Source of the DNA: Ruminiclostridium papyrosolvens DSM 2782
GTDB lineage: Bacteria > Bacillota > Clostridia > Acetivibrionales > DSM-1351
NCBI RefSeq assembly: GCF_029318685.1
Contig: NZ_CP119677.1
Span: 3,091,001 to 3,155,000 of the forward strand
Direction of reading: 5' to 3'
DNA: 64,000 bases
In this document: positions 1-64,000 of the stretch, in pieces
Layout: every line of letters begins with the position of its first letter
Position numbering within the stretch: the first letter of the stretch is position 1
Notes under the pieces: model-generated
The model's input: the letters and a program-made list of their open reading frames with translations, nothing else
Databases searched by the model: none
Told to the model about the DNA's origin: nothing
Program-made: the position numbers and the translations under genes

Positions 1-1399
1 CAGGAGGTTGCGTAAAATGCTGCTTTGGCGTATTCTTTTTCAATTCAAGAATATCTCCTTCATTCAGCTGTGGCAGAGTGTTTTCCTTTTCATTCTGCTC
101 TCCGTCTTCCTCCTTGCCTTCAACATCATTACCTTCAATGTACAACACCATAAAGCCCGGAAATTTTACTTTGGAGCCATTGGCTTTGAACATATATTTC
201 CCTGCGGTAATATCAGCTGCTACAGTGTCGTATATGGCAGATGACATCTGACTTGATATAAATCTGTCCCATATAAGCTTGTAGAGCTTGTATTGTTCAG
301 CACTTAGAAATTCCTTCAGTCCCTCAGGTGCCATATCCATATATGTCGGACGGATACCTTCATGAGCATCCTGAGATGCTGATTTATTTTTATATACCCT
401 TGGATTTTCAGGTATATAATCCTGTCCGTACTTTGTCTTTATATATTCTCTGGCCTCGTTCTGTGCTTCAGTTGATATCCTTGTTGAGTCTGTTCTCATA
501 TAGGTTATAAGACCCACAGAGCCATGGCCCTTTATTTCAATACCTTCGTATAGCTGCTGAGCAACCATCATAGTTCTCTTTGTTGTAAAGCCCAGTTTTC
601 TAGAAGCTTCCTGCTGCAATGTACTGGTAATAAAAGGTGCTGCAGCTGCTCTTTTCTTTTCCTGTTCTTTAACTTTTTGTACAATATATTGGCTTTTATT
701 TATTTCAGCTAAAATAGAATTAACCTGTTCCTCATTTGTTAACTCCATTTTTTCCTTGCCTATGCCATAGAATCTTGCTTCAAAATTCGGACTCGCTTTC
801 GGTTTTGAAAGTTTTGCCGTTATTGACCAATATTCCTGCGACTCAAAATTTTCTATTTCATCTTCCCTGTCGCAAATCATTTTTGTAGCTACAGATTGTA
901 CTCTACCTGCGCTCAAACCTTTTTTAACTTTCTTCCAAAGCAGAGGACTTATCTTATATCCCACTATTCTGTCCAGTACTCTTCTTGCCTGCTGTGCATC
1001 AACAAGGCCCATATCTATTGTTCTTGGCTGTTTTACTGCATTCTTTACAGCGTTTTGAGTTATTTCGTTAAAAGAAACTCTACACTTCTGCTTTTCATCA
1101 ATATTTAAAATTTTGGCCAAGTGCCAGGATATCGCCTCACCTTCACGGTCAGGGTCAGTTGCGAGAAACACTTTTTTTGCTGCCTTGGCTTCTTTTTTCA
1201 GCTTTGATATAACATCGCCCTTGCCTCTTATAGTAATATACTTGGGATCAAAATCATTATCAATATCAACACCCATCTGACTTTTAGGTAAGTCCCTAAC
1301 ATGCCCGACAGAAGCCTCTACCTTATATCCCTTACCTAAAAATTTGCTTATAGATTTAACTTTTCCGGGAGACTCCACAATAACCAGGTTATCAGCCAT
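1..1399 (-). CDS. topA: DNA topoisomerase I, partial (C-terminus beyond window)
   Basis: Type IA topoisomerase that relaxes negative supercoils by single-strand passage. The frame stays open from an ATG at 1399, preceded by GGAGGAAT, to the window edge, giving 466 codons. The N-terminal TOPRIM domain begins with NLVIVESPGKVK and has the acidic ATDPDREGE motif near residue 105. The active-site motif TYMRTDSTR puts the catalytic tyrosine at residue 300. The last visible residues (HFTQPP) are the usual sequence shortly after the active site, so the zinc-finger C-terminus lies outside. It is downstream of dprA and comM in the same direction, the common Firmicute order. Confidence 0.96.
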   Translation of the reverse strand, partial: MADNLVIVESPGKVKSISKFLGKGYKVEASVGHVRDLPKSQMGVDIDNDFDPKYITIRGKGDVISKLKKEAKAAKKVFLATDPDREGEAISWHLAKILNIDEKQKCRVSFNEITQNAVKNAVKQPRTIDMGLVDAQQARRVLDRIVGYKISPLLWKKVKKGLSAGRVQSVATKMICDREDEIENFESQEYWSITAKLSKPKASPNFEARFYGIGKEKMELTNEEQVNSILAEINKSQYIVQKVKEQEKKRAAAAPFITSTLQQEASRKLGFTTKRTMMVAQQLYEGIEIKGHGSVGLITYMRTDSTRISTEAQNEAREYIKTKYGQDYIPENPRVYKNKSASQDAHEGIRPTYMDMAPEGLKEFLSAEQYKLYKLIWDRFISSQMSSAIYDTVAADITAGKYMFKANGSKVKFPGFMVLYIEGNDVEGKEEDGEQNEKENTLPQLNEGDILELKKNTPKQHFTQPP

Positions 1400-1548
1400 T
1401 TTATTCCTCCGTGTCGAATATCCATTTTCTGTATATTATATTATTAAACAACTACTAATTTAAACTGGTTTTTTCAATCTGTCAACCTTACATTAGTAAT
1501 TCTACATTAATTACTTGAAATTATTCTTATTTTTTTTATGTATTATGA

Positions 1549-2673
1549 CTATATTATAACCTCAAATGATTTACCGGGGTTCTGTCCGATTATCCCTTTC
1601 ATTTCAAGCATAAAGAGTATACTGTTTGCATCTTTTGCAGAAATATTACTTCTTACAAGTATTTCATCAATATTATGTGCTCCCATTAAAATTACCTTTA
1701 ATATTTTTATTTCGTCAGTTGTTAGTCCTTTAAACAGATTTAGGTATTCTTTACAGATTTCATTATTGGTATCCTCATGTATAGGTGTAAAATTTTGTAT
1801 TCCGCCGTATTCAAATTCTTCTAAAATATCTGAAGCATTTAATACCAGTTTAGCTCCTTCTTTAATTAATTGGTTTGTACCCATACTATAGGCACAGTCG
1901 ATATTTCCCGGAACGGCAAATACCTCTCTTCCCTGTTCCAAGGCACACCCTGCAGTAATAAGTGAACCACTCCTTTTAGCTGCCTCAACCACAAGTACTC
2001 CACCGGAAATACCACTTATTATCCTGTTTCGCGCCGGAAAGTTATGTTGCAACGGAGGCATTCCCGGAGGGTATTCAGATAACACTAATCCTTTGGAATC
2101 AATTATTTCCTTAAATAATCCTGCATTTTCCTGAGGATAAATATTATCAAGGCCGGAACCGAGAACTGCTATGGTTTTTCCTCCTGCGTCCAGACACCCT
2201 CTATGGGCAATACTGTCTATTCCTCTTGCTAGGCCGCTTACTATTGCTACGCCTCTCATTGAGAGGTCATATGACAGTCTGCCTGCCGCTTTGGCACCAT
2301 ATACGGTAGTTCTTCTGGAGCCAACAATTGCAATAGAAAAACTGTCATATTCGAGCTTTCCTTTATAATATAAAGCTATTGGCGGGTCATAAATATTTTT
2401 CAGTTTTTGAGGATAGGTTTCTTCATAAATATTTACCATTTTTATATTATTTCGTATCATTGCTTGGTATATAGTACCAACTCTAGCTCTTTTGTCTGAG
2501 TTTAAAAGCTCTTTTATGTTTTTTTCAGTTAATCCTTTTGTATTTTTAAGTTCATTTTTAGAAAGGCCATATATAACATCGGGACTTTTAAATTTATCCA
2601 GTAAATCAAATGCTTTTTTGGGACTTAATCCTTCCAAAGATGATAACCAAATCCAATACTCAATATCTCTCAT
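1549..2673 (-). CDS. dprA: DNA-processing protein DprA/Smf
   Basis: Cytoplasmic protein that loads RecA on incoming single-stranded DNA in transformation. The 374 residues comprise an N-terminal helix-hairpin-like region (about 1-65), the Rossmann-like DprA core with IAIVGSRRTTVYG near 115-127, the conserved GLARGIDSIAH and NRIISGISGGVLVVEA segments, and a short winged-helix C-terminus. The length is normal for the family. The start is supported by AGAGGAG seven bases upstream. It begins 10 bases after the comM stop, so the two are probably co-transcribed. In a species not known for natural competence it may serve general recombination. Confidence 0.95.
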   Translation of the reverse strand: MRDIEYWIWLSSLEGLSPKKAFDLLDKFKSPDVIYGLSKNELKNTKGLTEKNIKELLNSDKRARVGTIYQAMIRNNIKMVNIYEETYPQKLKNIYDPPIALYYKGKLEYDSFSIAIVGSRRTTVYGAKAAGRLSYDLSMRGVAIVSGLARGIDSIAHRGCLDAGGKTIAVLGSGLDNIYPQENAGLFKEIIDSKGLVLSEYPPGMPPLQHNFPARNRIISGISGGVLVVEAAKRSGSLITAGCALEQGREVFAVPGNIDCAYSMGTNQLIKEGAKLVLNASDILEEFEYGGIQNFTPIHEDTNNEICKEYLNLFKGLTTDEIKILKVILMGAHNIDEILVRSNISAKDANSILFMLEMKGIIGQNPGKSFEVII

Positions 2674-2683
2674 AAACTCTCCT

Positions 2684-4213
2684 CTATATTTTTATTCTGT
2701 CCATGCTGCGGTATTGTATCGCTTCGGCAATATGTTCAGATTTTATTTTCTCGCTATCATCCATATCAGCAATAGTCCTTGCTACTTTTAGTATTCTGTC
2801 ATAAGCACGAGCACTCAGTCCAAGCCTTTCAAATGCCATTTTAAGAAGGCAAGAAGTACTTCGGTCAAGTTCACAGTATTTTCTTATCAATGTTGGTGTC
2901 AATTCAGAATTGGAATATATTCCTAATTTTCTGTACCTGTCATTCTGAAGCTTTCTTGCCCTGTTTACTCTTTCACGTATGACAGCAGATGTTTCTTCCT
3001 TAACCGCATTATTTAAATCCTCGTATCTTACCGGATGTATTTCTGTGTGTATATCAATCCTGTCCAGTAACGGTTGACTTAGTTTGCCAAGATATTGCTG
3101 CACCATTTTGGGTGTGCAACTGCATTTGTTGGTCTGCTCCAGATAATAACCGCATTTGCATGGGTTAGCAGCACAAATAAGAGTTGTTCTTGCAGGGTAT
3201 GTAATACTTCCGTTAACTCTGGATATGGTTATCTCTCCATCTTCCAGAGGCTGTCTAAGTACTTCAATAGCACTTTTTTCAAATTCCGGGAATTCATCCA
3301 GAAACAGAACACCGTAATGAGCTAGGCTAACTTCTCCCGGTTTACACTGTTTTCCGCCTCCTACAAGACTTATTGCTGATATGGTGTGATGAGGATTTCT
3401 GAAAGGTCTCTGAGTAAGCAGAGAAGTATTTCTCGGCAAAAGACCCGAAATACTGTGTATTTTCGTTATTTGAACTGCTTCCTCGAAGGTCATGTCAGGA
3501 AGTATTGAGGGCAGTCTTTTCGCCAGCATTGTTTTTCCGCTGCCGGGTGAACCCATCATCAACATATTATGTGAACCACACGCAGCTACCTCCATTGCCC
3601 TCTTTAAACTTGCCTGCCCCTTTACATCACAAAAATCCAAGCTATCCTTAGTATTATGCATAAATATGCTGTCCACGTTCGTAAAGTAGGATAGAATAAT
3701 GCTATCTCCATTCAGGTGCTTTATAATATCATTAAGGCATTTTACCGGTAAAATGTTTACACTGCTGAATACTGCTGCTTCATCCGAATTTGTTTCAGGT
3801 ACAAATATATTTTTTATGTTATTTGCAGCTGCACAGCAAACCATTGATATAATCCCATCTATAGGTTTTATACTTCCGTCCAGAGAAAGTTCTCCTAAGA
3901 ACATGTACGACGAAAGGTCAGTATTTTTTATTATATCCGAAGCTACAAGTATTCCTACTGCAATGGAAACGTCATACATTGATCCTCCCTTCCGCAGACT
4001 TGCAGGAGCAAGATTTATTGTTATTCTCCTTACGGGAAAATCCATACCGCTGTTCTTAATAGCAGCTCTGACCCGCTCACGTGATTCTCTCACTGCCATA
4101 TCGCCAAGTCCTACTACGTCAAAATTGGGTATACCATTGCTTATATCCGTTTCAACGTCAACAATACAGCCGTCAATACCCAAAAGGGCACAGCTCTTTA
4201 CCTTTGAGACCAT
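2684..4213 (-). CDS. comM: YifB/ComM-family Mg-chelatase-like AAA+ ATPase
   Basis: AAA+ helicase-like protein of the ComM/YifB family, which in competent bacteria promotes branch migration of integrated DNA. The protein has 509 residues. A Lon-protease-like N-terminal domain (about 1-170) is followed by an ATPase core with Walker A GSPGSGKTML, Walker B GVLFLDEFPEF, and a C-terminal Mg-chelatase subdomain containing a cysteine cluster (CGYYLEQTNKCSC). The start has GAGAGGATC upstream. It is directly followed by dprA, consistent with a shared role in handling single-stranded DNA. Confidence 0.94.
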   Translation of the reverse strand: MVSKVKSCALLGIDGCIVDVETDISNGIPNFDVVGLGDMAVRESRERVRAAIKNSGMDFPVRRITINLAPASLRKGGSMYDVSIAVGILVASDIIKNTDLSSYMFLGELSLDGSIKPIDGIISMVCCAAANNIKNIFVPETNSDEAAVFSSVNILPVKCLNDIIKHLNGDSIILSYFTNVDSIFMHNTKDSLDFCDVKGQASLKRAMEVAACGSHNMLMMGSPGSGKTMLAKRLPSILPDMTFEEAVQITKIHSISGLLPRNTSLLTQRPFRNPHHTISAISLVGGGKQCKPGEVSLAHYGVLFLDEFPEFEKSAIEVLRQPLEDGEITISRVNGSITYPARTTLICAANPCKCGYYLEQTNKCSCTPKMVQQYLGKLSQPLLDRIDIHTEIHPVRYEDLNNAVKEETSAVIRERVNRARKLQNDRYRKLGIYSNSELTPTLIRKYCELDRSTSCLLKMAFERLGLSARAYDRILKVARTIADMDDSEKIKSEHIAEAIQYRSMDRIKI

Positions 4214-4386
4214 ATAAAAGATCCTCTCATTTAATTTTTTTAGAAATTTCAGATGTAAAACGCTTTAGAATATAACTTAAGAATTTTAATTAGAAGCCTT
4301 ACCAATTTTTGAAAAAATACTAAGAAATTACAAGAAATGATATCATTTAAATGAAATTTTACCATATAATTTAAATAAAGTCAAAA

Positions 4387-4424
4387 AGCCCATTCAATAA
4401 AAGTGAATGGGCTGTATTTTTTAT
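4387..4424 (-). terminator. Intrinsic terminator after nrdR
   Basis: A 9-bp stem (AGCCCATTC/GAATGGGCT) with T-rich sequence on both sides lies just past the nrdR stop. It can work in both directions. Confidence 0.8.
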
Positions 4425-4429
4425 ATAGA

Positions 4430-4894
4430 CTATTCTATTTTTTCATCTCTAAGAAGCTTTCTGAGCTCGTCCATGAAAGTATTTATATCCTTGAATTGCC
4501 TGTAAACAGATGCAAATCTTACGTAAGCAACTTCGTCCATAGCTTTGAGCTTTGACATAACCATTTCCCCAATGTCTTCTGTAGTTACTTCCCTTTGAAG
4601 TGAATTATGCAGTTGTGATTCGATATTTTCTACCATTTTTTCCAAATCATTTATAGAAACAGGCCTTTTCTCACATGCTCTCAAGAGTCCGTTCATTAGT
4701 TTATCCCTATCAAAGGGCTGTCTTGACTTATCTTTTTTTATTACCATAAGTGGTAAACTTTCAACCTTCTCATATGTGGTAAATCTTCTGTTGCATTTTG
4801 TACATTCACGTCTTCTTCTTATAGCAGAGCCTTCGTCTGTAGGTCTGGAATCAATGACCTTATCTTCTATAAAACCGCAAAAGGGACACTTCAT
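4430..4894 (-). CDS. nrdR: Transcriptional repressor NrdR
   Basis: Nucleotide-sensing repressor of ribonucleotide reductase genes. Residues 1-45 form the zinc ribbon, with Cys3 and Cys6 (CPFC) and Cys31/Cys34 (CTKC). Residues 49-139 form the ATP-cone that senses ATP/dATP. The length (154) is canonical. The start has an AGGAGG-type site upstream. It is transcribed as a short unit ending in a strong terminator, between the comM group and the sporulation sigma genes, a neighbourhood shared with many Clostridia. Confidence 0.97.
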
Positions 4895-4985
4895 TTGTTT
4901 TTATCCTCCTGTTGTAAAAGCAAGTGTTTTTTATGCTGATTCCATTTTACCTTATTTGATAATATTTGTATACCTACAGCTACTA

Positions 4986-5246
4986 TCATTCTAAAAACTT
5001 TCTGACAATATTCTCATTCATTTCAACCAGTATTATTTCGTCACCAACCTTTATTATGCTTTCCCATGGAATTATGTATTCATTGTCCTTTCCGAACAGA
5101 CCAAACCATTTACCCGGTATCGGTACTACTATACCCTCTATTCTTCCTTCATTCAGGTTTATTTCAACATCTGAGACCATTCCCAGTCGTGTACCATCCG
5201 AAACATTTATAACTTCCTTCTCCTTCAGGCTGCTTGCTCTTCTCAT
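4986..5246 (-). CDS. ylmC: YlmC/YmxH-family PRC-barrel sporulation protein
   Basis: Small PRC-barrel protein of the YlmC/YmxH family; exact biochemical role unknown. I place the start at 5246 rather than the longer frame at 5294 because GGAGG sits seven bases upstream of this ATG and the alternative N-terminus runs through a terminator hairpin. The resulting 86 residues begin MRRASSLKEKEVINVSDG and continue with the PRC-type GMVSDVEINLNEGRIEGIVV. It follows sigG, as in many spore formers. Confidence 0.88.
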   Translation of the reverse strand: MRRASSLKEKEVINVSDGTRLGMVSDVEINLNEGRIEGIVVPIPGKWFGLFGKDNEYIIPWESIIKVGDEIILVEMNENIVRKFLE

Positions 5247-5272
5247 ATATTGACCTCCGCAATCTATAAAAA

Positions 5273-5308
5273 AATTAGGACATATATTAATCATTATATG
5301 TCCTAATT
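5273..5308 (-). terminator. Intrinsic terminator after sigG
   Basis: A 14-bp stem (5273-5286 with 5295-5308) is followed by seven T's on the minus strand. It separates sigG from the PRC-barrel gene and also overlaps that gene's leader. Confidence 0.8.
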
Positions 5309-5340
5309 TTTTTGATATGAAATATTTAGTTGTTCATTTG

Positions 5341-6114
5341 TTAAATGTACTTCTTCATATGCATTAATGCTGTCTTTTCAAGCCTTGATACCTGTGCTTG
5401 AGAGATTCCTATTTCATCTGCAACTTCCATTTGAGTTCTTCCTTCAAAGAATCTGAGATTGAGAATCAGTTTTTCCCTATCATTGAGTTTACGCATGGCT
5501 TCCTTCAGAGAAATCGTTTCAAGCCAATTTTCGTCAATATTCTTGTCATCACTGACCTGGTCCATTACGTAAATGGCATCTCCTCCGTCATGGTAGACGG
5601 ACTCAAACAACGATATAGGGTCTTGAATCGCATCCAATGCAAAAACAATATCCTCCTTTGGAAGTTGAAGCTCCTGAGCCAGTTCTGCGATTGTAGGCTC
5701 CTTTGAATTTTGTGTTGTAAGCCTCTCCTTTGCCTGTAATGCCTTATATGCAATATCTCGCAATGAACGGCTGACTCTTATGGAGTTATTGTCCCTGAGA
5801 TACCTTCTGATTTCTCCTATTATCATGGGGACTGCATAAGTTGAGAACTTGACATTCTGACTTACATCAAAATTATCTATAGCTTTTATTAAACCTATGC
5901 AGCCTACCTGAAACAAATCATCTACATATTCTCCTCTATTATTAAATCTCTGAATAACACTTAATACAAGCCTGAGATTTCCATTTATAAACTCATCTCT
6001 AGCAGAATTATCGCCTTTATGCATTCTTTCAAATAGTACTTTTTTCTGTTCGTTAGTAAGAACAGGAAGTTTAGATGTATTAACGCCACATATTTCAACT
6101 TTATTGATAAGCAT
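5341..6114 (-). CDS. sigG: RNA polymerase sporulation sigma factor SigG
   Basis: Late forespore-specific sigma factor. The protein has 257 residues with region 2 (DDLFQVGCIGLIKAIDNFD ... KFSTYAVPMIIGEIRR), region 3 and region 4 with the helix-turn-helix (RTQMEVADEIGISQAQVSRLE). The N-terminal MLINKVEICGVNTSKLPVLT is characteristic of SigG rather than SigF. The start is preceded by GGAGG. It is adjacent to sigE and spoIIGA, the conserved arrangement in Bacilli and Clostridia, with a 137-bp gap to sigE that could hold a SigF/SigG promoter; I did not find one I would defend. Confidence 0.97.
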   Translation of the reverse strand: MLINKVEICGVNTSKLPVLTNEQKKVLFERMHKGDNSARDEFINGNLRLVLSVIQRFNNRGEYVDDLFQVGCIGLIKAIDNFDVSQNVKFSTYAVPMIIGEIRRYLRDNNSIRVSRSLRDIAYKALQAKERLTTQNSKEPTIAELAQELQLPKEDIVFALDAIQDPISLFESVYHDGGDAIYVMDQVSDDKNIDENWLETISLKEAMRKLNDREKLILNLRFFEGRTQMEVADEIGISQAQVSRLEKTALMHMKKYI

Positions 6115-6251
6115 ATAAAAAACCTCCAGAGCAATAATAACTATGCAATATCATTATTGCCATGAAGGCCTAATTTATACTGAATCAGCATCCAAAATAT
6201 TTTTCTCCAAACCCTTGACAATCTTGCTTTTGAGGGCTCAACGGCTTCTTT

Positions 6252-6983
6252 CTAGGTCATCCTGCTAATCTCTTTTTTTAGTCTGCTGATAATTCTTTTT
6301 TCAAGTCTGGAAATATAAGACTGTGATATGCCCAGCATGTCTGCCACTTCTTTTTGAGTTTTTTCAACGCCGTTAGAAAGTCCGAAGCGGAGTTCCATTA
6401 TTTTCTTCTCTCTTACTGATAATTTTTTCATTGCCGCAGCAAGAAGTTCCTTGTCAACCTCGTCCTCAATACTCCTATGAATCATGTCATTGTCGGTTCC
6501 AAGTATATCCGACAGCAGAAGTTCATTACCATCCCAATCGATATTTAAAGGTTCATCAATAGATATTTCGGCCTTAACCCTATTGTTTCTTCTCAAATAC
6601 ATGAGAATTTCATTTTCAATACATCTTGAAGCATATGTTGCAAGCTTGATATTTTTTGAAGGATTAAAGGTATTTATAGCCTTTATCAAACCTATAGTAC
6701 CGATGGAAATCAAATCCTCTACTCCTACACCTGTGTTTTCAAACTTTCTTGCGATATAAACAACCAGTCTGAGATTTCGTTCAATTAAAATACTTTTAAC
6801 ACCATAATCGCTTTGTTCAAGCTTATTAAGAAGGTATGTCTCTTCGTCAAGGGTAAGAGGCGGCGGCAAAGCCTCACTGCCTCCTATGTAATGTACGGGA
6901 AAGACACTTCCAATCTTAAATTTTCTTAATAGCGTTTCGTACTTGATAAGTAAGTACATCTTACACCTGGATACAAAATTCAT
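6252..6983 (-). CDS. sigE: RNA polymerase sporulation sigma factor SigE precursor
   Basis: Early mother-cell sigma factor made as an inactive membrane-associated precursor. The 243-residue product has a basic, hydrophobic pro-sequence of about 30 residues ahead of the conserved [13 protein letters not shown], where SpoIIGA is expected to cut. Region 2 ([19 protein letters not shown]) and the region 4 helix-turn-helix ([21 protein letters not shown]) are intact. AAAGGGGA precedes the start. It lies 39 bases after spoIIGA, the usual protease-substrate gene pair. Confidence 0.97.
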
Positions 6984-7022
6984 TTAGCTGTCCCCTTTCA
7001 AATATGTATATAGTAATTCAGC

Positions 7023-7922
7023 CTACGCAACCAGTTCCGGACCAAGCAGTGCCTTGTACTTTTCATTCCTTGATAGGGACTTGTTGTATATACCTACAAT
7101 CACATTTTTTACATCCCTTTTTTCTTCTTCCTCACCTATTTCAATAAAATCAGGTTTAAACCCTATAAGCATTCCGTTTTCCTTGCCTAATGAGCTAAAG
7201 GGTATCAACCTGAATCTTGAAAACCACTTAGAAGTTGAAATTGTTGTAGTTACACAGCTTAAATCGTCTTCTTTTGAATTTTTAAAGATATCCTTTATCT
7301 CTATGGGCAGTAGTTCTTCTAATGCGTTAAATTCTACAACCATTACAGGATTATTTGTTAAAGGGTCCTTTAATGAATTACCGGTATCTACTAAAGCAGG
7401 AAACCCAATCTTTCTGTTATCAAAGGTAATCTTTACCGGTATCAGAAGATTCTCTCTTGTAAATTTACTTTGAATAACTTCCATAAATATTTTTATGATT
7501 ATACCTACAGTAACAAGTGAAAAAAACATCAAACTCCACTTCGATTGTCCAAAAACATAAACAATACCGTTTTTCACAAAACCTCCCTGGTCATTGAAAA
7601 ACAAGAACGCAAGTGCCGCACCGGCAAATATAAAAGTTGAAATGTAAAAGATTACCAATGTTTTTATAAATGTCATAATACTCCTCGGGAAAAAGGTTAC
7701 AGCAATTATAAAAAAGGACAAAAGTATTTTTGCTACTGTAGTGTAAAATACCTTTATATCAGGTTCAATTATGATTATACCAACATATAAGGCACCTATT
7801 ATCGCGCCTAAAAATAATCGCAAAGTACTGGTTCTGTATTTGGAAAACTTTGCAGTAACATATAGAATAAGATAATTGATAACCAAATTTTCAAGTATAA
7901 GAACATCCAAATAAATTTCCAC
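7023..7922 (-). CDS. spoIIGA: Sporulation sigma-E factor processing peptidase SpoIIGA
   Basis: Membrane aspartic protease that processes pro-SigE at the sporulation septum in response to a forespore signal. The 299 residues comprise an N-terminal half with about five membrane segments (to about residue 150) and a cytoplasmic protease domain with the catalytic motif LVDTGNSLKDP (Asp179). The start codon is GTG with GAGGT upstream. It lies immediately upstream of sigE in the same direction. Divergence from Bacillus SpoIIGA in the membrane part is normal for Clostridia. Confidence 0.94.
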   Translation of the reverse strand: MEIYLDVLILENLVINYLILYVTAKFSKYRTSTLRLFLGAIIGALYVGIIIIEPDIKVFYTTVAKILLSFFIIAVTFFPRSIMTFIKTLVIFYISTFIFAGAALAFLFFNDQGGFVKNGIVYVFGQSKWSLMFFSLVTVGIIIKIFMEVIQSKFTRENLLIPVKITFDNRKIGFPALVDTGNSLKDPLTNNPVMVVEFNALEELLPIEIKDIFKNSKEDDLSCVTTTISTSKWFSRFRLIPFSSLGKENGMLIGFKPDFIEIGEEEEKRDVKNVIVGIYNKSLSRNEKYKALLGPELVA

Positions 7923-8104
7923 TTTTATACCTCACAATTACTAAAAGACCTGTACGGAAATTTTATCTATTAAATTATTATTCAAGCCTTTATGTTTTTA
8001 TGTTTATTATACATAGCTAAATAACAAAAGTTTGTCAAAAAGAAATGTAGAAAAAGAATTTTCATATGACAAAATAGGTTTGCAAAAACCTCGAAAATGC
8101 AAAA

Positions 8105-8129
8105 AACCCGTTGGAACTTCCAACGGGTT
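8105..8129 (-). terminator. Intrinsic terminator after ftsZ
   Basis: Perfect inverted repeat AACCCGTTGGAA/TTCCAACGGGTT around one base, followed on the minus strand by TTTTTT. Confidence 0.88.
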
Positions 8130-8164
8130 GTAAATGCGATAAATTAACTTAATTTATGCTCTAT

Positions 8165-9307
8165 TTATTTAAATCTATTTCTTCTCAGAAAAGTTGGTAT
8201 ATCAAGTTCATTGTCAACTGACATTGAACCTGAGGTATTCTTCTCTTGGGAAATTGAACCGTAACTACCGCTTTCAACAGATGCTGAAGCATTTGTTGTT
8301 ACAGAATTTTTAACTACTTTTTCAACGGGCTTCTCAGTCTTCTTAAGAATAGGACTAGTCTCAAAACCGGTTGCAATAACTGTTATCATAAGTTCATCCT
8401 TGAGATTGTCATCAATAACAGCTCCAAAAATTATATTTGCTTCGGGATCAGCAGATTTCTGAACCAGTTCAGCTGCAGTATTTACTTCAAACAGCCCCAA
8501 ATCAGGTCCTCCTGTAATATTTACAAGAACTCTCCTTGCTCCCTCAATTGATGTTTCAAGAAGGGGACTTTGGATTGCCTGTTTTGCTGCATCTTCCGCC
8601 CTGCTTTCACCGGATGCTCTTCCAACACCCATGTGAGCTAAACCGGAACTAAGCATTATTGTTTTTACATCGGCAAAGTCAAGATTTACCAATCCGGGAA
8701 CTGCAATCAAATCTGAAATACCCTGCACACCCTGACGTAGTACATCATCAGCCATTCTGAAAGCCTCTACCATTGTTGTTCTCTTCTCAACAACCTGAAG
8801 AAGTCTGTCATTTGGAATTGTTACCAAAGAGTCAACTGAATTTTTAAGGTTTTCTATTCCTCTTTCAGCATGCTGCATACGGGTTCTGCTTTCAAACATA
8901 AAAGGTTTTGTAACAACAGCTACTGTAAGAATACCCATCTCTCTTGCAAGTTGTGCTACAACAGGAGCAGCTCCTGTTCCTGTTCCGCCTCCCATACCGG
9001 CAGTAACAAAAACCATGTCGGCACCCTTTATGGCTTGAGCAATCTCATCTCTGCTCTCATTTGCTGCTTTTTCTCCGGTTTCAGGATTTGCACCGGCACC
9101 AAGCCCTTTAGTAAGCTTGTCGCCTATCTGAATCTTTGTATTGGCTTTTGATAAAAACAATGCCTGCTTATCAGTATTAATCGCTATAAAATCCACGCCT
9201 CTTAACCCGGCTGCTATCATCCTGTTAACGGCATTATTACCACCGCCGCCGCAACCAATAACTTTTATTTGGGCAAAATGGTCCATGTCAATTTCGAAAT
9301 CTAGCAA
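8165..9307 (-). CDS. ftsZ: Cell division protein FtsZ
   Basis: Tubulin-like GTPase that forms the division ring. The protein has 380 residues. The nucleotide-binding [13 protein letters not shown] and the tubulin signature GGGTGTG (107-113) are intact, as is the T7-loop region. A variable linker (about 320-360) leads to the C-terminal interaction peptide [13 protein letters not shown]. The start codon is TTG, with GGGGGA seven bases upstream; no ATG in the vicinity has a site. It follows ftsA with a 153-bp gap that may carry its own promoter, and ends at a strong terminator. Confidence 0.98.
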
Positions 9308-9460
9308 TTTAAATCCCCCTTTAGCATTTGTAATAAAACTTGATGTGTATATCTATTAAATTAAACGGAATAAATTGTCTTTTTTTATATATAGCGTAGA
9401 AAAACACATATTAATACTATATATTATAAAAACAAATTAGGCAAGTTTTGATTTTATTAC

Positions 9461-10705
9461 CTAGTAAAAAAATTCTTTTAAGGCATTTAATACCTTTTTA
9501 ATAAAGGATTTTTCTTTATCTTTTTTTACAGGCTTTAAATCAGTTTTTTTACTGATAGAACTTGTTGTACTTGCTTCTCTTTCCTGTTTTCCTATGTAAC
9601 TGATTATACCCGCTGCAGTACAATGCTGCAGGCCGGATAAACTTCTTACCTTTGGTGTTGCTACCCGTACAGGCATATTGAATAGCTCATTTGCTATTTG
9701 TACCGCTCCATCCATTGCAGCTATTCCGTTTCCGGAAAGCACAACTCCTGCACCGTAATTACCCGGACAGTTATCTTGGATAAGCTCACAGCATATGCTG
9801 AACATCTCATAAACTCTTGCTTCAATTACCTCTATAATATCTGAAACCTTAATATTCTTCTTATAACTCTCGCTGATATCGTTTACGGTTATATCCTGAT
9901 CAAATTTAATAAGAGCCGTGGAGGCCAGTTGAAGTTGTCTTTTTATCTTTTCCGCTTCTGAATAAGTAATTTTAAGAGCTATAGACAAGTCGTTGGTTAT
10001 ATGATCCCCACCCACAGGAATACACTTGTTCATAACCAACATCTCATTTTTGAAAACACTTATCTCTGTGGAACCTCCTCCAACATCAATAAGCACTACT
10101 CCCATCTCCTTTTCGTCGGGAGCTAAAATGCATTCCCCCGCAGAAAAGCCTTCGGGTATTATCCCATCAACTTTCAAACCTGCTTTTTCCATACTTCTTA
10201 CAATATTTTGAACCGAGATAATTTTTCCTATTACTACGTCAAAATCTCCCTCAAGTTTTGTCCCCTTCATACCTACAGGATCTGTGATACCATCGTAACC
10301 GTCTACCAGGTACTGTCTTGGAACAACATCTATAATCTCACTGCCTTCGGGTATATCCATAGTACCCGCTGAGTAAAGAAGTTTTTGTACGTCGTTCCTT
10401 GAAATTTCCTTATTATCGCTGGCAACAATAGTAAAATTCTTATAATTTTTTATATCCACATGCAGTCCCGAAATATTTACGTATGCAGTAACAACCTTGA
10501 TTTCTGCCTGAGTTTCAGCGATTTTCAACGAATTTCTGATAGATGACGAAACCGCTTCAATATCTATAATTATTCCTTTTTTAACTCCTGTACAAGGATC
10601 AGTTCCTTTACCTAAGACCTCTACCTCACCCATGCTGTTAATCTTTCCGATTACCGTACTTACTTTGGAAGTACCTATGTCAATTCCTACAATGATATCA
10701 GACAC
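9461..10705 (-). CDS. ftsA: Cell division protein FtsA
   Basis: Actin-like protein that tethers FtsZ to the membrane. The 414 residues start with the phosphate-1 motif IVGIDIGTSKVSTVIG. They contain the SHS2/1C subdomain, the phosphate-2 motif VVLIDVGGGSTEISVF and the adenosine motif GVVLSGNG. They end in a C-terminal amphipathic helix (SFIKKVLNALKEFFY) that fits a membrane-targeting sequence. The start is GTG with GGGGGT upstream. It lies between sbp and ftsZ in the same transcription direction. Confidence 0.97.
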   Translation of the reverse strand: MSDIIVGIDIGTSKVSTVIGKINSMGEVEVLGKGTDPCTGVKKGIIIDIEAVSSSIRNSLKIAETQAEIKVVTAYVNISGLHVDIKNYKNFTIVASDNKEISRNDVQKLLYSAGTMDIPEGSEIIDVVPRQYLVDGYDGITDPVGMKGTKLEGDFDVVIGKIISVQNIVRSMEKAGLKVDGIIPEGFSAGECILAPDEKEMGVVLIDVGGGSTEISVFKNEMLVMNKCIPVGGDHITNDLSIALKITYSEAEKIKRQLQLASTALIKFDQDITVNDISESYKKNIKVSDIIEVIEARVYEMFSICCELIQDNCPGNYGAGVVLSGNGIAAMDGAVQIANELFNMPVRVATPKVRSLSGLQHCTAAGIISYIGKQEREASTTSSISKKTDLKPVKKDKEKSFIKKVLNALKEFFY

Positions 10706-10756
10706 CGAACTGACCCCCTAAATGTGTATCTATAGTACTTTGCACAATATTTTAAT

Positions 10757-11119
10757 CTAAACATCCTCTTTTACTATATTATCTTTTTTAAACGTTTTAT
10801 TCAATAGATATCTTCTAATTAAAGCAAAGTTTAAGAAAAGTCTGTTACCGAAGGCAAAAATAGCTGCAAAGTATATTTGTATTCCCAGTTTGTCCCCAAT
10901 ATAAGCAAGACCGGCAGCAAGCAACGCATTACCAAAAAAGCCTGACAGGAATACTCTCATCTCAAATTTTTTGTTTATTGACGCAACTATTCCTCCAAAA
11001 ACAGAGTCTAATGCAGCTAGTATAGCCACCGCCACATATGTAAAATACTCTGATGGTATTGTAATTGGAATAAACATCCCTGCAATTATTCCCAGAATTA
11101 ATCCTAAAATCGGTATCAT
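10757..11119 (-). CDS. sbp: Small basic protein (DUF1290 family)
   Basis: Small integral membrane protein of the DUF1290/Sbp family, found between ftsQ and ftsA in many Firmicutes; function unclear. The start at 11119 is preferred because GGAGG precedes it by five bases; a longer frame begins at 11140 without a site. The 120 residues have about four hydrophobic segments (MIPILGLILGIIAGMFIPI, then three more) and a basic C-terminus. Confidence 0.9.
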   Translation of the reverse strand: MIPILGLILGIIAGMFIPITIPSEYFTYVAVAILAALDSVFGGIVASINKKFEMRVFLSGFFGNALLAAGLAYIGDKLGIQIYFAAIFAFGNRLFLNFALIRRYLLNKTFKKDNIVKEDV

Positions 11120-11155
11120 ATTAACCTCCATAAGCCACAATATTATGTATTTTAA

Positions 11156-11995
11156 TTATTCAGCCGGAGCAAAGAACGGATACTTGCCTGTGGTAAAATC
11201 CAGTGTACCCTTTTGCTTGGCATTAATATTATTAACAAAAAAATTCCTTAAGAACCCTATTTTATAATCCAATTCATCCATGTCACCAAACTTCACTGTA
11301 ACCCTGTTTTCAAACACAGCTGTTATAACACCGGGATCAGACATATTAACTACAGTCAGCCTTGGATACATCTTTTGTTTAGTATCCTTATCATTTTTTA
11401 TAAGGGCATTACAAAAAATCATCAAGTCACTCAGTGTATCTTTATTCTTAAATTTTAACTCTTGTCCCAACTTAAAGCTATCCAACGAATTACCTATTAT
11501 TTTGATATATTTCTTTTTTTCATTTTGATTTGTAATAACTTCCAATGCAAACCCCTGTTTATCAATTAACAGACTTGTCCCTTTAATATCCAGTATGCAA
11601 TAAGGTGTTCTCTCAGTAACCTTAATTTTTATGGATTTGGGTAGAGATGGCCTTATACTGATAGAGCTTATATACGGCATAGATTCAGAAACTGCTTTTT
11701 CCTTGTCTCCAAACTTCAGAGTTAACAGATTCTTTGGTTTCTCTCCAAGCATTTTGAACACATTCTGGCCTGTAACAAGCCCTGAACGTAAAATTATTTC
11801 GTTGGCCTGATATTTTTTATTGCCTGTAACCTTTATGTTATCTACTATAAAAACTGAAGAACGGACGAATAAAACAGCCGCCGTCACAATCACAACAAGT
11901 GTAAATAACTTTTTGAGCCTTCTTATTTTAAATCTGTATTTCTTTTTCTTTTTATCTTTTGTAGTTTTTAAATTTTTCTTTTGACTGTTATTCAT
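11156..11995 (-). CDS. ftsQ: Cell division protein FtsQ/DivIB (POTRA domain)
   Basis: Bitopic membrane protein of the divisome. The 279 residues comprise a very basic cytoplasmic tail (1-28), one transmembrane segment (about 29-48), a POTRA domain (FIVDNIKVTGNKKYQANEII...) and the FtsQ/DivIB beta domain. It starts only six bases after the murA stop and has no strong ribosome site of its own. Translation is therefore probably coupled to murA, which suggests that murA is the ancestral upstream partner of this operon. Confidence 0.92.
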   Translation of the reverse strand: MNNSQKKNLKTTKDKKKKKYRFKIRRLKKLFTLVVIVTAAVLFVRSSVFIVDNIKVTGNKKYQANEIILRSGLVTGQNVFKMLGEKPKNLLTLKFGDKEKAVSESMPYISSISIRPSLPKSIKIKVTERTPYCILDIKGTSLLIDKQGFALEVITNQNEKKKYIKIIGNSLDSFKLGQELKFKNKDTLSDLMIFCNALIKNDKDTKQKMYPRLTVVNMSDPGVITAVFENRVTVKFGDMDELDYKIGFLRNFFVNNINAKQKGTLDFTTGKYPFFAPAE

Positions 11996-12001
11996 TCGCT
12001 T

Positions 12002-12946
12002 TTATACCCTAATAATTTTTGCGCCTAAAGCAGACAGTTTATCTTCTATTTTATAGTAGCCTCTGTCAATATGCTCAAGACCAGTAATTATAGTTTCTCC
12101 TTTTGCTGCTAATCCGGCAAGAACCAAAGCCGCACCTCCACGTAAATCTCTTGCTGCAACCTGCGCTCCATTAAGGCTGTCAACACCTTTTATGACAGCT
12201 ACACGACTGTCTATTCTGATGTTTGCACCCATCTTTAAGAGTTCGTCAACATGTTTATATCTGCTTTCAAATATTGTCTCAATTACAATGCTGGTACCCT
12301 TACATATAGAAAGCAATGTCATCAGCTGTGCCTGCATATCCGTCGGAAATCCCGGATACGGCAATGTACGCACTACCTCAACGGCATCTAGCCGTGTTCC
12401 GGCATTCATCTGTATGTCATTCCTTTTTATGGAAATCTGACAGCCAATATCCCTTAACACCGATGCAATTGATATAATATGTTCAGGTATAATGTTCTTT
12501 ATTGTTACATTGCCGCCTGTAATAGCAGCAGCAACCATATATGTACCTGTAATTATCCTGTCTGGGATTACAGTATGCTCAACATTATTGGGCTTTTTCT
12601 CAAGGCCTTTAATTCTTATAACCCCTGAGCCTGCTCCGGTAACCTTTGCCCCTATTTTTTGAAGAAAATTCTGCAAATCTACAATCTCGGGCTCTTTTGC
12701 TGCGTTTCTGATAATAGTGTCACCCTGTGCATAAACAGCAGCTATCATTGTATTTTCCGTCGCCCCTACACTTGGATAATCAAGGTAAATTTCGCAACCC
12801 TTCAGTCCGTCTGTCTCGCATAATATGTAACCGCCGCTAATATCATCTATTTTTGCACCAAGGCTTCTTAGTGCTTTTAAATGTAAATCAATAGGTCTTG
12901 GGCCTAATTCACAACCACCTGATTGTGTTATATTGTTGTCATCATA
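12002..12946 (-). CDS. murA: UDP-GlcNAc 1-carboxyvinyltransferase MurA, 3' part of a split gene
   Basis: C-terminal 304 residues of MurA, which transfers enolpyruvate to UDP-GlcNAc in the first committed step of peptidoglycan synthesis. True MurA sequence begins at the GGT codon 12916-12914, followed at once by the catalytic Cys in GGCELGPRPIDLHL. It then runs without defect to the stop. The eight to ten codons before that point (12946-12917) do not resemble MurA and end at an in-frame TAG. The first ATG is at 12748, inside the fold, and I see no usable start upstream, so this part alone should be inactive. The missing first 114 codons are at 23476-23817. The frame is undamaged, which argues against long neglect. 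Confidence 0.95.
   Translation of the reverse strand, partial: YDDNNITQSGGCELGPRPIDLHLKALRSLGAKIDDISGGYILCETDGLKGCEIYLDYPSVGATENTMIAAVYAQGDTIIRNAAKEPEIVDLQNFLQKIGAKVTGAGSGVIRIKGLEKKPNNVEHTVIPDRIITGTYMVAAAITGGNVTIKNIIPEHIISIASVLRDIGCQISIKRNDIQMNAGTRLDAVEVVRTLPYPGFPTDMQAQLMTLLSICKGTSIVIETIFESRYKHVDELLKMGANIRIDSRVAVIKGVDSLNGAQVAARDLRGGAALVLAGLAAKGETIITGLEHIDRGYYKIEDKLSALGAKIIRV
12902..12935. other. Left junction of the segment splitting murA (attL-like)
   Basis: MurA coding sequence ends and foreign sequence begins at the shared CACC (12916-12919). The inner arm, 12920-12935, is TGATTGTGTTATATTG. It is nearly the reverse complement of the inner arm at the right junction (23461-23476). I infer a recombinase half-site. 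Confidence 0.65.
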
Positions 12947-12954
12947 CTATAATA

Positions 12955-12984
12955 ATTATATCATAATGTAATATTGCCCATCAA
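12955..12984 (-). promoter_or_regulatory. Outward SigA-type promoter toward murA 3' part and ftsQ
   Basis: TTGATG at 12984-12979 and TATAAT at 12960-12955, spaced 18 bp, read leftward out of the inserted segment. It could supply transcription to ftsQ-sbp-ftsA, which the insertion has cut off from the murA upstream region. Confidence 0.5.
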
Positions 12985-13029
12985 TGCGATATAAAACATA
13001 AGAAAATTGTTAAAAATCAAAATAGTATA

Positions 13030-13057
13030 TTTAAAAGCAAACTCAAGATGATATAAT
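13030..13057 (+). promoter_or_regulatory. Candidate promoter for murT-gatD
   Basis: TTTAAA at 13030-13035 and TATAAT at 13052-13057 with a 16-bp spacer, about 50 bases before the murT start. Confidence 0.4.
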
Positions 13058-13109
13058 GTTTACTAAAAGTTATTTAATTTTTGGTTTTTAAAATTACTTA
13101 GGAGAACAT

Positions 13110-14513
13110 ATGAACTTAAGAAAAGTACTGACAATAATAATATCAAAATTAACCATAAGAATACTCAGATTACTGAAAAAAGGCGGCACGACCCTGCCCG
13201 GCAAGGTTGCGTTCAAATTATATCCGGATATTCTGAAATCAATAGCAAAAGACTTTGAAATAATCATGGTTACGGGAACTAACGGAAAGACAACAACTTC
13301 CAGAATTATTGAAGAAATTCTAAAAAATAATAATGTTGATTACATAACCAACAAATCGGGTGCAAACTTATTAAGCGGTATAACTACAACTTTTATACAG
13401 GCTGTTTCTCCCTTGGGAAAGCCAAAACATAAAACCGCCCTTATTGAAAGTGATGAGGCGGCATTTAATCAGGTTACAAAACATCTCCAACCAAAATCTG
13501 TAGTCGTTACTAATTTTTTCAGAGACCAGTTGGACCGTTACGGGGAACTATATTCTACATTAAATGCTGTTAAATCCGGTTTGGACAGGCTGGATGAAAA
13601 AACTACCCTTATACTCAATGCCGATGATTCAATGTGTGCGTCACTTGGTCACAAAACCGAAAAACTTGTATTTTACTATGGTTTCGGTGAAGCGGCAAGT
13701 CAACAGAGTTCTGAAAATATCAATACGGATGCCATGTTCTGTATTTTCTGCAAAGGGAAATATCAGTACAAAAGCCATGTATATGGCCATTTAGGCGGAT
13801 TCTATTGCCCTGAATGCGGATATTCAAGACCCGTGGCAGACCTTGAATGTATTGGTATTGAAGAAGCCGGTAGCAACCATACAACCATCAGATGGAAATG
13901 TTCAAAAGCCTTGGACACCGACGAATCTGAGTATACTACTCAGATTAATCTTCCCGGTCTCTATAATGTATACAATGCAATGGCTGCCGCAACCTGTGGT
14001 CTTTCCCTTGCATATAGTCATGAAACAGTGCAGAAGGCTGTAGAATCCTTTGAATGCGGCTTCGGCAGAATGGAAACCATCAATGTTGGAAATAAATCAA
14101 TAAAATTAATCCTTGTAAAAAATCCAACGGGATTTAATCAGGTACTTAACTTCCTGACCCTTGACAAGCAGCCCTTGAATATAGCCTTCCTTATTAATGA
14201 CAAGCTGGCTGACGGGACAGATATTTCCTGGCTGTGGGATGTTGATTTTGAACATCTGAATACTGCAGGTGACAGAATCGTTAATCTTATAACCTCGGGT
14301 ATTAGAGGTGAGGATATGGCTGTACGTCTTAAATACAGCGGCCTAGATACAAAGAAAATCAGAATAATAAAAGACTACCATAGGGTTATTGATGAGGGAC
14401 TAAAAGCTGTTGCTGACGGAGGATGTTTTTATATCCTTCCTACTTACACAGCTATGTTGGATATCAGAGGTATTTTAAAGAAAAAGTTTAACTTAAAGGA
14501 GTTCTGGAAATAA
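13110..14513 (+). CDS. murT: Lipid II isoglutaminyl synthase, MurT subunit
   Basis: Mur-ligase-like subunit that, with GatD, amidates the D-Glu of the lipid II stem peptide. The 467 residues carry the ATP-binding loop MVTGTNGKTTTSR (53-65), the central ligase domain, an inserted Cys4 ribbon (CIFC ... CPECG) typical of MurT, and the C-terminal DUF1727 domain. AGGAGA precedes the ATG. gatD follows after two bases, so the two are co-translated. They are the first genes within the segment that splits murA, an association of two cell-wall loci that may be coincidental. Confidence 0.96.
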   Translation: MNLRKVLTIIISKLTIRILRLLKKGGTTLPGKVAFKLYPDILKSIAKDFEIIMVTGTNGKTTTSRIIEEILKNNNVDYITNKSGANLLSGITTTFIQAVSPLGKPKHKTALIESDEAAFNQVTKHLQPKSVVVTNFFRDQLDRYGELYSTLNAVKSGLDRLDEKTTLILNADDSMCASLGHKTEKLVFYYGFGEAASQQSSENINTDAMFCIFCKGKYQYKSHVYGHLGGFYCPECGYSRPVADLECIGIEEAGSNHTTIRWKCSKALDTDESEYTTQINLPGLYNVYNAMAAATCGLSLAYSHETVQKAVESFECGFGRMETINVGNKSIKLILVKNPTGFNQVLNFLTLDKQPLNIAFLINDKLADGTDISWLWDVDFEHLNTAGDRIVNLITSGIRGEDMAVRLKYSGLDTKKIRIIKDYHRVIDEGLKAVADGGCFYILPTYTAMLDIRGILKKKFNLKEFWK

Positions 14514-14515
14514 AT

Positions 14516-15262
14516 ATGTATCAATTAAAAATTTGTCATTTATACCCTGACCTTTTGAACACCTACGGAGACATGGGAAACATACTTGCTCTGAAAAGAC
14601 GTGCTCAGTGGCGCAATATTGATGTAACAGTAACCAATGTCACAATCGGAGACAGCTTCGACTCGGAAGAATACGATATTATTTTCCTCGGAGGCGGTCA
14701 GGATTACGAGCAGGAGATTATCCAAAACGATGTACTGCTTCAAAAGGGAGCAGAAATAAAAAATGCAGTTGAAGGAAGTAAGGTATTCCTATGTATATGC
14801 GGCGGATATCAGCTCATGGGAAAATACTATAAGACCTGGGACGGAAAAGAGCTTGAATACTTGGGTGCACTTGATTTATGGACAATCGGCGGTAAGGAGA
14901 GAATGATAGGCAATATTGTATTTGAAAGCGGTTTGATTTCAGATAATGGCTCACCTCTCAAAATCGTTGGATTTGAGAATCATTCGGGACGCACATATCT
15001 CGGTGATAATGTTCGTCCTTTGGGTAAGGTTCTTTCAGGTAATGGTAATAATGGTACTGATGGGTTTGAAGGTGCTGTTTACAAAAATGTATACTGCTCC
15101 TATTCACATGGAAGCCTCCTGCCTAAAAACCCTCATCTGGCAGATCATCTTATATCTATGGCACTAAAGCAAAGGTATAATGAATTTGAGGGCCTTACTC
15201 TGTTAGAAGATGAGTTTGAGAACGCAGCAAGAATTACCATGCTGCAGAGGCTACTAAAATAG
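14516..15262 (+). CDS. gatD: Lipid II isoglutaminyl synthase, glutaminase subunit GatD
   Basis: Class I glutamine amidotransferase-like (CobB/CobQ type) subunit that supplies ammonia to MurT. The 248 residues have the nucleophile Cys95 in the elbow FLCICGGYQLMG and the histidine in the conserved SHGSLLPKNPHLAD near residue 200. It is two bases downstream of murT. The length and motifs match functional GatD proteins. Confidence 0.95.
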   Translation: MYQLKICHLYPDLLNTYGDMGNILALKRRAQWRNIDVTVTNVTIGDSFDSEEYDIIFLGGGQDYEQEIIQNDVLLQKGAEIKNAVEGSKVFLCICGGYQLMGKYYKTWDGKELEYLGALDLWTIGGKERMIGNIVFESGLISDNGSPLKIVGFENHSGRTYLGDNVRPLGKVLSGNGNNGTDGFEGAVYKNVYCSYSHGSLLPKNPHLADHLISMALKQRYNEFEGLTLLEDEFENAARITMLQRLLK

Positions 15263-15329
15263 TGTTAGCCATAAAAAACCATTGACTTTTTATTATAGTG
15301 CATGTTACTATAGTTCTAATACAATATTT

Positions 15330-15612
15330 GTAAGTAAATGTGATGAATGGGAAAAGTAAACTTTACGAGTCTTTAAAGCGAGCAGTGGTCTGGTGGAAGC
15401 ATTGCAGGATAGTATTTTTGAAGTTCTCCCATGAACAGTTGGCTGAACCTTTTATGTAGGTCATACCGGGTCTTTCCCGTTACAGGAAGAAGTGTATCGG
15501 AATTTTATTTGTTTTCCCGTACATGATTGAGTGGGTTTTACCAATTTGGGTGGTACCGCGTAGGCTATAAGTCTTCGTCCCTTGTTTATAGGGATGAGGG
15601 CTTTTTTATTAT
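15330..15612 (+). promoter_or_regulatory. T-box riboswitch upstream of the DAHP synthase
   Basis: A tRNA-sensing leader. The T-box core TGGTACCGCG is at 15551-15560, and an intrinsic terminator (stem around 15572-15602, then TTTTTTATT) follows. Stem I is closed by ATGGGA/TCCCAT, and an AGTA turn is visible on the 5' side. The specifier region reads TTTGAAGTTC; aligning it to the tyrS leader in this window suggests TTC (Phe), but I hold that loosely. Uncharged cognate tRNA would switch on DAHP synthase. Confidence 0.9.
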
Positions 15613-15685
15613 CTAAAACCCAGAAATGCTCACTAGTTTGCTTGAGACATTTGTATTAAAAAATTAATTTGCGGAGGGTAAAGTT

Positions 15686-16699
15686 ATGATTATTGTAATG
15701 AAGCAAAGTGCGACTGTAAAGGATATTGAAAACGTTGAAAACAGGCTGCTTGATTTAGGTTTTAAAACCCATCCCATTCACGGAGATATAAAAACGGTAA
15801 TCGGAGCAATCGGTGATAAAAGGCTTCTGAATGTTCACGCTATATCCCAGATGCAAGGTGTAGAAACTCTTGTTCCAATTATGAAACCGTATAAACTTGC
15901 AAGCAATGAACTTCAACATACACCAACCGTTATAGACATCGGCGGTGTTAAAATAGGCGGTGAAGAAATTGTCGTTATGGCAGGACCCTGTGCCATAGAA
16001 AATGAAAAGGATTTTGTTGATACTGCTATAAGTGTAAAAAACAGTGGTGCTAAAATCCTTAGAGGCGGTGCCTTCAAGCCGAGAAGTTCTCCTTATGCAT
16101 TTCAGGGACTTGAAGAAGACGGTCTCAAAATAATGGTTGCAGGTCGTGAGGCTACCGGTCTTAAAATGGTTACTGAGGTTGTGGATACCAGAGATGTAGA
16201 GCTTGTAAATAAATATACAGATATCTTCCAGATTGGCGCAAGAAATATGCAGAATTTCAGGCTATTAAGTGAGGTTGGAATGACCCGCAAACCTGTACTT
16301 TTGAAAAGAGGTCTGTCTGCCACTATTGAAGAATGGCTTATGGCTGCTGAATATATAATTGCAGAGGGAAATCATGAAGTTATTCTTTGCGAGCGAGGTA
16401 TACGTACTTTTGAAACAATTACCAGAAATACCCTTGATTTAAGTGCAATTCCCGCAATAAAGGATGTTTCTCACCTTCCCGTTGTTGTTGACCCCAGTCA
16501 TGCCACCGGTAATTGGAAGTATGTTCCTGCACTTGCAAAGGGAGCTATAGCTACCGGTGCAGACGGTCTTATAATTGAGGTTCACCCTAATCCCCCATGC
16601 GCATTGTGTGATGGTCCCCAATCACTAAGGCCGGAGAGATTCAAAAGTCTAATGGATGAATTGAGATTAGTGGCTCAAGCAGTACAAAGAACTATTTAA
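15686..16699 (+). CDS. aroF: 3-deoxy-7-phosphoheptulonate (DAHP) synthase
   Basis: Catalyses condensation of phosphoenolpyruvate and erythrose-4-phosphate, the entry step to aromatic amino acids. The 337 residues have an N-terminal ferredoxin-like regulatory domain (1-70) and a TIM barrel with VVMAGPCAIENE, GGAFKPRSSPYAFQG, the QIGARNMQNF segment and the metal-binding DPSHATG. This is the type I beta architecture. GGAGGG precedes the start. It is a single-gene unit controlled by the T-box and closed by a terminator at 16708-16747. Confidence 0.96.
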   Translation: MIIVMKQSATVKDIENVENRLLDLGFKTHPIHGDIKTVIGAIGDKRLLNVHAISQMQGVETLVPIMKPYKLASNELQHTPTVIDIGGVKIGGEEIVVMAGPCAIENEKDFVDTAISVKNSGAKILRGGAFKPRSSPYAFQGLEEDGLKIMVAGREATGLKMVTEVVDTRDVELVNKYTDIFQIGARNMQNFRLLSEVGMTRKPVLLKRGLSATIEEWLMAAEYIIAEGNHEVILCERGIRTFETITRNTLDLSAIPAIKDVSHLPVVVDPSHATGNWKYVPALAKGAIATGADGLIIEVHPNPPCALCDGPQSLRPERFKSLMDELRLVAQAVQRTI

Positions 16700-16707
16700 T
16701 CTATACC

Positions 16708-16747
16708 AAAAAGGAAAGCTACTGATGAATCAGTGCTTTCCTTTTTA
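16708..16747 (+). terminator. Intrinsic terminator after DAHP synthase
   Basis: AAAGGAAAGC pairs with GCTTTCCTTT around an inner ACTGA/TCAGT stem, followed by a T-rich tract. Confidence 0.85.
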
Positions 16748-16760
16748 TTTTTTGTGTCTT

Positions 16761-17108
16761 CTATACTATGTATTCCATATCGGCAGGCCTATACGTAATA
16801 ACGTCATCCTCATTAGAAATAACCTGCATACAATCAACCCCGCTGTAATTGAGTTTATCCGCTTCGTTTAGTTTAAGATACACTAAGGTGTTTTCAAATA
16901 TTTTAATGTTTATTCTGTCGAATATCTCCTTTTGCAAAATATCAATTATAGTATTGATATTTTCAATTGCCGAATGCATTGACTTCGATTCTATTATAAC
17001 GGGTATCCTGGAATTTGCGGGACTTAAAAGCTTTACATGAAGTATTCCGGGATCTATAACATTTTGTGTAGGATATAGCAAATCTCTCTCAAATAGAAGT
17101 GAATTCAT
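16761..17108 (-). CDS. Uncharacterised protein, 115 residues
   Basis: I do not recognise this protein. It has no signal peptide, membrane segment or metal motif. Residues 15-95 look like an alternating strand/helix alpha+beta domain (LHVKLLSPANSRIPVIIESKS, then a helix IENINTIIDILQKEIFDR and a strand pair). It ends in a short acidic tail. The frame is complete and codon use resembles its neighbours. It lies convergent to aroF and upstream of the lytic transglycosylase on the same strand, separated by 57 bases, so the two may be linked. Confidence 0.65.
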   Translation of the reverse strand: MNSLLFERDLLYPTQNVIDPGILHVKLLSPANSRIPVIIESKSMHSAIENINTIIDILQKEIFDRINIKIFENTLVYLKLNEADKLNYSGVDCMQVISNEDDVITYRPADMEYIV

Positions 17109-17165
17109 TTCTATTGCACCCTCCTAATCAGATATTACATTTTTCCTTACACTATAAAAATATCA

Positions 17166-17753
17166 CTATTTGTCATCAGCGTAAAGCTTTTTATACATTT
17201 TATAGTATTTTTGTATTCTTGAAACATAATTATCTGTTTCTTCAAAAGGTATAATGTTAAGGCTCTTTCCATCATGACTTTTTTCAGGGTCCTTCAGCCA
17301 CTTAGAAACATTTCCGCTGCCTGCGTTGTAAGCAGCCAATGCCAATACGGTATCATTATCAAACTGCTTTAACAAAGTTGCCAGGTACCAGCAGCCAATT
17401 TTTATATTGGTTTCGGGTTCAAGTAGCATACTATTTTCAAACTCTTTGATACCAGCCTTTTTGGCAGCCCACTCCCCCGTGCTATCCATTATCTGCATGA
17501 GCCCCTTGGCTTCTCTTGGAGAAACAGCCTTAGAATTAAAACTGCTTTCTGCTTTTATAACTGCATAAACCATATAGTTATCCAGCTTATATTGCCTAGC
17601 GTACTTCTCAACATACTCGGTATATTCCATAGGATATAAATACTCCAAAACATACCGTGAAGCAAATAGTCCGCCTGCTGCTATTATAACCAGTGTGATT
17701 AACACACCTAATAATTTTAAACCGCCTTTTTTCTTTTTCCTCAAAGAAATCAC
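17166..17753 (-). CDS. Membrane-anchored lytic transglycosylase (SLT domain)
   Basis: Cleaves peptidoglycan glycan strands non-hydrolytically to leave 1,6-anhydro ends. The 195 residues comprise a basic cytoplasmic start (RKKKKGG), one membrane segment (about 13-32), and a GH23/SLT domain with catalytic Glu69 in AVIKAESSF and the motifs AKGLMQIMDSTGEWAA and ALAAYNAG. Its start overlaps the coaE stop by four bases, so it belongs to a polA-coaE-slt operon. Size and layout resemble small Bacillus SLT proteins such as YjbJ. Confidence 0.93.
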   Translation of the reverse strand: MISLRKKKKGGLKLLGVLITLVIIAAGGLFASRYVLEYLYPMEYTEYVEKYARQYKLDNYMVYAVIKAESSFNSKAVSPREAKGLMQIMDSTGEWAAKKAGIKEFENSMLLEPETNIKIGCWYLATLLKQFDNDTVLALAAYNAGSGNVSKWLKDPEKSHDGKSLNIIPFEETDNYVSRIQKYYKMYKKLYADDK

Positions 17754-18361
17754 CTTAACAGCTTTTTAAACTGACTTTCCACTTCTTGTCTAAGGGTCGT
17801 CACATCATCATCATTATTGATAACTTTATTTGCGATACTTAAATATTCCTCATCGGAAATCTGGGATTTGATTCTTGAAACGGCTTCCTGATAGGTCATA
17901 CCGTTTCTTTTCATTATTCTTTCAACCCTTATCTCCATTTGCGCAAAAACCGTCCAAACCTCGTCACATAAATCAAGAAAGCCGTTTTTAATAGGAATGG
18001 GTGCATCAATAACAATAATCTTTGTCTGTTTTAGCAGCTGTTCTTCCACATTTTGTTGTATTTTTTGGACAACATATTTATGCACAATACTGTTCAAAAT
18101 CCTGAGTTTGTTTGCATCATTAAACACTCGAGCTGCCAGTTCCTTGCGATTAAGCTGTCCCCAATCATCAAGTATATCCTTACCGAACTCTTGTGTCAAC
18201 TCATCTAAGGCCATTTTCCCCGGCTCTACGACTTCTCTGCTTATTACATCTGCGTCAATTACAACAGCGCCAAGTTCTTTTAGAATACTGCTTACTGTAC
18301 TTTTCCCGCTTCCTATTCCACCTGTTACCCCTAAAATAATTGATTCGCTATTTTGTCTCAT
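17750..18361 (-). CDS. coaE: Dephospho-CoA kinase
   Basis: Final step of coenzyme A synthesis, phosphorylating the ribose 3'-OH of dephospho-CoA. The P-loop GVTGGIGSGKST lies at the N-terminus, followed by VVIDADVISREVVEPG and the lid region. I choose the ATG at 18361 (GGGGA nine bases upstream), giving 203 residues; an ATG five codons earlier has no site. The gene overlaps the end of polA, and its stop overlaps the next gene, so translation is probably coupled. Confidence 0.95.
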   Translation of the reverse strand: MRQNSESIILGVTGGIGSGKSTVSSILKELGAVVIDADVISREVVEPGKMALDELTQEFGKDILDDWGQLNRKELAARVFNDANKLRILNSIVHKYVVQKIQQNVEEQLLKQTKIIVIDAPIPIKNGFLDLCDEVWTVFAQMEIRVERIMKRNGMTYQEAVSRIKSQISDEEYLSIANKVINNDDDVTTLRQEVESQFKKLLR

Positions 18362-21038
18362 ACCAACTATCCCCATGTTTTACATCCACTGTTAAGGGCA
18401 CTTTTAATTGTACGGCATTTTCCATGCAATCCTTTAACAATTTTGAAACCTCTTCCAATTCAGATTTTTCCGTTTCCACAATCAATTCATCGTGCACCTG
18501 AAGAATAAGTTTTGACTTGAGTTTTCTCTTTTTCAGTTCATTATAAACTTTTACCATTGATATTTTTATTATGTCTGCCGCACTTCCCTGAATAGGCGTA
18601 TTCATAGCAACACGCTCTCCGAAGGAACGCATATTAAAATTACTGGATTTAAGCTCAGGAAGATATCTTCTTCTGTTATAAAGTGTTGTCACAAACCCAA
18701 ATTCTTTGCCTTTTTCAACAGTATCACTCATGTACTCCTTTACCTTTGAGTACTTGTCTAGATAGTCATCTATATATTGTCGAGCTTCCTTTTTGGTTAC
18801 CCCGATATCCTTTGACAGGCTGAAATCACCTATACCGTAAACTATACCAAAATTAACGGCTTTCGCCCTCGACCTCATTAAGGATGAAACCTCCTCAGGA
18901 GGTATTCCAAATACCTTTGACGCAGTAGTAGTATGGATGTCCTCGTTTTTTAAAAAGGCTTCTATCATGTTGGAATCATCTGTTATATGCGCAAGTACTC
19001 TCAGTTCTATCTGTGAATAGTCGGCATCCAGAAGTACATAATCCTGATTGGTGGGAATAAATACCTTACGTATTTTTCTTCCCATTTCCAGCTTTACAGG
19101 TATATTTTGCAAATTAGGCTCTGTACTGCTGATTCTTCCGGTTGCAGTTACTGTCTGGTTAAAGTTTGAATGAATCTTACCATCCTGTTCCAGAACAGAC
19201 AATAGTCCATCGGCGTATGTTGACTTGAGTTTCATCAGCTGTCTGTATTCAAGGATTCTTTCAACGATTTCATGCTTGTAAGAAAGTTGTTCCAGCACCT
19301 CTGCATTCGTTGAATATCCTGTCTTAGTTTTCTTTCCCACAGGCAGTCCAAGTTTTTCAAAAAGAATTACACCCAGCTGTTTTGGAGAATTAATATTAAA
19401 GGTCTCTCCTGCCTGCATGTATATTTCATTTTCAAGTATTACAAGTCTTGAATCCATTTCCTTTGAATATGCTTGCAAGCCTTCCACGTCAACTTTGAAG
19501 CCCCTTAGCTCCATATCAGCCAGTACCTCTACAAGAGGCAGTTCTATTTCATAATAAAGCTCATCTTGGCCGTTATCCCTGATAATAGGCCTCAGCTTCT
19601 GTATCAGCACATATATGGCATTTACCGCAGCAGCACAAACCTCGGATGAACTTATATCCTGTTCCTGTTGAAGTCTTTTGCCGTGCTTGTCATACAAAAT
19701 CTCAACAGGAGTAATACTTTGTTTGAGTTTATCTTCATACAACTCAGAAATCGTGTAGGTACTTCTGGTAGGTTCAAGTATATATGCTGCTATGAAGGTA
19801 TCAAATATTACATTTTCAAGCTCTATTCCATGAGATTTAAGATACTTGTATAAGTTTTTCAAATCATGTCCGTATTTTTCAATATCCTTACTCTCAAAAA
19901 TTTCTCGCAGTTCATTAAGAGCCTCTTGGCAAGTTAATTTTTCAGAGAAAACAATATTTGCGGGAGCATATTCCTCATTGCAGGCAAAAATACACAAATC
20001 ATCCATATAACTTCCTGTAGGGTCAACGTGATAATACACTGCTACCTTGCCGCTAAGCTTGATTGCACTTATATATGATTGTAAATCACTTATGGAATCA
20101 ACATCTAAATGTTCAATTTTTAAAGCTTCAGTTGCTTCTACAAAAGGAGTATTTTCCAGACCGAACTTTTCTATGAGAGTCTTAAATTCCAGACGTTTGA
20201 AGATACCATATAGAGCTTCCTTATCAGCTTCAGTCCTTGCAAAACTGCTTAGATCCTCCACTCCGGGAACTTTTCTATATATAGTAGCCAGCCTTTTACT
20301 CATAAAAGCAAGTTCTTTGTTATTCTCAAGTTTTTCACGAACGCCCTTTTTCTCCACTTTATCTATGTTTTCATACAATTCTTCTAAAGAGTTAAACTTC
20401 TGAATAAGATTAAGTGCAGTTTTTTCTCCGACACCTGGCACTCCGGGAATGTTATCCGAAGTATCTCCCATAAGCCCCTTTACATCTATAAGCTGCCCCG
20501 GTGTTACACCGTATTTCTCTACTACCTTCTCATAATCGTACTCATCTGTTTCGGTTTTATTACCTCTTGTTACAGGAAGTTTTATTCTTGTATGGCCGGA
20601 TGCCAACTGTAATGAATCCCTGTCTCCGGTTAATAGTATCGTTTTCAATCCCTGCTTTTCAGCATACGAAGAAACTGTTCCCAGTATATCGTCAGCTTCA
20701 AAGCCTTCAACTTCAACCCTTGCAATATTCATAGCATCCAAAACCTGTTTTATGATGGGAACCTGAACGGCCAACTCATTTGGCATTCCCTTTCTTTGGG
20801 CCTTGTATTGGTCATACTCCTTATGTCTGAAGGTAGGGGCTTTTAAATCAAACGCTACGCAAACATACTTTGGATTTTCATCCTGAAGATATTTTGAAAG
20901 TATATTTATGAAACCAAAAACCGCATTTGTATATAATCCCTCGGATGTTGTAAGCATAGCTGCTCTGCTTAGTCCGTAAAAAGCTCTGTTAAGTATACTG
21001 TTACCGTCTACAACTAAAATTTTGTCTTCAGAATTCAT
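18348..21038 (-). CDS. polA: DNA polymerase I
   Basis: Repair and Okazaki-fragment polymerase. The 896 residues comprise a 5'-3' exonuclease domain (about 1-290, with GLMGDTSDNIPGVPGVGEKTA) and a central 3'-5' exonuclease-like domain (about 310-490). The polymerase domain has motif A (LDADYSQIELRVLAHI), motif B (RSRAKAVNFGIVYG) and motif C (QVHDELIVE). The central domain starts VAVYYHVDPTGS where an active enzyme has an acidic DTE-type motif, so proofreading is probably lost, as in Bacillus PolI. The ATG at 21038 has GGAGG five bases upstream. It heads the polA-coaE-slt operon. Confidence 0.97.
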   Translation of the reverse strand: MNSEDKILVVDGNSILNRAFYGLSRAAMLTTSEGLYTNAVFGFINILSKYLQDENPKYVCVAFDLKAPTFRHKEYDQYKAQRKGMPNELAVQVPIIKQVLDAMNIARVEVEGFEADDILGTVSSYAEKQGLKTILLTGDRDSLQLASGHTRIKLPVTRGNKTETDEYDYEKVVEKYGVTPGQLIDVKGLMGDTSDNIPGVPGVGEKTALNLIQKFNSLEELYENIDKVEKKGVREKLENNKELAFMSKRLATIYRKVPGVEDLSSFARTEADKEALYGIFKRLEFKTLIEKFGLENTPFVEATEALKIEHLDVDSISDLQSYISAIKLSGKVAVYYHVDPTGSYMDDLCIFACNEEYAPANIVFSEKLTCQEALNELREIFESKDIEKYGHDLKNLYKYLKSHGIELENVIFDTFIAAYILEPTRSTYTISELYEDKLKQSITPVEILYDKHGKRLQQEQDISSSEVCAAAVNAIYVLIQKLRPIIRDNGQDELYYEIELPLVEVLADMELRGFKVDVEGLQAYSKEMDSRLVILENEIYMQAGETFNINSPKQLGVILFEKLGLPVGKKTKTGYSTNAEVLEQLSYKHEIVERILEYRQLMKLKSTYADGLLSVLEQDGKIHSNFNQTVTATGRISSTEPNLQNIPVKLEMGRKIRKVFIPTNQDYVLLDADYSQIELRVLAHITDDSNMIEAFLKNEDIHTTTASKVFGIPPEEVSSLMRSRAKAVNFGIVYGIGDFSLSKDIGVTKKEARQYIDDYLDKYSKVKEYMSDTVEKGKEFGFVTTLYNRRRYLPELKSSNFNMRSFGERVAMNTPIQGSAADIIKISMVKVYNELKKRKLKSKLILQVHDELIVETEKSELEEVSKLLKDCMENAVQLKVPLTVDVKHGDSWYETK

Positions 21039-21053
21039 TTGTGCCTCCATTAA

Positions 21054-22196
21054 TTATTTATCTGCAAAAGATATTCTTACCGTTATCATACCACTATTCT
21101 TTACAATCTCATCCATCTTTTGCGATAAATCGTCTCTTTCTTTTTCAAGAGTTACTGTGTTGTTACCTTTTACTTCCATATCGCTGATTTTTTGGCTCAC
21201 CACATTCCTCTGTTTTTCAAGTTCTTTATATTTCTCTGTAATATTTTCTTTTGTAACGGGTATCTTTATGCTAATGTCCAGATTATATTTATCATTAGCC
21301 AACTGCTGTATTTTAGTAAATGATTCTAAGGGAATGACATAATCACTATAACTACTATTAGCCATAATAGCTATAGTTTTGTCGTCAGCAATCAGTTCTT
21401 TGCCTCCCAACTCTGACATTAGCCCCTTTAAAGCCTCGTCTTTATTTTCTTTATCCTTAGTATCCGTATTCAAAATCACTTCAGCCGTATTTGAATAATA
21501 CTCCATAGGAGCGGCGGCAGTTTTTGTTCTGAATATAGATTCTTTTGAATCTTTTAATTTTTCATCCGCTTCTTGGATACTTTGGCTTGACTTTGATACA
21601 ACTTTATTTTCACCTTTTTCCTCAAAAACCCTCTTTTTCGGGTAATCTTTTAATGCACCACTGCCTTTGGCAGCTGGCATTTTGTCTGAGGACAAATGGC
21701 TTTCATTACTACTCTCTTGGGAATTAGGGTTTTGTACAGCTTCCTCCTTTGAGGCTGCCGCTGAATTCTTTGCAGCATCCTTAACACTATCCTCGGTTGA
21801 GGTAAAAGCAGTTGTACCAGACGAGATACTATCATTCTTACGATTTAAATTTGTATGAGGAAGCAGGCTGTATGCCAATAAAGTTAATACCAGTACAGCA
21901 GCCGTTGACAACCCCGCAATTAACTTTTTATTATATATAAACAATTTACCTTTATTTTGTTTTTGCTTATCTGCAACTTCTACAAGTCTGTCATGGAGGG
22001 AAGATGAAAAATTCTGCGGCAGCATTATATCGTCGCTTTCTCTGCACAATTCCACCAAAGCCAAAGCTTCTTTGACCTTTTGAGAACATTTACCACATTC
22101 ATTCAGATGATTTTCAAATTCTTCTTTTATTGCCTCTTCCAGCATGTCATCAATATATAAAGATACATAATAATCTGATTCCTTACAAAAATCCAT
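21054..22196 (-). CDS. Anti-sigma factor with zinc-finger and DUF4349-like domain
   Basis: Membrane anti-sigma factor paired with the ECF sigma gene upstream. The 380 residues start with a zf-HC2 module (HLNECGKCSQKV, about 28-40) that should hold the sigma factor. One membrane segment lies near 93-113. A long low-complexity Ser/Lys/Glu stretch (about 115-215) follows. The C-terminal extracytoplasmic domain contains TAAAPMEYYSNTAEVIL and a coiled coil (ITEKYKELEKQRNVVSQKI), like DUF4349 proteins. AAAGGAGG precedes the start, which is 20 bases after the sigma stop. The external domain probably senses an envelope signal. Confidence 0.85.
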   Translation of the reverse strand: MDFCKESDYYVSLYIDDMLEEAIKEEFENHLNECGKCSQKVKEALALVELCRESDDIMLPQNFSSSLHDRLVEVADKQKQNKGKLFIYNKKLIAGLSTAAVLVLTLLAYSLLPHTNLNRKNDSISSGTTAFTSTEDSVKDAAKNSAAASKEEAVQNPNSQESSNESHLSSDKMPAAKGSGALKDYPKKRVFEEKGENKVVSKSSQSIQEADEKLKDSKESIFRTKTAAAPMEYYSNTAEVILNTDTKDKENKDEALKGLMSELGGKELIADDKTIAIMANSSYSDYVIPLESFTKIQQLANDKYNLDISIKIPVTKENITEKYKELEKQRNVVSQKISDMEVKGNNTVTLEKERDDLSQKMDEIVKNSGMITVRISFADK

Positions 22197-22216
22197 TTCT
22201 ATTCCCTCCTTTCAAC

Positions 22217-22813
22217 TTATTTGACGTAATCGGTAAATAAATGTTCCTTATCCTTGCATAATAATTCTCTTAATTCATTTCTGGCCCTATTGATTCTTGA
22301 TTTCACAGTGCCTACGGGAACTTTCATGGTGTCCGATATTTCGTCATAGCTGAGTCCCATAAAATCACGGAGTATTATAACCAATCGGTTTTTTTCATTC
22401 ATTTTATCCATGGCTTCTTTAATGGCCTGTTTCTGAGCGTTGGTCTCTGCCACTTTTTCAGGCCCCGGATTTTCTGAAACCAAACTGTCTTTTAGCTGTA
22501 AATCTTCAAAAGTGTTTTGCTCTATGGAGATTACTTTCTTATTCTTGTGTTTTCTAATAAAGTCCAGACATACATTGGTTGCAATTCTGTAAAGCCACGT
22601 TGATATGGCGCAATTTCCCTTAAAGTCTTTTATGTACTTGAAAGCCTTTATAAATGTCTCCTGAGCCTGTTCATATGCATCTTCGGTGTTATTGAGCATC
22701 CTGTAGCAGATACTGTAGACTTTTGAATAGTATTCAGTCGTAAGCTCTTCAAATGCCCCTACGTCCCCGTTGCGTGCCTTTTGCAACAAGTTGTTTTCAT
22801 TTATTTTTTCCAT
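22217..22813 (-). CDS. ECF-type RNA polymerase sigma factor
   Basis: Extracytoplasmic-function sigma factor of the SigW/RpoE type. The 198 residues have region 2 (EDAYEQAQETFIKAFKYIKDF) and region 4 with the helix-turn-helix (LSYDEISDTMKVPVGTVKSRINRARNELR). Region 3 is absent, as expected. It is co-transcribed with the zinc-finger anti-sigma gene 20 bases downstream, which is the classic arrangement. The target regulon cannot be deduced from the window. Confidence 0.95.
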   Translation of the reverse strand: MEKINENNLLQKARNGDVGAFEELTTEYYSKVYSICYRMLNNTEDAYEQAQETFIKAFKYIKDFKGNCAISTWLYRIATNVCLDFIRKHKNKKVISIEQNTFEDLQLKDSLVSENPGPEKVAETNAQKQAIKEAMDKMNEKNRLVIILRDFMGLSYDEISDTMKVPVGTVKSRINRARNELRELLCKDKEHLFTDYVK

Positions 22814-23053
22814 ATTTTAGATCCTTACTTTTTTTATAGATCTGAAATGCCATTGTATCCAATAGCCCATAATATTGCAAGCCTTCATATTATTTAATAA
22901 CAATTATACCATAATAATGTACAACTAAAATGTAACTTTAAATTCATCATTTTGTATAATATTTACAAGCTTTTATTTTGATGAAGGTTTTTTGTATTCT
23001 ATATCGAATACTGTACTGGAATCAAAATAAATATACATAAGAAGGAGTATTCT

Positions 23054-23485
23054 ATGATTAGTACTATTCTTGTAACTGATGATAATATCCTGGACAATGC
23101 AATACTAAGAAATTATCTCTACAAAGAACGTGTTAATATAGTTTCAGTCCTTAATGGACGGGAAGCTCTGGATATGGTAGAAAACAGAAACGTTGACGTA
23201 ATAATACTTGATTTGGTAATGCCGGTTTTAGACGGGTTTGGTTTTCTTGAGGAATTCTGTAAAACGAATTCTTATAAGGAAATACCGGTAATAATAGCAT
23301 CCAATATTGAAATGGATGAAATTGAAAAAGTGTTGAATTACGATATTTATGATTTTATTCCAAAACCAATCAATAAGCTTAACAAAATGGTGGTAGTAAA
23401 TAAAGTTAGAAAAGCTATACAATTCAGAAAAATGATAAGTCAGCTTAAATTACTTGAATCCAAAGTAACACACTCACCCGGATAG
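23054..23485 (+). CDS. Stand-alone receiver-domain response regulator, 3' end altered by the murA junction
   Basis: Single receiver domain. The phosphoacceptor is Asp53 (VIILDLVMPVLDG), with acidic Asp9/Asp10 and the conserved lysine in PKPINK. After the domain comes a short helix (FRKMISQLKLLESK). AAGGAG precedes the ATG. The last codons cross the right junction: in the present arrangement the product ends THSPG at a TAG contributed by the murA side (143 residues). If the segment is circular, the frame continues THSPDCVILL... to a TAA at 12969-12971, giving 158 residues. No kinase is adjacent. Confidence 0.85.
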   Translation: MISTILVTDDNILDNAILRNYLYKERVNIVSVLNGREALDMVENRNVDVIILDLVMPVLDGFGFLEEFCKTNSYKEIPVIIASNIEMDEIEKVLNYDIYDFIPKPINKLNKMVVVNKVRKAIQFRKMISQLKLLESKVTHSPG

Positions 23486-23817
23486 CTTATAGTCACTTTT
23501 CCCTCTCTTGCCAGTATAGGACCCATAAATATTATTGATGATCTCATTTCTGCCGCAAGAGATTCAGGAACCTCTGTAGAAGATAATGTTGATGAATCTA
23601 CAGTCACAACGTTATCTTCTACTTTAACTTTGCAACCGATAGTCCTTAAGATTTCAATTATAACTTCCACATCCTTAAACATTGGACAATTCTTGATTAC
23701 ATTCTCGCCACGGTTAAGAATTGTAGCAGCCAATATTGGTAAAACAGCATTTTTTGCACCCTCAATTTCTATTTCACCTTTTAATTTTTTACCTCCCGTG
23801 ACTATTATTTTGCTCAT
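23440..23817 (-). CDS. murA: UDP-GlcNAc 1-carboxyvinyltransferase MurA, 5' part of a split gene
   Basis: N-terminal 114 residues of MurA: MSKIIVTGGKKLKGEIEIEG, the GAKNAVLPILAATIL motif (Lys in the substrate site) and AEMRSSIIFMGPILAREGKVTISYPG. MurA sequence stops at the Gly codon 23478-23476. The frame then runs a further 12 codons into the response-regulator gene on the opposite strand (ECVTLDSSNLS). The ATG at 23817 has GGAGG ten bases upstream and is preferred to a start seven codons earlier. Joined to 12916-12002 it gives a 418-residue protein of normal length with no gap, overlap or frameshift. It lies downstream of the CotF-like genes, past a large hairpin. Confidence 0.95.
   Translation of the reverse strand: MSKIIVTGGKKLKGEIEIEGAKNAVLPILAATILNRGENVIKNCPMFKDVEVIIEILRTIGCKVKVEDNVVTVDSSTLSSTEVPESLAAEMRSSIIFMGPILAREGKVTISYPGECVTLDSSNLS
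23461..23494. other. Right junction of the segment splitting murA (attR-like)
   Basis: The inner arm CAAAGTAACACACTCA (23461-23476) meets murA at the shared CACC (23475-23478). Outward is murA codon sequence for Tyr-Pro-Gly (TATCCGGGT on the minus strand). Arms on three of the four sides share TGnnTGTG when read outward from the centre, as expected for recombinase half-sites. Confidence 0.65.
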
Positions 23818-24028
23818 AATAAAAAACACCTCCGTCATTCCGGGACATTGTTAAAATTTGTAATGTCACTTTTTTTCACTCCTATTTTAAAGTTAATTAT
23901 AATAAATTTTATCTCGAAATATATGAAGCTTATAATAGCCCTATATAAAAAATTAAAATACAGATATATAAACCCCTATCCCTGCAATATCAGTTTATGC
24001 GTATGTGAATAAATTGTTACTCATGTTT

Positions 24029-24074
24029 ATATTACGGTACAAGGCAGGCTGCTGCCTGCCTTGTACCGTAATAT
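24029..24074 (-). terminator. 21-bp perfect hairpin after the CotF-like gene
   Basis: Stem 24029-24049 pairs perfectly with 24054-24074 around the loop TGCT. It abuts the stop codon of the CotF-like gene. There is no T-tract in either direction, so it may be a transcript-stabilising or processing structure rather than a classical terminator. Confidence 0.7.
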
Positions 24075-24343
24075 TACCCCATCTGGGATTCAATACCCTT
24101 AACCTTTTGCTGTGCTTGTGAAATCTCCTGCTGGTTTGCATTCTGAACGGAATACCAGCCTTTTTGGGACATAATGTCAAAAACATGTTTCTGTTCGTCA
24201 AAAGTTCTGGTCAATATACTCTTTGCATCGTTTCTAAGAGTCGGATTGGAGCTTTCCAGAATCAAATTTGTTAAAGATGATGCAGCAAGCTTTCTTTCAT
24301 TTAATATTGATGCCATTATTTCCTTATCAGTTAACTCTGCCAT
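24074..24343 (-). CDS. CotF-like spore coat protein
   Basis: Small helical protein of the coat F family. The 89 residues contain the characteristic LTDKEIMASILNERKLAASSL and LRNDAKSILTRTFDEQKHVFDIMSQKGWY segments. GGAGGTG precedes the ATG. It forms a pair with the smaller related gene just upstream (12-base gap). Expected to be a mother-cell product deposited on the spore; I saw no convincing SigE or SigK promoter. Confidence 0.88.
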   Translation of the reverse strand: MAELTDKEIMASILNERKLAASSLTNLILESSNPTLRNDAKSILTRTFDEQKHVFDIMSQKGWYSVQNANQQEISQAQQKVKGIESQMG

Positions 24344-24355
24344 ATTCTACACCTC

Positions 24356-24553
24356 CTATTGTTGACCTGCTGTGTTTATGTGCTTCATCAAAAGCTGTAA
24401 ACCATTCTTTTCTTCACTGGCTAATTGGTTACAAAGATTCTTTACCTGACTGTCATTTGCCAGCTGTGCACAGCCTTGTAAATACTTTATGTTGTTTTCA
24501 CACATACTGATATTATCCTGAATCAGCATTAACTCTTTACTTGTAAGTGGCAT
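24356..24553 (-). CDS. Small CotF-like/spore-associated helical protein
   Basis: A 65-residue, all-helical protein (MPLTSKELMLIQDNISMCENNIKYLQGC...) that starts like CotF-family proteins but is shorter, with two cysteines. GGGAGG precedes the ATG. It is the first gene of a two-gene unit with the CotF-like gene. Its exact role is unknown; a structural or partner coat function is likely from context. Confidence 0.75.
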   Translation of the reverse strand: MPLTSKELMLIQDNISMCENNIKYLQGCAQLANDSQVKNLCNQLASEEKNGLQLLMKHINTAGQQ

Positions 24554-24766
24554 GTCAATCCTCCCTTTTATTTTGTAAAATTATTCAACTTAAAGAAGTT
24601 GAATTCAAATGTTATTTTATACAAATATAAATATCATATTCTTAATTAATAATAATTGTATAAACATAAATAGTTCTGACTAACGATGATATTTGAAATA
24701 ATAAGCAATATATGGTAGTCTATATAATTAGACATAATATAAAAATAATTAAAGGGTACTAACTAA

Positions 24767-26146
24767 ATGAATAAAGTAAAATTAAAAACTAAGGAACATC
24801 GTCTTTTAAACATTGCTCCATCAAAGCTTTTGGTTTTAAGCTTCGCTGTTTTGATACTTACAGGGGCCGTGCTTTTGTCCATGCCGTTTTCCAGCAGGTC
24901 GGGAGAATGGACACCTTTTATGAATGCTCTGTTTACCTCTACCTCGGCATCATGTATAACGGGTCTGGTTCTTTACGATACCTATACTTACTGGTCAACT
25001 GCCGGTCAAATAATAATACTAACCTTGATTCAAGTAGGAGCATTAGGGATTATTACTCTGGCGACCTTTTTTTCACTGTTATTAAAGAAAAAAGTAGGGT
25101 TACGAGGGATGCTTATTGCTCAGGAATCCGTTAATACCTTTAGGTACGATGAAGTTCTTAGACTTGTCAGAAGAATTGTAACTACTACACTTTTGGTTGA
25201 AACTATTGGGGCAATATTATTGGCTATTAGTTTTGTGCCAAAGTTCGGTGCCTTTGGCTTTTATATGAGTGTTTTTCACTCTATCTCCGCTTTCTGTAAT
25301 GCCGGCTTTGACATAACAAGCGGCGCCATTAACGGCGAATTCCTCAGTATTACGCCTTTTAACAACGACCCTATAGTAATATATACTATTTCAGGTTTAG
25401 TAATACTTGGAGGGCTTGGATTTACAGTTTGGAGAGATTTGTATGAGTTCAGAAAAAACAAAGCACTCCTTTTTCATACAAAACTGGTGCTTGTAATAAC
25501 TGCTATACTTTTGGTATTCGGTACATTATTTTTCTTTGCAAACGAATATAGCAATATCAAAACACTTGGACCTATGAGCTTTTTTGAGAAAATTAACGCA
25601 GCCTTCTTTCAATCGACAGCCGCCAGAACTGCTGGCTTTAATTCAATTAGCCTTGCAGATATGAAAGAAATATCAAAAGTCTTCACAGTTTTCCTTATGT
25701 TTGTAGGTGCTGCTCCCGGCTCAACAGGAGGTGGTATAAAGGTCACTACCTTTGGTGCCGTTATGATTGCTGTTATATCACAAATTAAAGGCTCCGGAGA
25801 TATAGTTCTCTTTAAGAGAAAACTGCACCAGTATACAGTAAACAAGGCTCTTTCAATAACCGGGCTGAGTGCTATTCTGGTTGTAATAATTACCACTGTC
25901 ATTGTCACACTCCAAAGCAATTTTCATGTACTGGACATACTCTATGAGACAACTTCTGCTTTTGGTACAGTAGGGTTATCTCTTGGCCCTACACCCTTAC
26001 TAAATACTGCCAGTAAAGTCCTCATTATTTTAACTATGTTTTTGGGTAGAGTCGGTCCTTTATCCTTTGCTATAGCATTGACCCTTAAGTCCTCTAAAAG
26101 AACTTCAGACATTGTTTATCCTGAAGCCAAGATACTTGTAGGATAA
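24767..26146 (+). CDS. ktrB: Potassium uptake protein TrkH/KtrB, channel subunit
   Basis: Membrane subunit of a Ktr/Trk potassium uptake system. The 459 residues make four M1-P-M2 repeats with selectivity-filter loops around TSTSASCITGLVLYDT, SISAFCNAGFDITSG, STAARTAGFNSI and TTSAFGTVGLSLG. The gating-loop region PGSTGGGIKVTTF is intact. The two regulatory subunits are encoded nearby at 27757-29046 on the other strand, separated by tyrS, so the system is complete but not one operon. It ends at a strong bidirectional terminator. Confidence 0.95.
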   Translation: MNKVKLKTKEHRLLNIAPSKLLVLSFAVLILTGAVLLSMPFSSRSGEWTPFMNALFTSTSASCITGLVLYDTYTYWSTAGQIIILTLIQVGALGIITLATFFSLLLKKKVGLRGMLIAQESVNTFRYDEVLRLVRRIVTTTLLVETIGAILLAISFVPKFGAFGFYMSVFHSISAFCNAGFDITSGAINGEFLSITPFNNDPIVIYTISGLVILGGLGFTVWRDLYEFRKNKALLFHTKLVLVITAILLVFGTLFFFANEYSNIKTLGPMSFFEKINAAFFQSTAARTAGFNSISLADMKEISKVFTVFLMFVGAAPGSTGGGIKVTTFGAVMIAVISQIKGSGDIVLFKRKLHQYTVNKALSITGLSAILVVIITTVIVTLQSNFHVLDILYETTSAFGTVGLSLGPTPLLNTASKVLIILTMFLGRVGPLSFAIALTLKSSKRTSDIVYPEAKILVG

Positions 26147-26193
26147 AAAAACGTTTGAATAAGTTTATTTGAAACTTATTCAAACGTTTTTTT
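26145..26193. terminator. Bidirectional terminator between ktrB and tyrS
   Basis: A 22-bp inverted repeat (26145-26166 with 26172-26193) with A/T runs on both sides lies between two convergent genes. Confidence 0.93.
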
Positions 26194-26205
26194 AATTGGT
26201 CTATA

Positions 26206-27432
26206 CTATACAAGCTTTACCTTTACAAAGCTCTTCTTACCCTTCTGAAGCATCATTTCACCGTTAACAAGGTCAGTTGTACCAACTGTGTAATCAAAAG
26301 CAGTTATCTTTTCGTCATTCAGGAGTACCCCACCCTGCTGAACAGCTCTCCTTGCCTCACTCTTTGAAGGAGTAAGCCCGGCAATCATCAGCAAATCAAT
26401 TATTTTTATACCGGCCTCAATATCAGCTGACTTCACTTCAACAAACGGTATGCTGTCTGATTTACCTTTCCCCCCGAATATTGCTTCTGCGGCTTCTTTG
26501 GCTTTTTTAGCCTCTTCTTCACCGTGTACGATTTTTGTAACCTCATAAGCCAAAACTGCTTTCGCCTCGTTTATCCCGGCATCTTTCAATGCACCAAGTC
26601 TTCTTACCTCATCCATAGGAAGGAAGGTCATAAGTGCAAGACAATTCTCAACATCATTGTCAGCTATATTTCTCCAGTACTGGTAAAATTCGTATGGAGT
26701 AGTCTTTTCAGGATCCAACCAAACCGCACCATTCTCAGTTTTACCCATCTTCTTACCTTCACTTGTAGTTAGAAGTTTAAAGGTCATTCCGTAAACATCC
26801 CTACCCTCTGACTTTCTTACAAGGTTGATTCCTCCAAGAATATTAGACCACTGATCATCTCCGCCCAACTCCATCTTACAGCCGTATTTATCGTTTAAAA
26901 CAAGAAAATCGTAACTTTGCATAAGCATGTAGTTAAATTCAAGGAAGGTCAAGCCCTTTTCCATTCTTGACTTAAAACATTCAGCAGTAAGCATTCTGTT
27001 TACAGAAAAATGTACTCCCACTTCTCTAAGGAACTGAACATAATTTAAATCCATAAGCCAATCGCCATTGTCAACCATAATTGCCTTGTTATCAGAAAAA
27101 TCAATAAACTTGGATATCTGAGTTTTGAAACTGTCAGCATTGTGTTTAACAATTTCTCTGGTCATCATTTTTCTCATATCATTCTTACCCGTAGGGTCTC
27201 CAACCATAGCTGTACCCCCACCTATAAGAACTATAGGTACATGTCCGGCCTGCTGCATATGAGCCATAACCATCAACTGTAAAAAGTGTCCGATGTGCAG
27301 ACTGTCTGCTGTTGGATCAAAGCCTATATAGAAAGTGACCTTTTCTTCACTTAAAAGCTTTTTTACTTCTTCCTCATGGGTAATCTGTGCAATAAATCCT
27401 CTTTCCTTTAATACATCAAAAACACTGCTCAC
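26206..27432 (-). CDS. tyrS: Tyrosyl-tRNA synthetase
   Basis: Class I synthetase charging tRNA-Tyr. The 408 residues have the HIGH signature [10 protein letters not shown], the KMSKS-equivalent KMGKTENG, and a C-terminal S4 RNA-binding domain. The start is GTG at 27432, with AAGGAG eight bases upstream; a GTG three codons earlier would overlap that site. Expression is controlled by the T-box leader upstream. Confidence 0.97.
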
Positions 27433-27469
27433 TTTATCCACTCCTTATTTTTCTTATTAAAAATATATA

Positions 27470-27690
27470 AATAAAAGCCCTTTGTCCTGTATAAGGACGA
27501 AGAGCTTCGTGGTACCACCTTAATTCACACTTATGATATAACAATTATCAAAAATGTCTTATTGATGCTGTAACGGGCAAACCCGGCAGTAGCAGCTCAT
27601 AATCTGTAATTCACTTACCTGCGCACTCCAGTCTTTTCACCCACCAGACTGTTCTCTATAAGTACGTTGCAGACAGTTACTGTAATTAAT
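27470..27690 (-). promoter_or_regulatory. T-box riboswitch upstream of tyrS
   Basis: The T-box core TGGTACCAC lies near 27509-27518, followed on the minus strand by a GTCCT/AGGAC terminator with a T-rich tail. The specifier region reads GAATTACAG, giving TAC (Tyr), which fits the downstream gene. Confidence 0.93.
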
Positions 27691-27756
27691 CATAGCTGTT
27701 TTCATATTCTTTTTACAATTCTAACATATGAAATCAATAATATGCAATAAAAATTA

Positions 27757-28413
27757 TTATCCCAGGAAAAAGTCCTTTAATTCCTGTTGATCCTCTATGG
27801 ATGACGCAGCCAGTATATGATCTCCCTCCATTAAGAGGGTATCACCGTTTGGTATTATTACATTCTCTTCTCTTATAACTGAAATTAGAACACATTCCCT
27901 TGGAATATTTATTTCCTTGAGTCTTTTGTTTTTTACCGGGGAAGTGGAAGAGAGCAATATCTCACTTAGAGAAATTTTGCCGTTTTTCAGTTTCATAAGA
28001 GTTTTCATTCCCGAATAGTCAACTTCCTGTTCAATTAAGTCAGCAATTATTGAAGTACTGCTGACAGCAATATCTACACCGAGCTTTTCAAAAACAGTAA
28101 TGTTTTTTGGGTTATTTACTCTCGCTATGGTACGCTTGATTCCAAAATTTCTTTTTGCAAGCTGACATGCAATGAGGTTTTCTTCATCCTTTCCCGTAAC
28201 TGCAATAAATATATCCGCCTTCTCTACATTGCATTCAGTCAAATGCTCAATATTAGTTCCGTCTCCGTTTACTACACAAACATTTAACTGATTTGCAATC
28301 TTTTCACAAAGCTCATTCTGCTTTTCAATAACTGATATTTTATGTTTATACGGCAATAGGGTTTTTATCAGATAAAATCCAACTTTTCCTCCACCGGCAA
28401 TTACTATATACAT
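27757..28413 (-). CDS. trkA: TrkA/KtrA-family potassium uptake regulator 2
   Basis: Cytoplasmic nucleotide-binding regulator of a potassium channel. The 218 residues comprise an RCK-N Rossmann domain (IVIAGGGKVGFYLIKTL, then VVNGDGTN and FIAVTGKDEENLIACQLAK) and an RCK-C domain from about 135. It starts exactly where the upstream paralogue's stop ends (TAA then ATG), so the two are co-translated and probably form a mixed ring. Confidence 0.93.
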   Translation of the reverse strand: MYIVIAGGGKVGFYLIKTLLPYKHKISVIEKQNELCEKIANQLNVCVVNGDGTNIEHLTECNVEKADIFIAVTGKDEENLIACQLAKRNFGIKRTIARVNNPKNITVFEKLGVDIAVSSTSIIADLIEQEVDYSGMKTLMKLKNGKISLSEILLSSTSPVKNKRLKEINIPRECVLISVIREENVIIPNGDTLLMEGDHILAASSIEDQQELKDFFLG

Positions 28414-29046
28414 TTAGTTTGTCTCCTTATAATTCTTATGAGTAGTATCTGCTACAACCAATATGTCACCTTTAACTAATCGGCCTGCGGCATTAGCCAG
28501 TAAAAATTCTCCCGAGCGCATAACACCAAATATCATACTCTGTTTAAGCTTAACCTGCTCAATCCTTTTGCCTATATAACCATCCGCTAATTTTACATGC
28601 TTGAATAATACAGAGGTATTCCCGATATTATGAGTACTGACATCAGCATTTGATTCCAGCATAGCCCTCATTACATTTACAGTAATATCCGTGGGACAAA
28701 TAGTTTCCAGACCAAATTGATGGAATACATGTTCACGTGCAGGATTATAAATTCTGGCAATAACCTTAGGTACCTTGAATATTTCTTTTGCAACCTGACA
28801 AACCATGATGTTTACATTATCGTCTTCCGTTACTGCCACCAAAACATCAGCATTTTCTATGCCTGCCATTTTTAAAACATCCTGATCAATAGGCACTCCT
28901 GTCAAAGTCACTCCGTCAAAGTCAGGCGGAAGATTCTTGAAAGATTTTGGATCATTTGAAACAATTACAATTTCATTTCCTTCCTCAGAAAGAACTTGTG
29001 CAAACTTTGCTCCAACCTTCCCACATCCTATTATAACTACCTGCAT
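28414..29046 (-). CDS. trkA: TrkA/KtrA-family potassium uptake regulator 1
   Basis: Paralogue of the next gene, 210 residues, with the same RCK-N (VVIIGCGKVGAKFAQVL; VAVTEDDNVNIMVCQVAKE) plus RCK-C layout. AGGAGG-type site upstream. Clostridia often carry such TrkA pairs; together they would gate the ktrB product encoded at 24767-26146. Confidence 0.93.
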   Translation of the reverse strand: MQVVIIGCGKVGAKFAQVLSEEGNEIVIVSNDPKSFKNLPPDFDGVTLTGVPIDQDVLKMAGIENADVLVAVTEDDNVNIMVCQVAKEIFKVPKVIARIYNPAREHVFHQFGLETICPTDITVNVMRAMLESNADVSTHNIGNTSVLFKHVKLADGYIGKRIEQVKLKQSMIFGVMRSGEFLLANAAGRLVKGDILVVADTTHKNYKETN

Positions 29047-29366
29047 GATTTCCTCCTATAAAAATCCAGATAAAAATAATGAGCATCATAGGTATGGTGT
29101 TTCTATGCCATACATAATGCCCCATAGTAAAGAATACCAAACAATTATATCATTATTTAATTATTTTATTAATCCGCAAAAAATGATTAAATATAAAAAA
29201 AATAACTTCACCAAACCAAATAGAGCTAAATTTTGCGGATTATCATTTATTATCTTAATATTACTTCAAATTTAAAACATTTTTTACTAATAAAAATAAT
29301 GTATTTTTTTTAAGCTAATAAAAATAATAAGTTTATAATAAAACACATATGAAAAGAGGTATTTAA
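29047..29366. other. AT-rich divergent intergenic region with a 12-bp inverted repeat
   Basis: No gene is visible. TAATCCGCAAAA (29170-29181) and its reverse complement (29231-29242) are separated by 49 bases, which could be an operator pair or the base of a long stem. The rest is A/T tracts upstream of the DUF421 gene. Confidence 0.5.
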
Positions 29367-30053
29367 TTGCTTGTTGTTTTTATAAGAACCCTGATACTTT
29401 ATATCATCGTAATCATTGCAATGAGGATTATGGGAAAAAGGCAAATTGGACAGCTGCAGCCTTTTGAGCTGGCCGTTGCAATCATGATTTCAGAGCTTGC
29501 CTCAGTACCAATGCAAAACACAGGTATACCTCTGGTTAATGGAATTATACCCATACTTACCATGTTGGCTGCACAAATACTGATATCCTTCATATCACTT
29601 AAAAGTACAAAAGCCAGAACCATTATCTGCGGACGTCCAAGTATTCTTATTTCAGGTGGCAAAATAATGGAACAGGTTTTCAGGCAAGAACTGTATACCC
29701 TAAACGACCTGTTAGAGCAACTGAGAAATAAGGATATATATAATATTGCAGACGTGGAATATGCAATACTGGAAACCAACGGTCAGATTAGTGTCATACC
29801 CAAAGCCGGAAAATCAAAACCAACCTGTGAAGACCTCAATATTACAGGTAAATATGAAGCACCATCCGTTGAAATAATTATTGACGGAGACCTTATAGAA
29901 AAAAATCTTAAATTTTCCAAATTCAGCAAAGCCAAGTTGGAAAATGAATTAAAAAAGCTTAATATAAAAAGTACTAAAGATGTTTTTTATGCATGCGTTG
30001 GTTCAGATGGTCAGTTGTTCTGTCAGGAAAAAGAAAAAACTAAAAGGAGCTAA
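29367..30053 (+). CDS. DUF421 (YetF-family) membrane protein
   Basis: Membrane protein of the YetF/DUF421 family. The 228 residues comprise three membrane segments in the first 85 residues (VVFIRTLILYIIVIIAMRI..., FELAVAIMISELASVPMQN, IIPILTMLAAQILISFI) and a cytoplasmic DUF421 domain with DLLEQLRNKDIYNIADVEYAILETNG. The start is TTG with AGAGGT upstream; an in-frame ATG 18 bases earlier runs into a stop. It is coupled to a DUF4363 gene, a recurring pair in Clostridia. Function unknown. Confidence 0.88.
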   Translation: MLVVFIRTLILYIIVIIAMRIMGKRQIGQLQPFELAVAIMISELASVPMQNTGIPLVNGIIPILTMLAAQILISFISLKSTKARTIICGRPSILISGGKIMEQVFRQELYTLNDLLEQLRNKDIYNIADVEYAILETNGQISVIPKAGKSKPTCEDLNITGKYEAPSVEIIIDGDLIEKNLKFSKFSKAKLENELKKLNIKSTKDVFYACVGSDGQLFCQEKEKTKRS

Positions 30054-30058
30054 TTGAT

Positions 30059-30451
30059 ATGTCAAACAACACAAAAACAGTAACTGTGGTTGTAAGTTTA
30101 GTTTTGGTTATAATCATTTCAGGAGTTCTGACTCTATTTTATCTGAATCGCTCCTGCGAAAAACTCCAAAAAGCTGTGGACTCTGCGGGTTTATTAATAC
30201 AAGCTAAACAATGGGACTCAGCAGAAAAACTTCTGGATGCTTTTGCAACTGATTGGGATAGAACAAAGCCCGGTTGGGCTATCCTTTTAGACCATTTTGA
30301 GATTGATAATATTGATAATTCATATATAAAAACCAGAAAATATGTTGAGTGCAAGGACTATCCCTCTGCTTTGGCAGAGTTGGAAGCTTTGAAAGCATAC
30401 ATTAAGCATATTCCTAAAAAAGAGAGTTTTTCTCTGGAGAATATTATGTAG
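30059..30451 (+). CDS. DUF4363-type membrane-anchored protein
   Basis: 130 residues with one N-terminal membrane anchor (VVVSLVLVIIISGVLTLFYL) and an external helical domain (CEKLQKAVDSAGLLIQAKQWDSAEKLL... ALAELEALKAYIKHI), resembling DUF4363. AAGGAG precedes the ATG. It starts five bases after the DUF421 stop and probably works with that protein. Convergent with the exchanger gene, with a two-base gap. Confidence 0.82.
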   Translation: MSNNTKTVTVVVSLVLVIIISGVLTLFYLNRSCEKLQKAVDSAGLLIQAKQWDSAEKLLDAFATDWDRTKPGWAILLDHFEIDNIDNSYIKTRKYVECKDYPSALAELEALKAYIKHIPKKESFSLENIM

Positions 30452-30453
30452 AA

Positions 30454-31458
30454 TTATTTAAATCCCCTGAGTATCAAAAATACAATAAACAAGGCATAAA
30501 ATATCCCTCCGGTGAGAAGTGGCAAGGGTGTTAAACTCCTTTTAACTTTTATCCATATATATGTAACAAGAGTTGAAGCCAGTGCCAGCAGAGAGCTTAC
30601 TAAGGTTATTATATCAAGCTTCCAGTCTGTTGTGATTATGCCTATAGAAACCGGTATACAGCTTTGGAAGACCATTGCCCCGGAAATGTTTCCAAGGGAA
30701 AGTGTATCCTTGTTTTTGCTTATCCAAATAACACTGTTAAATTTTTCCGGAAGTTCTGTTGCAACAGGTGTAATTATAATTGACAGGGCAAGTGTTGAAA
30801 TGCCTAGTGTCCCTGATATAACTTCAATATTCCCAACAAACATTTCAGCACCTAGAATTATTGAGAAAAGAGCAAGAGCAATCTGAGCCACAATAACCGG
30901 GATATTTTCATTTAATTTGAAAGTCTTTGAAAATATGAGCTCGTCAATTTCTCCATTGCTCGCCTTGTCACTGTTGACAGTTTTAAATACGTAATAGACA
31001 TACGCTGCTATCAGAAAAATTGCAGTTATATTCTTTACAAAGCCTACTGAGAAAAATGACACGGAAATAGCAGATGTATAAACAATTACAAAAAATGAAA
31101 TGTCTCTCCCAAGGATATCCAAATTGGTACTTAAGTTCATTCCTGTCTGTCGTCTGCCTGAAAATATTATTACACTTAAACCTGTAATAAAGAATGCAAG
31201 AGTCGCTAACATGAAAGGAGCGCCAACAATAGCGCCGATTCCTATATCCACAGAGTCCTTCTGATTTGAAAAAAGCAAAGCAATTACAGGAATCAGTGTT
31301 TCAGGCAGACAGGTTCCTACAGCAGAAAAGATACTCCCCACAACCCCGTCTCCAAGCCCTAGTTTTTTACCCAACCACTCAATTCCATTTGTAAACAACT
31401 CGCATCCTGTTAGAATTATTCCAAGACTAAGTAGTAAAATCAGTATGTTATCCAGCAT
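30454..31458 (-). CDS. Sodium/calcium exchanger family protein (YrbG/CaxA-like)
   Basis: Cation antiporter with about ten membrane segments. The two NCX alpha repeats are visible: GSIFSAVGTCLPETLIPVIAL near the N-terminus and IIITPVATELPEKFNSVIW in the second half, each with the acidic ion-binding residue. I start it at 31458 (334 residues, GAGAGAG upstream). A longer open frame to 31605 would translate through tRNA-Val and is rejected. Confidence 0.85.
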   Translation of the reverse strand: MLDNILILLLSLGIILTGCELFTNGIEWLGKKLGLGDGVVGSIFSAVGTCLPETLIPVIALLFSNQKDSVDIGIGAIVGAPFMLATLAFFITGLSVIIFSGRRQTGMNLSTNLDILGRDISFFVIVYTSAISVSFFSVGFVKNITAIFLIAAYVYYVFKTVNSDKASNGEIDELIFSKTFKLNENIPVIVAQIALALFSIILGAEMFVGNIEVISGTLGISTLALSIIITPVATELPEKFNSVIWISKNKDTLSLGNISGAMVFQSCIPVSIGIITTDWKLDIITLVSSLLALASTLVTYIWIKVKRSLTPLPLLTGGIFYALFIVFLILRGFK

Positions 31459-31565
31459 AGTTCTCTCTCTTCTCATTTTTTTAGGGACAATGTCCTTCAA
31501 TAATTCATATGCCGGATAGACAAGATTTAACACAAAAAAAACTGCTTGTATATACCAAGCAGTTC

Positions 31566-31642
31566 TGGTGACGAATACTGGGCTCGAACCAGTGACCCCT
31601 ACCATGTCAAGGTAGTACTCTGACCAACTGAGCTAATCCGTC
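31566..31642 (-). tRNA. tRNA-Val (GAC)
   Basis: 77 bases including an encoded CCA. The acceptor stem is GACGGAT/ATTCGTC, the D-arm TAGCTCAGTTGGTCAGAG. The anticodon stem CTACC/GGTAG encloses the loop TTGACAT, giving anticodon GAC, and the T-arm is CTGGTTCGAGCCCAG. Confidence 0.96.
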
Positions 31643-31721
31643 ATTTGTACTACTATTATCCATATATTTTTATCTACTGTCAAGTACCTGTAACATTATT
31701 TTTAAAATACATATAAAACTA

Positions 31722-33041
31722 TTATCCATTCTCTTTTTTTACGCCACCGGTCTTGAATTTATAGGTAAAAAATACTGCACACAAAATTATAAATATACCT
31801 GATAATCCGAATAGTATCAGCATGTTGTTGAGTACCGTTATGCCTATATCAAGTTTTATATTACTCAAGGCTCCGACGAGAAACGCACCCAATAATGCGC
31901 TTACAAATCCTGCCAATCCTGATGCTGCAGCATTAAATCCTACGAATATTGTACGCCCTTCCTGTGGTGCATGCTTGAACTGAATGTTAAACAAGGACAT
32001 GTTAACACCTGACCATCCGGCTCCAGCTACTATCTGAATAAACGGTATAATTAAATAGCAGATTTCTTTGGTCACAAAAGCCCAAGTCAGGTGGCACAAG
32101 CCTAACATACCTATGGAAGCAACAGTAGTGACCTCCCAGCTGAATTTATCAGCCAGTTTCCCCCAAAACTTAGCTGTAGAAGCCTGTACTACGGATAGCA
32201 AAATATTCGCAAACATTATAAAGGTATAAGACAGTTTCAGGCCTGTTACCATGTAAACAGAAAAGAAAGGCAGTGCAATCTGCGCTGCAAAGCTCCATGC
32301 TGTATTTAATAAGATAACCGAGCGGAACTGCTTATTTTTCAGAGGCAGCGTAAAAAGACTCTTAATATTTACGTTCTGTCTGATAGGCACTATTTCAGGT
32401 TCTTTAATCTTTCTAAGTACATAAATATTCATTACAACTATAACCAATACAATTGAAAAAACAAGAATAAATCCCATAGATTCTTTGCCGGATAATTTGA
32501 ATATATCAAGAATTCTACCCATGGATAGTGACAGAACAGCAGCCGATGAAATTATGAAGGTATCCCTTAGACCGAAATACCTGCCTCTGTATCGCTCCGG
32601 AACCAGACTGATAATCCAACTTCCCCCTGCCGGATTAGAAAAGCTGAAAATCAGATATGAGGTAAAATACATACCTCCCAGTAAAAGCAGTCTGGCAGAC
32701 GTATTCTGTGTTATAAGGGGAATAATTATCATCAATCCGAGTAATGACCTATAAAAAAAGCAGGTAGTAACAATCAAGCTCTTTCTGCTGGTAAGTTTCT
32801 CCAAAAATATTGGACTGAACATCTGTAGAATATTTGCCAACAGGGGCATAGCCGCAATAAGACCTATAATCTGATCTGATGCCCCTAAAAATTTTGCATA
32901 CCCAGCCAAAAACGCACCTGCCGTGAGGGTATAGACACCGTTGGAAAGGCAGCCCTCAAGTATAAAACGTCTACGGCTCAGCTCATAATTGTCATCTGAA
33001 ACATCACCATAAAGCCTCGGTCTTTTTAATTTGAAAACCAT
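31722..33041 (-). CDS. MFS transporter
   Basis: Major facilitator family protein, 439 residues, about twelve membrane segments. The loop 2-3 region and SLVPERYRGRYFGLRDTF fit the family's signature area. The ATG at 33041 has GGGGGA upstream, whereas an ATG nine codons earlier has no site. Substrate unknown; the fold resembles uncharacterised Clostridial MFS proteins near envelope genes. It stands alone, downstream of a membrane-protein gene on the same strand. Confidence 0.85.
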   Translation of the reverse strand: MVFKLKRPRLYGDVSDDNYELSRRRFILEGCLSNGVYTLTAGAFLAGYAKFLGASDQIIGLIAAMPLLANILQMFSPIFLEKLTSRKSLIVTTCFFYRSLLGLMIIIPLITQNTSARLLLLGGMYFTSYLIFSFSNPAGGSWIISLVPERYRGRYFGLRDTFIISSAAVLSLSMGRILDIFKLSGKESMGFILVFSIVLVIVVMNIYVLRKIKEPEIVPIRQNVNIKSLFTLPLKNKQFRSVILLNTAWSFAAQIALPFFSVYMVTGLKLSYTFIMFANILLSVVQASTAKFWGKLADKFSWEVTTVASIGMLGLCHLTWAFVTKEICYLIIPFIQIVAGAGWSGVNMSLFNIQFKHAPQEGRTIFVGFNAAASGLAGFVSALLGAFLVGALSNIKLDIGITVLNNMLILFGLSGIFIILCAVFFTYKFKTGGVKKENG

Positions 33042-33121
33042 GGAAAATAATCCCCCATCAAAGAACATTAGTATGAATTATGCTATAAATATTGAGTGTA
33101 AATATAAGTGTGACAGTTCTA

Positions 33122-33901
33122 TTACCTATGGGTTACTTCTACCTTATATTCCAAATCCATATAAATTTTAATAATAAAGCGTTGCAGAATCATGCTGGAT
33201 ATTGTTGTCAAAAAAGCACCAATAAGCACACCTGCCATAGAGTTTTCAACTAAAAGAAATATCGGTAACTTAAATATTGCAAAATAAGCTACAAGAACGC
33301 CTGCAATCTGAGCTTTCTTGCCCTTTGTAGTCTCACTGCTGGCAGTCATTGCATCCGCCACCGTCAATTTGAGATCCAAAACATAGCAATAACCAAAAAC
33401 AAACATTACGTAAGCTATTATACCGGGAATAACAAAAAACATTGAGCCAAACATTACAATAAGTCCAAAAATGACATTGTAAGCTATAATCCGGCCCATG
33501 TGCTTAAAAGCACCTGAAAAGCTTGCCCTAAATCCGCTTTCTTTACCTCTTTGTTCCGATAAATAAGAATACATATAAACCGACAGGAACAAATTTGAAA
33601 CCAGCTTGGCCAAAAGAGATATTCCAAGTGCCACTAAAAAAGCATACAAAATATGTATGGACGGTTGATATATATCTGCGGACGATTTTGAAGAGAGCGA
33701 TGTTAAATTATTATAAATCTTCTCAATTTCCTCTATAGGGAACATTTGGGTATATTTGTATAATGCATATTTACCTAACAATTGGCAAAAAAGGACAAGC
33801 ACAAATATGAACCGTGCCAGCCCTTCTTTTTTTAATTTGTGAAACTTAATACTCTCCGGAAGATATTCAAAAAAAGTTTTGACTCCTGAAGAATTTCCCA
33901 T
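33122..33901 (-). CDS. Uncharacterised multi-pass membrane protein
   Basis: 259 residues with about five to six hydrophobic segments and a conserved-looking SFSGAFKHMGRIIAYNVIFGLIV. An FVIPGIIAYVMFVFGYCYVLDLKLTVADAM stretch is typical of the YciC/DUF975-like superfamily. GGAGG precedes the ATG. The function is not known. It is followed 80 bases later by the MFS gene on the same strand. Confidence 0.75.
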   Translation of the reverse strand: MGNSSGVKTFFEYLPESIKFHKLKKEGLARFIFVLVLFCQLLGKYALYKYTQMFPIEEIEKIYNNLTSLSSKSSADIYQPSIHILYAFLVALGISLLAKLVSNLFLSVYMYSYLSEQRGKESGFRASFSGAFKHMGRIIAYNVIFGLIVMFGSMFFVIPGIIAYVMFVFGYCYVLDLKLTVADAMTASSETTKGKKAQIAGVLVAYFAIFKLPIFLLVENSMAGVLIGAFLTTISSMILQRFIIKIYMDLEYKVEVTHR

Positions 33902-34051
33902 TTATTATCCTCCAAGCCGCCAAGGCAGCATAAAATTTTTATATGTAATAAATTTGTGTCAATCACTAACAAAACAGACACTAGCTAGTATATACTTAGC
34001 ATTGTATAAATTCAAGAGTAATTTGTAATAATAAATTTCTTTAACATTTAG

Positions 34052-34792
34052 TTAAATTAAGAACCCGCCGTTTGGGCTTATTACCTGCCCAGTTATAAAC
34101 TTGGCGTTATCTGATGTCAGGAAGTAAACTGTTTCTGCAATATCATTACCTGTTCCAATTATGCCCAATGGTGTTTGTTCCTTCAGCTCGTCCAAGGTTT
34201 GGTCATCAAGTTCTGAGTTCATATCTGTATCAATTACACCGGGTGCAACACAGTTAACCTGTATATTAGACGGGCCTACTTCCTTTGCCAATGCACGTGT
34301 CAAGCCTATAATCGCCGCTTTTGAAGCAGAATAATGCACCTCGCATGACGCACCTGTCAATCCCCAAATAGAGGATATATTAACTATTTTCCCCCATTTA
34401 TTCCTTATCATTTGCGGAAGTACGGCTTTACAGCAGTGAAACATCCCTTTGACATTAATATCAAACATTCTGTCCCATTCTTCTGTTGTAATGTCAGTAA
34501 ATAAGCTTTGCCCCGCTATTCCGGCATTATTGACCAGTATATCTATATTACCTAAGTGTGAATTAACACTTTCTATCATGTAGAGAACCTGTTCCTGACT
34601 GCTCACATCCGCTTTTACAGTCATTACTCTGCACTGCAGTGAAGCTAACTCTCTTTCCAGGCTTTCAGCTGCTGTCCTGTTAACATTATAGTTTATAGCA
34701 ACGTTAAATCCGTTTTGGGCAAACTTCTTAGCTATGGCATAGCCTATTCCTCTTGAAGCACCTGTTACAAGAACAGTTTTTTGTGTATTCAT
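34052..34792 (-). CDS. Short-chain dehydrogenase/reductase (FabG-like)
   Basis: NAD(P)-dependent oxidoreductase. The 246 residues carry the cofactor motif TGASRGIG (10-17), NNAG (near 88), the catalytic serine region NISSIWG and the YSASK catalytic motif. It is closest to 3-oxoacyl-ACP reductase-like proteins (FabG/YmfI). No fatty-acid genes are adjacent, so the substrate is uncertain. The terminal GGFLI matches the family. Confidence 0.9.
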   Translation of the reverse strand: MNTQKTVLVTGASRGIGYAIAKKFAQNGFNVAINYNVNRTAAESLERELASLQCRVMTVKADVSSQEQVLYMIESVNSHLGNIDILVNNAGIAGQSLFTDITTEEWDRMFDINVKGMFHCCKAVLPQMIRNKWGKIVNISSIWGLTGASCEVHYSASKAAIIGLTRALAKEVGPSNIQVNCVAPGVIDTDMNSELDDQTLDELKEQTPLGIIGTGNDIAETVYFLTSDNAKFITGQVISPNGGFLI

Positions 34793-34838
34793 TAGTTAAA
34801 TTGCCTCAATTCATTTATTTTTTTACACTGTAACAAAT

Positions 34839-35681
34839 CTATTTGCCGGTAATCATATCATAAAAAGCTTCCTTATCATCAGCCTCTTTAAACATACCGA
34901 AATAATCGGCTATTTCAATAGCAAAATCAACAAAGGATATTCCTTTTGAAGTTATTACATTTTTATCCCTTACTACTCTGGTGTCGATAAAGTTTTCCCT
35001 TGGAAAAGGATCATCCTCGTTATTAAATGCTTCTCTTCTGGCTTGTGTCCATTCAACTATTGAAGTAGTATATTTCACATCATCTAATATGCCCGCCTTT
35101 GCAAGATATCTGGGGCCTGCACAAATAGCTGCAACGAGTTTTCCACTTGTATAAAAAGCTTTTATCAAATCAAGGATTTCTGTCTTTACAACAGGATTCC
35201 AGCCTCCGGGAATCAAAAAACCTTCATAATCATCTGCTTTTGCTTTGGCAACTGTGATTATCGGTGTAAATAGCAAACCACCTTTACTCTTAATAGTATT
35301 TTTTTCATATGCACACGGAACTATCTCTTTTGATAATTCATGTCCCAACAGGTGTGTAGCATATGTTATTTCAAAATCCGCCATATCGTTATACATAAAT
35401 ACCAATATTTTTCCCATATTTATTCCTCCTGATTTTGTTAGTTCTTCAAGCTTGTACAGATATTCCAAAGCAAACTGCCGGGATTCTCCGCACATTTCCT
35501 TTGAAGGCTTTAGGCTTGAACATACTTTAGGCCTTTCCGGCAGTCCAAAAAGCCTACAGCTATTGTCACTATTCAACTGGACGCATCTTACTCCCGCAGG
35601 CTTACCTTTTGGCATACCCGGTATAGACGATGATATTGATGGAGCAATACAGCAGGCCCCGCAATATTTTCTGCATTCCAT
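34839..35681 (-). CDS. In-frame fusion of a YkgJ-type Cys-cluster domain and a DJ-1/PfpI domain
   Basis: 280 residues in two parts. Residues 1-85 are a complete YkgJ-like cysteine-cluster protein ([42 protein letters not shown]). From Met89 a DJ-1/PfpI protein begins ([18 protein letters not shown]) with the nucleophile-elbow [11 protein letters not shown] perfect AGGAGG sits seven bases before the Met89 codon (ATG at 35417), inside the coding sequence, so the second domain is probably also made separately. This looks like two adjacent genes joined by loss of a stop codon. Whether the long form is made is unknown. Confidence 0.8.
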
Positions 35682-35714
35682 TTGTAATCTCTTTTCATAA
35701 AAACATTAACCTGC

Positions 35715-36179
35715 TTACCAGGCGTTATAGGGATTATTGACAAGGTTTGAGTTATAATATCTGACATCTGAAGTTATTTCTTCTCCAAGCCAGTCCGGTT
35801 TATCAAAACAATCCGTCTCATTATTTAGTTCAATTTCAGCTACTACAAGACCCTCATTAGCTCCAAGGAATTCATCTACAACCCATTCATTACCCTTATA
35901 TACCATAAAATACCTTACCTTTTCTATTATAGGCTGTACACACAAATTATCAAGCATATTGTCAGCATCCTCAGTTGGAATGCCATACTCGTATTCTAAT
36001 CTGCTGCAATAATTTGTCTTCCCTTTTACGGTAATAAACCCCTTGTCGTTATATCTTCTTACCCTCACAGTTCTTCCGGCAGACGTACTTAAGTACCCCT
36101 GTCTGAATAAAACCGGCTTTGCACAAGTCTTGTATTCATCACTTTTTACAAGAAACTTTTTTTCAATTTCAATTGACAT
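35715..36179 (-). CDS. CYTH-domain protein (triphosphate tunnel metalloenzyme)
   Basis: 154 residues with the diagnostic N-terminal EIEKKF (ExExK) and the alternating basic/acidic tunnel motifs (TVRVRRYNDKGFITVKGK, RLEYEYGIP, VVDEFLG, VVAEIEL). Members hydrolyse triphosphates or, less often, make cAMP; the short single-domain form without a CHAD partner suggests a small-substrate triphosphatase. AAGGAG precedes the ATG. Confidence 0.9.
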   Translation of the reverse strand: MSIEIEKKFLVKSDEYKTCAKPVLFRQGYLSTSAGRTVRVRRYNDKGFITVKGKTNYCSRLEYEYGIPTEDADNMLDNLCVQPIIEKVRYFMVYKGNEWVVDEFLGANEGLVVAEIELNNETDCFDKPDWLGEEITSDVRYYNSNLVNNPYNAW

Positions 36180-36258
36180 ATAAGCTACTTCTCCTTTTGG
36201 CTACAAATAATTATAATAAGCAGGCTCAAGTTTTTCAATAGATTTTATAAGCATACGC

Positions 36259-36292
36259 AAGAAAGAGTCCGGTATATACCGGACTCTTTCTT
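36259..36292 (-). terminator. Intrinsic terminator after yqeY
   Basis: Near-perfect palindrome (AAGAAAGAGTCCGG/CCGGACTCTTTCTT) overlapping the stop region of yqeY. Confidence 0.8.
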
Positions 36293-36734
36293 ATTCTAAT
36301 AACTTTTTTACAATTTGGTTAACTAATTTACCGTCAGCCTTGCCTCTGGTCTTAGGCATTACTGCCTGCATTACCTTTCCGATTTCCTTAGCCGATGTAG
36401 CTCCGGTAGAAGAAATAGCTTCTTTTACAATTTCCTCTATCTCACCTTCACTCAACTGCTGTGGTAAATATTTTTTCAAAACTTCAATTTCTGCTTTAAG
36501 ATTATCTATAAGATCCTGTCTGTTGCTTCTTTCAAAGTCAGGCAAAGTATCCGTTCTTTTTTTAACTTCTTTAGCAATAATCTCAACTATACCATCATCG
36601 TCAAGGGTAACCCTAGTGTCCTTTTCAACCTGAAGCACTGCTGATCTAGCCATCTGAACAGCTGTCTTTGAGACATTATCGCCATCCTTCATGGCTTTTT
36701 TCAAGTCTTGAACAAGCAATTCTTTTAGTGACAT
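36291..36734 (-). CDS. yqeY: GatB/YqeY domain protein
   Basis: 147-residue protein homologous to the C-terminal tRNA-binding part of GatB (MSLKELLVQDLKKAMKDGDNVSKTAVQMARS ... KGKADGKLVNQIVKKLL type). It follows rpsU after 41 bases, a pairing conserved in Firmicutes. Its molecular role is still unclear; a link to tRNA-dependent amidation is suggested only by homology. Confidence 0.93.
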   Translation of the reverse strand: MSLKELLVQDLKKAMKDGDNVSKTAVQMARSAVLQVEKDTRVTLDDDGIVEIIAKEVKKRTDTLPDFERSNRQDLIDNLKAEIEVLKKYLPQQLSEGEIEEIVKEAISSTGATSAKEIGKVMQAVMPKTRGKADGKLVNQIVKKLLE

Positions 36735-36775
36735 AATAAATATCTCCTATAGTCTTACTATTGTCACAAGATAAA

Positions 36776-36952
36776 TTATTTAAATTTTCTTTTTCTTGCT
36801 GCTTCAGATTTCTTTTTTCTCTTTACGCTAGGCTTCTCATAATGTTCTCTCTTTCTAACCTCAGCCAAAACACCTGATTTAGCACAAGATCTCTTAAACC
36901 TTTTGAGAGCACTATCCAAAGACTCATTCTCTTTAACTCTTACTTCAGACAC
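36776..36952 (-). CDS. rpsU: 30S ribosomal protein S21
   Basis: Small-subunit ribosomal protein, 58 residues from a GTG start at 36952 (GGAGGG nine bases upstream) with the typical [20 protein letters not shown] and a very basic C-terminus ([15 protein letters not shown]). The longer frame from 36979 translates the ribosome site itself and is rejected. Confidence 0.96.
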
Positions 36953-37135
36953 ACACTTCCCTCCCTCCGATGGTAACAATTGTGCCGGGAAATAAGCCGT
37001 AGTACCTTATCACATACTGTAGGGAATTAAGCTAAATACAGCACACACTATATTATATATTAATTTTCAAAAATGTGTCAATATATATTTCATAAAAGAT
37101 ACAAATAATAACGACTTATTTACAAAAAAACAATG

Positions 37136-37480
37136 TTACAGTATTTTCGAACCCATTGCTGCGCCCCCCACAAGATGATAATGTAAGTGGAAAACAGTTT
37201 GTCCTGCATCTGCTCCGCAATTATTGATTAATCTGTATCCGCTGTCGGAAATACCGAGCTTTTTCGCAATTTCATTGGCAGCCAGATGAATATCCTTCAT
37301 TACGTCAACATTATCTTCAGAAAGTTCGTTATGTGAAGATATATGTTGTTTAGGAACTATCAGCACATGTACCGGTGCCTCGGGATTAATGTCATGAAAA
37401 GAGTAAACCTTATCTGTTTCATAAACCTTTTTTGAAGGAATCTCGCCTTTTACTATCTTACAAAATATACAATCGCTCAT
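37136..37480 (-). CDS. HIT-family nucleotide-binding protein
   Basis: 114 residues of the Hint/PKCI branch. CIFCKIVKGEIPS holds the N-terminal cysteines, and the histidine triad is HLHYHLVGG near the C-terminus. Likely a purine nucleoside phosphoramidase. A ribosome site (GGAGTG) precedes the ATG. It lies immediately downstream of alaS on the same strand. Confidence 0.94.
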   Translation of the reverse strand: MSDCIFCKIVKGEIPSKKVYETDKVYSFHDINPEAPVHVLIVPKQHISSHNELSEDNVDVMKDIHLAANEIAKKLGISDSGYRLINNCGADAGQTVFHLHYHLVGGAAMGSKIL

Positions 37481-37512
37481 AGTATCACTCCTTTTCTATT
37501 TTTGAATTTTAT

Positions 37513-40152
37513 TTATTTAATTTGTGATTCCACAATAGAAACAGCAGACTTCAATGCTTCATCAATCTTTGACAAGTCTTTACCGCCTGCCTGTGCCATA
37601 TCAGGACGTCCTCCACCGCCGCCTCCGGCAGTTTTTGCTACTTCCTTGATGATATTTCCCGAATGGATTCCTTTCGCCACAACATCCTTTGTAGCAGTTA
37701 CAACAAAGCTTACCTTATCGCCATAGCCTGAGCCAAGAACAATAACTCCTGAACCAAGCTTATTTTTCAGCATGTCTCCTGTATTTCTAAGGCCTTCCAT
37801 ATCCATAGTGTCAAATCTCGCCATAACTACTTTTACGCCTTTTACTTCAACTGCATTGGCAAGAACGCTCTCTGATTCTCCGCTTACAAGCTTGTTACGA
37901 AGCTGCTCTATTTCCTTTTCTGCATTTTTTAGTTCCTGTCCCAGGCTTTCGACTTTTTTAAGGCTATCCTGTGGAGTTGCCTTTAAAGCCTGTGAAACTT
38001 CGTTCAACAGGTTTTCTCTCTCTGTGTAATATCTTATGGCCGCTTCCCCTGTTAGTGCCTCAAGACGCCTTACACCCGCTGCTACGCCGCTTTCACCAAG
38101 AATCTTAACAAGACCGGCCTGAGCTGTATTTTTCAGGTGAGTACCTCCGCACAATTCTACGCTATAATCCTCTACCTTTACTACTCTTACCGTATTACCG
38201 TATTTCTCGCCAAATAATGCCATTGCTCCCAGTTTTTTGGCTTCATCAATAGGCATTTCTTTTACATCAACTTCCATGCTGTTGAGAATAGCCTCGTTTG
38301 TCATATCCTCAACCTTTTTAAGTTCTTCAGGAGTCATTGCTGAAAAATGGCTGAAGTCAAATCTTAATTTATTTGGCTCTACAAGAGAACCAGCCTGATG
38401 AACATGGTCTCCCAATACAGTTCTCAGTGCCTTGTGCAGCAAATGAGTAACCGTATGGTTTCTGTTTATGGCAGTTCTTCTCTTTTCATCTATTGAAGCC
38501 GTAACAGTGCTCCCTGTCTCTACAAGACCGGTTTCAACAAAGCCTGTATGCAGGAATTTACCATCAGCGGTTTTTGTGCAGTTTTCAATCTTTATTACGC
38601 CATTTTTTGCAATCAGAGCTCCTGAATCGCCTACCTGACCTCCCATTTCAGCATAAAATGGAGTTTTATCAAGAATAACGGTAATTTCGTCTCCTTCTTG
38701 AGCGGTATCAACAATTTCTCCGTCCTTAACTATATACAATATTACAGATTCGCAAACTATATTTTCATACCCTACGAAAGCTGTTTTTTGACTTTTGTCC
38801 AGTTTGTCAAAAACACTGTCAGACCATGCCGATGTGTCCTTGCTGTTGTGAGCATCTCTTGCTTTCTTCCTCTGAGCGTCCATTTCCTTTTTGAAACCGT
38901 CCTCGTCAATTCCCAGACCGTTTTCTTCTGCAATTTCTCTGGTCAAATCAAGTGGGAATCCATAGGTATCATGGAGTTTGAAAACCATTTCACCGGGTAT
39001 TACTTCCTGCTTTTTAGCTTTTATTTCATCAATAAAATCATTGAGAATAACTATTCCCTGATCAACAGTAGCCTCAAATCTCTCTTCCTCTATTTTTATA
39101 ACCTTTTTAATGTACCCAGCCTTTTCAGCAAGCTCCGGATAGGCTTCCTTTGATTCGTTTATTACAACCATGGCTACATCATACAGGAAAGGTTTATTTA
39201 TGCCCAATAACCTGCCGTGTCTTGCAGCCCTTCTCAGTAGTCTTCTTAAAACATAGCCTCTGCCTTCATTTGACGGCAAAACTCCATCGCATACCATCAT
39301 TGTTGTACTTCTGATGTGGTCTGTAATTACACGGATGGATACATCTGTTTTCTCGGATTTTTTGTACTCAACTCCTGCTGTTTTACAGATGTAATCAAGT
39401 ATATTCCAAACAGTATCAACTTCAAATAGATTATCAACATCCTGTGAAATACATGCAAGCCTTTCAAGCCCCATTCCGGTATCTATGTTTGGGTGTGTAA
39501 GTCTTGTATAGTTGCCCTGTTCATCTCGGTTGAACTGGGTAAAAACGTTGTTCCAGAATTCTACATAGCGGTCGCACTCACAACCGACCTTACAGTCCGG
39601 GCTTCCACAACCTTTTTCAGGCCCCCTGTCAAAGTATATTTCTGAGCAAGGACCGCAAGGGCCAGTACCATGTTCCCAGAAATTGTCCTTTTTGCCCATT
39701 CGTACAATTCTTTCAGCCGGCAACCCTACAACCTTGTGCCATATATCAAAAGCCTCATCATCATCCTCATAAATTGTTACCCATAGCTTTTCAACAGGCA
39801 TTTTCAGATCTTCAGTTACAAATTCCCAAGCCCATGGAATAGCTTCATTTTTAAAGTAATCCCCGAAAGAAAAATTACCCAGCATTTCAAAATAAGTACC
39901 ATGACGTGCCGTCTTTCCAACATTCTCTATATCAGGTGTTCTTATGCATTTTTGACAGGTTGTTACTCTTTTTCTGGGAGGTTCTTCTTGTCCCGTAAAA
40001 AATGGCTTCAATGGTGCCATTCCTGAGTTAATAAGCAATAGACTTGGGTCATTTTTGGGAACCAAAGGAGCACTTGCAAGCCTTAAATGTCCCTTGCTCT
40101 CAAAAAACTTCAGATAACGTTCTCTTAATTCATTTAATCCTAGTTTTTGCAT
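37513..40152 (-). CDS. alaS: Alanyl-tRNA synthetase
   Basis: Class II synthetase charging tRNA-Ala, 879 residues. The N-terminal catalytic core has the motif 1 region [13 protein letters not shown]. The editing domain carries the metal-binding HTVTHLLH and CGGTH motifs. The C-terminal coiled coil and glycine-rich segment ([15 protein letters not shown]) are complete. It is under T-box control from the leader at 40200-40440. Confidence 0.98.
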
Positions 40153-40199
40153 TTATATTCGTCCTTTCAAAGTATATTGGTCTTCATTTTTTAAGAAGT

Positions 40200-40440
40200 T
40201 CTTTACATAAAAAAACTCCCATCCCAAAAATAAAGGGACGAGAGATATCTCACGCGGTACCACCCTAATTCCCCAAATAGGGGCTCTTAGTCAATCCACA
40301 ATAACGCCGTGGGTACGTCTATCCTTTTTACCGGACAGAAGCTCCGGAAACTGCTTCGTAAAATGCTCTGCAAGAACTCGCACCATCCGTTCCCTCTCTT
40401 TAGCCAGAAAACATAAAACTACTTCTATCCTTCATTGCCA
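40200..40440 (-). promoter_or_regulatory. T-box riboswitch upstream of alaS
   Basis: The T-box core TGGTACCGCG (minus strand, around 40254-40263) is followed by a CGTCCC/GGGATG terminator stem with a T7 tail. A candidate specifier GCA (Ala) follows CGAA in stem I. Confidence 0.93.
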
Positions 40441-40495
40441 TTCTTGATAAAATTATATACAATCTTATATTCCAGTGTCAAGGATTGCAATAAAT

Positions 40496-41161
40496 TTAAT
40501 CCCTCTGAGCAGCAGTTACAAAGTAAAACAGTTCTAAAGGCGAAGTCAACAGTATTTTTCCGCCACATGCCAATAATTCTGCTTCTTCACGAAAGCCCCA
40601 TAACACTCCGGCTGCCAGCATCTCTGCATTATTTGCTGACTCCATATCGCCTCCTGAATCTCCCACATATATGGTTTGCTCAGGTGCAACTCCCAATCTT
40701 TGTGCAGCTTCTATCAGTGAAGTGGGGTCAGGCTTACGTGGTATTCCTTCCCGTTCGCCAAATACTACCTGAAAATATTCATATCCCAATAATTTTTCAA
40801 CTATCTCATTTGTAGGTTTATGGGGTTTATTTGAGCAGACTCCCATTTTTATCCCTGCTTTTTTAAGCTTATCCAACATTTCAGGTATTCCTGCATAAGC
40901 TTTTGTTTTGTTTACATAATTTTTATTGTATATTGTATGATAGTCTTCCAGTAACTTCTCCACTGTTGTGTCATCTATTCCGTCAGGAGCAGCGTTTTTT
41001 ATCAGGTTACGTACTCCGTTTCCTACAAACTTTTTATATGATTCAGTTGGGTGAGTCTTGAAGCCGTGTTTTTCTAAAGCTTCATTGGCACTGTCGGCCA
41101 AATCCTCCAGTGAGTTTATAAGCGTCCCATCCAAATCAAACAATATGGCTTTGTATTTCAT
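40496..41161 (-). CDS. HAD-superfamily phosphatase (phosphoglycolate phosphatase-like)
   Basis: 221 residues from the ATG at 41161, which has GGAGG six bases upstream. HAD motif 1 is ILFDLDGTLINS, motif 2 VCSNKP, and motif 4 YVGDSGGDMESANNA. The cap region (about 15-90) is of the C1 type seen in Gph. The substrate may be phosphoglycolate or another small phosphate ester. It follows no obvious partner gene. Confidence 0.88.
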   Translation of the reverse strand: MKYKAILFDLDGTLINSLEDLADSANEALEKHGFKTHPTESYKKFVGNGVRNLIKNAAPDGIDDTTVEKLLEDYHTIYNKNYVNKTKAYAGIPEMLDKLKKAGIKMGVCSNKPHKPTNEIVEKLLGYEYFQVVFGEREGIPRKPDPTSLIEAAQRLGVAPEQTIYVGDSGGDMESANNAEMLAAGVLWGFREEAELLACGGKILLTSPLELFYFVTAAQRD

Positions 41162-41350
41162 TTTTTCCTCCGATAAATTGCATAGATTAAAGGCAGAACT
41201 ATTATAGCATAATATTTTTAGTTTAGATTGAATATATGTCAAATTTAAATTGATTCATTCTGCATAATTATGTATAATCAACTTAAAATAAAGATGTTAT
41301 TATTTGTATTCAAATTTAAATAGAGCCTGAATAGGCACATGGAGGTTCAC

Positions 41351-42553
41351 ATGAATATTATTGATGGTGGTGTTACTGCTCCCAAAGGCTTTAAGGCTGC
41401 AGGAGTTGCCTGCGGAATAAAGAAAAATAACAGGAAGGATCTTGCGATAGTTTGTTCTGAGGATACAGCCGTTGCATCAGGCGTATTTACAACCAACGTT
41501 GTAAAAGGACACTCCCTGCAAGTTTCAATGGAACATATTAAGAATGGTTTTGCCAGAGCGATTGTAATCAATAGTGGAAATGCCAACGCCTGTGTTGGAG
41601 AAACAGGTTATAAGGATGCAAAGGAAATGACCGAGTTAACTGCGGAGCTTTTACAGTGCGATGCTCAGGATGTTCTGGTAAACGCTACCGGAGTTATAGG
41701 TACAAAGCTGAATATGCCTTCCATAAGATCAGGTATTCGTTCGGCTGTTAATGCCCTAAGCTCTCAAGGCGGGTCGGACGCAGAAGAAGCTATTATGACT
41801 ACCGATTTGATGCCAAAGGAAATAGCTGTTGATATTGAGCTTCAAGGTGAAACTGTTCGTATCGGCGGTATTGCAAAGGGTTCGGGAATGATTCACCCTA
41901 ACATGGCTACTATGATAGGTATACTCACAACAGATGCAAATATTTCAAGAAGCCTTCTTGATAAAGCCCTTAAGCAATGTGTAAAAAAGACTTTTAACAG
42001 AGTTTCCGTAGATGGAGATACCAGTGTTTGTGATTCTGTTTTTGTACTGGCCAATGGTTTTGCAGATAATGATGCCATTGTTAAAGAAGACTATGAGTAT
42101 TCAAAATTTGTTGATGCGATGATGTTTGTTTGTACTTACCTTGCAAAGCTAATGGCTAAAGACGGTGAAGGAGCTACAAAGCTTATTGAAATTCAGGTTG
42201 ACGGTGCCGGTGATGAAAGCGATGCTTATAAAGTTGTCAGTACTGTTGCTAAATCTCCTTTGGTAAAGACAGCTATCTTCGGAGAAGATGCAAATTGGGG
42301 AAGAATATTTACAGCTGTAGGATACTCAGGAGCTTCCTTTGACCCTAATCTTACAGATATCTATATAGGAGATATCCTTGTCTGTCGGAACGGAGCTGCC
42401 GCTAATTTTGACGAAGCTGCCGCAAAGGAATTACTCAAGAAAAAAGAAATTATCATTAAAATAAATCTTAAAAAAGGAAATGTTTCAGACAGGATATGGA
42501 CATGTGATTTTTCCTATGACTATGTTAAGATAAACGGAAGTTACAGAAGTTAA
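41351..42553 (+). CDS. argJ: Arginine biosynthesis bifunctional protein ArgJ
   Basis: Glutamate N-acetyltransferase/ornithine acetyltransferase. The 400 residues carry the autoprocessing site KGSGMIHPNMATMIG, where cleavage before the threonine yields the alpha and beta chains. The start at 41351 has GGAGG five bases upstream. The C-terminal SDRIWTCDFSYDYVKINGSYRS is canonical. It is not in an arg operon here; no other arginine gene is visible nearby. Confidence 0.97.
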   Translation: MNIIDGGVTAPKGFKAAGVACGIKKNNRKDLAIVCSEDTAVASGVFTTNVVKGHSLQVSMEHIKNGFARAIVINSGNANACVGETGYKDAKEMTELTAELLQCDAQDVLVNATGVIGTKLNMPSIRSGIRSAVNALSSQGGSDAEEAIMTTDLMPKEIAVDIELQGETVRIGGIAKGSGMIHPNMATMIGILTTDANISRSLLDKALKQCVKKTFNRVSVDGDTSVCDSVFVLANGFADNDAIVKEDYEYSKFVDAMMFVCTYLAKLMAKDGEGATKLIEIQVDGAGDESDAYKVVSTVAKSPLVKTAIFGEDANWGRIFTAVGYSGASFDPNLTDIYIGDILVCRNGAAANFDEAAAKELLKKKEIIIKINLKKGNVSDRIWTCDFSYDYVKINGSYRS

Positions 42554-42623
42554 ACGATTGCCGAATTTTACTATTACTGATATAATGTTTGTACAAGAAA
42601 TATTTTGGGGAGGTAATTGTAAA

Positions 42624-43043
42624 ATGTCTACGCAATTGGTTTTATTTAAGATAAATAATGAGATATTTGCAATTAGTATAAATAATGTAAATATTATTGA
42701 GAGAATTACAGATATTTACAAAGTTCCTGATACACCTGAGTATATTGATGGATTGATTAATTTAAGAGGAAAAGTCCATACAGTTTTCAATTTACGAAAG
42801 AAATTTGGATATTCACCAAAAGAATCTGATGACAATACAAGAATTATTATTTTGAATCATCAATCAAACGTTGGCCTTCTCGTTGATGAGGTAATGGAAA
42901 TATTCAGCGCAGAAGATTCTGAAGTAAAGCCTGCACCTGAGCTTATTTCAGGTATTTCAGGTAAGTTTTTCAGCGGCGTTATTGAAAGAGACGGTCGTAT
43001 AGTACTTATTCTTGATCTTGAAAAATTGTTTGAAGTGAAATAA
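42624..43043 (+). CDS. cheW: Chemotaxis coupling protein CheW
   Basis: Couples chemoreceptors to CheA. The 139 residues start at 42624 (GGGGAGG twelve bases upstream). They have the two-barrel CheW fold with ISINNVNIIERITDIYKVPDTPEYIDGLINLRGKVHTVFNLRKKFG and VGLLVDEVMEIF. It is convergent with a chemoreceptor gene, with a shared terminator between. A longer frame upstream lacks a site. Confidence 0.94.
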   Translation: MSTQLVLFKINNEIFAISINNVNIIERITDIYKVPDTPEYIDGLINLRGKVHTVFNLRKKFGYSPKESDDNTRIIILNHQSNVGLLVDEVMEIFSAEDSEVKPAPELISGISGKFFSGVIERDGRIVLILDLEKLFEVK

Positions 43044-43050
43044 TACATTA

Positions 43051-43083
43051 AAAAACAGGTTTGATATTCTCAAACCTGTTTTT
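43051..43083. terminator. Bidirectional terminator between cheW and the chemoreceptor
   Basis: A 14-bp stem (AAAAACAGGTTTGA/TCAAACCTGTTTTT) separates two convergent genes. Confidence 0.9.
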
Positions 43084-43103
43084 TATACCCCATCCGGTAT
43101 TTT

Positions 43104-45134
43104 CTAAACTTTAAATAAACCTACAGATGAATTCAGCTTTTTAGATAAGCTCTTAAATATGTTTGATTTTTCATGGACTTTTTTTACGGAAGTAATATTA
43201 TTTTTAGTGTACTGATGCACATCGTCAGAACTGTTTGCTATCTCTTCGGCAGCGTTATTTATTTGATTAACCAGTAATACAAGATTGTCTTTTTGTTTAT
43301 CCATTTCATGTAAATAATCAGTTATATTATAAAGGCGAGTATTTATATTGTTTATATTCTTTTGGATTTCCTGAAAACACTCTTTAGTTTCATTTATACA
43401 GCTGTTTTGAGAATCCGTTCCTGTGCTTACCTCTTCAAAACCCATGCTAAGATTGTTGGAATTCTGTACAATGCTTTCAATCATTTTTCTTATTACCCCT
43501 GCCTGTGAGTTTGTCTGATTAGACAATTCCTTAATTTCTTCCGCCACTACGGCGAATCCTTTGCCTGACTCTCCTGCTCTTGAAGCCTCTATTCTGGCAT
43601 TAAGTGATAACAGTTGTGTCTGTTTTGCTATACTCTGAATTGTAGCAGTTATAGAATTTATCTGTTGCATTTGTGTCTGTAGTCCAACTATCATTTCATT
43701 CATTTTACTTATGCTTTGAAGATTAAGTGTCGAATTTGCCTCCAGCTTATCCATTTGGCTCTTGCCTCTTTCCGCTGAACTGTTGAGTCTGTCAAGAAAG
43801 TTGTAGACATTGTTTGAGTGCTCCCTTGTGGTAGCAATCTGAGCTGCAAGACTTTTTATCTCTGCCGCTGCATAATTTGTATTGTCTGCTTGATTCTTAA
43901 TATTGACATTAATGTTTGATATAGATTTTTGAGTATATTCTGATTTTTCAAATGATTCACTGGCCTCGCTGTACATGAGAGCGGACATTTCATCTATTTC
44001 CTTTGATGCCGAACTGATACCTGATATAAGTATATTCAGATTGCTTACCATTTTCATAAATGCATTTCTTAAACTGTTTATTTCTGATATATTGCTTTTT
44101 TCGGTAAAGTGAACTTCCAAAAAGCCTTCTTCAATTTTCTTTATTTGTGTAGTAAGTTCAACTACAGGTTTTGATATATATTTTGAATAAATAATGGAGA
44201 TAATTGTGGCAAGGAGAAGCGATAATACTAAAACAATTATAAGAATAAGAATGTATTGATTCACAGGCAGCATAACTTTGCTATGACTCATTTGAGCACA
44301 TACAGTCCAATTTGCAAGACCTGACTTCTCCAAGTGGGCTATTTTTTTTATTCCAGAATCCATATAAGTAGTATTTTCACCATATACAGCTCCCTTGATT
44401 GGAATTTTGCTGTTTACTTTACTGTTGTCCGTATCGTATATAATTTTAAAACCACTGTCCAATACAATAATTTCGCTTTTTATTTTGCTCTTATCAAGTT
44501 TGAAGAATTTATCATAGTCCACTAATGCAGTTATTGTACCACTGAAGCCTGCAAGACTTTTGACTGGTTTTGTAACCGGTATTACTTTTTTGTTTGTTTC
44601 TTTTAAAGTTATGTAATTTCCCACTAAAACTTCGTTATTTGTATCTTTTCTTATTCTTTCAAAAAGCTGCGTATCGTAAAAATTAACTATTCCTGATGTT
44701 TTTGATTTTTTGGCTGCTGAAGCTATCACTTTTCCGTTTTTATTACACAAATACATTGTTTCAATGAGTCCCTCTGAGCCTTCTACAACATTTCTCATTG
44801 AAAGCTGAATTCCGCTGTAGGTTGCTGTATCCATCTTTGCATTAACACTGTTTGCCATTTCAAGTCCTACTAAAAAGGCAGGCTGAGAAGCCACTCCCTT
44901 AATGGTACTGTCCAAGCTTTTTATTTTTACTTCTAAATTGTTCATGGTATTATAGGAATCAGATTTAAGATTGTTTAATGAAAGTTCGGTTATTTTTCCT
45001 ATTGTTGTTACGTAAGTTGTAGTGCTTACTGCAATTATTGGAATAAGTGTTACTGTTATAAGTACAATAAGTAGTTGTATACGAAGCCTTATATTAGTTT
45101 TTATTATTTTTCTGCGTATTTTTGTCACAATCAT
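43104..45134 (-). CDS. Methyl-accepting chemotaxis protein with Cache sensor
   Basis: Transmembrane chemoreceptor, 676 residues from the ATG at 45134 (AGAGGGGA upstream). TM1 lies near residues 18-40. A dCache-like extracellular domain occupies about 45-285 (including [21 protein letters not shown]). TM2 lies around 292-318 ([20 protein letters not shown]), followed by HAMP and a signalling domain whose hairpin has [32 protein letters not shown]. The ligand is not predictable. cheW is convergent next to it. Confidence 0.95.
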
Positions 45135-45171
45135 TTTCCATTCCCCTCTGGAGATATTAAGAATTTTATAT

Positions 45172-45205
45172 AAAACGTGGCACCTAAGTAAAAGTGCCAC
45201 GTTTT
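45172..45205 (-). terminator. Intrinsic terminator after pstS
   Basis: A 12-bp stem (AAAACGTGGCAC/GTGCCACGTTTT) lies just past the pstS stop. Confidence 0.9.
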
Positions 45206-45220
45206 ATCACAATTCATTAC

Positions 45221-46162
45221 TTATTTAAGCTTAGCTTTTTCAGCATCATAGCTTTCGAGAGGTATATAGCCTACTTCTTTGGTTAATTGTTCTGCTTTAT
45301 CTATATAAAACTTTACAAATTCCTTAACCGGGGATTGATTAAGTTTATTTTTGTTTACATAAATATACAATGGTCTTGATAAAGGACTATAGGTCTTATC
45401 CTTAATTGTCTTTGCAGTCGGCTCAATAGGTCCTTTCCCTGAATCAATTTTCAATACCTTTAATGAATCCTGATTCTCTTCATAGTATGCGAATCCGAAA
45501 TAACCCATTGCATCTTTGTCACCGGATATACCCTGAACCAGAACATTGTCATCCTCACTTGGAGTGTAGTCAGTTCTTGATTCCTTTGCCTTTTTATTAA
45601 TCTTTTCGGTAAAGAACTCAAATGTACCAGAATCTGTACCCGGACCATATAATTTAATAGGCTCGTCTGGCCATGCAGGATTTACTTCCTTCCAAGTCTT
45701 TACTTTGCTGTCCTTACCCCATATTTTATTCAGTTCATCTACAGTAATAGTTTCAGCCCAAGTGTTATCTTTGTTAACAACAACAGAAATTCCGTCATAT
45801 GCAATTTCAAGTTCTACATAATCTATACCTTTTGCTTTTGCTGCCTCTACTTCCTCCGGTTTTATTTTTCTGGAAGCATCACATATATCTATTTCCCCAG
45901 CAGTAAACTTTTTCATTCCTCCGCCGGTTCCTGACATAGCTACTGATACCTCAACCCCGGACTGCTCGTTCTTAAATTCTTCAGCAACAGCTGATGTTAC
46001 CGGGTAAACAGTGCTTGACCCGTCTATAACTATCTTTCCGCTTAGATTGGAGTTACTGGCATTATCATTCTTTGTACTGCTTCCGCAAGCTGTCACCGAA
46101 ACGGCTAAGGCAACGCCTAACGCTAATGAAACCACTCTTTTCATATTTACTAATTTAATCAT
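45221..46162 (-). CDS. pstS: Phosphate-binding lipoprotein PstS
   Basis: Extracellular phosphate receptor of the Pst ABC importer. The 313 residues from the ATG at 46162 (GGGAGG upstream) have a lipoprotein signal ending VSVTAC (Cys near 26). The phosphate-binding motifs are DGSSTVYP, SGTGGGMKKFTAGEIDICDASR and GPGTDSGTFEFFTEKI. It is separated from pstCA by a flavoprotein gene and has its own Pho-box array, so it forms an independent transcription unit. Confidence 0.97.
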   Translation of the reverse strand: MIKLVNMKRVVSLALGVALAVSVTACGSSTKNDNASNSNLSGKIVIDGSSTVYPVTSAVAEEFKNEQSGVEVSVAMSGTGGGMKKFTAGEIDICDASRKIKPEEVEAAKAKGIDYVELEIAYDGISVVVNKDNTWAETITVDELNKIWGKDSKVKTWKEVNPAWPDEPIKLYGPGTDSGTFEFFTEKINKKAKESRTDYTPSEDDNVLVQGISGDKDAMGYFGFAYYEENQDSLKVLKIDSGKGPIEPTAKTIKDKTYSPLSRPLYIYVNKNKLNQSPVKEFVKFYIDKAEQLTKEVGYIPLESYDAEKAKLK

Positions 46163-46263
46163 TTTTATACCTCCCAAATTGAATCCTGCTTAGTTTTTGC
46201 AATTAACTGTAATTTATTATGATTAAATTATATAATTTGTTTTTAAAGTCCATATTGGGATTT

Positions 46264-46301
46264 GGTTAATTATTGTTAAGTCATTATTAAGAATTATTAA
46301 C
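46264..46301 (-). promoter_or_regulatory. Pho-box array upstream of pstS
   Basis: Four TTAA(C/T)A-type repeats on the minus strand, with plus-strand ends at 46300, 46290, 46279 and 46269 (10/11/10 bp apart). This is the PhoP direct-repeat pattern. A TATAAT lies downstream at 46232-46227. Confidence 0.75.
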
Positions 46302-46316
46302 ACATTTTTTTTCATA

Positions 46317-46348
46317 GAAAAAGCGGGCCTATTCAGACCCGCTTTTTC
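46317..46348 (-). terminator. Intrinsic terminator after the flavoprotein gene
   Basis: AAAAAGCGGG pairs with CCCGCTTTTT just past the stop at 46362, followed by a T-rich tract on the minus strand. Confidence 0.8.
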
Positions 46349-46361
46349 TATGAAGTGTCGA

Positions 46362-46835
46362 TTAACGCTGTTTTCTTTTTGCAGTAAATCCGGTTGAAAC
46401 AAGTTTTAAAACCGTTACTCCCTTTAGATGATTATCTTCATATGTGTAGTCATTTCTTTGAGTGTATTTTTTCATTATGAGGTTCAAACCATGAATTTTA
46501 TCTTCATTATTAATGAGTACATGAGCAACAGCATCTCCTATAACACTTTCAAATTCCATTGAACAGTCACAGGCTTTTGTCCCTGTTACCAGCTTATGTT
46601 TGCAATCCATTTCAAAACATACCCTATTGTTGTTTTTTAATATGTCAAGTTTTCTTCCTGCATTTGCACAATGCAAATATATAATGATATTGCTGTCAAC
46701 AACTTCGTAACCAAAATTCATAGGTATAATATAAGGCATATTATCATCTGATAAAGCAATTCTGCAAACATCACATCTTTCTATAATTTCAACTATTTCA
46801 TCCAAATCCGTTACTTGCCTGTCTTTTCTTCTCAT
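46362..46835 (-). CDS. Pyridoxamine 5'-phosphate oxidase-like FMN-binding protein
   Basis: 157 residues of the split-barrel flavoprotein family (Nim/PNPOx-like). It starts MRRKDRQVTDLDEIVEIIERCDVCRIALSDDNMPYIIPMNFGY, the usual N-terminal pattern, and ends in GFTAKRKQR. CAGGAG precedes the start. It sits between pstA and pstS, probably as a passenger of the pstCA transcript; no phosphate role is known for the family. Confidence 0.88.
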   Translation of the reverse strand: MRRKDRQVTDLDEIVEIIERCDVCRIALSDDNMPYIIPMNFGYEVVDSNIIIYLHCANAGRKLDILKNNNRVCFEMDCKHKLVTGTKACDCSMEFESVIGDAVAHVLINNEDKIHGLNLIMKKYTQRNDYTYEDNHLKGVTVLKLVSTGFTAKRKQR

Positions 46836-46890
46836 TATTATCTCCTGAGTATCAAATATTTTAATAAGTATTATAATGCAGAAAAAATAA

Positions 46891-47745
46891 TTATTCTATG
46901 GATTTTTGATATTTATTTCTCAGAACAATGGCAATTGCGTTTGTAGTTAAAAGAATTCCCAGAAGTACTATAATACCTGCAGCAGCTAAGTCCTTAAACT
47001 GTTCTTTCGGAAGTCCCATCCAATAATATATTTGCATTGGTAATGCCGTAAATATAGAATTTAATCCTTCAGGGAGCTTTGAAACGTATGTTGCCGCCCC
47101 TACCATAATAAGTGGCGCAGTTTCCCCCAGTGCCCTTGATACAGAAAGTATGACTCCCGTAAATATTCCGGGAAGTGCCGCCGGTATAACAATTTTTCTG
47201 ATGGTCTGCCACTTTGTAGCACCCAGTGCATAGGAGCCGTGTCTCAAATACTGTGGCACAGCTTTTATAGCTTCCTGTGAGGAAACTATTACTATAGGCA
47301 GTACAACCAGCGACATGGTCAAAGCTCCGGCTAAAATACTTTTTCCTAAACCAAGAGTTTTTACAAAGACAGTAAGTCCAAGTAATCCGTAGACAATGGA
47401 CGGAGTTCCCGACAGGTTTGATATATTAATTTTAATAAACTTTGTAAAACGATTGTTTTTAGCGTATTCCTCTAAATATACTGCCGTCCCCAAACCTATT
47501 GGGACTGCAAAAAGTATTGTCAACACTATAATATACACACTACCATAAATACCGGGCAGTATTCCTGCTTTTTTAGGAAAACGAGATGGGAAATTTGTAA
47601 AAAATTGCTTTGTAAGAAAGGGTACTCCTCTCCTTATAATATCAGCCAGCAGAATGACAAGTACTACTATTCCTATTAGCGTTACGCAAAAAATTACTCC
47701 GTGAAAAATTGAATTTTTCATTTTTCTATACTTAATCTGATTCAT
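46891..47745 (-). CDS. pstA: Phosphate ABC transporter permease PstA
   Basis: Inner-membrane permease, 284 residues, six membrane segments. The EAA-type cytoplasmic loop is LRHGSYALGATKWQTIRKIVIPAALPGIFTG. CGGAGG precedes the ATG. It starts 24 bases after pstC and pairs with it as the channel. Confidence 0.96.
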   Translation of the reverse strand: MNQIKYRKMKNSIFHGVIFCVTLIGIVVLVILLADIIRRGVPFLTKQFFTNFPSRFPKKAGILPGIYGSVYIIVLTILFAVPIGLGTAVYLEEYAKNNRFTKFIKINISNLSGTPSIVYGLLGLTVFVKTLGLGKSILAGALTMSLVVLPIVIVSSQEAIKAVPQYLRHGSYALGATKWQTIRKIVIPAALPGIFTGVILSVSRALGETAPLIMVGAATYVSKLPEGLNSIFTALPMQIYYWMGLPKEQFKDLAAAGIIVLLGILLTTNAIAIVLRNKYQKSIE

Positions 47746-47769
47746 ACAATTACCTCCGATATTATGCTT

Positions 47770-48702
47770 TTAATATTCCTTTCTGTATTTTTCAACCATG
47801 TGATGAGAAAGAATATTAAGTCCCAGTGTAATAAGGAATAATAGCAGTCCTACGGCAAACAATGAATAGTAACCTACTGTTCCGTGAGGGTTATCGCCCT
47901 GACTTGCCTGTACAATAAACGAAGTCATGGTTTGTACGCTTTCCAACGGATTAAATGTAAGGTTGGGCCTTGCTCCTGCAGCGATTGTTACAATCATTGT
48001 TTCGCCTATAGCTCTTGAAATTGCAAGAACGAAGGAAGCGGAAATTCCAGATATTGCTGCCGGAACAACTACCTTCAAGGAAGTTTCCATTTTAGTTGAG
48101 CCTAAAGCAAGTGCCCCCTGTCTTAAGCTATCCGGAACAGCTCTTAATGCGTCCTCACTCAGTGAAGAAACCAATGGTATAGTCATAATACCAACGGCAA
48201 TACTGGCGCTAAGTGCATTAAAAATTTCCGTCTGTGGCAAAAAAGTTTTGATTAGTGGTGTTATTACGGTCAATGCAAAATATCCGAATACTATTGAAGG
48301 TATTCCTGCCAGAACCTCCAGAATAGGTTTTATAATCTTTCTTACTCTTTTGTTGGCATACTCGCTGAGATAGATTGCAGTAAGCAACCCAATGGGAATT
48401 GATATAACTGCTGATACTAATGTGATTATTAATGTCCCCATAACCAGAGGTAGCACGCCAAAGCTAGGTTCGCTGAATAAGGGTGTCCATTTCCTTCCGA
48501 AAAGGAAGTCCGTAATTGATACATTTGAAAAGAAACCTATGGAATCCTTTAATAATGAAGCAATGATTCCTATGGTCGTTAATATCGTAATTATTGCAAA
48601 CAAAAACAGGATGTTTCTCGCAATTACATTTGAAACCCTCATTCTTTTTATCCTGCTGTTTACAGCTTTTTTATTCTGAAAAGTACTTGTCGATTCTGTC
48701 AT
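47770..48702 (-). CDS. pstC: Phosphate ABC transporter permease PstC
   Basis: Inner-membrane permease, 310 residues from the ATG at 48702 (GGAGG seven bases upstream; a GTG two codons earlier is too close to the site). It has six membrane segments and the EAA loop LRQGALALGSTKMETSLKVVVPAAISGISASFV. First gene of pstCA, driven by the Pho-box array at 48763-48790. Confidence 0.96.
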   Translation of the reverse strand: MTESTSTFQNKKAVNSRIKRMRVSNVIARNILFLFAIITILTTIGIIASLLKDSIGFFSNVSITDFLFGRKWTPLFSEPSFGVLPLVMGTLIITLVSAVISIPIGLLTAIYLSEYANKRVRKIIKPILEVLAGIPSIVFGYFALTVITPLIKTFLPQTEIFNALSASIAVGIMTIPLVSSLSEDALRAVPDSLRQGALALGSTKMETSLKVVVPAAISGISASFVLAISRAIGETMIVTIAAGARPNLTFNPLESVQTMTSFIVQASQGDNPHGTVGYYSLFAVGLLLFLITLGLNILSHHMVEKYRKEY

Positions 48703-48762
48703 AAACACTCCTCCTAATATTGTAATAATAGCATCTGGAGCAATAGTCTAAAAGTAAAGTCA

Positions 48763-48790
48763 TGTTAAACGTGTGTTAATATAATGTTAA
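48763..48790 (-). promoter_or_regulatory. Pho-box array upstream of pstCA
   Basis: Three TTAACA repeats on the minus strand (48768-48763, 48779-48774, 48790-48785), each 11 bp apart. Confidence 0.8.
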
Positions 48791-48883
48791 CTCATATCTG
48801 AAATCTATATTCTAGTTTTGTCCTATTGGAACAAAATTTATATATTTTTGTGTTTATGTTAATAATAAAAAATATATACATTA

Positions 48884-48922
48884 TTAACACCGAATTAACA
48901 CAGAATTAAACCTGCATTAAAA
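48884..48922 (+). promoter_or_regulatory. Pho-box array upstream of pstB-phoU-phoPR
   Basis: Four repeats on the plus strand, exactly 11 bp apart: TTAACA (48884), TTAACA (48895), TTAAAC (48906) and TTAAAA (48917). The start of pstB is about 60 bases on. Confidence 0.85.
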
Positions 48923-48979
48923 ATATATTGATATTATTAATCTGCACAAGTAAATATTTTTTGTATAAGGAATGATAAC

Positions 48980-49738
48980 ATGACTAACGAATATAGAATT
49001 GTTACTAAGGATCTTAATCTTTACTATGGAGATATGCAGGCGTTAAAGAATGTTTCATTAGAAATTCCCAGCAACAAGGTTACTGCATTTATAGGCCCTT
49101 CCGGCTGCGGTAAATCTACCTTCTTGAAGACTTTAAACAGAATGAACGATCTGGTGGCATCAGTCAGGATTAATGGTGATGTCTATTTCGACGGTTTGAA
49201 TGTTTATAAGGAATATGATATAGTTGAGTTAAGAAAAAATATTGGAATGGTATTCCAAAAGCCTAATCCGTTCCCAATGTCTATATATGATAATGTTGCT
49301 TACGGGCCTCGTATTCATGGGATAAAGTCTAAGTCCAAACTGGACGATATAGTTGAAAAGAGTCTCAGAAACAGTGCCCTTTGGGACGAGATTAAGGACA
49401 GATTAAAACAGAATGCATTGGGTTTATCAGGTGGTCAGCAGCAGCGTCTTTGCATCGCAAGGGTTTTAGCTGTAGAGCCTGAAGTTGTTTTGATGGATGA
49501 GCCTACGTCAGCTCTTGACCCGATTTCAACTCTTAAGATAGAGGATTTAATTGAAGAATTGAAGCAAAATTATACTATTGTAATAGTTACGCATAATATG
49601 CAGCAGGCAGCAAGAATATCAGATTTGACAGCTTTTTTCCTCCACGGGGAGGTAGTTGAATTTGGCAATACAAACCAATTGTTCAGCAATCCAAAAGATA
49701 AGAGAACTGAAGACTATATAACAGGAAGATTTGGTTAA
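48980..49738 (+). CDS. pstB: Phosphate ABC transporter ATPase PstB
   Basis: 252-residue ABC ATPase. Walker A is GPSGCGKST, the Q-loop [15 protein letters not shown], the signature [16 protein letters not shown], and Walker [22 protein letters not shown] precedes the ATG. It is transcribed divergently from its permease partners, at the head of pstB-phoU-phoP-phoR. Confidence 0.97.
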
Positions 49739-49751
49739 GAGGTGATTATTA

Positions 49752-50417
49752 ATGGTAAGAAATTCATTTGACAAAGAACTGGAACATTTGCACGGACTTA
49801 TGGTAAAAATGTCAGCACTGGTTGAGGAATCTATAGAAAACTCTGTTATCGCTTTCAAGAAACAGGATGTTAGTCTTGCTAAACAAGTATTTGAAAGTGA
49901 TGATACCATTGATGATATGGAGAGTAAAATAGAAAAGATTTGTATAAATCTGATTGCAAGACAGCAACCGCTGGCAAAAGACCTTAGAGCAATAAGCACA
50001 GCACTTAAAATTATTACTGACATGGAGAGAATAGCAGACCATGCTGCAGATATTGCCGAATTAACAATCAGAATGGCTGATTTAAAGCAAGTTAAGCCAC
50101 TGATTGATATACCTCTTATGGCTGACTTAGCGAAAAAAATGGTTACTAAATCCATTGATTCCTATGTAAAGCATGACATTGCTCTTGCTAAAGAGGTCTG
50201 CAACAGTGATGATGCAGTAGATAATTTATTTTCAAAAATTGTTCTTGAACTGATTAATATAATGAAGAACAACCCTGAAACTGTAGAACAGGCTACTGAT
50301 TATATGTTTATAGTGAAATATCTGGAAAGGATTGGAGACCATGCTACCAACATAGCAGAATGGGTGGTTTTCAATGTAACGGGTTCCCATGATCATTTGG
50401 CCCGGAAAAATGAATAA
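49752..50417 (+). CDS. phoU: Phosphate signalling protein PhoU
   Basis: Peripheral all-helical protein that links Pst activity to PhoR. The 221 residues form two PhoU repeats; metal-binding-type motifs ERIADHAADIAE and ERIGDHATNIAEW mark each repeat. AGAGGTG precedes the ATG, 13 bases after pstB. Confidence 0.96.
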   Translation: MVRNSFDKELEHLHGLMVKMSALVEESIENSVIAFKKQDVSLAKQVFESDDTIDDMESKIEKICINLIARQQPLAKDLRAISTALKIITDMERIADHAADIAELTIRMADLKQVKPLIDIPLMADLAKKMVTKSIDSYVKHDIALAKEVCNSDDAVDNLFSKIVLELINIMKNNPETVEQATDYMFIVKYLERIGDHATNIAEWVVFNVTGSHDHLARKNE

Positions 50418-50441
50418 ATTTTAATTTTATGGGGTGACAGA

Positions 50442-51158
50442 ATGTCTAAACAAGTAATATTTGTAGTAGAAGATGAAATGCATATTCAACAATTGATAAA
50501 ATATAACCTTGAGGCCAACGGCTTTAAGGTTAATGTTTTTGATAATGGAGAAGATTTGTTGGCATATAGTTCTGAAAATATACCGGATTTATTTATTCTG
50601 GATATTATGCTCCCCGGTATAGACGGGCTTGAAGTTTGCAGAAACCTGAAGCAAACAACTAATACAAAGACTATTCCAATAATTATGTTAACTGCTAAAA
50701 GTGAGGAATTTGATAAAGTATTGGGACTGGAGCTTGGGGCCGATGACTATATTACAAAGCCTTTTAGTGTAAGAGAACTTGTTGCCAGAGTTAAAGCTTT
50801 GTTTAGAAGAGTTAATACAGCTACGGAGCCGAAAATCGATGTCTTGTCACATGGTGAGATTACAATCGATTGCAACAGAAGAGAAGTATACAAAGGCAGC
50901 AGGCTTCTGGAAATGCCACTAAAAGAATTTGAACTTCTTAAAATGCTGGTTCTTAACAAGGGCAAGGTTTTATCCAGAGAGCATCTTTTGGATAAAATAT
51001 GGGGGTTTGATTATTACGGAGAAACTAGAACAGTTGATGTTCATATAAGATATTTAAGACAAAAAATTGAAGATAATGATGAAAATCCTACTTATATCGA
51101 AACTGTTCGCGGAATAGGCTACCGTTTTACTGATAAGAACCCTGATTCAGCTAATTAG
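50442..51158 (+). CDS. phoP: PhoP/PhoB-type response regulator
   Basis: OmpR-family regulator, 238 residues. The receiver has phosphoacceptor Asp53 in LFILDIMLPGIDG and Lys in ITKPFS. The winged-helix DNA-binding domain spans about 135-235 (LKEFELLKMLVLNKGKVLSREHLLDKIWG, RTVDVHIRYLRQKIE). It should bind the Pho-box arrays seen upstream of pstS, pstCA and its own operon. The GGGGTG site precedes the ATG. Confidence 0.96.
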   Translation: MSKQVIFVVEDEMHIQQLIKYNLEANGFKVNVFDNGEDLLAYSSENIPDLFILDIMLPGIDGLEVCRNLKQTTNTKTIPIIMLTAKSEEFDKVLGLELGADDYITKPFSVRELVARVKALFRRVNTATEPKIDVLSHGEITIDCNRREVYKGSRLLEMPLKEFELLKMLVLNKGKVLSREHLLDKIWGFDYYGETRTVDVHIRYLRQKIEDNDENPTYIETVRGIGYRFTDKNPDSAN

Positions 51159-51197
51159 ATGTATTAATTTATCGCTAATGGGGGTGCCCTGAAATAA

Positions 51198-52994
51198 ATG
51201 AGAAAAAAAATAATTCAATACTCCGTAATGTTAGTAATAATTGGTATAACCACTGCAGGTATTTTTACCTCTGCAATGGCCAGATATTTCTACAAGCTGG
51301 AGGTTCAAAATAATATAGAAAGTATTGCTGTTCTGCTCAAAAACGATATAGTAAAAGAGACCTCTGCTAAAAGCAACTTGGACTTTAACAAGTTTGTAAA
51401 AGATTATGCATATCTTCTTAATTCCAGAACAGATAAAGATAAAAATTTCCCTTTGGCCACCAGAATAACAATTATTAACTTTCAGGGAAAAGTACTAGGT
51501 GACTCCGACTCTAATATCGATACAATGACAAACCATTTAAATCGAAAAGAAGTTCAAGAAGCTATCCAAGGTCAAACAGGAAAAGACCAACGCTTCAGTT
51601 CCACTATGGGAATGCCTTATTTGTATGTTGCTCTGCCAATTAGCGAGCATCACATTATTATAAGAATTTCTGTGCCTTTATATCAGCTTAATGCTATAAA
51701 TAAAGCATTTTTATATTATACATTGCTTGGAATTCTGGCAGGTTTGTTACTTACTTTACTTATCTCATTAAAATTATCCAGTTTTATTACAAAACCCGTT
51801 TACCATCTAATTAATACATCTAAAGAAATAGCCGGAGGTAACTACAAAAAGAGAGTTGATGTGAATTATAAGGACGAGATTGGTCAGTTAGCGTTAACCT
51901 TTAATGAAATGGCCGATAAACTTGATGAAACTCTCAGTGGTATAATGGATAAAAATGTAAAGGTAGATACAGTTATTAATAGTATGCGAAATGGTATAAT
52001 TGCTATTGATAACAACTCAAAAATTATTATCATAAATGCCACAGCCTGCGATATGTTTGATGTCCAGTACGGACCTGGAATTATTGGTAAGAATCTTATA
52101 GATATAACGAGAAATTCTAAAGTTAATTCATTATTACGGGAAACAATTAAAAATGATTCCTCGTTGATTGACGAGATTGTAATGTTTTCCCCTTCACTGG
52201 GAATAGATAAAATATACAGAATCTATACTAACACAATTAAATCATCAGATGGAAAACACCAAACAGCCGGAGCAGTAATTACTCTTAATGATATAACTTC
52301 AGTAAGAAAATTGGAGCAAATACGCACCGAATTTGTGTCAAATGTCACTCATGAATTGAAGACTCCCCTCACATCAATAAGAGGATTTGTTGAAACTTTA
52401 AAGAACGGTGCTATTGAGGATACCACAGTAGCTGTAAAGTTCCTTGATATTATTGATATTGAAGCTGAGAGGCTCTATACTCTCATTAACGATATTTTGC
52501 AGCTGTCGGAAATAGAGGCTATGCGAAAAGATGACAGTGTAATGGAAATAGATTTAAGGCAAATAATTGATGAAGTTGTCCTTATATTAAAATCTTCAGC
52601 GGACAAAAAGAATATTCTTCTTGAGGTTTCAACTGTTCCCTCCCATATTCAGATTATAGCCAGTAGAAACAGAATAAAACAAATGTTAATTAATCTAATT
52701 GATAACGCAATTAAGTATAATGTTGAAAATGGAAAAATTTGCGTTAAAGCAGAAAAAAATAATGGGAATACAGTGATTTCAATAAAAGATACGGGCATAG
52801 GGATTCCGGAAATGCATCACTCAAGAATCTTTGAAAGATTTTACAGAGTAGATAAAGGACGTTCAAGAAACATGGGTGGCACAGGCCTTGGGCTATCTAT
52901 TGTAAAGCATATAATAAATCTATATAGCGGTGACATTCATATTATAAGTGAACCCGGCAAGGGAACAGAATTTATTGTTAAACTTCCATTGTAA
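51198..52994 (+). CDS. phoR: PhoR-type sensor histidine kinase
   Basis: 598 residues. TM1 lies at about 7-28, an extracytoplasmic sensor at 30-165, TM2 at about 172-192, then HAMP (KPVYHLINTSKEIAGGNYKKRV), PAS (VINSMRNGIIAIDNNSKIIIIN), HisKA with the phosphorylated His in NVTHELKTPLTSIRGFVETL, and HATPase with DTGIGIP and GGTGLGLSIVKHI. Last gene of the phosphate operon, closed by a terminator at 53018-53064. Confidence 0.96.
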   Translation: MRKKIIQYSVMLVIIGITTAGIFTSAMARYFYKLEVQNNIESIAVLLKNDIVKETSAKSNLDFNKFVKDYAYLLNSRTDKDKNFPLATRITIINFQGKVLGDSDSNIDTMTNHLNRKEVQEAIQGQTGKDQRFSSTMGMPYLYVALPISEHHIIIRISVPLYQLNAINKAFLYYTLLGILAGLLLTLLISLKLSSFITKPVYHLINTSKEIAGGNYKKRVDVNYKDEIGQLALTFNEMADKLDETLSGIMDKNVKVDTVINSMRNGIIAIDNNSKIIIINATACDMFDVQYGPGIIGKNLIDITRNSKVNSLLRETIKNDSSLIDEIVMFSPSLGIDKIYRIYTNTIKSSDGKHQTAGAVITLNDITSVRKLEQIRTEFVSNVTHELKTPLTSIRGFVETLKNGAIEDTTVAVKFLDIIDIEAERLYTLINDILQLSEIEAMRKDDSVMEIDLRQIIDEVVLILKSSADKKNILLEVSTVPSHIQIIASRNRIKQMLINLIDNAIKYNVENGKICVKAEKNNGNTVISIKDTGIGIPEMHHSRIFERFYRVDKGRSRNMGGTGLGLSIVKHIINLYSGDIHIISEPGKGTEFIVKLPL

Positions 52995-53017
52995 AACTAT
53001 ATCTTAGTTAAAGTAAC

Positions 53018-53064
53018 AAAGCAGCCTTCTATTGTATAGCCTGTACAATAGAAAGCTGCTTTGT
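53018..53064 (+). terminator. Terminator between phoR and cbpA
   Basis: AAAGCAGC pairs with GCTGCTTT outside an inner TCTATTGTA/TACAATAGA stem. Located between convergent genes and probably bidirectional. Confidence 0.85.
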
Positions 53065-53099
53065 TTGCATATTGAGGAATCTATTTTAATTTACAGAAA

Positions 53100-55535
53100 T
53101 TATCCCATTACAACTTCAACCTGATGTGTCTTTCCATCATTAAATACAGGAATTATATTACCATCAATCTCTTTTCCGTCCACAACAAGCTTCTTAACTC
53201 CTTTTGAAACGTGTTCAGGATTACTAATGGTAATTTCAAAAATAGCATTTCTGAATTTTCTCGTTATTTTGTAGCCTTCCCAACTTGTAGGAATACATGG
53301 ATCAACCATCAGCCCCAAATAATCAGGCTTAATTCCCAGTATATTTTGAGAAATTACTACAAAGTTCCATGCTGCAGTACCTGTAAGCCAGGAATTCTTT
53401 GCTTCTCCAGGTCTCTTAGCATCCTTACCTGCAATCATCTGAGAATAAACATATGGTTCAGTTTTGTGAATTTCACTTATCTCTTCAGTATATGCAGGAG
53501 CAATTTTTGAATAGTATTCAAAAGCCCTGTCGCCTCTGCCTATAGCCGTTTCACCGGCAATAACCCATGGATTATTGTGGCAGAATATGCCTGCATTTTC
53601 TTTATATCCTGCCGGATATGTAGATATTTCTCCCATATTTACATAGTATTTTGTAAATGCCGGATTTTGAAGTACAAGCCCATATGGAGTATCCAAGTAT
53701 GTTCTTGCAGAGTCCAGAGCTTTCTCAACATAACCGTCTTCAATACCTATTTCTGCCATAGAACAGAAGCCCTGTGATTCTATGAATATCTTGCCCTCTT
53801 CATTTTCATTACTGCCAATCTTATCACCGTTATCATCATAAGCACGAATGAACCATTCCCCGTCCCAACCGTACTCCTTAACAGTCTTTATCATTTTATC
53901 AATTTCAGTTTGAGCCTTAGCAGCCTCTTCTTCAAGTCCGTTAAGTTTGCAAAGCTTTACATACTCAGGACCATAATATACAAACATTCCCGCTATCAGA
54001 ACAGACTCTGCAACTTTCCCTTCCTTACTAGTAGTTGTCTGGAAGGATTCATCAGGAGTCTCAGAGAAGCAGTTAAGGTTCAGACAGTCGTTCCAATCTG
54101 CTCTTCCTATTAGTGGCAGTCCATGAGGTCCAAGATTATTTACAACATGATAGAAAGATCTTCTTAAATGTTCAAATAAAGAAGCAGTTTTGTTGTCATC
54201 ATTATCAAAAGGAACATTTTCCTTTAGTATATCCATATCCCCTGTCTCTTTTATATAAGCAGCAACAGAAGCAATCAACCACACCGGATCATCATTAAAA
54301 TTACCACCGATTTCGTTGTTACCCTTCTTTGTAAGAGGCTGATACTGATGATATGCACCGCCATTCTCCAATTGGGTAGCAGCTATATCAAGTATTCTTT
54401 CTCTTGCTCTGTCAGGTATCTGATGTACAAATCCCAATATATCCTGATTTGAATCTCTGAAACCCATACCTCTTCCGATACCTGTTTCAAAGTATGAAGC
54501 ACTTCTTGACATATTGAAAGTAACCATACATTGATATTGATTCCATATGTTTACCATTCTGGACAGCTTATCGTCTTTATGCTCCAGTTTGTACTGTGTA
54601 AACAGTTGGCTCCAATAGTTCTGCAGTTCTTCGAAAGCTGCCTGAACTCCAGCAGGATTACCCTTTTCTTCTATCATTTTATATGCGCTCTTTTTATTTA
54701 TAACGCCTTTGCTTTCCCATTTATCATTTACATCGTTCTCAACATAACCCAGAATAAAATCAAATTCCTTTTCTTCACCTGCTTTTAATTCAACAGTTAT
54801 ACAGTGTGAAGCCATTGGCCCCCATCCGTCAGCCATAGTATTCTTAGGTTCACCACTGACAGGAACCTGAGGAGCATCAAATCCATTATATAAACCAACG
54901 AACTGATCTCTGTCAGTATCAAATCCTGTTAATTCGGCATTAACAGAATAAAATGAAAAATGATTTCTTCTTTCCTTATATTCTGTTTTATGATAAATAA
55001 CTGAGTTCTCAACTTCAACTTCACCAGTACTTAAATTTCTCTGATAATTTGTCATATCATCATAGGCATTCCATAAGCAGAATTCGATACATGAGAATAA
55101 TTTGACACTTTTATTATCAGATGTTGTATTTTTAACTCTTACACGATGAATTTCACCATTAAACTTTAATGGTACGAAATATAATACTTCTGTGCTGATG
55201 CCATCTTTGCTTCCGGTTATCTTGGTATATCCCAAGCCGTGTCTGCACTCGTAGGAATCCAGTTCAGCCTTAACAGGAGACCATCCCGGTGACCAAAGTG
55301 AACCGTTATCGTTTATATAGAAATATCTTCCTCCCACATCAATTGGGACGTTGTTATATCTGTAACGGGTTATTCTGCGCAAACGTGCATCCTTGTAGAA
55401 ACAATAGCCACCTGCAGTATTTGATATTAAAGAAAAGAAATCCTGAGTTCCAAGATAATTTATCCAAGGATAAGGTGTTTTAGGTGTTGTGATGACATAT
55501 TCTCTATTTGAATCATCAAAAAAACCGTATTTCAA
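53100..55535 (-). CDS. cbpA: Cellobiose phosphorylase (GH94)
   Basis: Cytoplasmic enzyme that splits cellobiose with phosphate into glucose-1-phosphate and glucose, saving ATP. The 811 residues match the length and sequence style of clostridial cellobiose phosphorylase from end to end (start [20 protein letters not shown], end [15 protein letters not shown]). The catalytic motif RADWNDCLN lies at 478-486 and the phosphate-site region around GSAWNF-like TGTAAWNF. The start codon is TTG with AAGGGG eight bases upstream. It follows cuaABC but is separated by 639 bp containing a terminator-like leader. Confidence 0.96.
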
Positions 55536-55681
55536 ATTTATAACCCCTTTCGATTGTTCAATTATTTTATGAGAAATCTCTGTTAAGACTTATAACATGT
55601 TTCTCTAATAATCATTATTTTAAATTTTTACTTTTAGAACTATTAATAAAGAAAATTTCTATTATAGTATTTTTAAGAAAT

Positions 55682-55755
55682 CAAAAAGACGGGGGTCCCT
55701 TTTTAGAGACATTTCTTTGAACATTAGCTTCTCTTCTCAATTCTTCCCCCGCCTG
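55682..55755 (-). promoter_or_regulatory. Terminator-like leader of cbpA
   Basis: On the minus strand AGGCGGGGG pairs with CCCCCGTCT (9 bp, one G-U) around a loop of about 50 bases containing an inner AGAG/CTCT pairing, followed by TTTTTG. It lies 147 bases before the cbpA start. A candidate attenuator or riboswitch; I match it to no known class. Confidence 0.45.
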
Positions 55756-56031
55756 TTTCTACATTGTAATAAAATACTTTTTCCAACACAGATATATTGT
55801 TTATAGACAACAAGTGAAACAATACTTTTATTTTTGGTATTGTATAATTGCCGATGCCATTTTTTCGTACAAAAAGTTTAATAATGCAACTTTTTGTAGA
55901 AAATCAACCTATTTATATTTTATTCAAATTGAGAAAAACTTGAATAGAACAACTTGCTTAAATGTGCAATATTTTGTCATGGCTTAGTTGTAATAATAAT
56001 AATCCATATTTAACATTACTCCAGTTAATTT

Positions 56032-56061
56032 TCTTTGAGCAGTCTTTTATCTGCTCAAAGA
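56032..56061 (-). other. Hairpin after cuaC without T-tract
   Basis: TCTTTGAGCAG pairs with CTGCTCAAAGA around an 8-base loop. The absence of a T-run suggests a 3'-end stabiliser or processing site for the transporter mRNA. Confidence 0.5.
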
Positions 56062-56174
56062 GTAAATTTAACCAGTTTATTTCAAATACTTTGAATACCC
56101 ATATTATAATGTATTCAAAACTAAAAACTCTTTAAATAAATTGTACATAAGAAATCTTTACATAAGTCTGCAAG

Positions 56175-57002
56175 TTAGCCTTTTACGGACCCCGCAGTAA
56201 TACCTTGAATAAGTGATTTTGAGAATACCAGGAATATACAGAACATAGGTATTGTACCAATAACCAAGGCTGCTATTCTGGCACCATAGTTTGCTCTGTA
56301 CAACGCATCCAATGTTGATAATCCAAGAGTAACAGTAAACTTCTTCTGAGTATTAATTAATACCAGTGGTAACAGATACGAATTCCAAGCTGCCATAAAG
56401 CATAACAAGGCCTGTGAACCAAGTGCCGGCTTAATAAATGGCACAACCAACTTGAAGAAAATACCTCCTTCAGTACAACCGTCCATTCTTCCGCTCTCAA
56501 TTATTTCTGTAGGAACGCCTTGAACTGTGTATTGTCTTATCCAGTAAACAGCAAAGGCATTCGCAGCTGCCGGAATGATAAGCGACAAATGTGAATCAGT
56601 CCAACCAATTAAATTCATTTCACTTACAAATGCTATCAAACCCAACTGAGTAGGAAGCATCATAGTAATCAAAATTGCATAGTATGCTACTTTTTTGAAC
56701 CTAAAGTTAAATTTGGCAAGTGCATATCCGCACATTGCACATACAAATACTGTTAAGGCTGTTGAAAGCACAGCAATGTATATACTGTTAAAATAGAATC
56801 TTCCAAAACCCGCATTTAGAAAAACATCTTTTAGATTTACCATAAAGTTGTTTCCCGGCAATAAATGAAGGTCTGTAAAAAGAGCATTTGAATCATAAGT
56901 ACTCATAATTACCATAAGATAAAAAGGACCTATAGCAATTACTGAACTAACAGCCAGAAATATGTATAAAATAAAGGAATAAACTTTATTAGATTGCTCC
57001 AT
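56175..57002 (-). CDS. cuaC: Cellodextrin ABC transporter permease CuaC
   Basis: MalG-type sugar permease, 275 residues from the ATG at 57002 (GGAGGGG upstream), six membrane segments. EAA loop: IIESGRMDGCTEGGIFFKLVVPFIKPAL. It overlaps the end of cuaB by 14 bases, so translation is coupled. Together they import cello-oligosaccharides. The gene name follows the R. cellulolyticum cluster as I recall it. Confidence 0.9.
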   Translation of the reverse strand: MEQSNKVYSFILYIFLAVSSVIAIGPFYLMVIMSTYDSNALFTDLHLLPGNNFMVNLKDVFLNAGFGRFYFNSIYIAVLSTALTVFVCAMCGYALAKFNFRFKKVAYYAILITMMLPTQLGLIAFVSEMNLIGWTDSHLSLIIPAAANAFAVYWIRQYTVQGVPTEIIESGRMDGCTEGGIFFKLVVPFIKPALGSQALLCFMAAWNSYLLPLVLINTQKKFTVTLGLSTLDALYRANYGARIAALVIGTIPMFCIFLVFSKSLIQGITAGSVKG

Positions 57003-57909
57003 CTTTATCCCCTCCATTCATGAACTTTAATGAAACAAATGAGAATATAGCTATTACTACAAACATTCCATATGCTACAGCACTACCATAGCCATATTGA
57101 GAGTTCTGGAACGCCCCCTTACTCATAAGCATTACCAAAGTCAATACTGCACCATCAGGGCCTCCTGAATATGGTCCGGTTTGATAATTTCCCTGAGTAT
57201 AAATAATATTTGGTTCATCAAAGGTCTGGAAACCACCTATAAGGGATGTGATAACCATATATATTATTATAGGCTTTATCATTGGAAGAGAAATATTCCA
57301 AAAATTATGCCATGCTCTGGCTCCATCAACACGTGCAGCCTCGTACAATTCCTCCGGTACTGATACAAAACCGGCTATGAAGAACAGTACGCAATATCCT
57401 GTGTATCTCCACAGCATGATAACTGCAATAACTACTTTAGCTAATTTGGGACTTGCAAGATAATCAATGGGCTCTTTAAGAATATGGAGTTTCAATAAGA
57501 TAGCATTAATTGTTCCTGATGAACCGCCGTCAAAGAAGAATGCCCACAACAATCCCGCAGCTATCGGTATAACAAGATATGGTGTAAAAATTGCAGTTTT
57601 AAAAACTTCTTTATGCCTGACAAGCTTTGAATTAATCATATAGGCAATAATTACTGCAAATATCAACTGCAATGGTATTAACATAAGCATAATGATTGCA
57701 GTATTTTTAAGAGCTAAAACAAACTCCCCATTTTCAAACATTCTTTGGTAATTTGCTAATCCTATAAATTTTATTCCCGTGTATCCGTTCCATTCATTAA
57801 GGCTCATATACAACGTAAATACTATAGGAATTAATGAAAATGCTATGAAAAGTAGGAAGTAAGGTGCCATGAAAAGATAAGGTGTTGATTTCTTTGAGAG
57901 ATTTTTCAT
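56989..57909 (-). CDS. cuaB: Cellodextrin ABC transporter permease CuaB
   Basis: MalF-type sugar permease, 306 residues, six membrane segments. EAA loop: ELYEAARVDGARAWHNFWNISLPMIKPIIIY. Pairs with CuaC. It is preceded by a 9-bp hairpin in the cuaA-cuaB gap, which may favour higher yield of the binding protein. No ATPase gene is present in the cluster, so a shared MsiK-like ATPase elsewhere is expected. Confidence 0.9.
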   Translation of the reverse strand: MKNLSKKSTPYLFMAPYFLLFIAFSLIPIVFTLYMSLNEWNGYTGIKFIGLANYQRMFENGEFVLALKNTAIIMLMLIPLQLIFAVIIAYMINSKLVRHKEVFKTAIFTPYLVIPIAAGLLWAFFFDGGSSGTINAILLKLHILKEPIDYLASPKLAKVVIAVIMLWRYTGYCVLFFIAGFVSVPEELYEAARVDGARAWHNFWNISLPMIKPIIIYMVITSLIGGFQTFDEPNIIYTQGNYQTGPYSGGPDGAVLTLVMLMSKGAFQNSQYGYGSAVAYGMFVVIAIFSFVSLKFMNGGDKDGAI

Positions 57910-57958
57910 TACTAACCACCCCCGTGTGCTTGATTAAGTACAAACAGTAAAATAATCA

Positions 57959-57983
57959 AGGAGAGGGAATTTCACCCTCTCCT
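57959..57983 (-). other. Hairpin between cuaA and cuaB
   Basis: AGGAGAGGG pairs with CCCTCTCCT around a 7-base loop, followed by an imperfect T-rich stretch. It probably causes partial termination or 3'-end protection of cuaA mRNA. Confidence 0.6.
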
Positions 57984-58015
57984 AAATCATCAATAACATT
58001 CAGATAATTCCGAAA

Positions 58016-59365
58016 TTACTTCAATTCAGGAACATTTTTCTTCATATCAGCAATCATGAAATCAACTGCTTCTTGAGCTGTCTTTCCTTTTTTGATTTCC
58101 TGTAATCCTTTTACGAAATTAGCTTCAAGGAAGTTGTCATACTTTCCGAGTGACTTAACTTTAACTGCATCCATGTTATCCATGTAGAATTGTCCTACAT
58201 CCTGGCCACCCCAGTATTCTTCTTTTTGGCTGAAGAAACCTGGTTTATCAATAAATTCTTTAACAGGAGTAATATTCATACCAGTTGTAAATGAGTTTTT
58301 AACACCTTTTTCATTAAGTATCTGGTCAGCTATGTAACCCCAAGCTGCTTCCTTAACCTTTGAATCCTTCCAGATTGACAATGCAGTTCCACCCCAGTTA
58401 AACATTCCGCCTGGAGCTACTGTTACACCCCAGTCACCTTTGCCCTTAGCATCGTTTGGCTCTATAACGTACTTGAGGAACCAAGGTGCTGCAGCTGCAA
58501 ATACATCTTCGCTCTTAGCAAATGATGCATTCCATGCTGGAGTCCACATGTCATATTTGTTGAGAACTCCGGCTTTCCACATCTTTTCTATAACTTGGAA
58601 AGTAGGAAGATAAACTTCGTTAAACTTGATTGTTCCGTCTTGAATTGGATTTTCAGGATTATATCCGTCAACTATGTGGAATATATCTCTTACTGATCTG
58701 AATGCGAAAACCTTCTTACCATTTATCTTAGCATCCTTGAAGGCAGCAATTACATCATCCCAAGTCTTAAACTTATCTGCCAATGCTTTAGGATCATCAG
58801 TATTGAATAATGCCTTTGTCATGCTTCTTCTGTAAGCAACACCTGATGGGTTAAACTGAGTTGGAGCTCCCAGTACCTGTCCCTTGGCGTCTGTAACAAG
58901 TGGTAATGACTTTTCAGCCAATTTGCTCTTGTCAAAGTTAAATGGAGCTTGTGAAAGATCTTGACAAATATCCATATCAAAGAGAGTTCCTCTGAAACCA
59001 ACTTCTCCTCTGATTACATCTGGTAAAGCTGTTTTTGCCGCTACTGCAGTCTGTATTTTCTTAACATAGTCTGCACTTGCAACTGGTACTGATTCAACCT
59101 TTACATTTGGATATCTGGTATTGAAATCAGCGATTGATGTCTTAAGCTGATCCTGGTTTTCCCAGTTCCACATTACTATTGTTCCAGTAGCCTTTGTAAA
59201 GTCTGTTGATGTAGCTGCTGGTGAAGATGTAGATGCTACTGAGCTAGTGCTGGCTGCTGAGTTTGATGCTGAAGCAGTACTGTCACCTGACTCTGTGTTT
59301 CCACATGCAGCCATACCCAGTACCATAACGCCTGTTAAAACAGAAGCTATTACCTTTTTAAACAT
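58016..59365 (-). CDS. cuaA: Cellodextrin-binding lipoprotein CuaA
   Basis: Extracellular solute-binding protein of the type 1 sugar family. The 449 residues have a lipoprotein signal with lipobox VLGMAACGN (Cys21). A Ser/Ala/Thr-rich linker (25-55) is followed by the binding domain with IVMWNWENQDQLKTSIADFN. GGAGG precedes the ATG. First gene of the transporter operon, after a terminator that closes the regulator unit. Confidence 0.93.
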   Translation of the reverse strand: MFKKVIASVLTGVMVLGMAACGNTESGDSTASASNSAASTSSVASTSSPAATSTDFTKATGTIVMWNWENQDQLKTSIADFNTRYPNVKVESVPVASADYVKKIQTAVAAKTALPDVIRGEVGFRGTLFDMDICQDLSQAPFNFDKSKLAEKSLPLVTDAKGQVLGAPTQFNPSGVAYRRSMTKALFNTDDPKALADKFKTWDDVIAAFKDAKINGKKVFAFRSVRDIFHIVDGYNPENPIQDGTIKFNEVYLPTFQVIEKMWKAGVLNKYDMWTPAWNASFAKSEDVFAAAAPWFLKYVIEPNDAKGKGDWGVTVAPGGMFNWGGTALSIWKDSKVKEAAWGYIADQILNEKGVKNSFTTGMNITPVKEFIDKPGFFSQKEEYWGGQDVGQFYMDNMDAVKVKSLGKYDNFLEANFVKGLQEIKKGKTAQEAVDFMIADMKKNVPELK

Positions 59366-59690
59366 TTTAAAATCCTCCTTTTTGTTTTAGCAATTCATAA
59401 TGAAAAGCTTACATATGTGCTATTGAAGCACTTTGCAACATTAATTCTATAAAAATAGACTTTCTTTCTAAATAGATAATGTTGCTTTATGTTTTAATAT
59501 TTTGACTATATGGGTATGGCAAGAAATTGCACTAAAAAAGACACATATTCTTACAAATATGTGTCTTTTTTGACGATTTTCATTATTTTTTAAAATTGTG
59601 GGTCTAATTTTGTCCATAGATAAAACATGGTTACGTACAATTATTTCCATTAAAGGTCAATATTGAACACCTTGCTAATATAATAAAAAA
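59366..59690. other. cuaR-cuaA intergenic region with dyad and terminator
   Basis: Holds a strong bidirectional terminator (59534-59571) after cuaR. A dyad GTGCT-ATTGA-AGCAC (around 59417-59431) lies between a candidate promoter TTGCAA/TATGTA (17-bp spacer) on the minus strand. The dyad could be an operator for CuaR or a catabolite regulator. Confidence 0.5.
59534..59571 (-). terminator. Terminator after cuaR
   Basis: A 16-bp stem (AAAAAAGACACATATT/AATATGTGTCTTTTTT) ends the cuaD-cuaS-cuaR unit and separates it from cuaA. Confidence 0.9.
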
Positions 59691-61307
59691 CTAAAATAAA
59701 CTATCTCTGTATTCAGAGGGTGTCATTCCGGAATATTTTTTAAATAGCTTTGAAAAATAGTGTGGGTCAGAAATACCAACTTTCTCTGCAACTTCATAGG
59801 TCTTATATTTTACATCCTTTAGAAGTTCCTTTGCTTTATCAATCCTTACATCATTAAGATAGTCTACAAAACTTTTTCCCAACTCTTTTTTGAACATCCT
59901 GCTAATATAGAAAGTACTTACGTATATATTTTCCGCTACTTCATTAAGCGTTACCTGCTCATTGTAATGTTCTTGTATATAATCTATTGCTTTTCTCAAT
60001 ATAAGTTTTATACTTTTATTATTAAAACTGTTAACTTTTGATGCTATTTTTATAGATACTTCTTCCAGGAGTGAGTTAAGTTCTTCTGCTTTGTCTGTCT
60101 TTTCTATGAGCTTTATTAAGCTTGCTATATCCTCACCTTCTGAATATTTTCTGTCCGTGTCTACAGACGAAACTGATATTCTGATGTTATTTATTGAGGA
60201 CAATGTAGTATAATAAAAATTTCTCATGTAGTGTATATTTATATTGTTTTTGGTCAGATAATCGGATATAAGTTTTGTATTTTCTCTTACTCCAGTCTCA
60301 TTTCCAGATTTTATATTTTCAATAATCTGTTTTTGATACTTGTCCAGAGTAGAATAGTCTTCATATCTGAAAAATGAGTTTAAGTCACTATACTGAATTA
60401 TGGAGTTTTCCCCCATATAACTCTTATATTCCAAAGAGCCCAGACATTCTTTCAGTTTGTCGGGAAGCTCAAGAGCTTCTTTTCCATTTGAGCTGACAGC
60501 TATAGTAACAGTAAAACCAAATCCGTTATTTATAACCTCCTGCAGATAATCACATTTTTCACTTACCTTCTCTATATCCAAAAGTAAATTATCAGATTTC
60601 TGTATTATAAAACCTACTCTGTTACTGCTGAGCATAATGCTTAAAACTTCATAATTCTCTGCAAATATTTCTTCAAAGGATTTAACGATTCCAAATTGAT
60701 AGAGATGTTTATCATACAACGAACTGTTTGATTTATCATTGTAGTCATTTTCCATTACAACCAAAACAAAATTACGTATTGATATATCAAAAAGCTTCAT
60801 TTTTTCATATATTTCATTTTCACTTGTGTTTAGTCCGTATATAATATCATATAGAAGTTTTTCTCTGAGTACAGGAATGTTTTGCTCAAAAAGCATTCGA
60901 AACCGCTCAATTTCATTGTGCTTGTCCTTTTGTTCATTTAGTTCATTAACTGCCTTTGCCAGTACTGAGGTCAGTTCTTCAATTTTGGAGGGTTTAAGAA
61001 GAAAATCAAATGCTCCGCATTTAATAGCTTTCTGTACATAATCAAAATCTCTGTACCCTGTCAGTATTATTATTTTTGTGTTTGGAACAATCTCCTTTGC
61101 CTGCTTAATCATTTCCAAACCATCCATTCCAGGCATACGTATATCTGTTATAATTACTTCCGGCAGATATTTTTTTATCAGCTCAATTCCTTCGATACCG
61201 TCACAGGCATCTGCACAAACCTCGCAATCAAGCTGTTTCCAATTAATAATGTTTTTGATACCTTTACGTATAATGGATTCATCATCAATTATTAGAACCT
61301 TGTACAT
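59691..61307 (-). CDS. cuaR: AraC-type response regulator CuaR
   Basis: YesN-type regulator, 538 residues. The N-terminal receiver has phosphoacceptor Asp55 (VIITDIRMPGMDG) and Lys in LLKPSK. A long central linker follows. The C-terminal AraC helix-turn-helix pair is YNEQVTLNEVAENIYVSTFYISRMFKKELGKSFVDYL and VAEKVGISDPHYFSKLFKKYSGMTPSEYR. GGAGAG precedes the ATG, which overlaps the end of cuaS by 23 bases. It should activate cuaABC-cbpA. Confidence 0.93.
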   Translation of the reverse strand: MYKVLIIDDESIIRKGIKNIINWKQLDCEVCADACDGIEGIELIKKYLPEVIITDIRMPGMDGLEMIKQAKEIVPNTKIIILTGYRDFDYVQKAIKCGAFDFLLKPSKIEELTSVLAKAVNELNEQKDKHNEIERFRMLFEQNIPVLREKLLYDIIYGLNTSENEIYEKMKLFDISIRNFVLVVMENDYNDKSNSSLYDKHLYQFGIVKSFEEIFAENYEVLSIMLSSNRVGFIIQKSDNLLLDIEKVSEKCDYLQEVINNGFGFTVTIAVSSNGKEALELPDKLKECLGSLEYKSYMGENSIIQYSDLNSFFRYEDYSTLDKYQKQIIENIKSGNETGVRENTKLISDYLTKNNINIHYMRNFYYTTLSSINNIRISVSSVDTDRKYSEGEDIASLIKLIEKTDKAEELNSLLEEVSIKIASKVNSFNNKSIKLILRKAIDYIQEHYNEQVTLNEVAENIYVSTFYISRMFKKELGKSFVDYLNDVRIDKAKELLKDVKYKTYEVAEKVGISDPHYFSKLFKKYSGMTPSEYRDSLF

Positions 61308-63168
61308 AATAACTCTCCTTAGTATTGAATGTTTGAAGCGGCAAAGAAACCGTTACTTTAGTAAATATGTTAACACTGCTCTCTATTTTGATACCATACT
61401 TTTCACCATAGAAGAGTTTTATTCTTCTATTTACATTATCAATTCCTATACTCTTATTTTTCTTTTCTCTAAGAGATTTAAAGTACGTGTCATTATCCAT
61501 TTCCAGACTCTTATTTAGCTTAATTAGATCTTCTTTTGATATTCCGTTGCCGTTATCAATTACTTCCAGCACCAGCAAATCTTCCTGTATTCTGGCATTG
61601 AGCATAATGACCCCTTTTTCTCTGCTGTTTTCCACTCCATGATAGACAGCATTTTCAATTAGCGGTTGTATGAGAAGTCTTGGAATCTTTATATACAGAA
61701 CTTGAGGGTCTATTTCTTTTTTTAGTGTTATTTTATCTTCAAATCTGCGTTTTAAAAGGGATATATATTTATCTATGTACATAAACTCCTCTTCAATGGG
61801 TATAAGCCTGTCATCCCTTCCTATACTGGCTTCAAGCAGTGTAGAGAGGTCCGTTACTGTATCGCTTATCTCAGGTACATTATTTAGCCGTGCCATCCAG
61901 TTTATTGATTCCAGTGTATTAAAGAGAAAATGAGGGTTTATTTGTGACTGTAACGCTTTCAGTTCAGCCTCTTTTCGAGTAATCTGTTCCCTGTAAATCC
62001 AGGTAACCAGATGGTCAATCTCTTTAGTCATATTATTGAAAGTTTTGTGCAAGAAGCCCAATTCATCATTTCTGTCAACCTCAATGTAACTCTCAGGTAT
62101 ATTGTTTATGTTCATATTTTTCATTGCCTTTACCAATCTGTTAATTGGTTTTATCATATCAAAAGACATATAAAAGCTGACTACAGAAAGTAATATAATA
62201 GATGCAAGACAGAGCATAATTATCCTGTTTCTCAATATATTTACGTCGGAGTATAACTCGTCTAAAGGAACAAATGTAACTATTCTCCAATTAATATTAT
62301 CTTTTAAATATGTATAAGCAACAAAAATTTTATTTTTCTGGTCTATAAAAGAATCCTCATCATAAGGCGTATTCCTTATTATGTATTTATATTTTTCTAA
62401 GGCTGATTTATTCTTTGAAACAATTATATCACTATTTGGTGAAAGTATTGTAGTATTTTGCATAACCTCAGATTCGAGACCCTTAAGGACATCCTTTAAA
62501 GAGTCCATTTTTATTTGAACTACCAACATTCCTATTTCCGTATAATTATCTCTGTTGTATACCTTTTTTACTAAATAAGCATTCTTCACAACTCCTGAAG
62601 ACGTTTCAAAAAACCAGGCTGCTTTTCTGGAAACTTCATCAGCCTTCTCACTCATTCTGGAGTATTCTCTGTTCACTACTGACCGGAGCTCCGAATCAGT
62701 ACTCGGATAACGTCTCGGCAGTACCAAACCACTATCTGTTATTATACAGATAGAATTTATTTCCGGTCTGTTTCCTTTTACCGTTATAAATAGGTTTGTT
62801 AACTGAGAATCTATTTCATGAATACTCATTTGCGTTAAATCATTATTATCATTACCCGTGTCATAGCTGATTAAAGCGTCATATATATTTTTATCCATAC
62901 TTATGTCGCCGGATATGTTTGTTAAGTTTGTTACCGTATCCTGTAGTCTTAACCCAATAGAGCTAAGTACGTCATTAGAATACGAAATAGATTTGCTGTT
63001 AATAATTTCTTCTGAACTCTTATACGCAAAAAACCCTACAAATATAAGAGGAATTAAAATTTGCAGATTTACTACAAGCAGCAATTTCTTTTTTATTGAT
63101 ATGTTTTTATAAAATTGTAAACTTCTAAGTATTTTAGAAAATATGCTTGAAGTAATTTTATTTATCAT
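61285..63168 (-). CDS. cuaS: Sensor histidine kinase CuaS (YesM type)
   Basis: 627 residues. TM1 lies near 27-48, a large extracytoplasmic sensor spans about 50-305, TM2 about 308-328, then HAMP and a His_kinase domain with the phosphorylated His in LQSQINPHFLFNTLESINWM, followed by an HATPase lacking a classic HisKA (PRLLIQPLIENAVYHG, DNGNGI). This class pairs with AraC-type regulators. Preceded by GGTGGGA. It is coupled to cuaR and follows a binding-protein gene that may feed it the signal. Confidence 0.93.
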   Translation of the reverse strand: MINKITSSIFSKILRSLQFYKNISIKKKLLLVVNLQILIPLIFVGFFAYKSSEEIINSKSISYSNDVLSSIGLRLQDTVTNLTNISGDISMDKNIYDALISYDTGNDNNDLTQMSIHEIDSQLTNLFITVKGNRPEINSICIITDSGLVLPRRYPSTDSELRSVVNREYSRMSEKADEVSRKAAWFFETSSGVVKNAYLVKKVYNRDNYTEIGMLVVQIKMDSLKDVLKGLESEVMQNTTILSPNSDIIVSKNKSALEKYKYIIRNTPYDEDSFIDQKNKIFVAYTYLKDNINWRIVTFVPLDELYSDVNILRNRIIMLCLASIILLSVVSFYMSFDMIKPINRLVKAMKNMNINNIPESYIEVDRNDELGFLHKTFNNMTKEIDHLVTWIYREQITRKEAELKALQSQINPHFLFNTLESINWMARLNNVPEISDTVTDLSTLLEASIGRDDRLIPIEEEFMYIDKYISLLKRRFEDKITLKKEIDPQVLYIKIPRLLIQPLIENAVYHGVENSREKGVIMLNARIQEDLLVLEVIDNGNGISKEDLIKLNKSLEMDNDTYFKSLREKKNKSIGIDNVNRRIKLFYGEKYGIKIESSVNIFTKVTVSLPLQTFNTKESYYVQGSNN

Positions 63169-63216
63169 TGTCCCACCATATCCTAAACACGAGTAATTGA
63201 CTAAATGCTATTTTAA

Positions 63217-64000
63217 TCATTGTAACCTATTCAAAGCTTTTTCCCATATTTCTTCTGCAGAGATTTTATTATCAAGATATCTTGGAAACTCCTTAACAAT
63301 AACCTTTTCCCATGTGCTTCTATCTATTATGTGATCAGGAATTGCACACCGATTTTCTTCCAGGGTTTTTTCATAAACACCGATACTTTGTTGCGCCAAT
63401 GCGTTATAGGGGGTCTCCATTGATACGTTTAATGTGCTGAATAGTCCTGATTCCTTGTATAAATAATCTGATGTGGCCTTTGACGTAAGGAATTTTATAA
63501 GTTTGAGAGTATTTTCTTTACCTTCAGGTGTACTCCAGGCGCTTTTGCTTATATAAAAGGTCCCACCACCTAAACCCGCAGGTATTTTACTACTTCCATT
63601 TCCCATAGCCGGAAACGGTATCATCTCAACTGTTTTATCAAACTTCCCAAAGTAGGCTGCAAACCATGATCCCTGAACTATCATGGCTGCCTGTTTCTTT
63701 ATAAATAGGTTATTTCTTTCTTCGCTGGTTATGGATATTAAATCGTTTGGAAATGCATGCATTTCATATAATTCCTTCATATATTTCATTGCATCTATGT
63801 AGCAGTTGTTTATCTTATTATTGACTATAAACTTTTCTACTCCTTCGTTTCCTCCAAGGCTTGCAATCATGTTCTGATATATATATGAGCCTTCGGCTGT
63901 GGCGTTATAGGCTATAGGTGTAATGTTATGCTTATTAAATATATTTATTGCATTTTTAAGCTCCTGATAATTTTGAGGTATTTTTACACCAAATTGCTGA
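63217..64000 (-). CDS. cuaD: Extracellular solute-binding protein CuaD, partial (N-terminus beyond window)
   Basis: C-terminal 260 residues of a type 1 sugar-binding protein. The frame stays open to the window edge. The visible sequence includes FGVKIPQNYQELKNAINIF, MIVQGSWFAAYFGKFDKTVEMIPFPAMGNG and a long domain ending FPRYLDNKISAEEIWEKALNRLQ. It sits 48 bases upstream of the sensor kinase and apart from the transporter permeases. It is likely a cellodextrin sensor of a three-component system rather than a transporter subunit. Confidence 0.88.
   Translation of the reverse strand, partial: QQFGVKIPQNYQELKNAINIFNKHNITPIAYNATAEGSYIYQNMIASLGGNEGVEKFIVNNKINNCYIDAMKYMKELYEMHAFPNDLISITSEERNNLFIKKQAAMIVQGSWFAAYFGKFDKTVEMIPFPAMGNGSSKIPAGLGGGTFYISKSAWSTPEGKENTLKLIKFLTSKATSDYLYKESGLFSTLNVSMETPYNALAQQSIGVYEKTLEENRCAIPDHIIDRSTWEKVIVKEFPRYLDNKISAEEIWEKALNRLQ

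What the first reader, a model, noticed from the sequence alone, without database searches (positions are those of the whole stretch)
12002..23817. murA is split into two perfectly complementary halves 10.56 kb apart
Codons 1-114 lie at 23817-23476 and codons 115 onward at 12916-12002, on the same strand. Both ends share CACC. Joining there gives 418 residues with YPGGCELG across the join, no gap, duplication or frameshift. Neither half shows a nonsense or frameshift mutation. The break falls one codon before the catalytic Cys, as if chosen to inactivate the enzyme fully and reversibly. I know of no described murA interruption of this kind.
Basis: partly seen in the sequence, partly recalled or inferred. 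Interest (0 to 1): 0.92.

Follow-up and report, generated by a model that had tools for sequence, protein, structure and literature searches.

The report
Split murA awaiting DNA rejoining
In Ruminiclostridium and many related spore-forming bacteria, a cell-wall gene (murA) is kept on the chromosome as two separate halves, each ending in half of a recombination site for a conserved DNA recombinase, so the gene can probably work only after the chromosome is cut and rejoined, most likely in the doomed mother cell during spore formation.

Summary
Of 40 genomes of its order (own included), 30 carry the same two separate murA halves; six genomes of other orders do too. Halves lie 2 kb to 607 kb apart, sometimes on opposite strands. 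Each half ends in a half-site of a large-serine-recombinase attachment pair: the non-murA arms are reverse complements of each other and co-vary within genomes. A conserved recombinase (LSR1), encoded elsewhere, tracks the split: 25 of 25 LSR1 genomes in a class sample are split; 0 of 7 genomes with intact division-cluster murA have it at 45% identity. Both halves are under strong purifying selection, including C-half codons before its first ATG. In R. papyrosolvens LSR1 is itself interrupted by an element carrying a second recombinase, yet both LSR1 parts remain constrained. polA and coaE lie between the murA halves, so joining by deletion fits only a terminal cell: the sporulation mother cell (inferred). 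This works like skin/sigK rearrangement, but the intervening DNA is ordinary chromosome and the recombinase is unlinked. Joined DNA was not observed. Nine paper searches listed no report.

The parts
23476..23817 (-). murA N-terminal half, codons 1-114 (frame stays open to 23440)
   Evidence: model positions 1-118 of TIGR01072; dN/dS 0.083 in the genus
12002..12916 (-). murA C-terminal half, codons 115-418; no start codon before the junction, first ATG at its codon 57
   Evidence: dN/dS 0.054, also 0.054 for the first 56 codons
23454..23499 (-). attL-like site: murA arm (AAAGTGACTATAAGCTATCCGGGT) + P' arm (TGTGTTACTTTGGATTCAA)
   Evidence: arm pairs mirror each other over 30 genomes (mean 12.1 of 19 identical, shuffled 5.5)
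12897..12942 (-). attR-like site: P arm (reverse complement TGTGTTATATTGTTGTCAT) + murA arm (GGTTGTGAATTAGGCCC)
   Evidence: 13 of 19 positions of P and P' identical in this genome
12955..12984 (-). sigma-A-like promoter TTGATG-18-TATAAT just outside attR; would let the division operon be read in growing cells without murA
   Evidence: consensus scan of 241 bases: 4 sites found on both strands against 2.3 expected in shuffles, so weak on its own
23980..24022 (-). conserved block upstream of the N-half, AC-N16-CATAAACTG; sigma-K-like (AC-N16-CATANNNTA) with one mismatch here
   Evidence: block shared by 10 of 11 genus genomes (not G007), CATANNNTA exact in 4 of those 10; sigma-K consensus recalled, not tested; coordinates
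12943..23453 (.). DNA between the att sites: murT-gatD, aroF, an unknown ORF, lytic transglycosylase, coaE, polA, DUF4349-like, ECF-like sigma, response regulator; no Resolvase-domain gene
   Evidence: ORFs, synteny, (none of 13 Resolvase-domain places lies in the window); only the response regulator was tested by Pfam, other names read from sequence
5341..11995 (-). genes downstream of the C-half, same strand: ftsQ, sbp-like, ftsA, ftsZ, spoIIGA, sigE, sigG
   Evidence: and ORFs; names read from sequence

Best explanation
The division-cluster murA is a gene in two pieces that is assembled by programmed site-specific DNA recombination. An ancestral large-serine-recombinase element inserted at the catalytic-motif codons of murA, splitting the dcw cluster (murE-murF-mraY-ftsW-murA_N / murA_C-ftsQ-sbp-ftsA-ftsZ). 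The element body was lost or scrambled by rearrangement, but three things were kept: the two hybrid sites (attL after murA_N, attR before murA_C), the open halves, and the recombinase gene LSR1, now an unlinked host gene. LSR1, probably with a directionality factor, recombines attL x attR and rebuilds murA: by deletion where the halves point the same way (as here), by inversion where they do not. In the window species LSR1 must first be rebuilt, because a 30.5 kb element with its own recombinase (LSR2) sits in it: a two-step cascade. As joining by deletion removes polA and coaE, it most likely happens in the terminal mother cell, supplying a sporulation-specific MurA, for example for cortex precursors. 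Shown: sites, co-variation, selection, co-occurrence. Inferred: the ancestral insertion, that joining happens, that LSR1 does it, the cell and the time.
For: Same split in 30 of 40 order genomes and in 12 of 12 further genomes picked by LSR1 or attL pattern, six of them from other orders. Non-murA arms are mutual reverse complements: 12.1 of 19 identical against 5.5 shuffled (0 of 2000), peak only at register 0. Arms match better within than between genomes: 40 genomes 12.38 v 10.75, one per family (16) 13.12 v 11.05, 0 of 5000 each. LSR1 was found via G015, whose only PF07508 recombinase it is; an intact orthologue has Resolvase, Recombinase and Zn-ribbon domains. LSR1 at 45% identity or more in 30 of 32 genomes with murA pieces, 0 of 7 with intact dcw murA (Fisher p 2e-6, kinship ignored). 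In 391 class genomes LSR1 in 25, all 25 split. dN/dS: halves 0.083 and 0.054, polA 0.061. 21 of 30 C-halves lack any in-frame start before the junction, and 0 of 30 have one with a Shine-Dalgarno-like 5-mer. Interrupted LSR1 still constrained: 0.020 and 0.060. SpoIVA in 24 of 25 LSR1 genomes v 278 of 391 overall. Intact dcw murA of four families lies among split ones in the tree, as if rejoined in the germline with LSR1 loss.
Against: No joined murA, circle or inversion was seen; no reads or expression data were available. Timing rests on essential genes between the halves (checked in nine genus genomes only), a weak sigma-K-like motif and SpoIVA co-occurrence, which is confounded by kinship. 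G255 has LSR1 and split murA but no SpoIVA match. G019 has an N-half but no LSR1 and no C-half (580 contigs, 92% complete). G037 has only a 40%-identical recombinase (beside the N-half) and arms agreeing at 4 of 19; G035 and G121 7 of 19. In the genus the P' arm strays from the consensus. Two more distant LSR1 relatives (38% and 44%) are in genomes without this split, and two intact-murA genomes have 31-35% identical recombinases. No linked partner ORF was found in G000 or six other genomes tested. LSR1 in G036 appears frameshifted. The tree is one gene, drawn without support values.
Confidence: 0.82

Rival explanations
1. Fossil: one ancient insertion split murA; the pieces are relics kept for other reasons, such as leader DNA of the ftsQ operon.
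For: Two other intact murA genes exist; a promoter-like site lies just upstream of the C-half.
Against: Purifying selection on both halves at the level of polA; no stops in 30 genomes with both halves and 2 with the N-half; half-sites co-vary; LSR1 goes with the split.
Confidence: 0.05
2. Split enzyme or trans-splicing: the halves are expressed apart and united as proteins or RNA, without DNA rearrangement.
For: Both frames open; the N-half has a start with a GGAGG-like site; an internal ATG exists at C-half codon 56-57 in the genus and 19 in the other families.
Against: 0 of 30 C-halves have a start before the junction with a Shine-Dalgarno-like site; codons before the internal ATG are as constrained as the rest; mirrored half-sites with a co-occurring recombinase; break inside the catalytic loop. 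Introns were not searched for with Rfam.
Confidence: 0.03
3. Recombination happens, but as reversible phase variation or under stress in growing cells rather than in the mother cell.
For: Opposite-strand halves (G012, G382, G121, G255) would give inversion, which loses no DNA; G255 lacks a SpoIVA match.
Against: In the window and the eight other genus genomes with both halves on one contig, polA and coaE lie between the halves; excision by such recombinases often needs an extra directionality factor (PMC5025042 passage); 24 of 25 LSR1 genomes have SpoIVA.
Confidence: 0.08
4. Another recombinase than LSR1 does the joining, LSR1 serving a different target that travels with the split.
For: Four genus genomes searched hold 18-24 PF07508 places each; in G000 LSR1 is interrupted; G019 and G037 lack a close LSR1.
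Against: G015 has a single PF07508 recombinase and a split murA; LSR1 tracks the split over families.
Confidence: 0.07

Closest known systems
skin element in sigK (B. subtilis SpoIVCA; C. difficile CD1231 + CD1234)
   Same: Gene in two halves, short common core, large serine recombinase; mother-cell timing is the expected context
   Different: There the recombinase, and in C. difficile its directionality factor, are genes of the prophage-like element (PMC5025042, passages). Here the DNA between is core chromosome, the recombinase is unlinked, and some genomes would need an inversion.
SPbeta/spsM, vfbin/spoVFB, gin/gerE, yin/yabG elements
   Same: Sporulation genes interrupted by elements with serine recombinases and rebuilt (PMC4191935, PMC5595907, PMC10747680, passages)
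   Different: Those are whole mobile elements inside one gene (yin is stated to be known from a single strain); here the arrangement is found in most of the order's genomes examined and beyond, in a peptidoglycan precursor gene of the dcw cluster.
nifD/fdxN/hupL rearrangements of heterocyst-forming cyanobacteria
   Same: Programmed joining of a split gene (named in a PMC4191935 passage; details recalled)
   Different: Element-encoded recombinases and no core genes between the halves (recalled).
Sporulation-specific dcw genes spoVE/spoVD
   Same: dcw-encoded wall genes specialised for sporulation in sporulating Firmicutes (PMC10693644, passages)
   Different: No DNA rearrangement in the passages seen; the term murA does not occur in its main text.

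Membership tests
Sporulation gene-intervening element (skin type) | Gene in two complementary halves with a shared core | tested here: met
Sporulation gene-intervening element (skin type) | attL/attR of a serine recombinase at the two ends | tested here: met
   (by sequence only)
Sporulation gene-intervening element (skin type) | Recombinase encoded inside the intervening DNA | tested here: not met
   no Resolvase-domain gene in the window; LSR1 parts at C1:3184950-3186041 and 3216577-3216963
Sporulation gene-intervening element (skin type) | Intervening DNA is a prophage-like or island element | tested here: not met
   polA, coaE, murT-gatD; distance 2.2 kb to 607 kb, both orientations
Sporulation gene-intervening element (skin type) | Directionality factor | tested here: inconclusive
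   small ORF directly upstream of LSR1 in 12 of 30 loci; a profile of it hit directly upstream of LSR1 in four of 13 held-out genomes (E 2.9e-5 to 0.11); no linked hit in G000; function untested
Sporulation gene-intervening element (skin type) | Rearrangement in the mother cell during sporulation | not testable with these tools
   needs cultures, PCR or reads
Large serine recombinase family (LSR1) | Resolvase + Recombinase + Zn-ribbon domains, catalytic Ser conserved | tested here: met
   (G004 copy); S31 of the first row of A1 invariant in 15 rows; its role as catalytic Ser is recalled
MurA | Joined halves make a full enolpyruvyl transferase with KN and Cys motifs | tested here: met
   sequence; each half's Pfam match; trees; residue roles recalled; activity not tested

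The most novel reading that the evidence does not exclude
A lineage-wide programmed remodelling of the mother-cell chromosome: a domesticated, unlinked serine recombinase rejoins the dcw cluster through murA by deleting core genes or inverting up to about 600 kb, and in some species it is itself switched on by a prior recombination (LSR2 removing its element from LSR1), a two-tier recombinase cascade.
Probability: 0.6. Interest if true: 0.95.

Novelty: new variant of a known kind. Interest (0 to 1): 0.92.

Why it matters
Known sporulation rearrangements excise a mobile element from one gene. Here a core wall-synthesis gene seems to have been kept in two pieces across many families, with the integrase turned into a host gene and the element body gone, so that a selfish insertion became a fixed developmental switch. 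It would mean that the mother cells of many clostridia, well-studied cellulose degraders among them, discard or invert large parts of their chromosome, polA included in the window's genus. It can be tested at once by PCR in harmless laboratory species (R. cellulolyticum, A. thermocellus), and offers a natural recombinase with co-evolved att arms for engineering.

Tried and rejected
Misassembly or strain-specific break: rejected, the same break is seen in many independent genomes. Paralogue patchwork: rejected by half-by-half trees. Local 10.56 kb mobile element: rejected, no recombinase and only chromosomal genes. A first arm comparison used a register wrong by one and gave no signal (4.87 of 20 identical against 5.74 shuffled); corrected. 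The register printed was off by three; corrected, where G073 was left out of the arm counts because its N-half alignment ran past the junction (G426 was not fetched). The first dN/dS run misaligned one genome with a codon deletion; redone. Promoter of LSR1: a conserved block was seen but no sigma type could be assigned. Reverse test over the class (split murA without LSR1) was not done: the listing would have been cut. LSR1 relatives at 38% (Peptococcaceae) and 44% (Pelotomaculum) are in MAGs without a split murA of this kind, while the 43% one (Oscillospiraceae SIG427) has the split. No structure prediction and no Rfam search was run.
Full report
OBSERVATION. The two murA halves are present as described, on the minus strand at 23817-23476 and 12916-12002. 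Joined they give a 418-residue MurA; Pfam EPSP_synthase matches profile 1-115 and 109-417 in the two frames. The genome (5,027,861 bp, one contig) has the length stated for Ruminiclostridium papyrosolvens DSM 2782 in the start of the abstract of PMC10701907 (listing). It also holds two intact murA genes and one distant homologue.

NOT A ONE-OFF. A murA profile search over 40 genomes of the order, own included, with loci fetched, shows both halves as separate pieces in 30 genomes, the N-half only in two (G019, G027), intact murA inside the division cluster in seven (G011, G017, G021, G025, G030, G032, G038), and one undetermined (G023, a 1.2 Mb MAG). Where intact, murA sits between the ftsW and ftsQ ends of the cluster: ftsW is on the fetched stretch in six of the seven (not G025), ftsQ in five (not L170, L178). 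Where split, the N-half has ftsW upstream in 20 of 21 loci outside the genus, and the C-half is followed by ftsQ in 29 of 30 loci; in the window's genus the N-half has moved beside trkH/tyrS (10 of 11 loci). Twelve more genomes chosen because they have LSR1 or the attL pattern are 12 of 12 split, six of them from other orders (G061, G073, G121, G215, G255, G276). On single contigs the junctions lie 2.2 kb (G073), 10.0-12.3 kb (nine genus genomes, G314), 23 kb (G013), 30.5 kb (G121), 38 kb (G255), 49 kb (G016), 91-92 kb (G364, G036), 254 kb (G260), 529 kb (G012) and 607 kb (G382) apart; in G012, G382, G121 and G255 the halves are on opposite strands.

ATTACHMENT SITES. Aligned over 30 genomes, the N-half ends AAAGTGACTATAAGCTATCCGGGT|GggTGTGTTActTTATtGgCAc and the C-half starts gTGCCAATAaaaTAACACAtCCgGGT|GGtTGTGAAATAGGCCC. 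The non-murA arms are reverse complements. On average 12.1 of 19 arm positions agree, against 5.5 after shuffling (maximum 7.0 in 2000), and only at register 0. With ten more genomes (40; G073 left out) within-genome agreement is 12.38 against 10.75 for arms paired between genomes, 0 of 5000 reaching it; with one genome per family (16), 13.12 against 11.05, 0 of 5000. This is the layout of attL and attR of a large serine recombinase: the murA arms would make attB, the mirrored arms attP. The window's own pair agrees at 13 of 19; the weakest are G037 (4), G035 and G121 (7).

THE RECOMBINASE. The 13 Resolvase-domain places of the genome all lie outside the window. G015, which has the split, has a single PF07508 recombinase; I call it LSR1. 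Orthologues at 45% identity or more occur in 29 of the 30 genomes with both halves and, as an N-part, in G027; G037 has only a 40% relative, directly beside its N-half; G019 none; the seven intact genomes 0 of 7, two of them (G021, G038) having a 31-35% relative. Fisher p for 30 of 32 against 0 of 7 is 2e-6, kinship ignored. In a class sample of 391 genomes LSR1 (E <= 1e-80) occurs in 25; all 25 have split murA (15, ten). The IMG/VR relatives kept are at most 34% identical, so it does not look like a known phage integrase. Named carriers are Acetivibrio mesophilus, Anaerobacterium chartisolvens and R. cellobioparum subsp. termitidis. From contig lengths (recalled) G382 is A. thermocellus ATCC 27405, G260 A. 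clariflavus DSM 19732 and G002 R. cellulolyticum H10.

NESTED ELEMENT. In G000 LSR1 is in two parts 30.5 kb apart: C1:3216577-3216963 and C1:3184950-3186041. The junctions share GGTACAACGAGC with mirrored arms, and a second recombinase gene, LSR2 (504 aa, same three domains), sits just inside. The same holds in G002, G005, G006, G008 (LSR2 81-89% identical) and, with LSR2 beside the N-part at 52-64%, in G003, G036 and G027; in G001 LSR1 is split but LSR2 was not on the fetched stretches. In G004, G007, G009 and G010 of the same genus LSR1 is intact. In the five interrupted close genomes (G000, G002, G005, G006, G008) LSR1 has median dN/dS 0.020 (N-part) and 0.060 (C-part), LSR2 0.139, 10 of 10 pairs each: LSR1 still seems to be used there. 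In G036 the LSR1 C-part shows a frameshift.

FUNCTION OF THE HALVES. In the genus (11 genomes, NG86, pairs with 0.05<dS<2) median dN/dS is 0.083 for the N-half (48 of 55 pairs), 0.054 for the C-half (21 of 55), and 0.054 for the first 56 C-half codons (35 of 55), which precede its first ATG; yardsticks from eight of the genomes: polA 0.061 (8 of 28 pairs), sigX 0.10, coaE 0.16, DUF4349 0.36. Of 30 C-halves, nine have any in-frame ATG/GTG/TTG before the junction and none with a Shine-Dalgarno-like 5-mer. So selection seems to see one joined protein.

TIMING. In the window's orientation joining removes 10.56 kb with polA and coaE; the same two genes lie between the halves in all eight other genus genomes with both halves on one contig. 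That is tolerable only in a terminal cell (inference). SpoIVA is found in 24 of 25 LSR1 genomes and 278 of 391 overall; Fisher p 0.0025, but kinship weakens this. Upstream of the N-half, ten of 11 genus genomes share a block resembling a sigma-K promoter, exact to the recalled consensus in four. In five loci an ORF that reads as the SpoIVA N-terminus lies beside LSR1; profile matches confirm it for G024 and G014. PMC10693644 (passages) reports that dcw-encoded SEDS and PBP enzymes of sporulating Firmicutes are sporulation-specific, which fits a sporulation-specific dcw murA.

CANDIDATE DIRECTIONALITY FACTOR. A basic ORF of 36-53 aa lies immediately upstream of LSR1 in 12 of 30 loci, picked by motif and eye. 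A profile of these, run on 15 whole genomes (13 not in the profile), gave hits right upstream of LSR1 in G024 (E 2.9e-5), G013 (0.0019), G028 (0.024) and G036 (0.11), and on the same contig and strand 4.7 kb upstream in G016 (2.7e-8) and 8.6 kb upstream in G009 (0.0056, with a stop inside). The other seven held-out genomes had no linked hit; in G000 the best (0.058) is elsewhere.

EVOLUTION. Trees from the N-half, the C-half and the join each separate dcw murA (split and intact, 37 of 54 sequences) from the paralogues by one branch, support 0.78, 0.75, 0.80. In a larger tree intact copies of four families lie among split ones, suggesting several germline rejoinings with loss of LSR1; it is a single-gene tree drawn without support values.

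LITERATURE. Nine searches listed no paper on a split or rearranged murA; several listings show only part of the hits (for example 10 of 106, 10 of 274), and only open PMC papers are held. Passages were read in PMC4191935, PMC5595907, PMC10693644, PMC10747680 and PMC5025042; the others were seen as listings with the start of the abstract only.

Noticed in passing
window 23054-23485: A response-regulator ORF runs head-on into the N-half: its last codons read through the P' arm and 10 bases of murA, which may explain why the P' arm drifts in this genus.
   Followed up: partly
window 24031-24072: A 19-bp perfect hairpin with a 4-base loop between the murA N-half and the Coat_F gene.
   Followed up: no
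window 24074-24343: Coat_F domain gene (spore coat) upstream of the murA N-half, same strand.
   Followed up: no
L164 (G000:C1:3195001-3215000): The element inside LSR1 carries very large YD-repeat (RHS-like, by eye) genes, one of 2765 aa, with similar stretches repeated in two further ORFs.
   Followed up: no
L436 (G073:C47): murT-gatD, in reverse orientation, lies between the two murA halves, which are only 2.2 kb apart: perhaps near the ancestral form, as murT-gatD flanks attR in many genomes.
   Followed up: partly
L134:3403-3714 and similar ORFs in L136, L138, L140, L143, L144, L145: Another small conserved ORF (..YEYASELNRILNS..) lies beside LSR1 in seven loci.
   Followed up: no
L376:4912-6074 (G036): The LSR1 C-part appears frameshifted near codon 266; either a dead copy or a sequence error.
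   Followed up: no
L063:7012-8637 (G037): A recombinase 40% identical to LSR1 lies about 1 kb downstream of the murA N-half, where an original integrase might sit; the att arms there agree least.
   Followed up: partly
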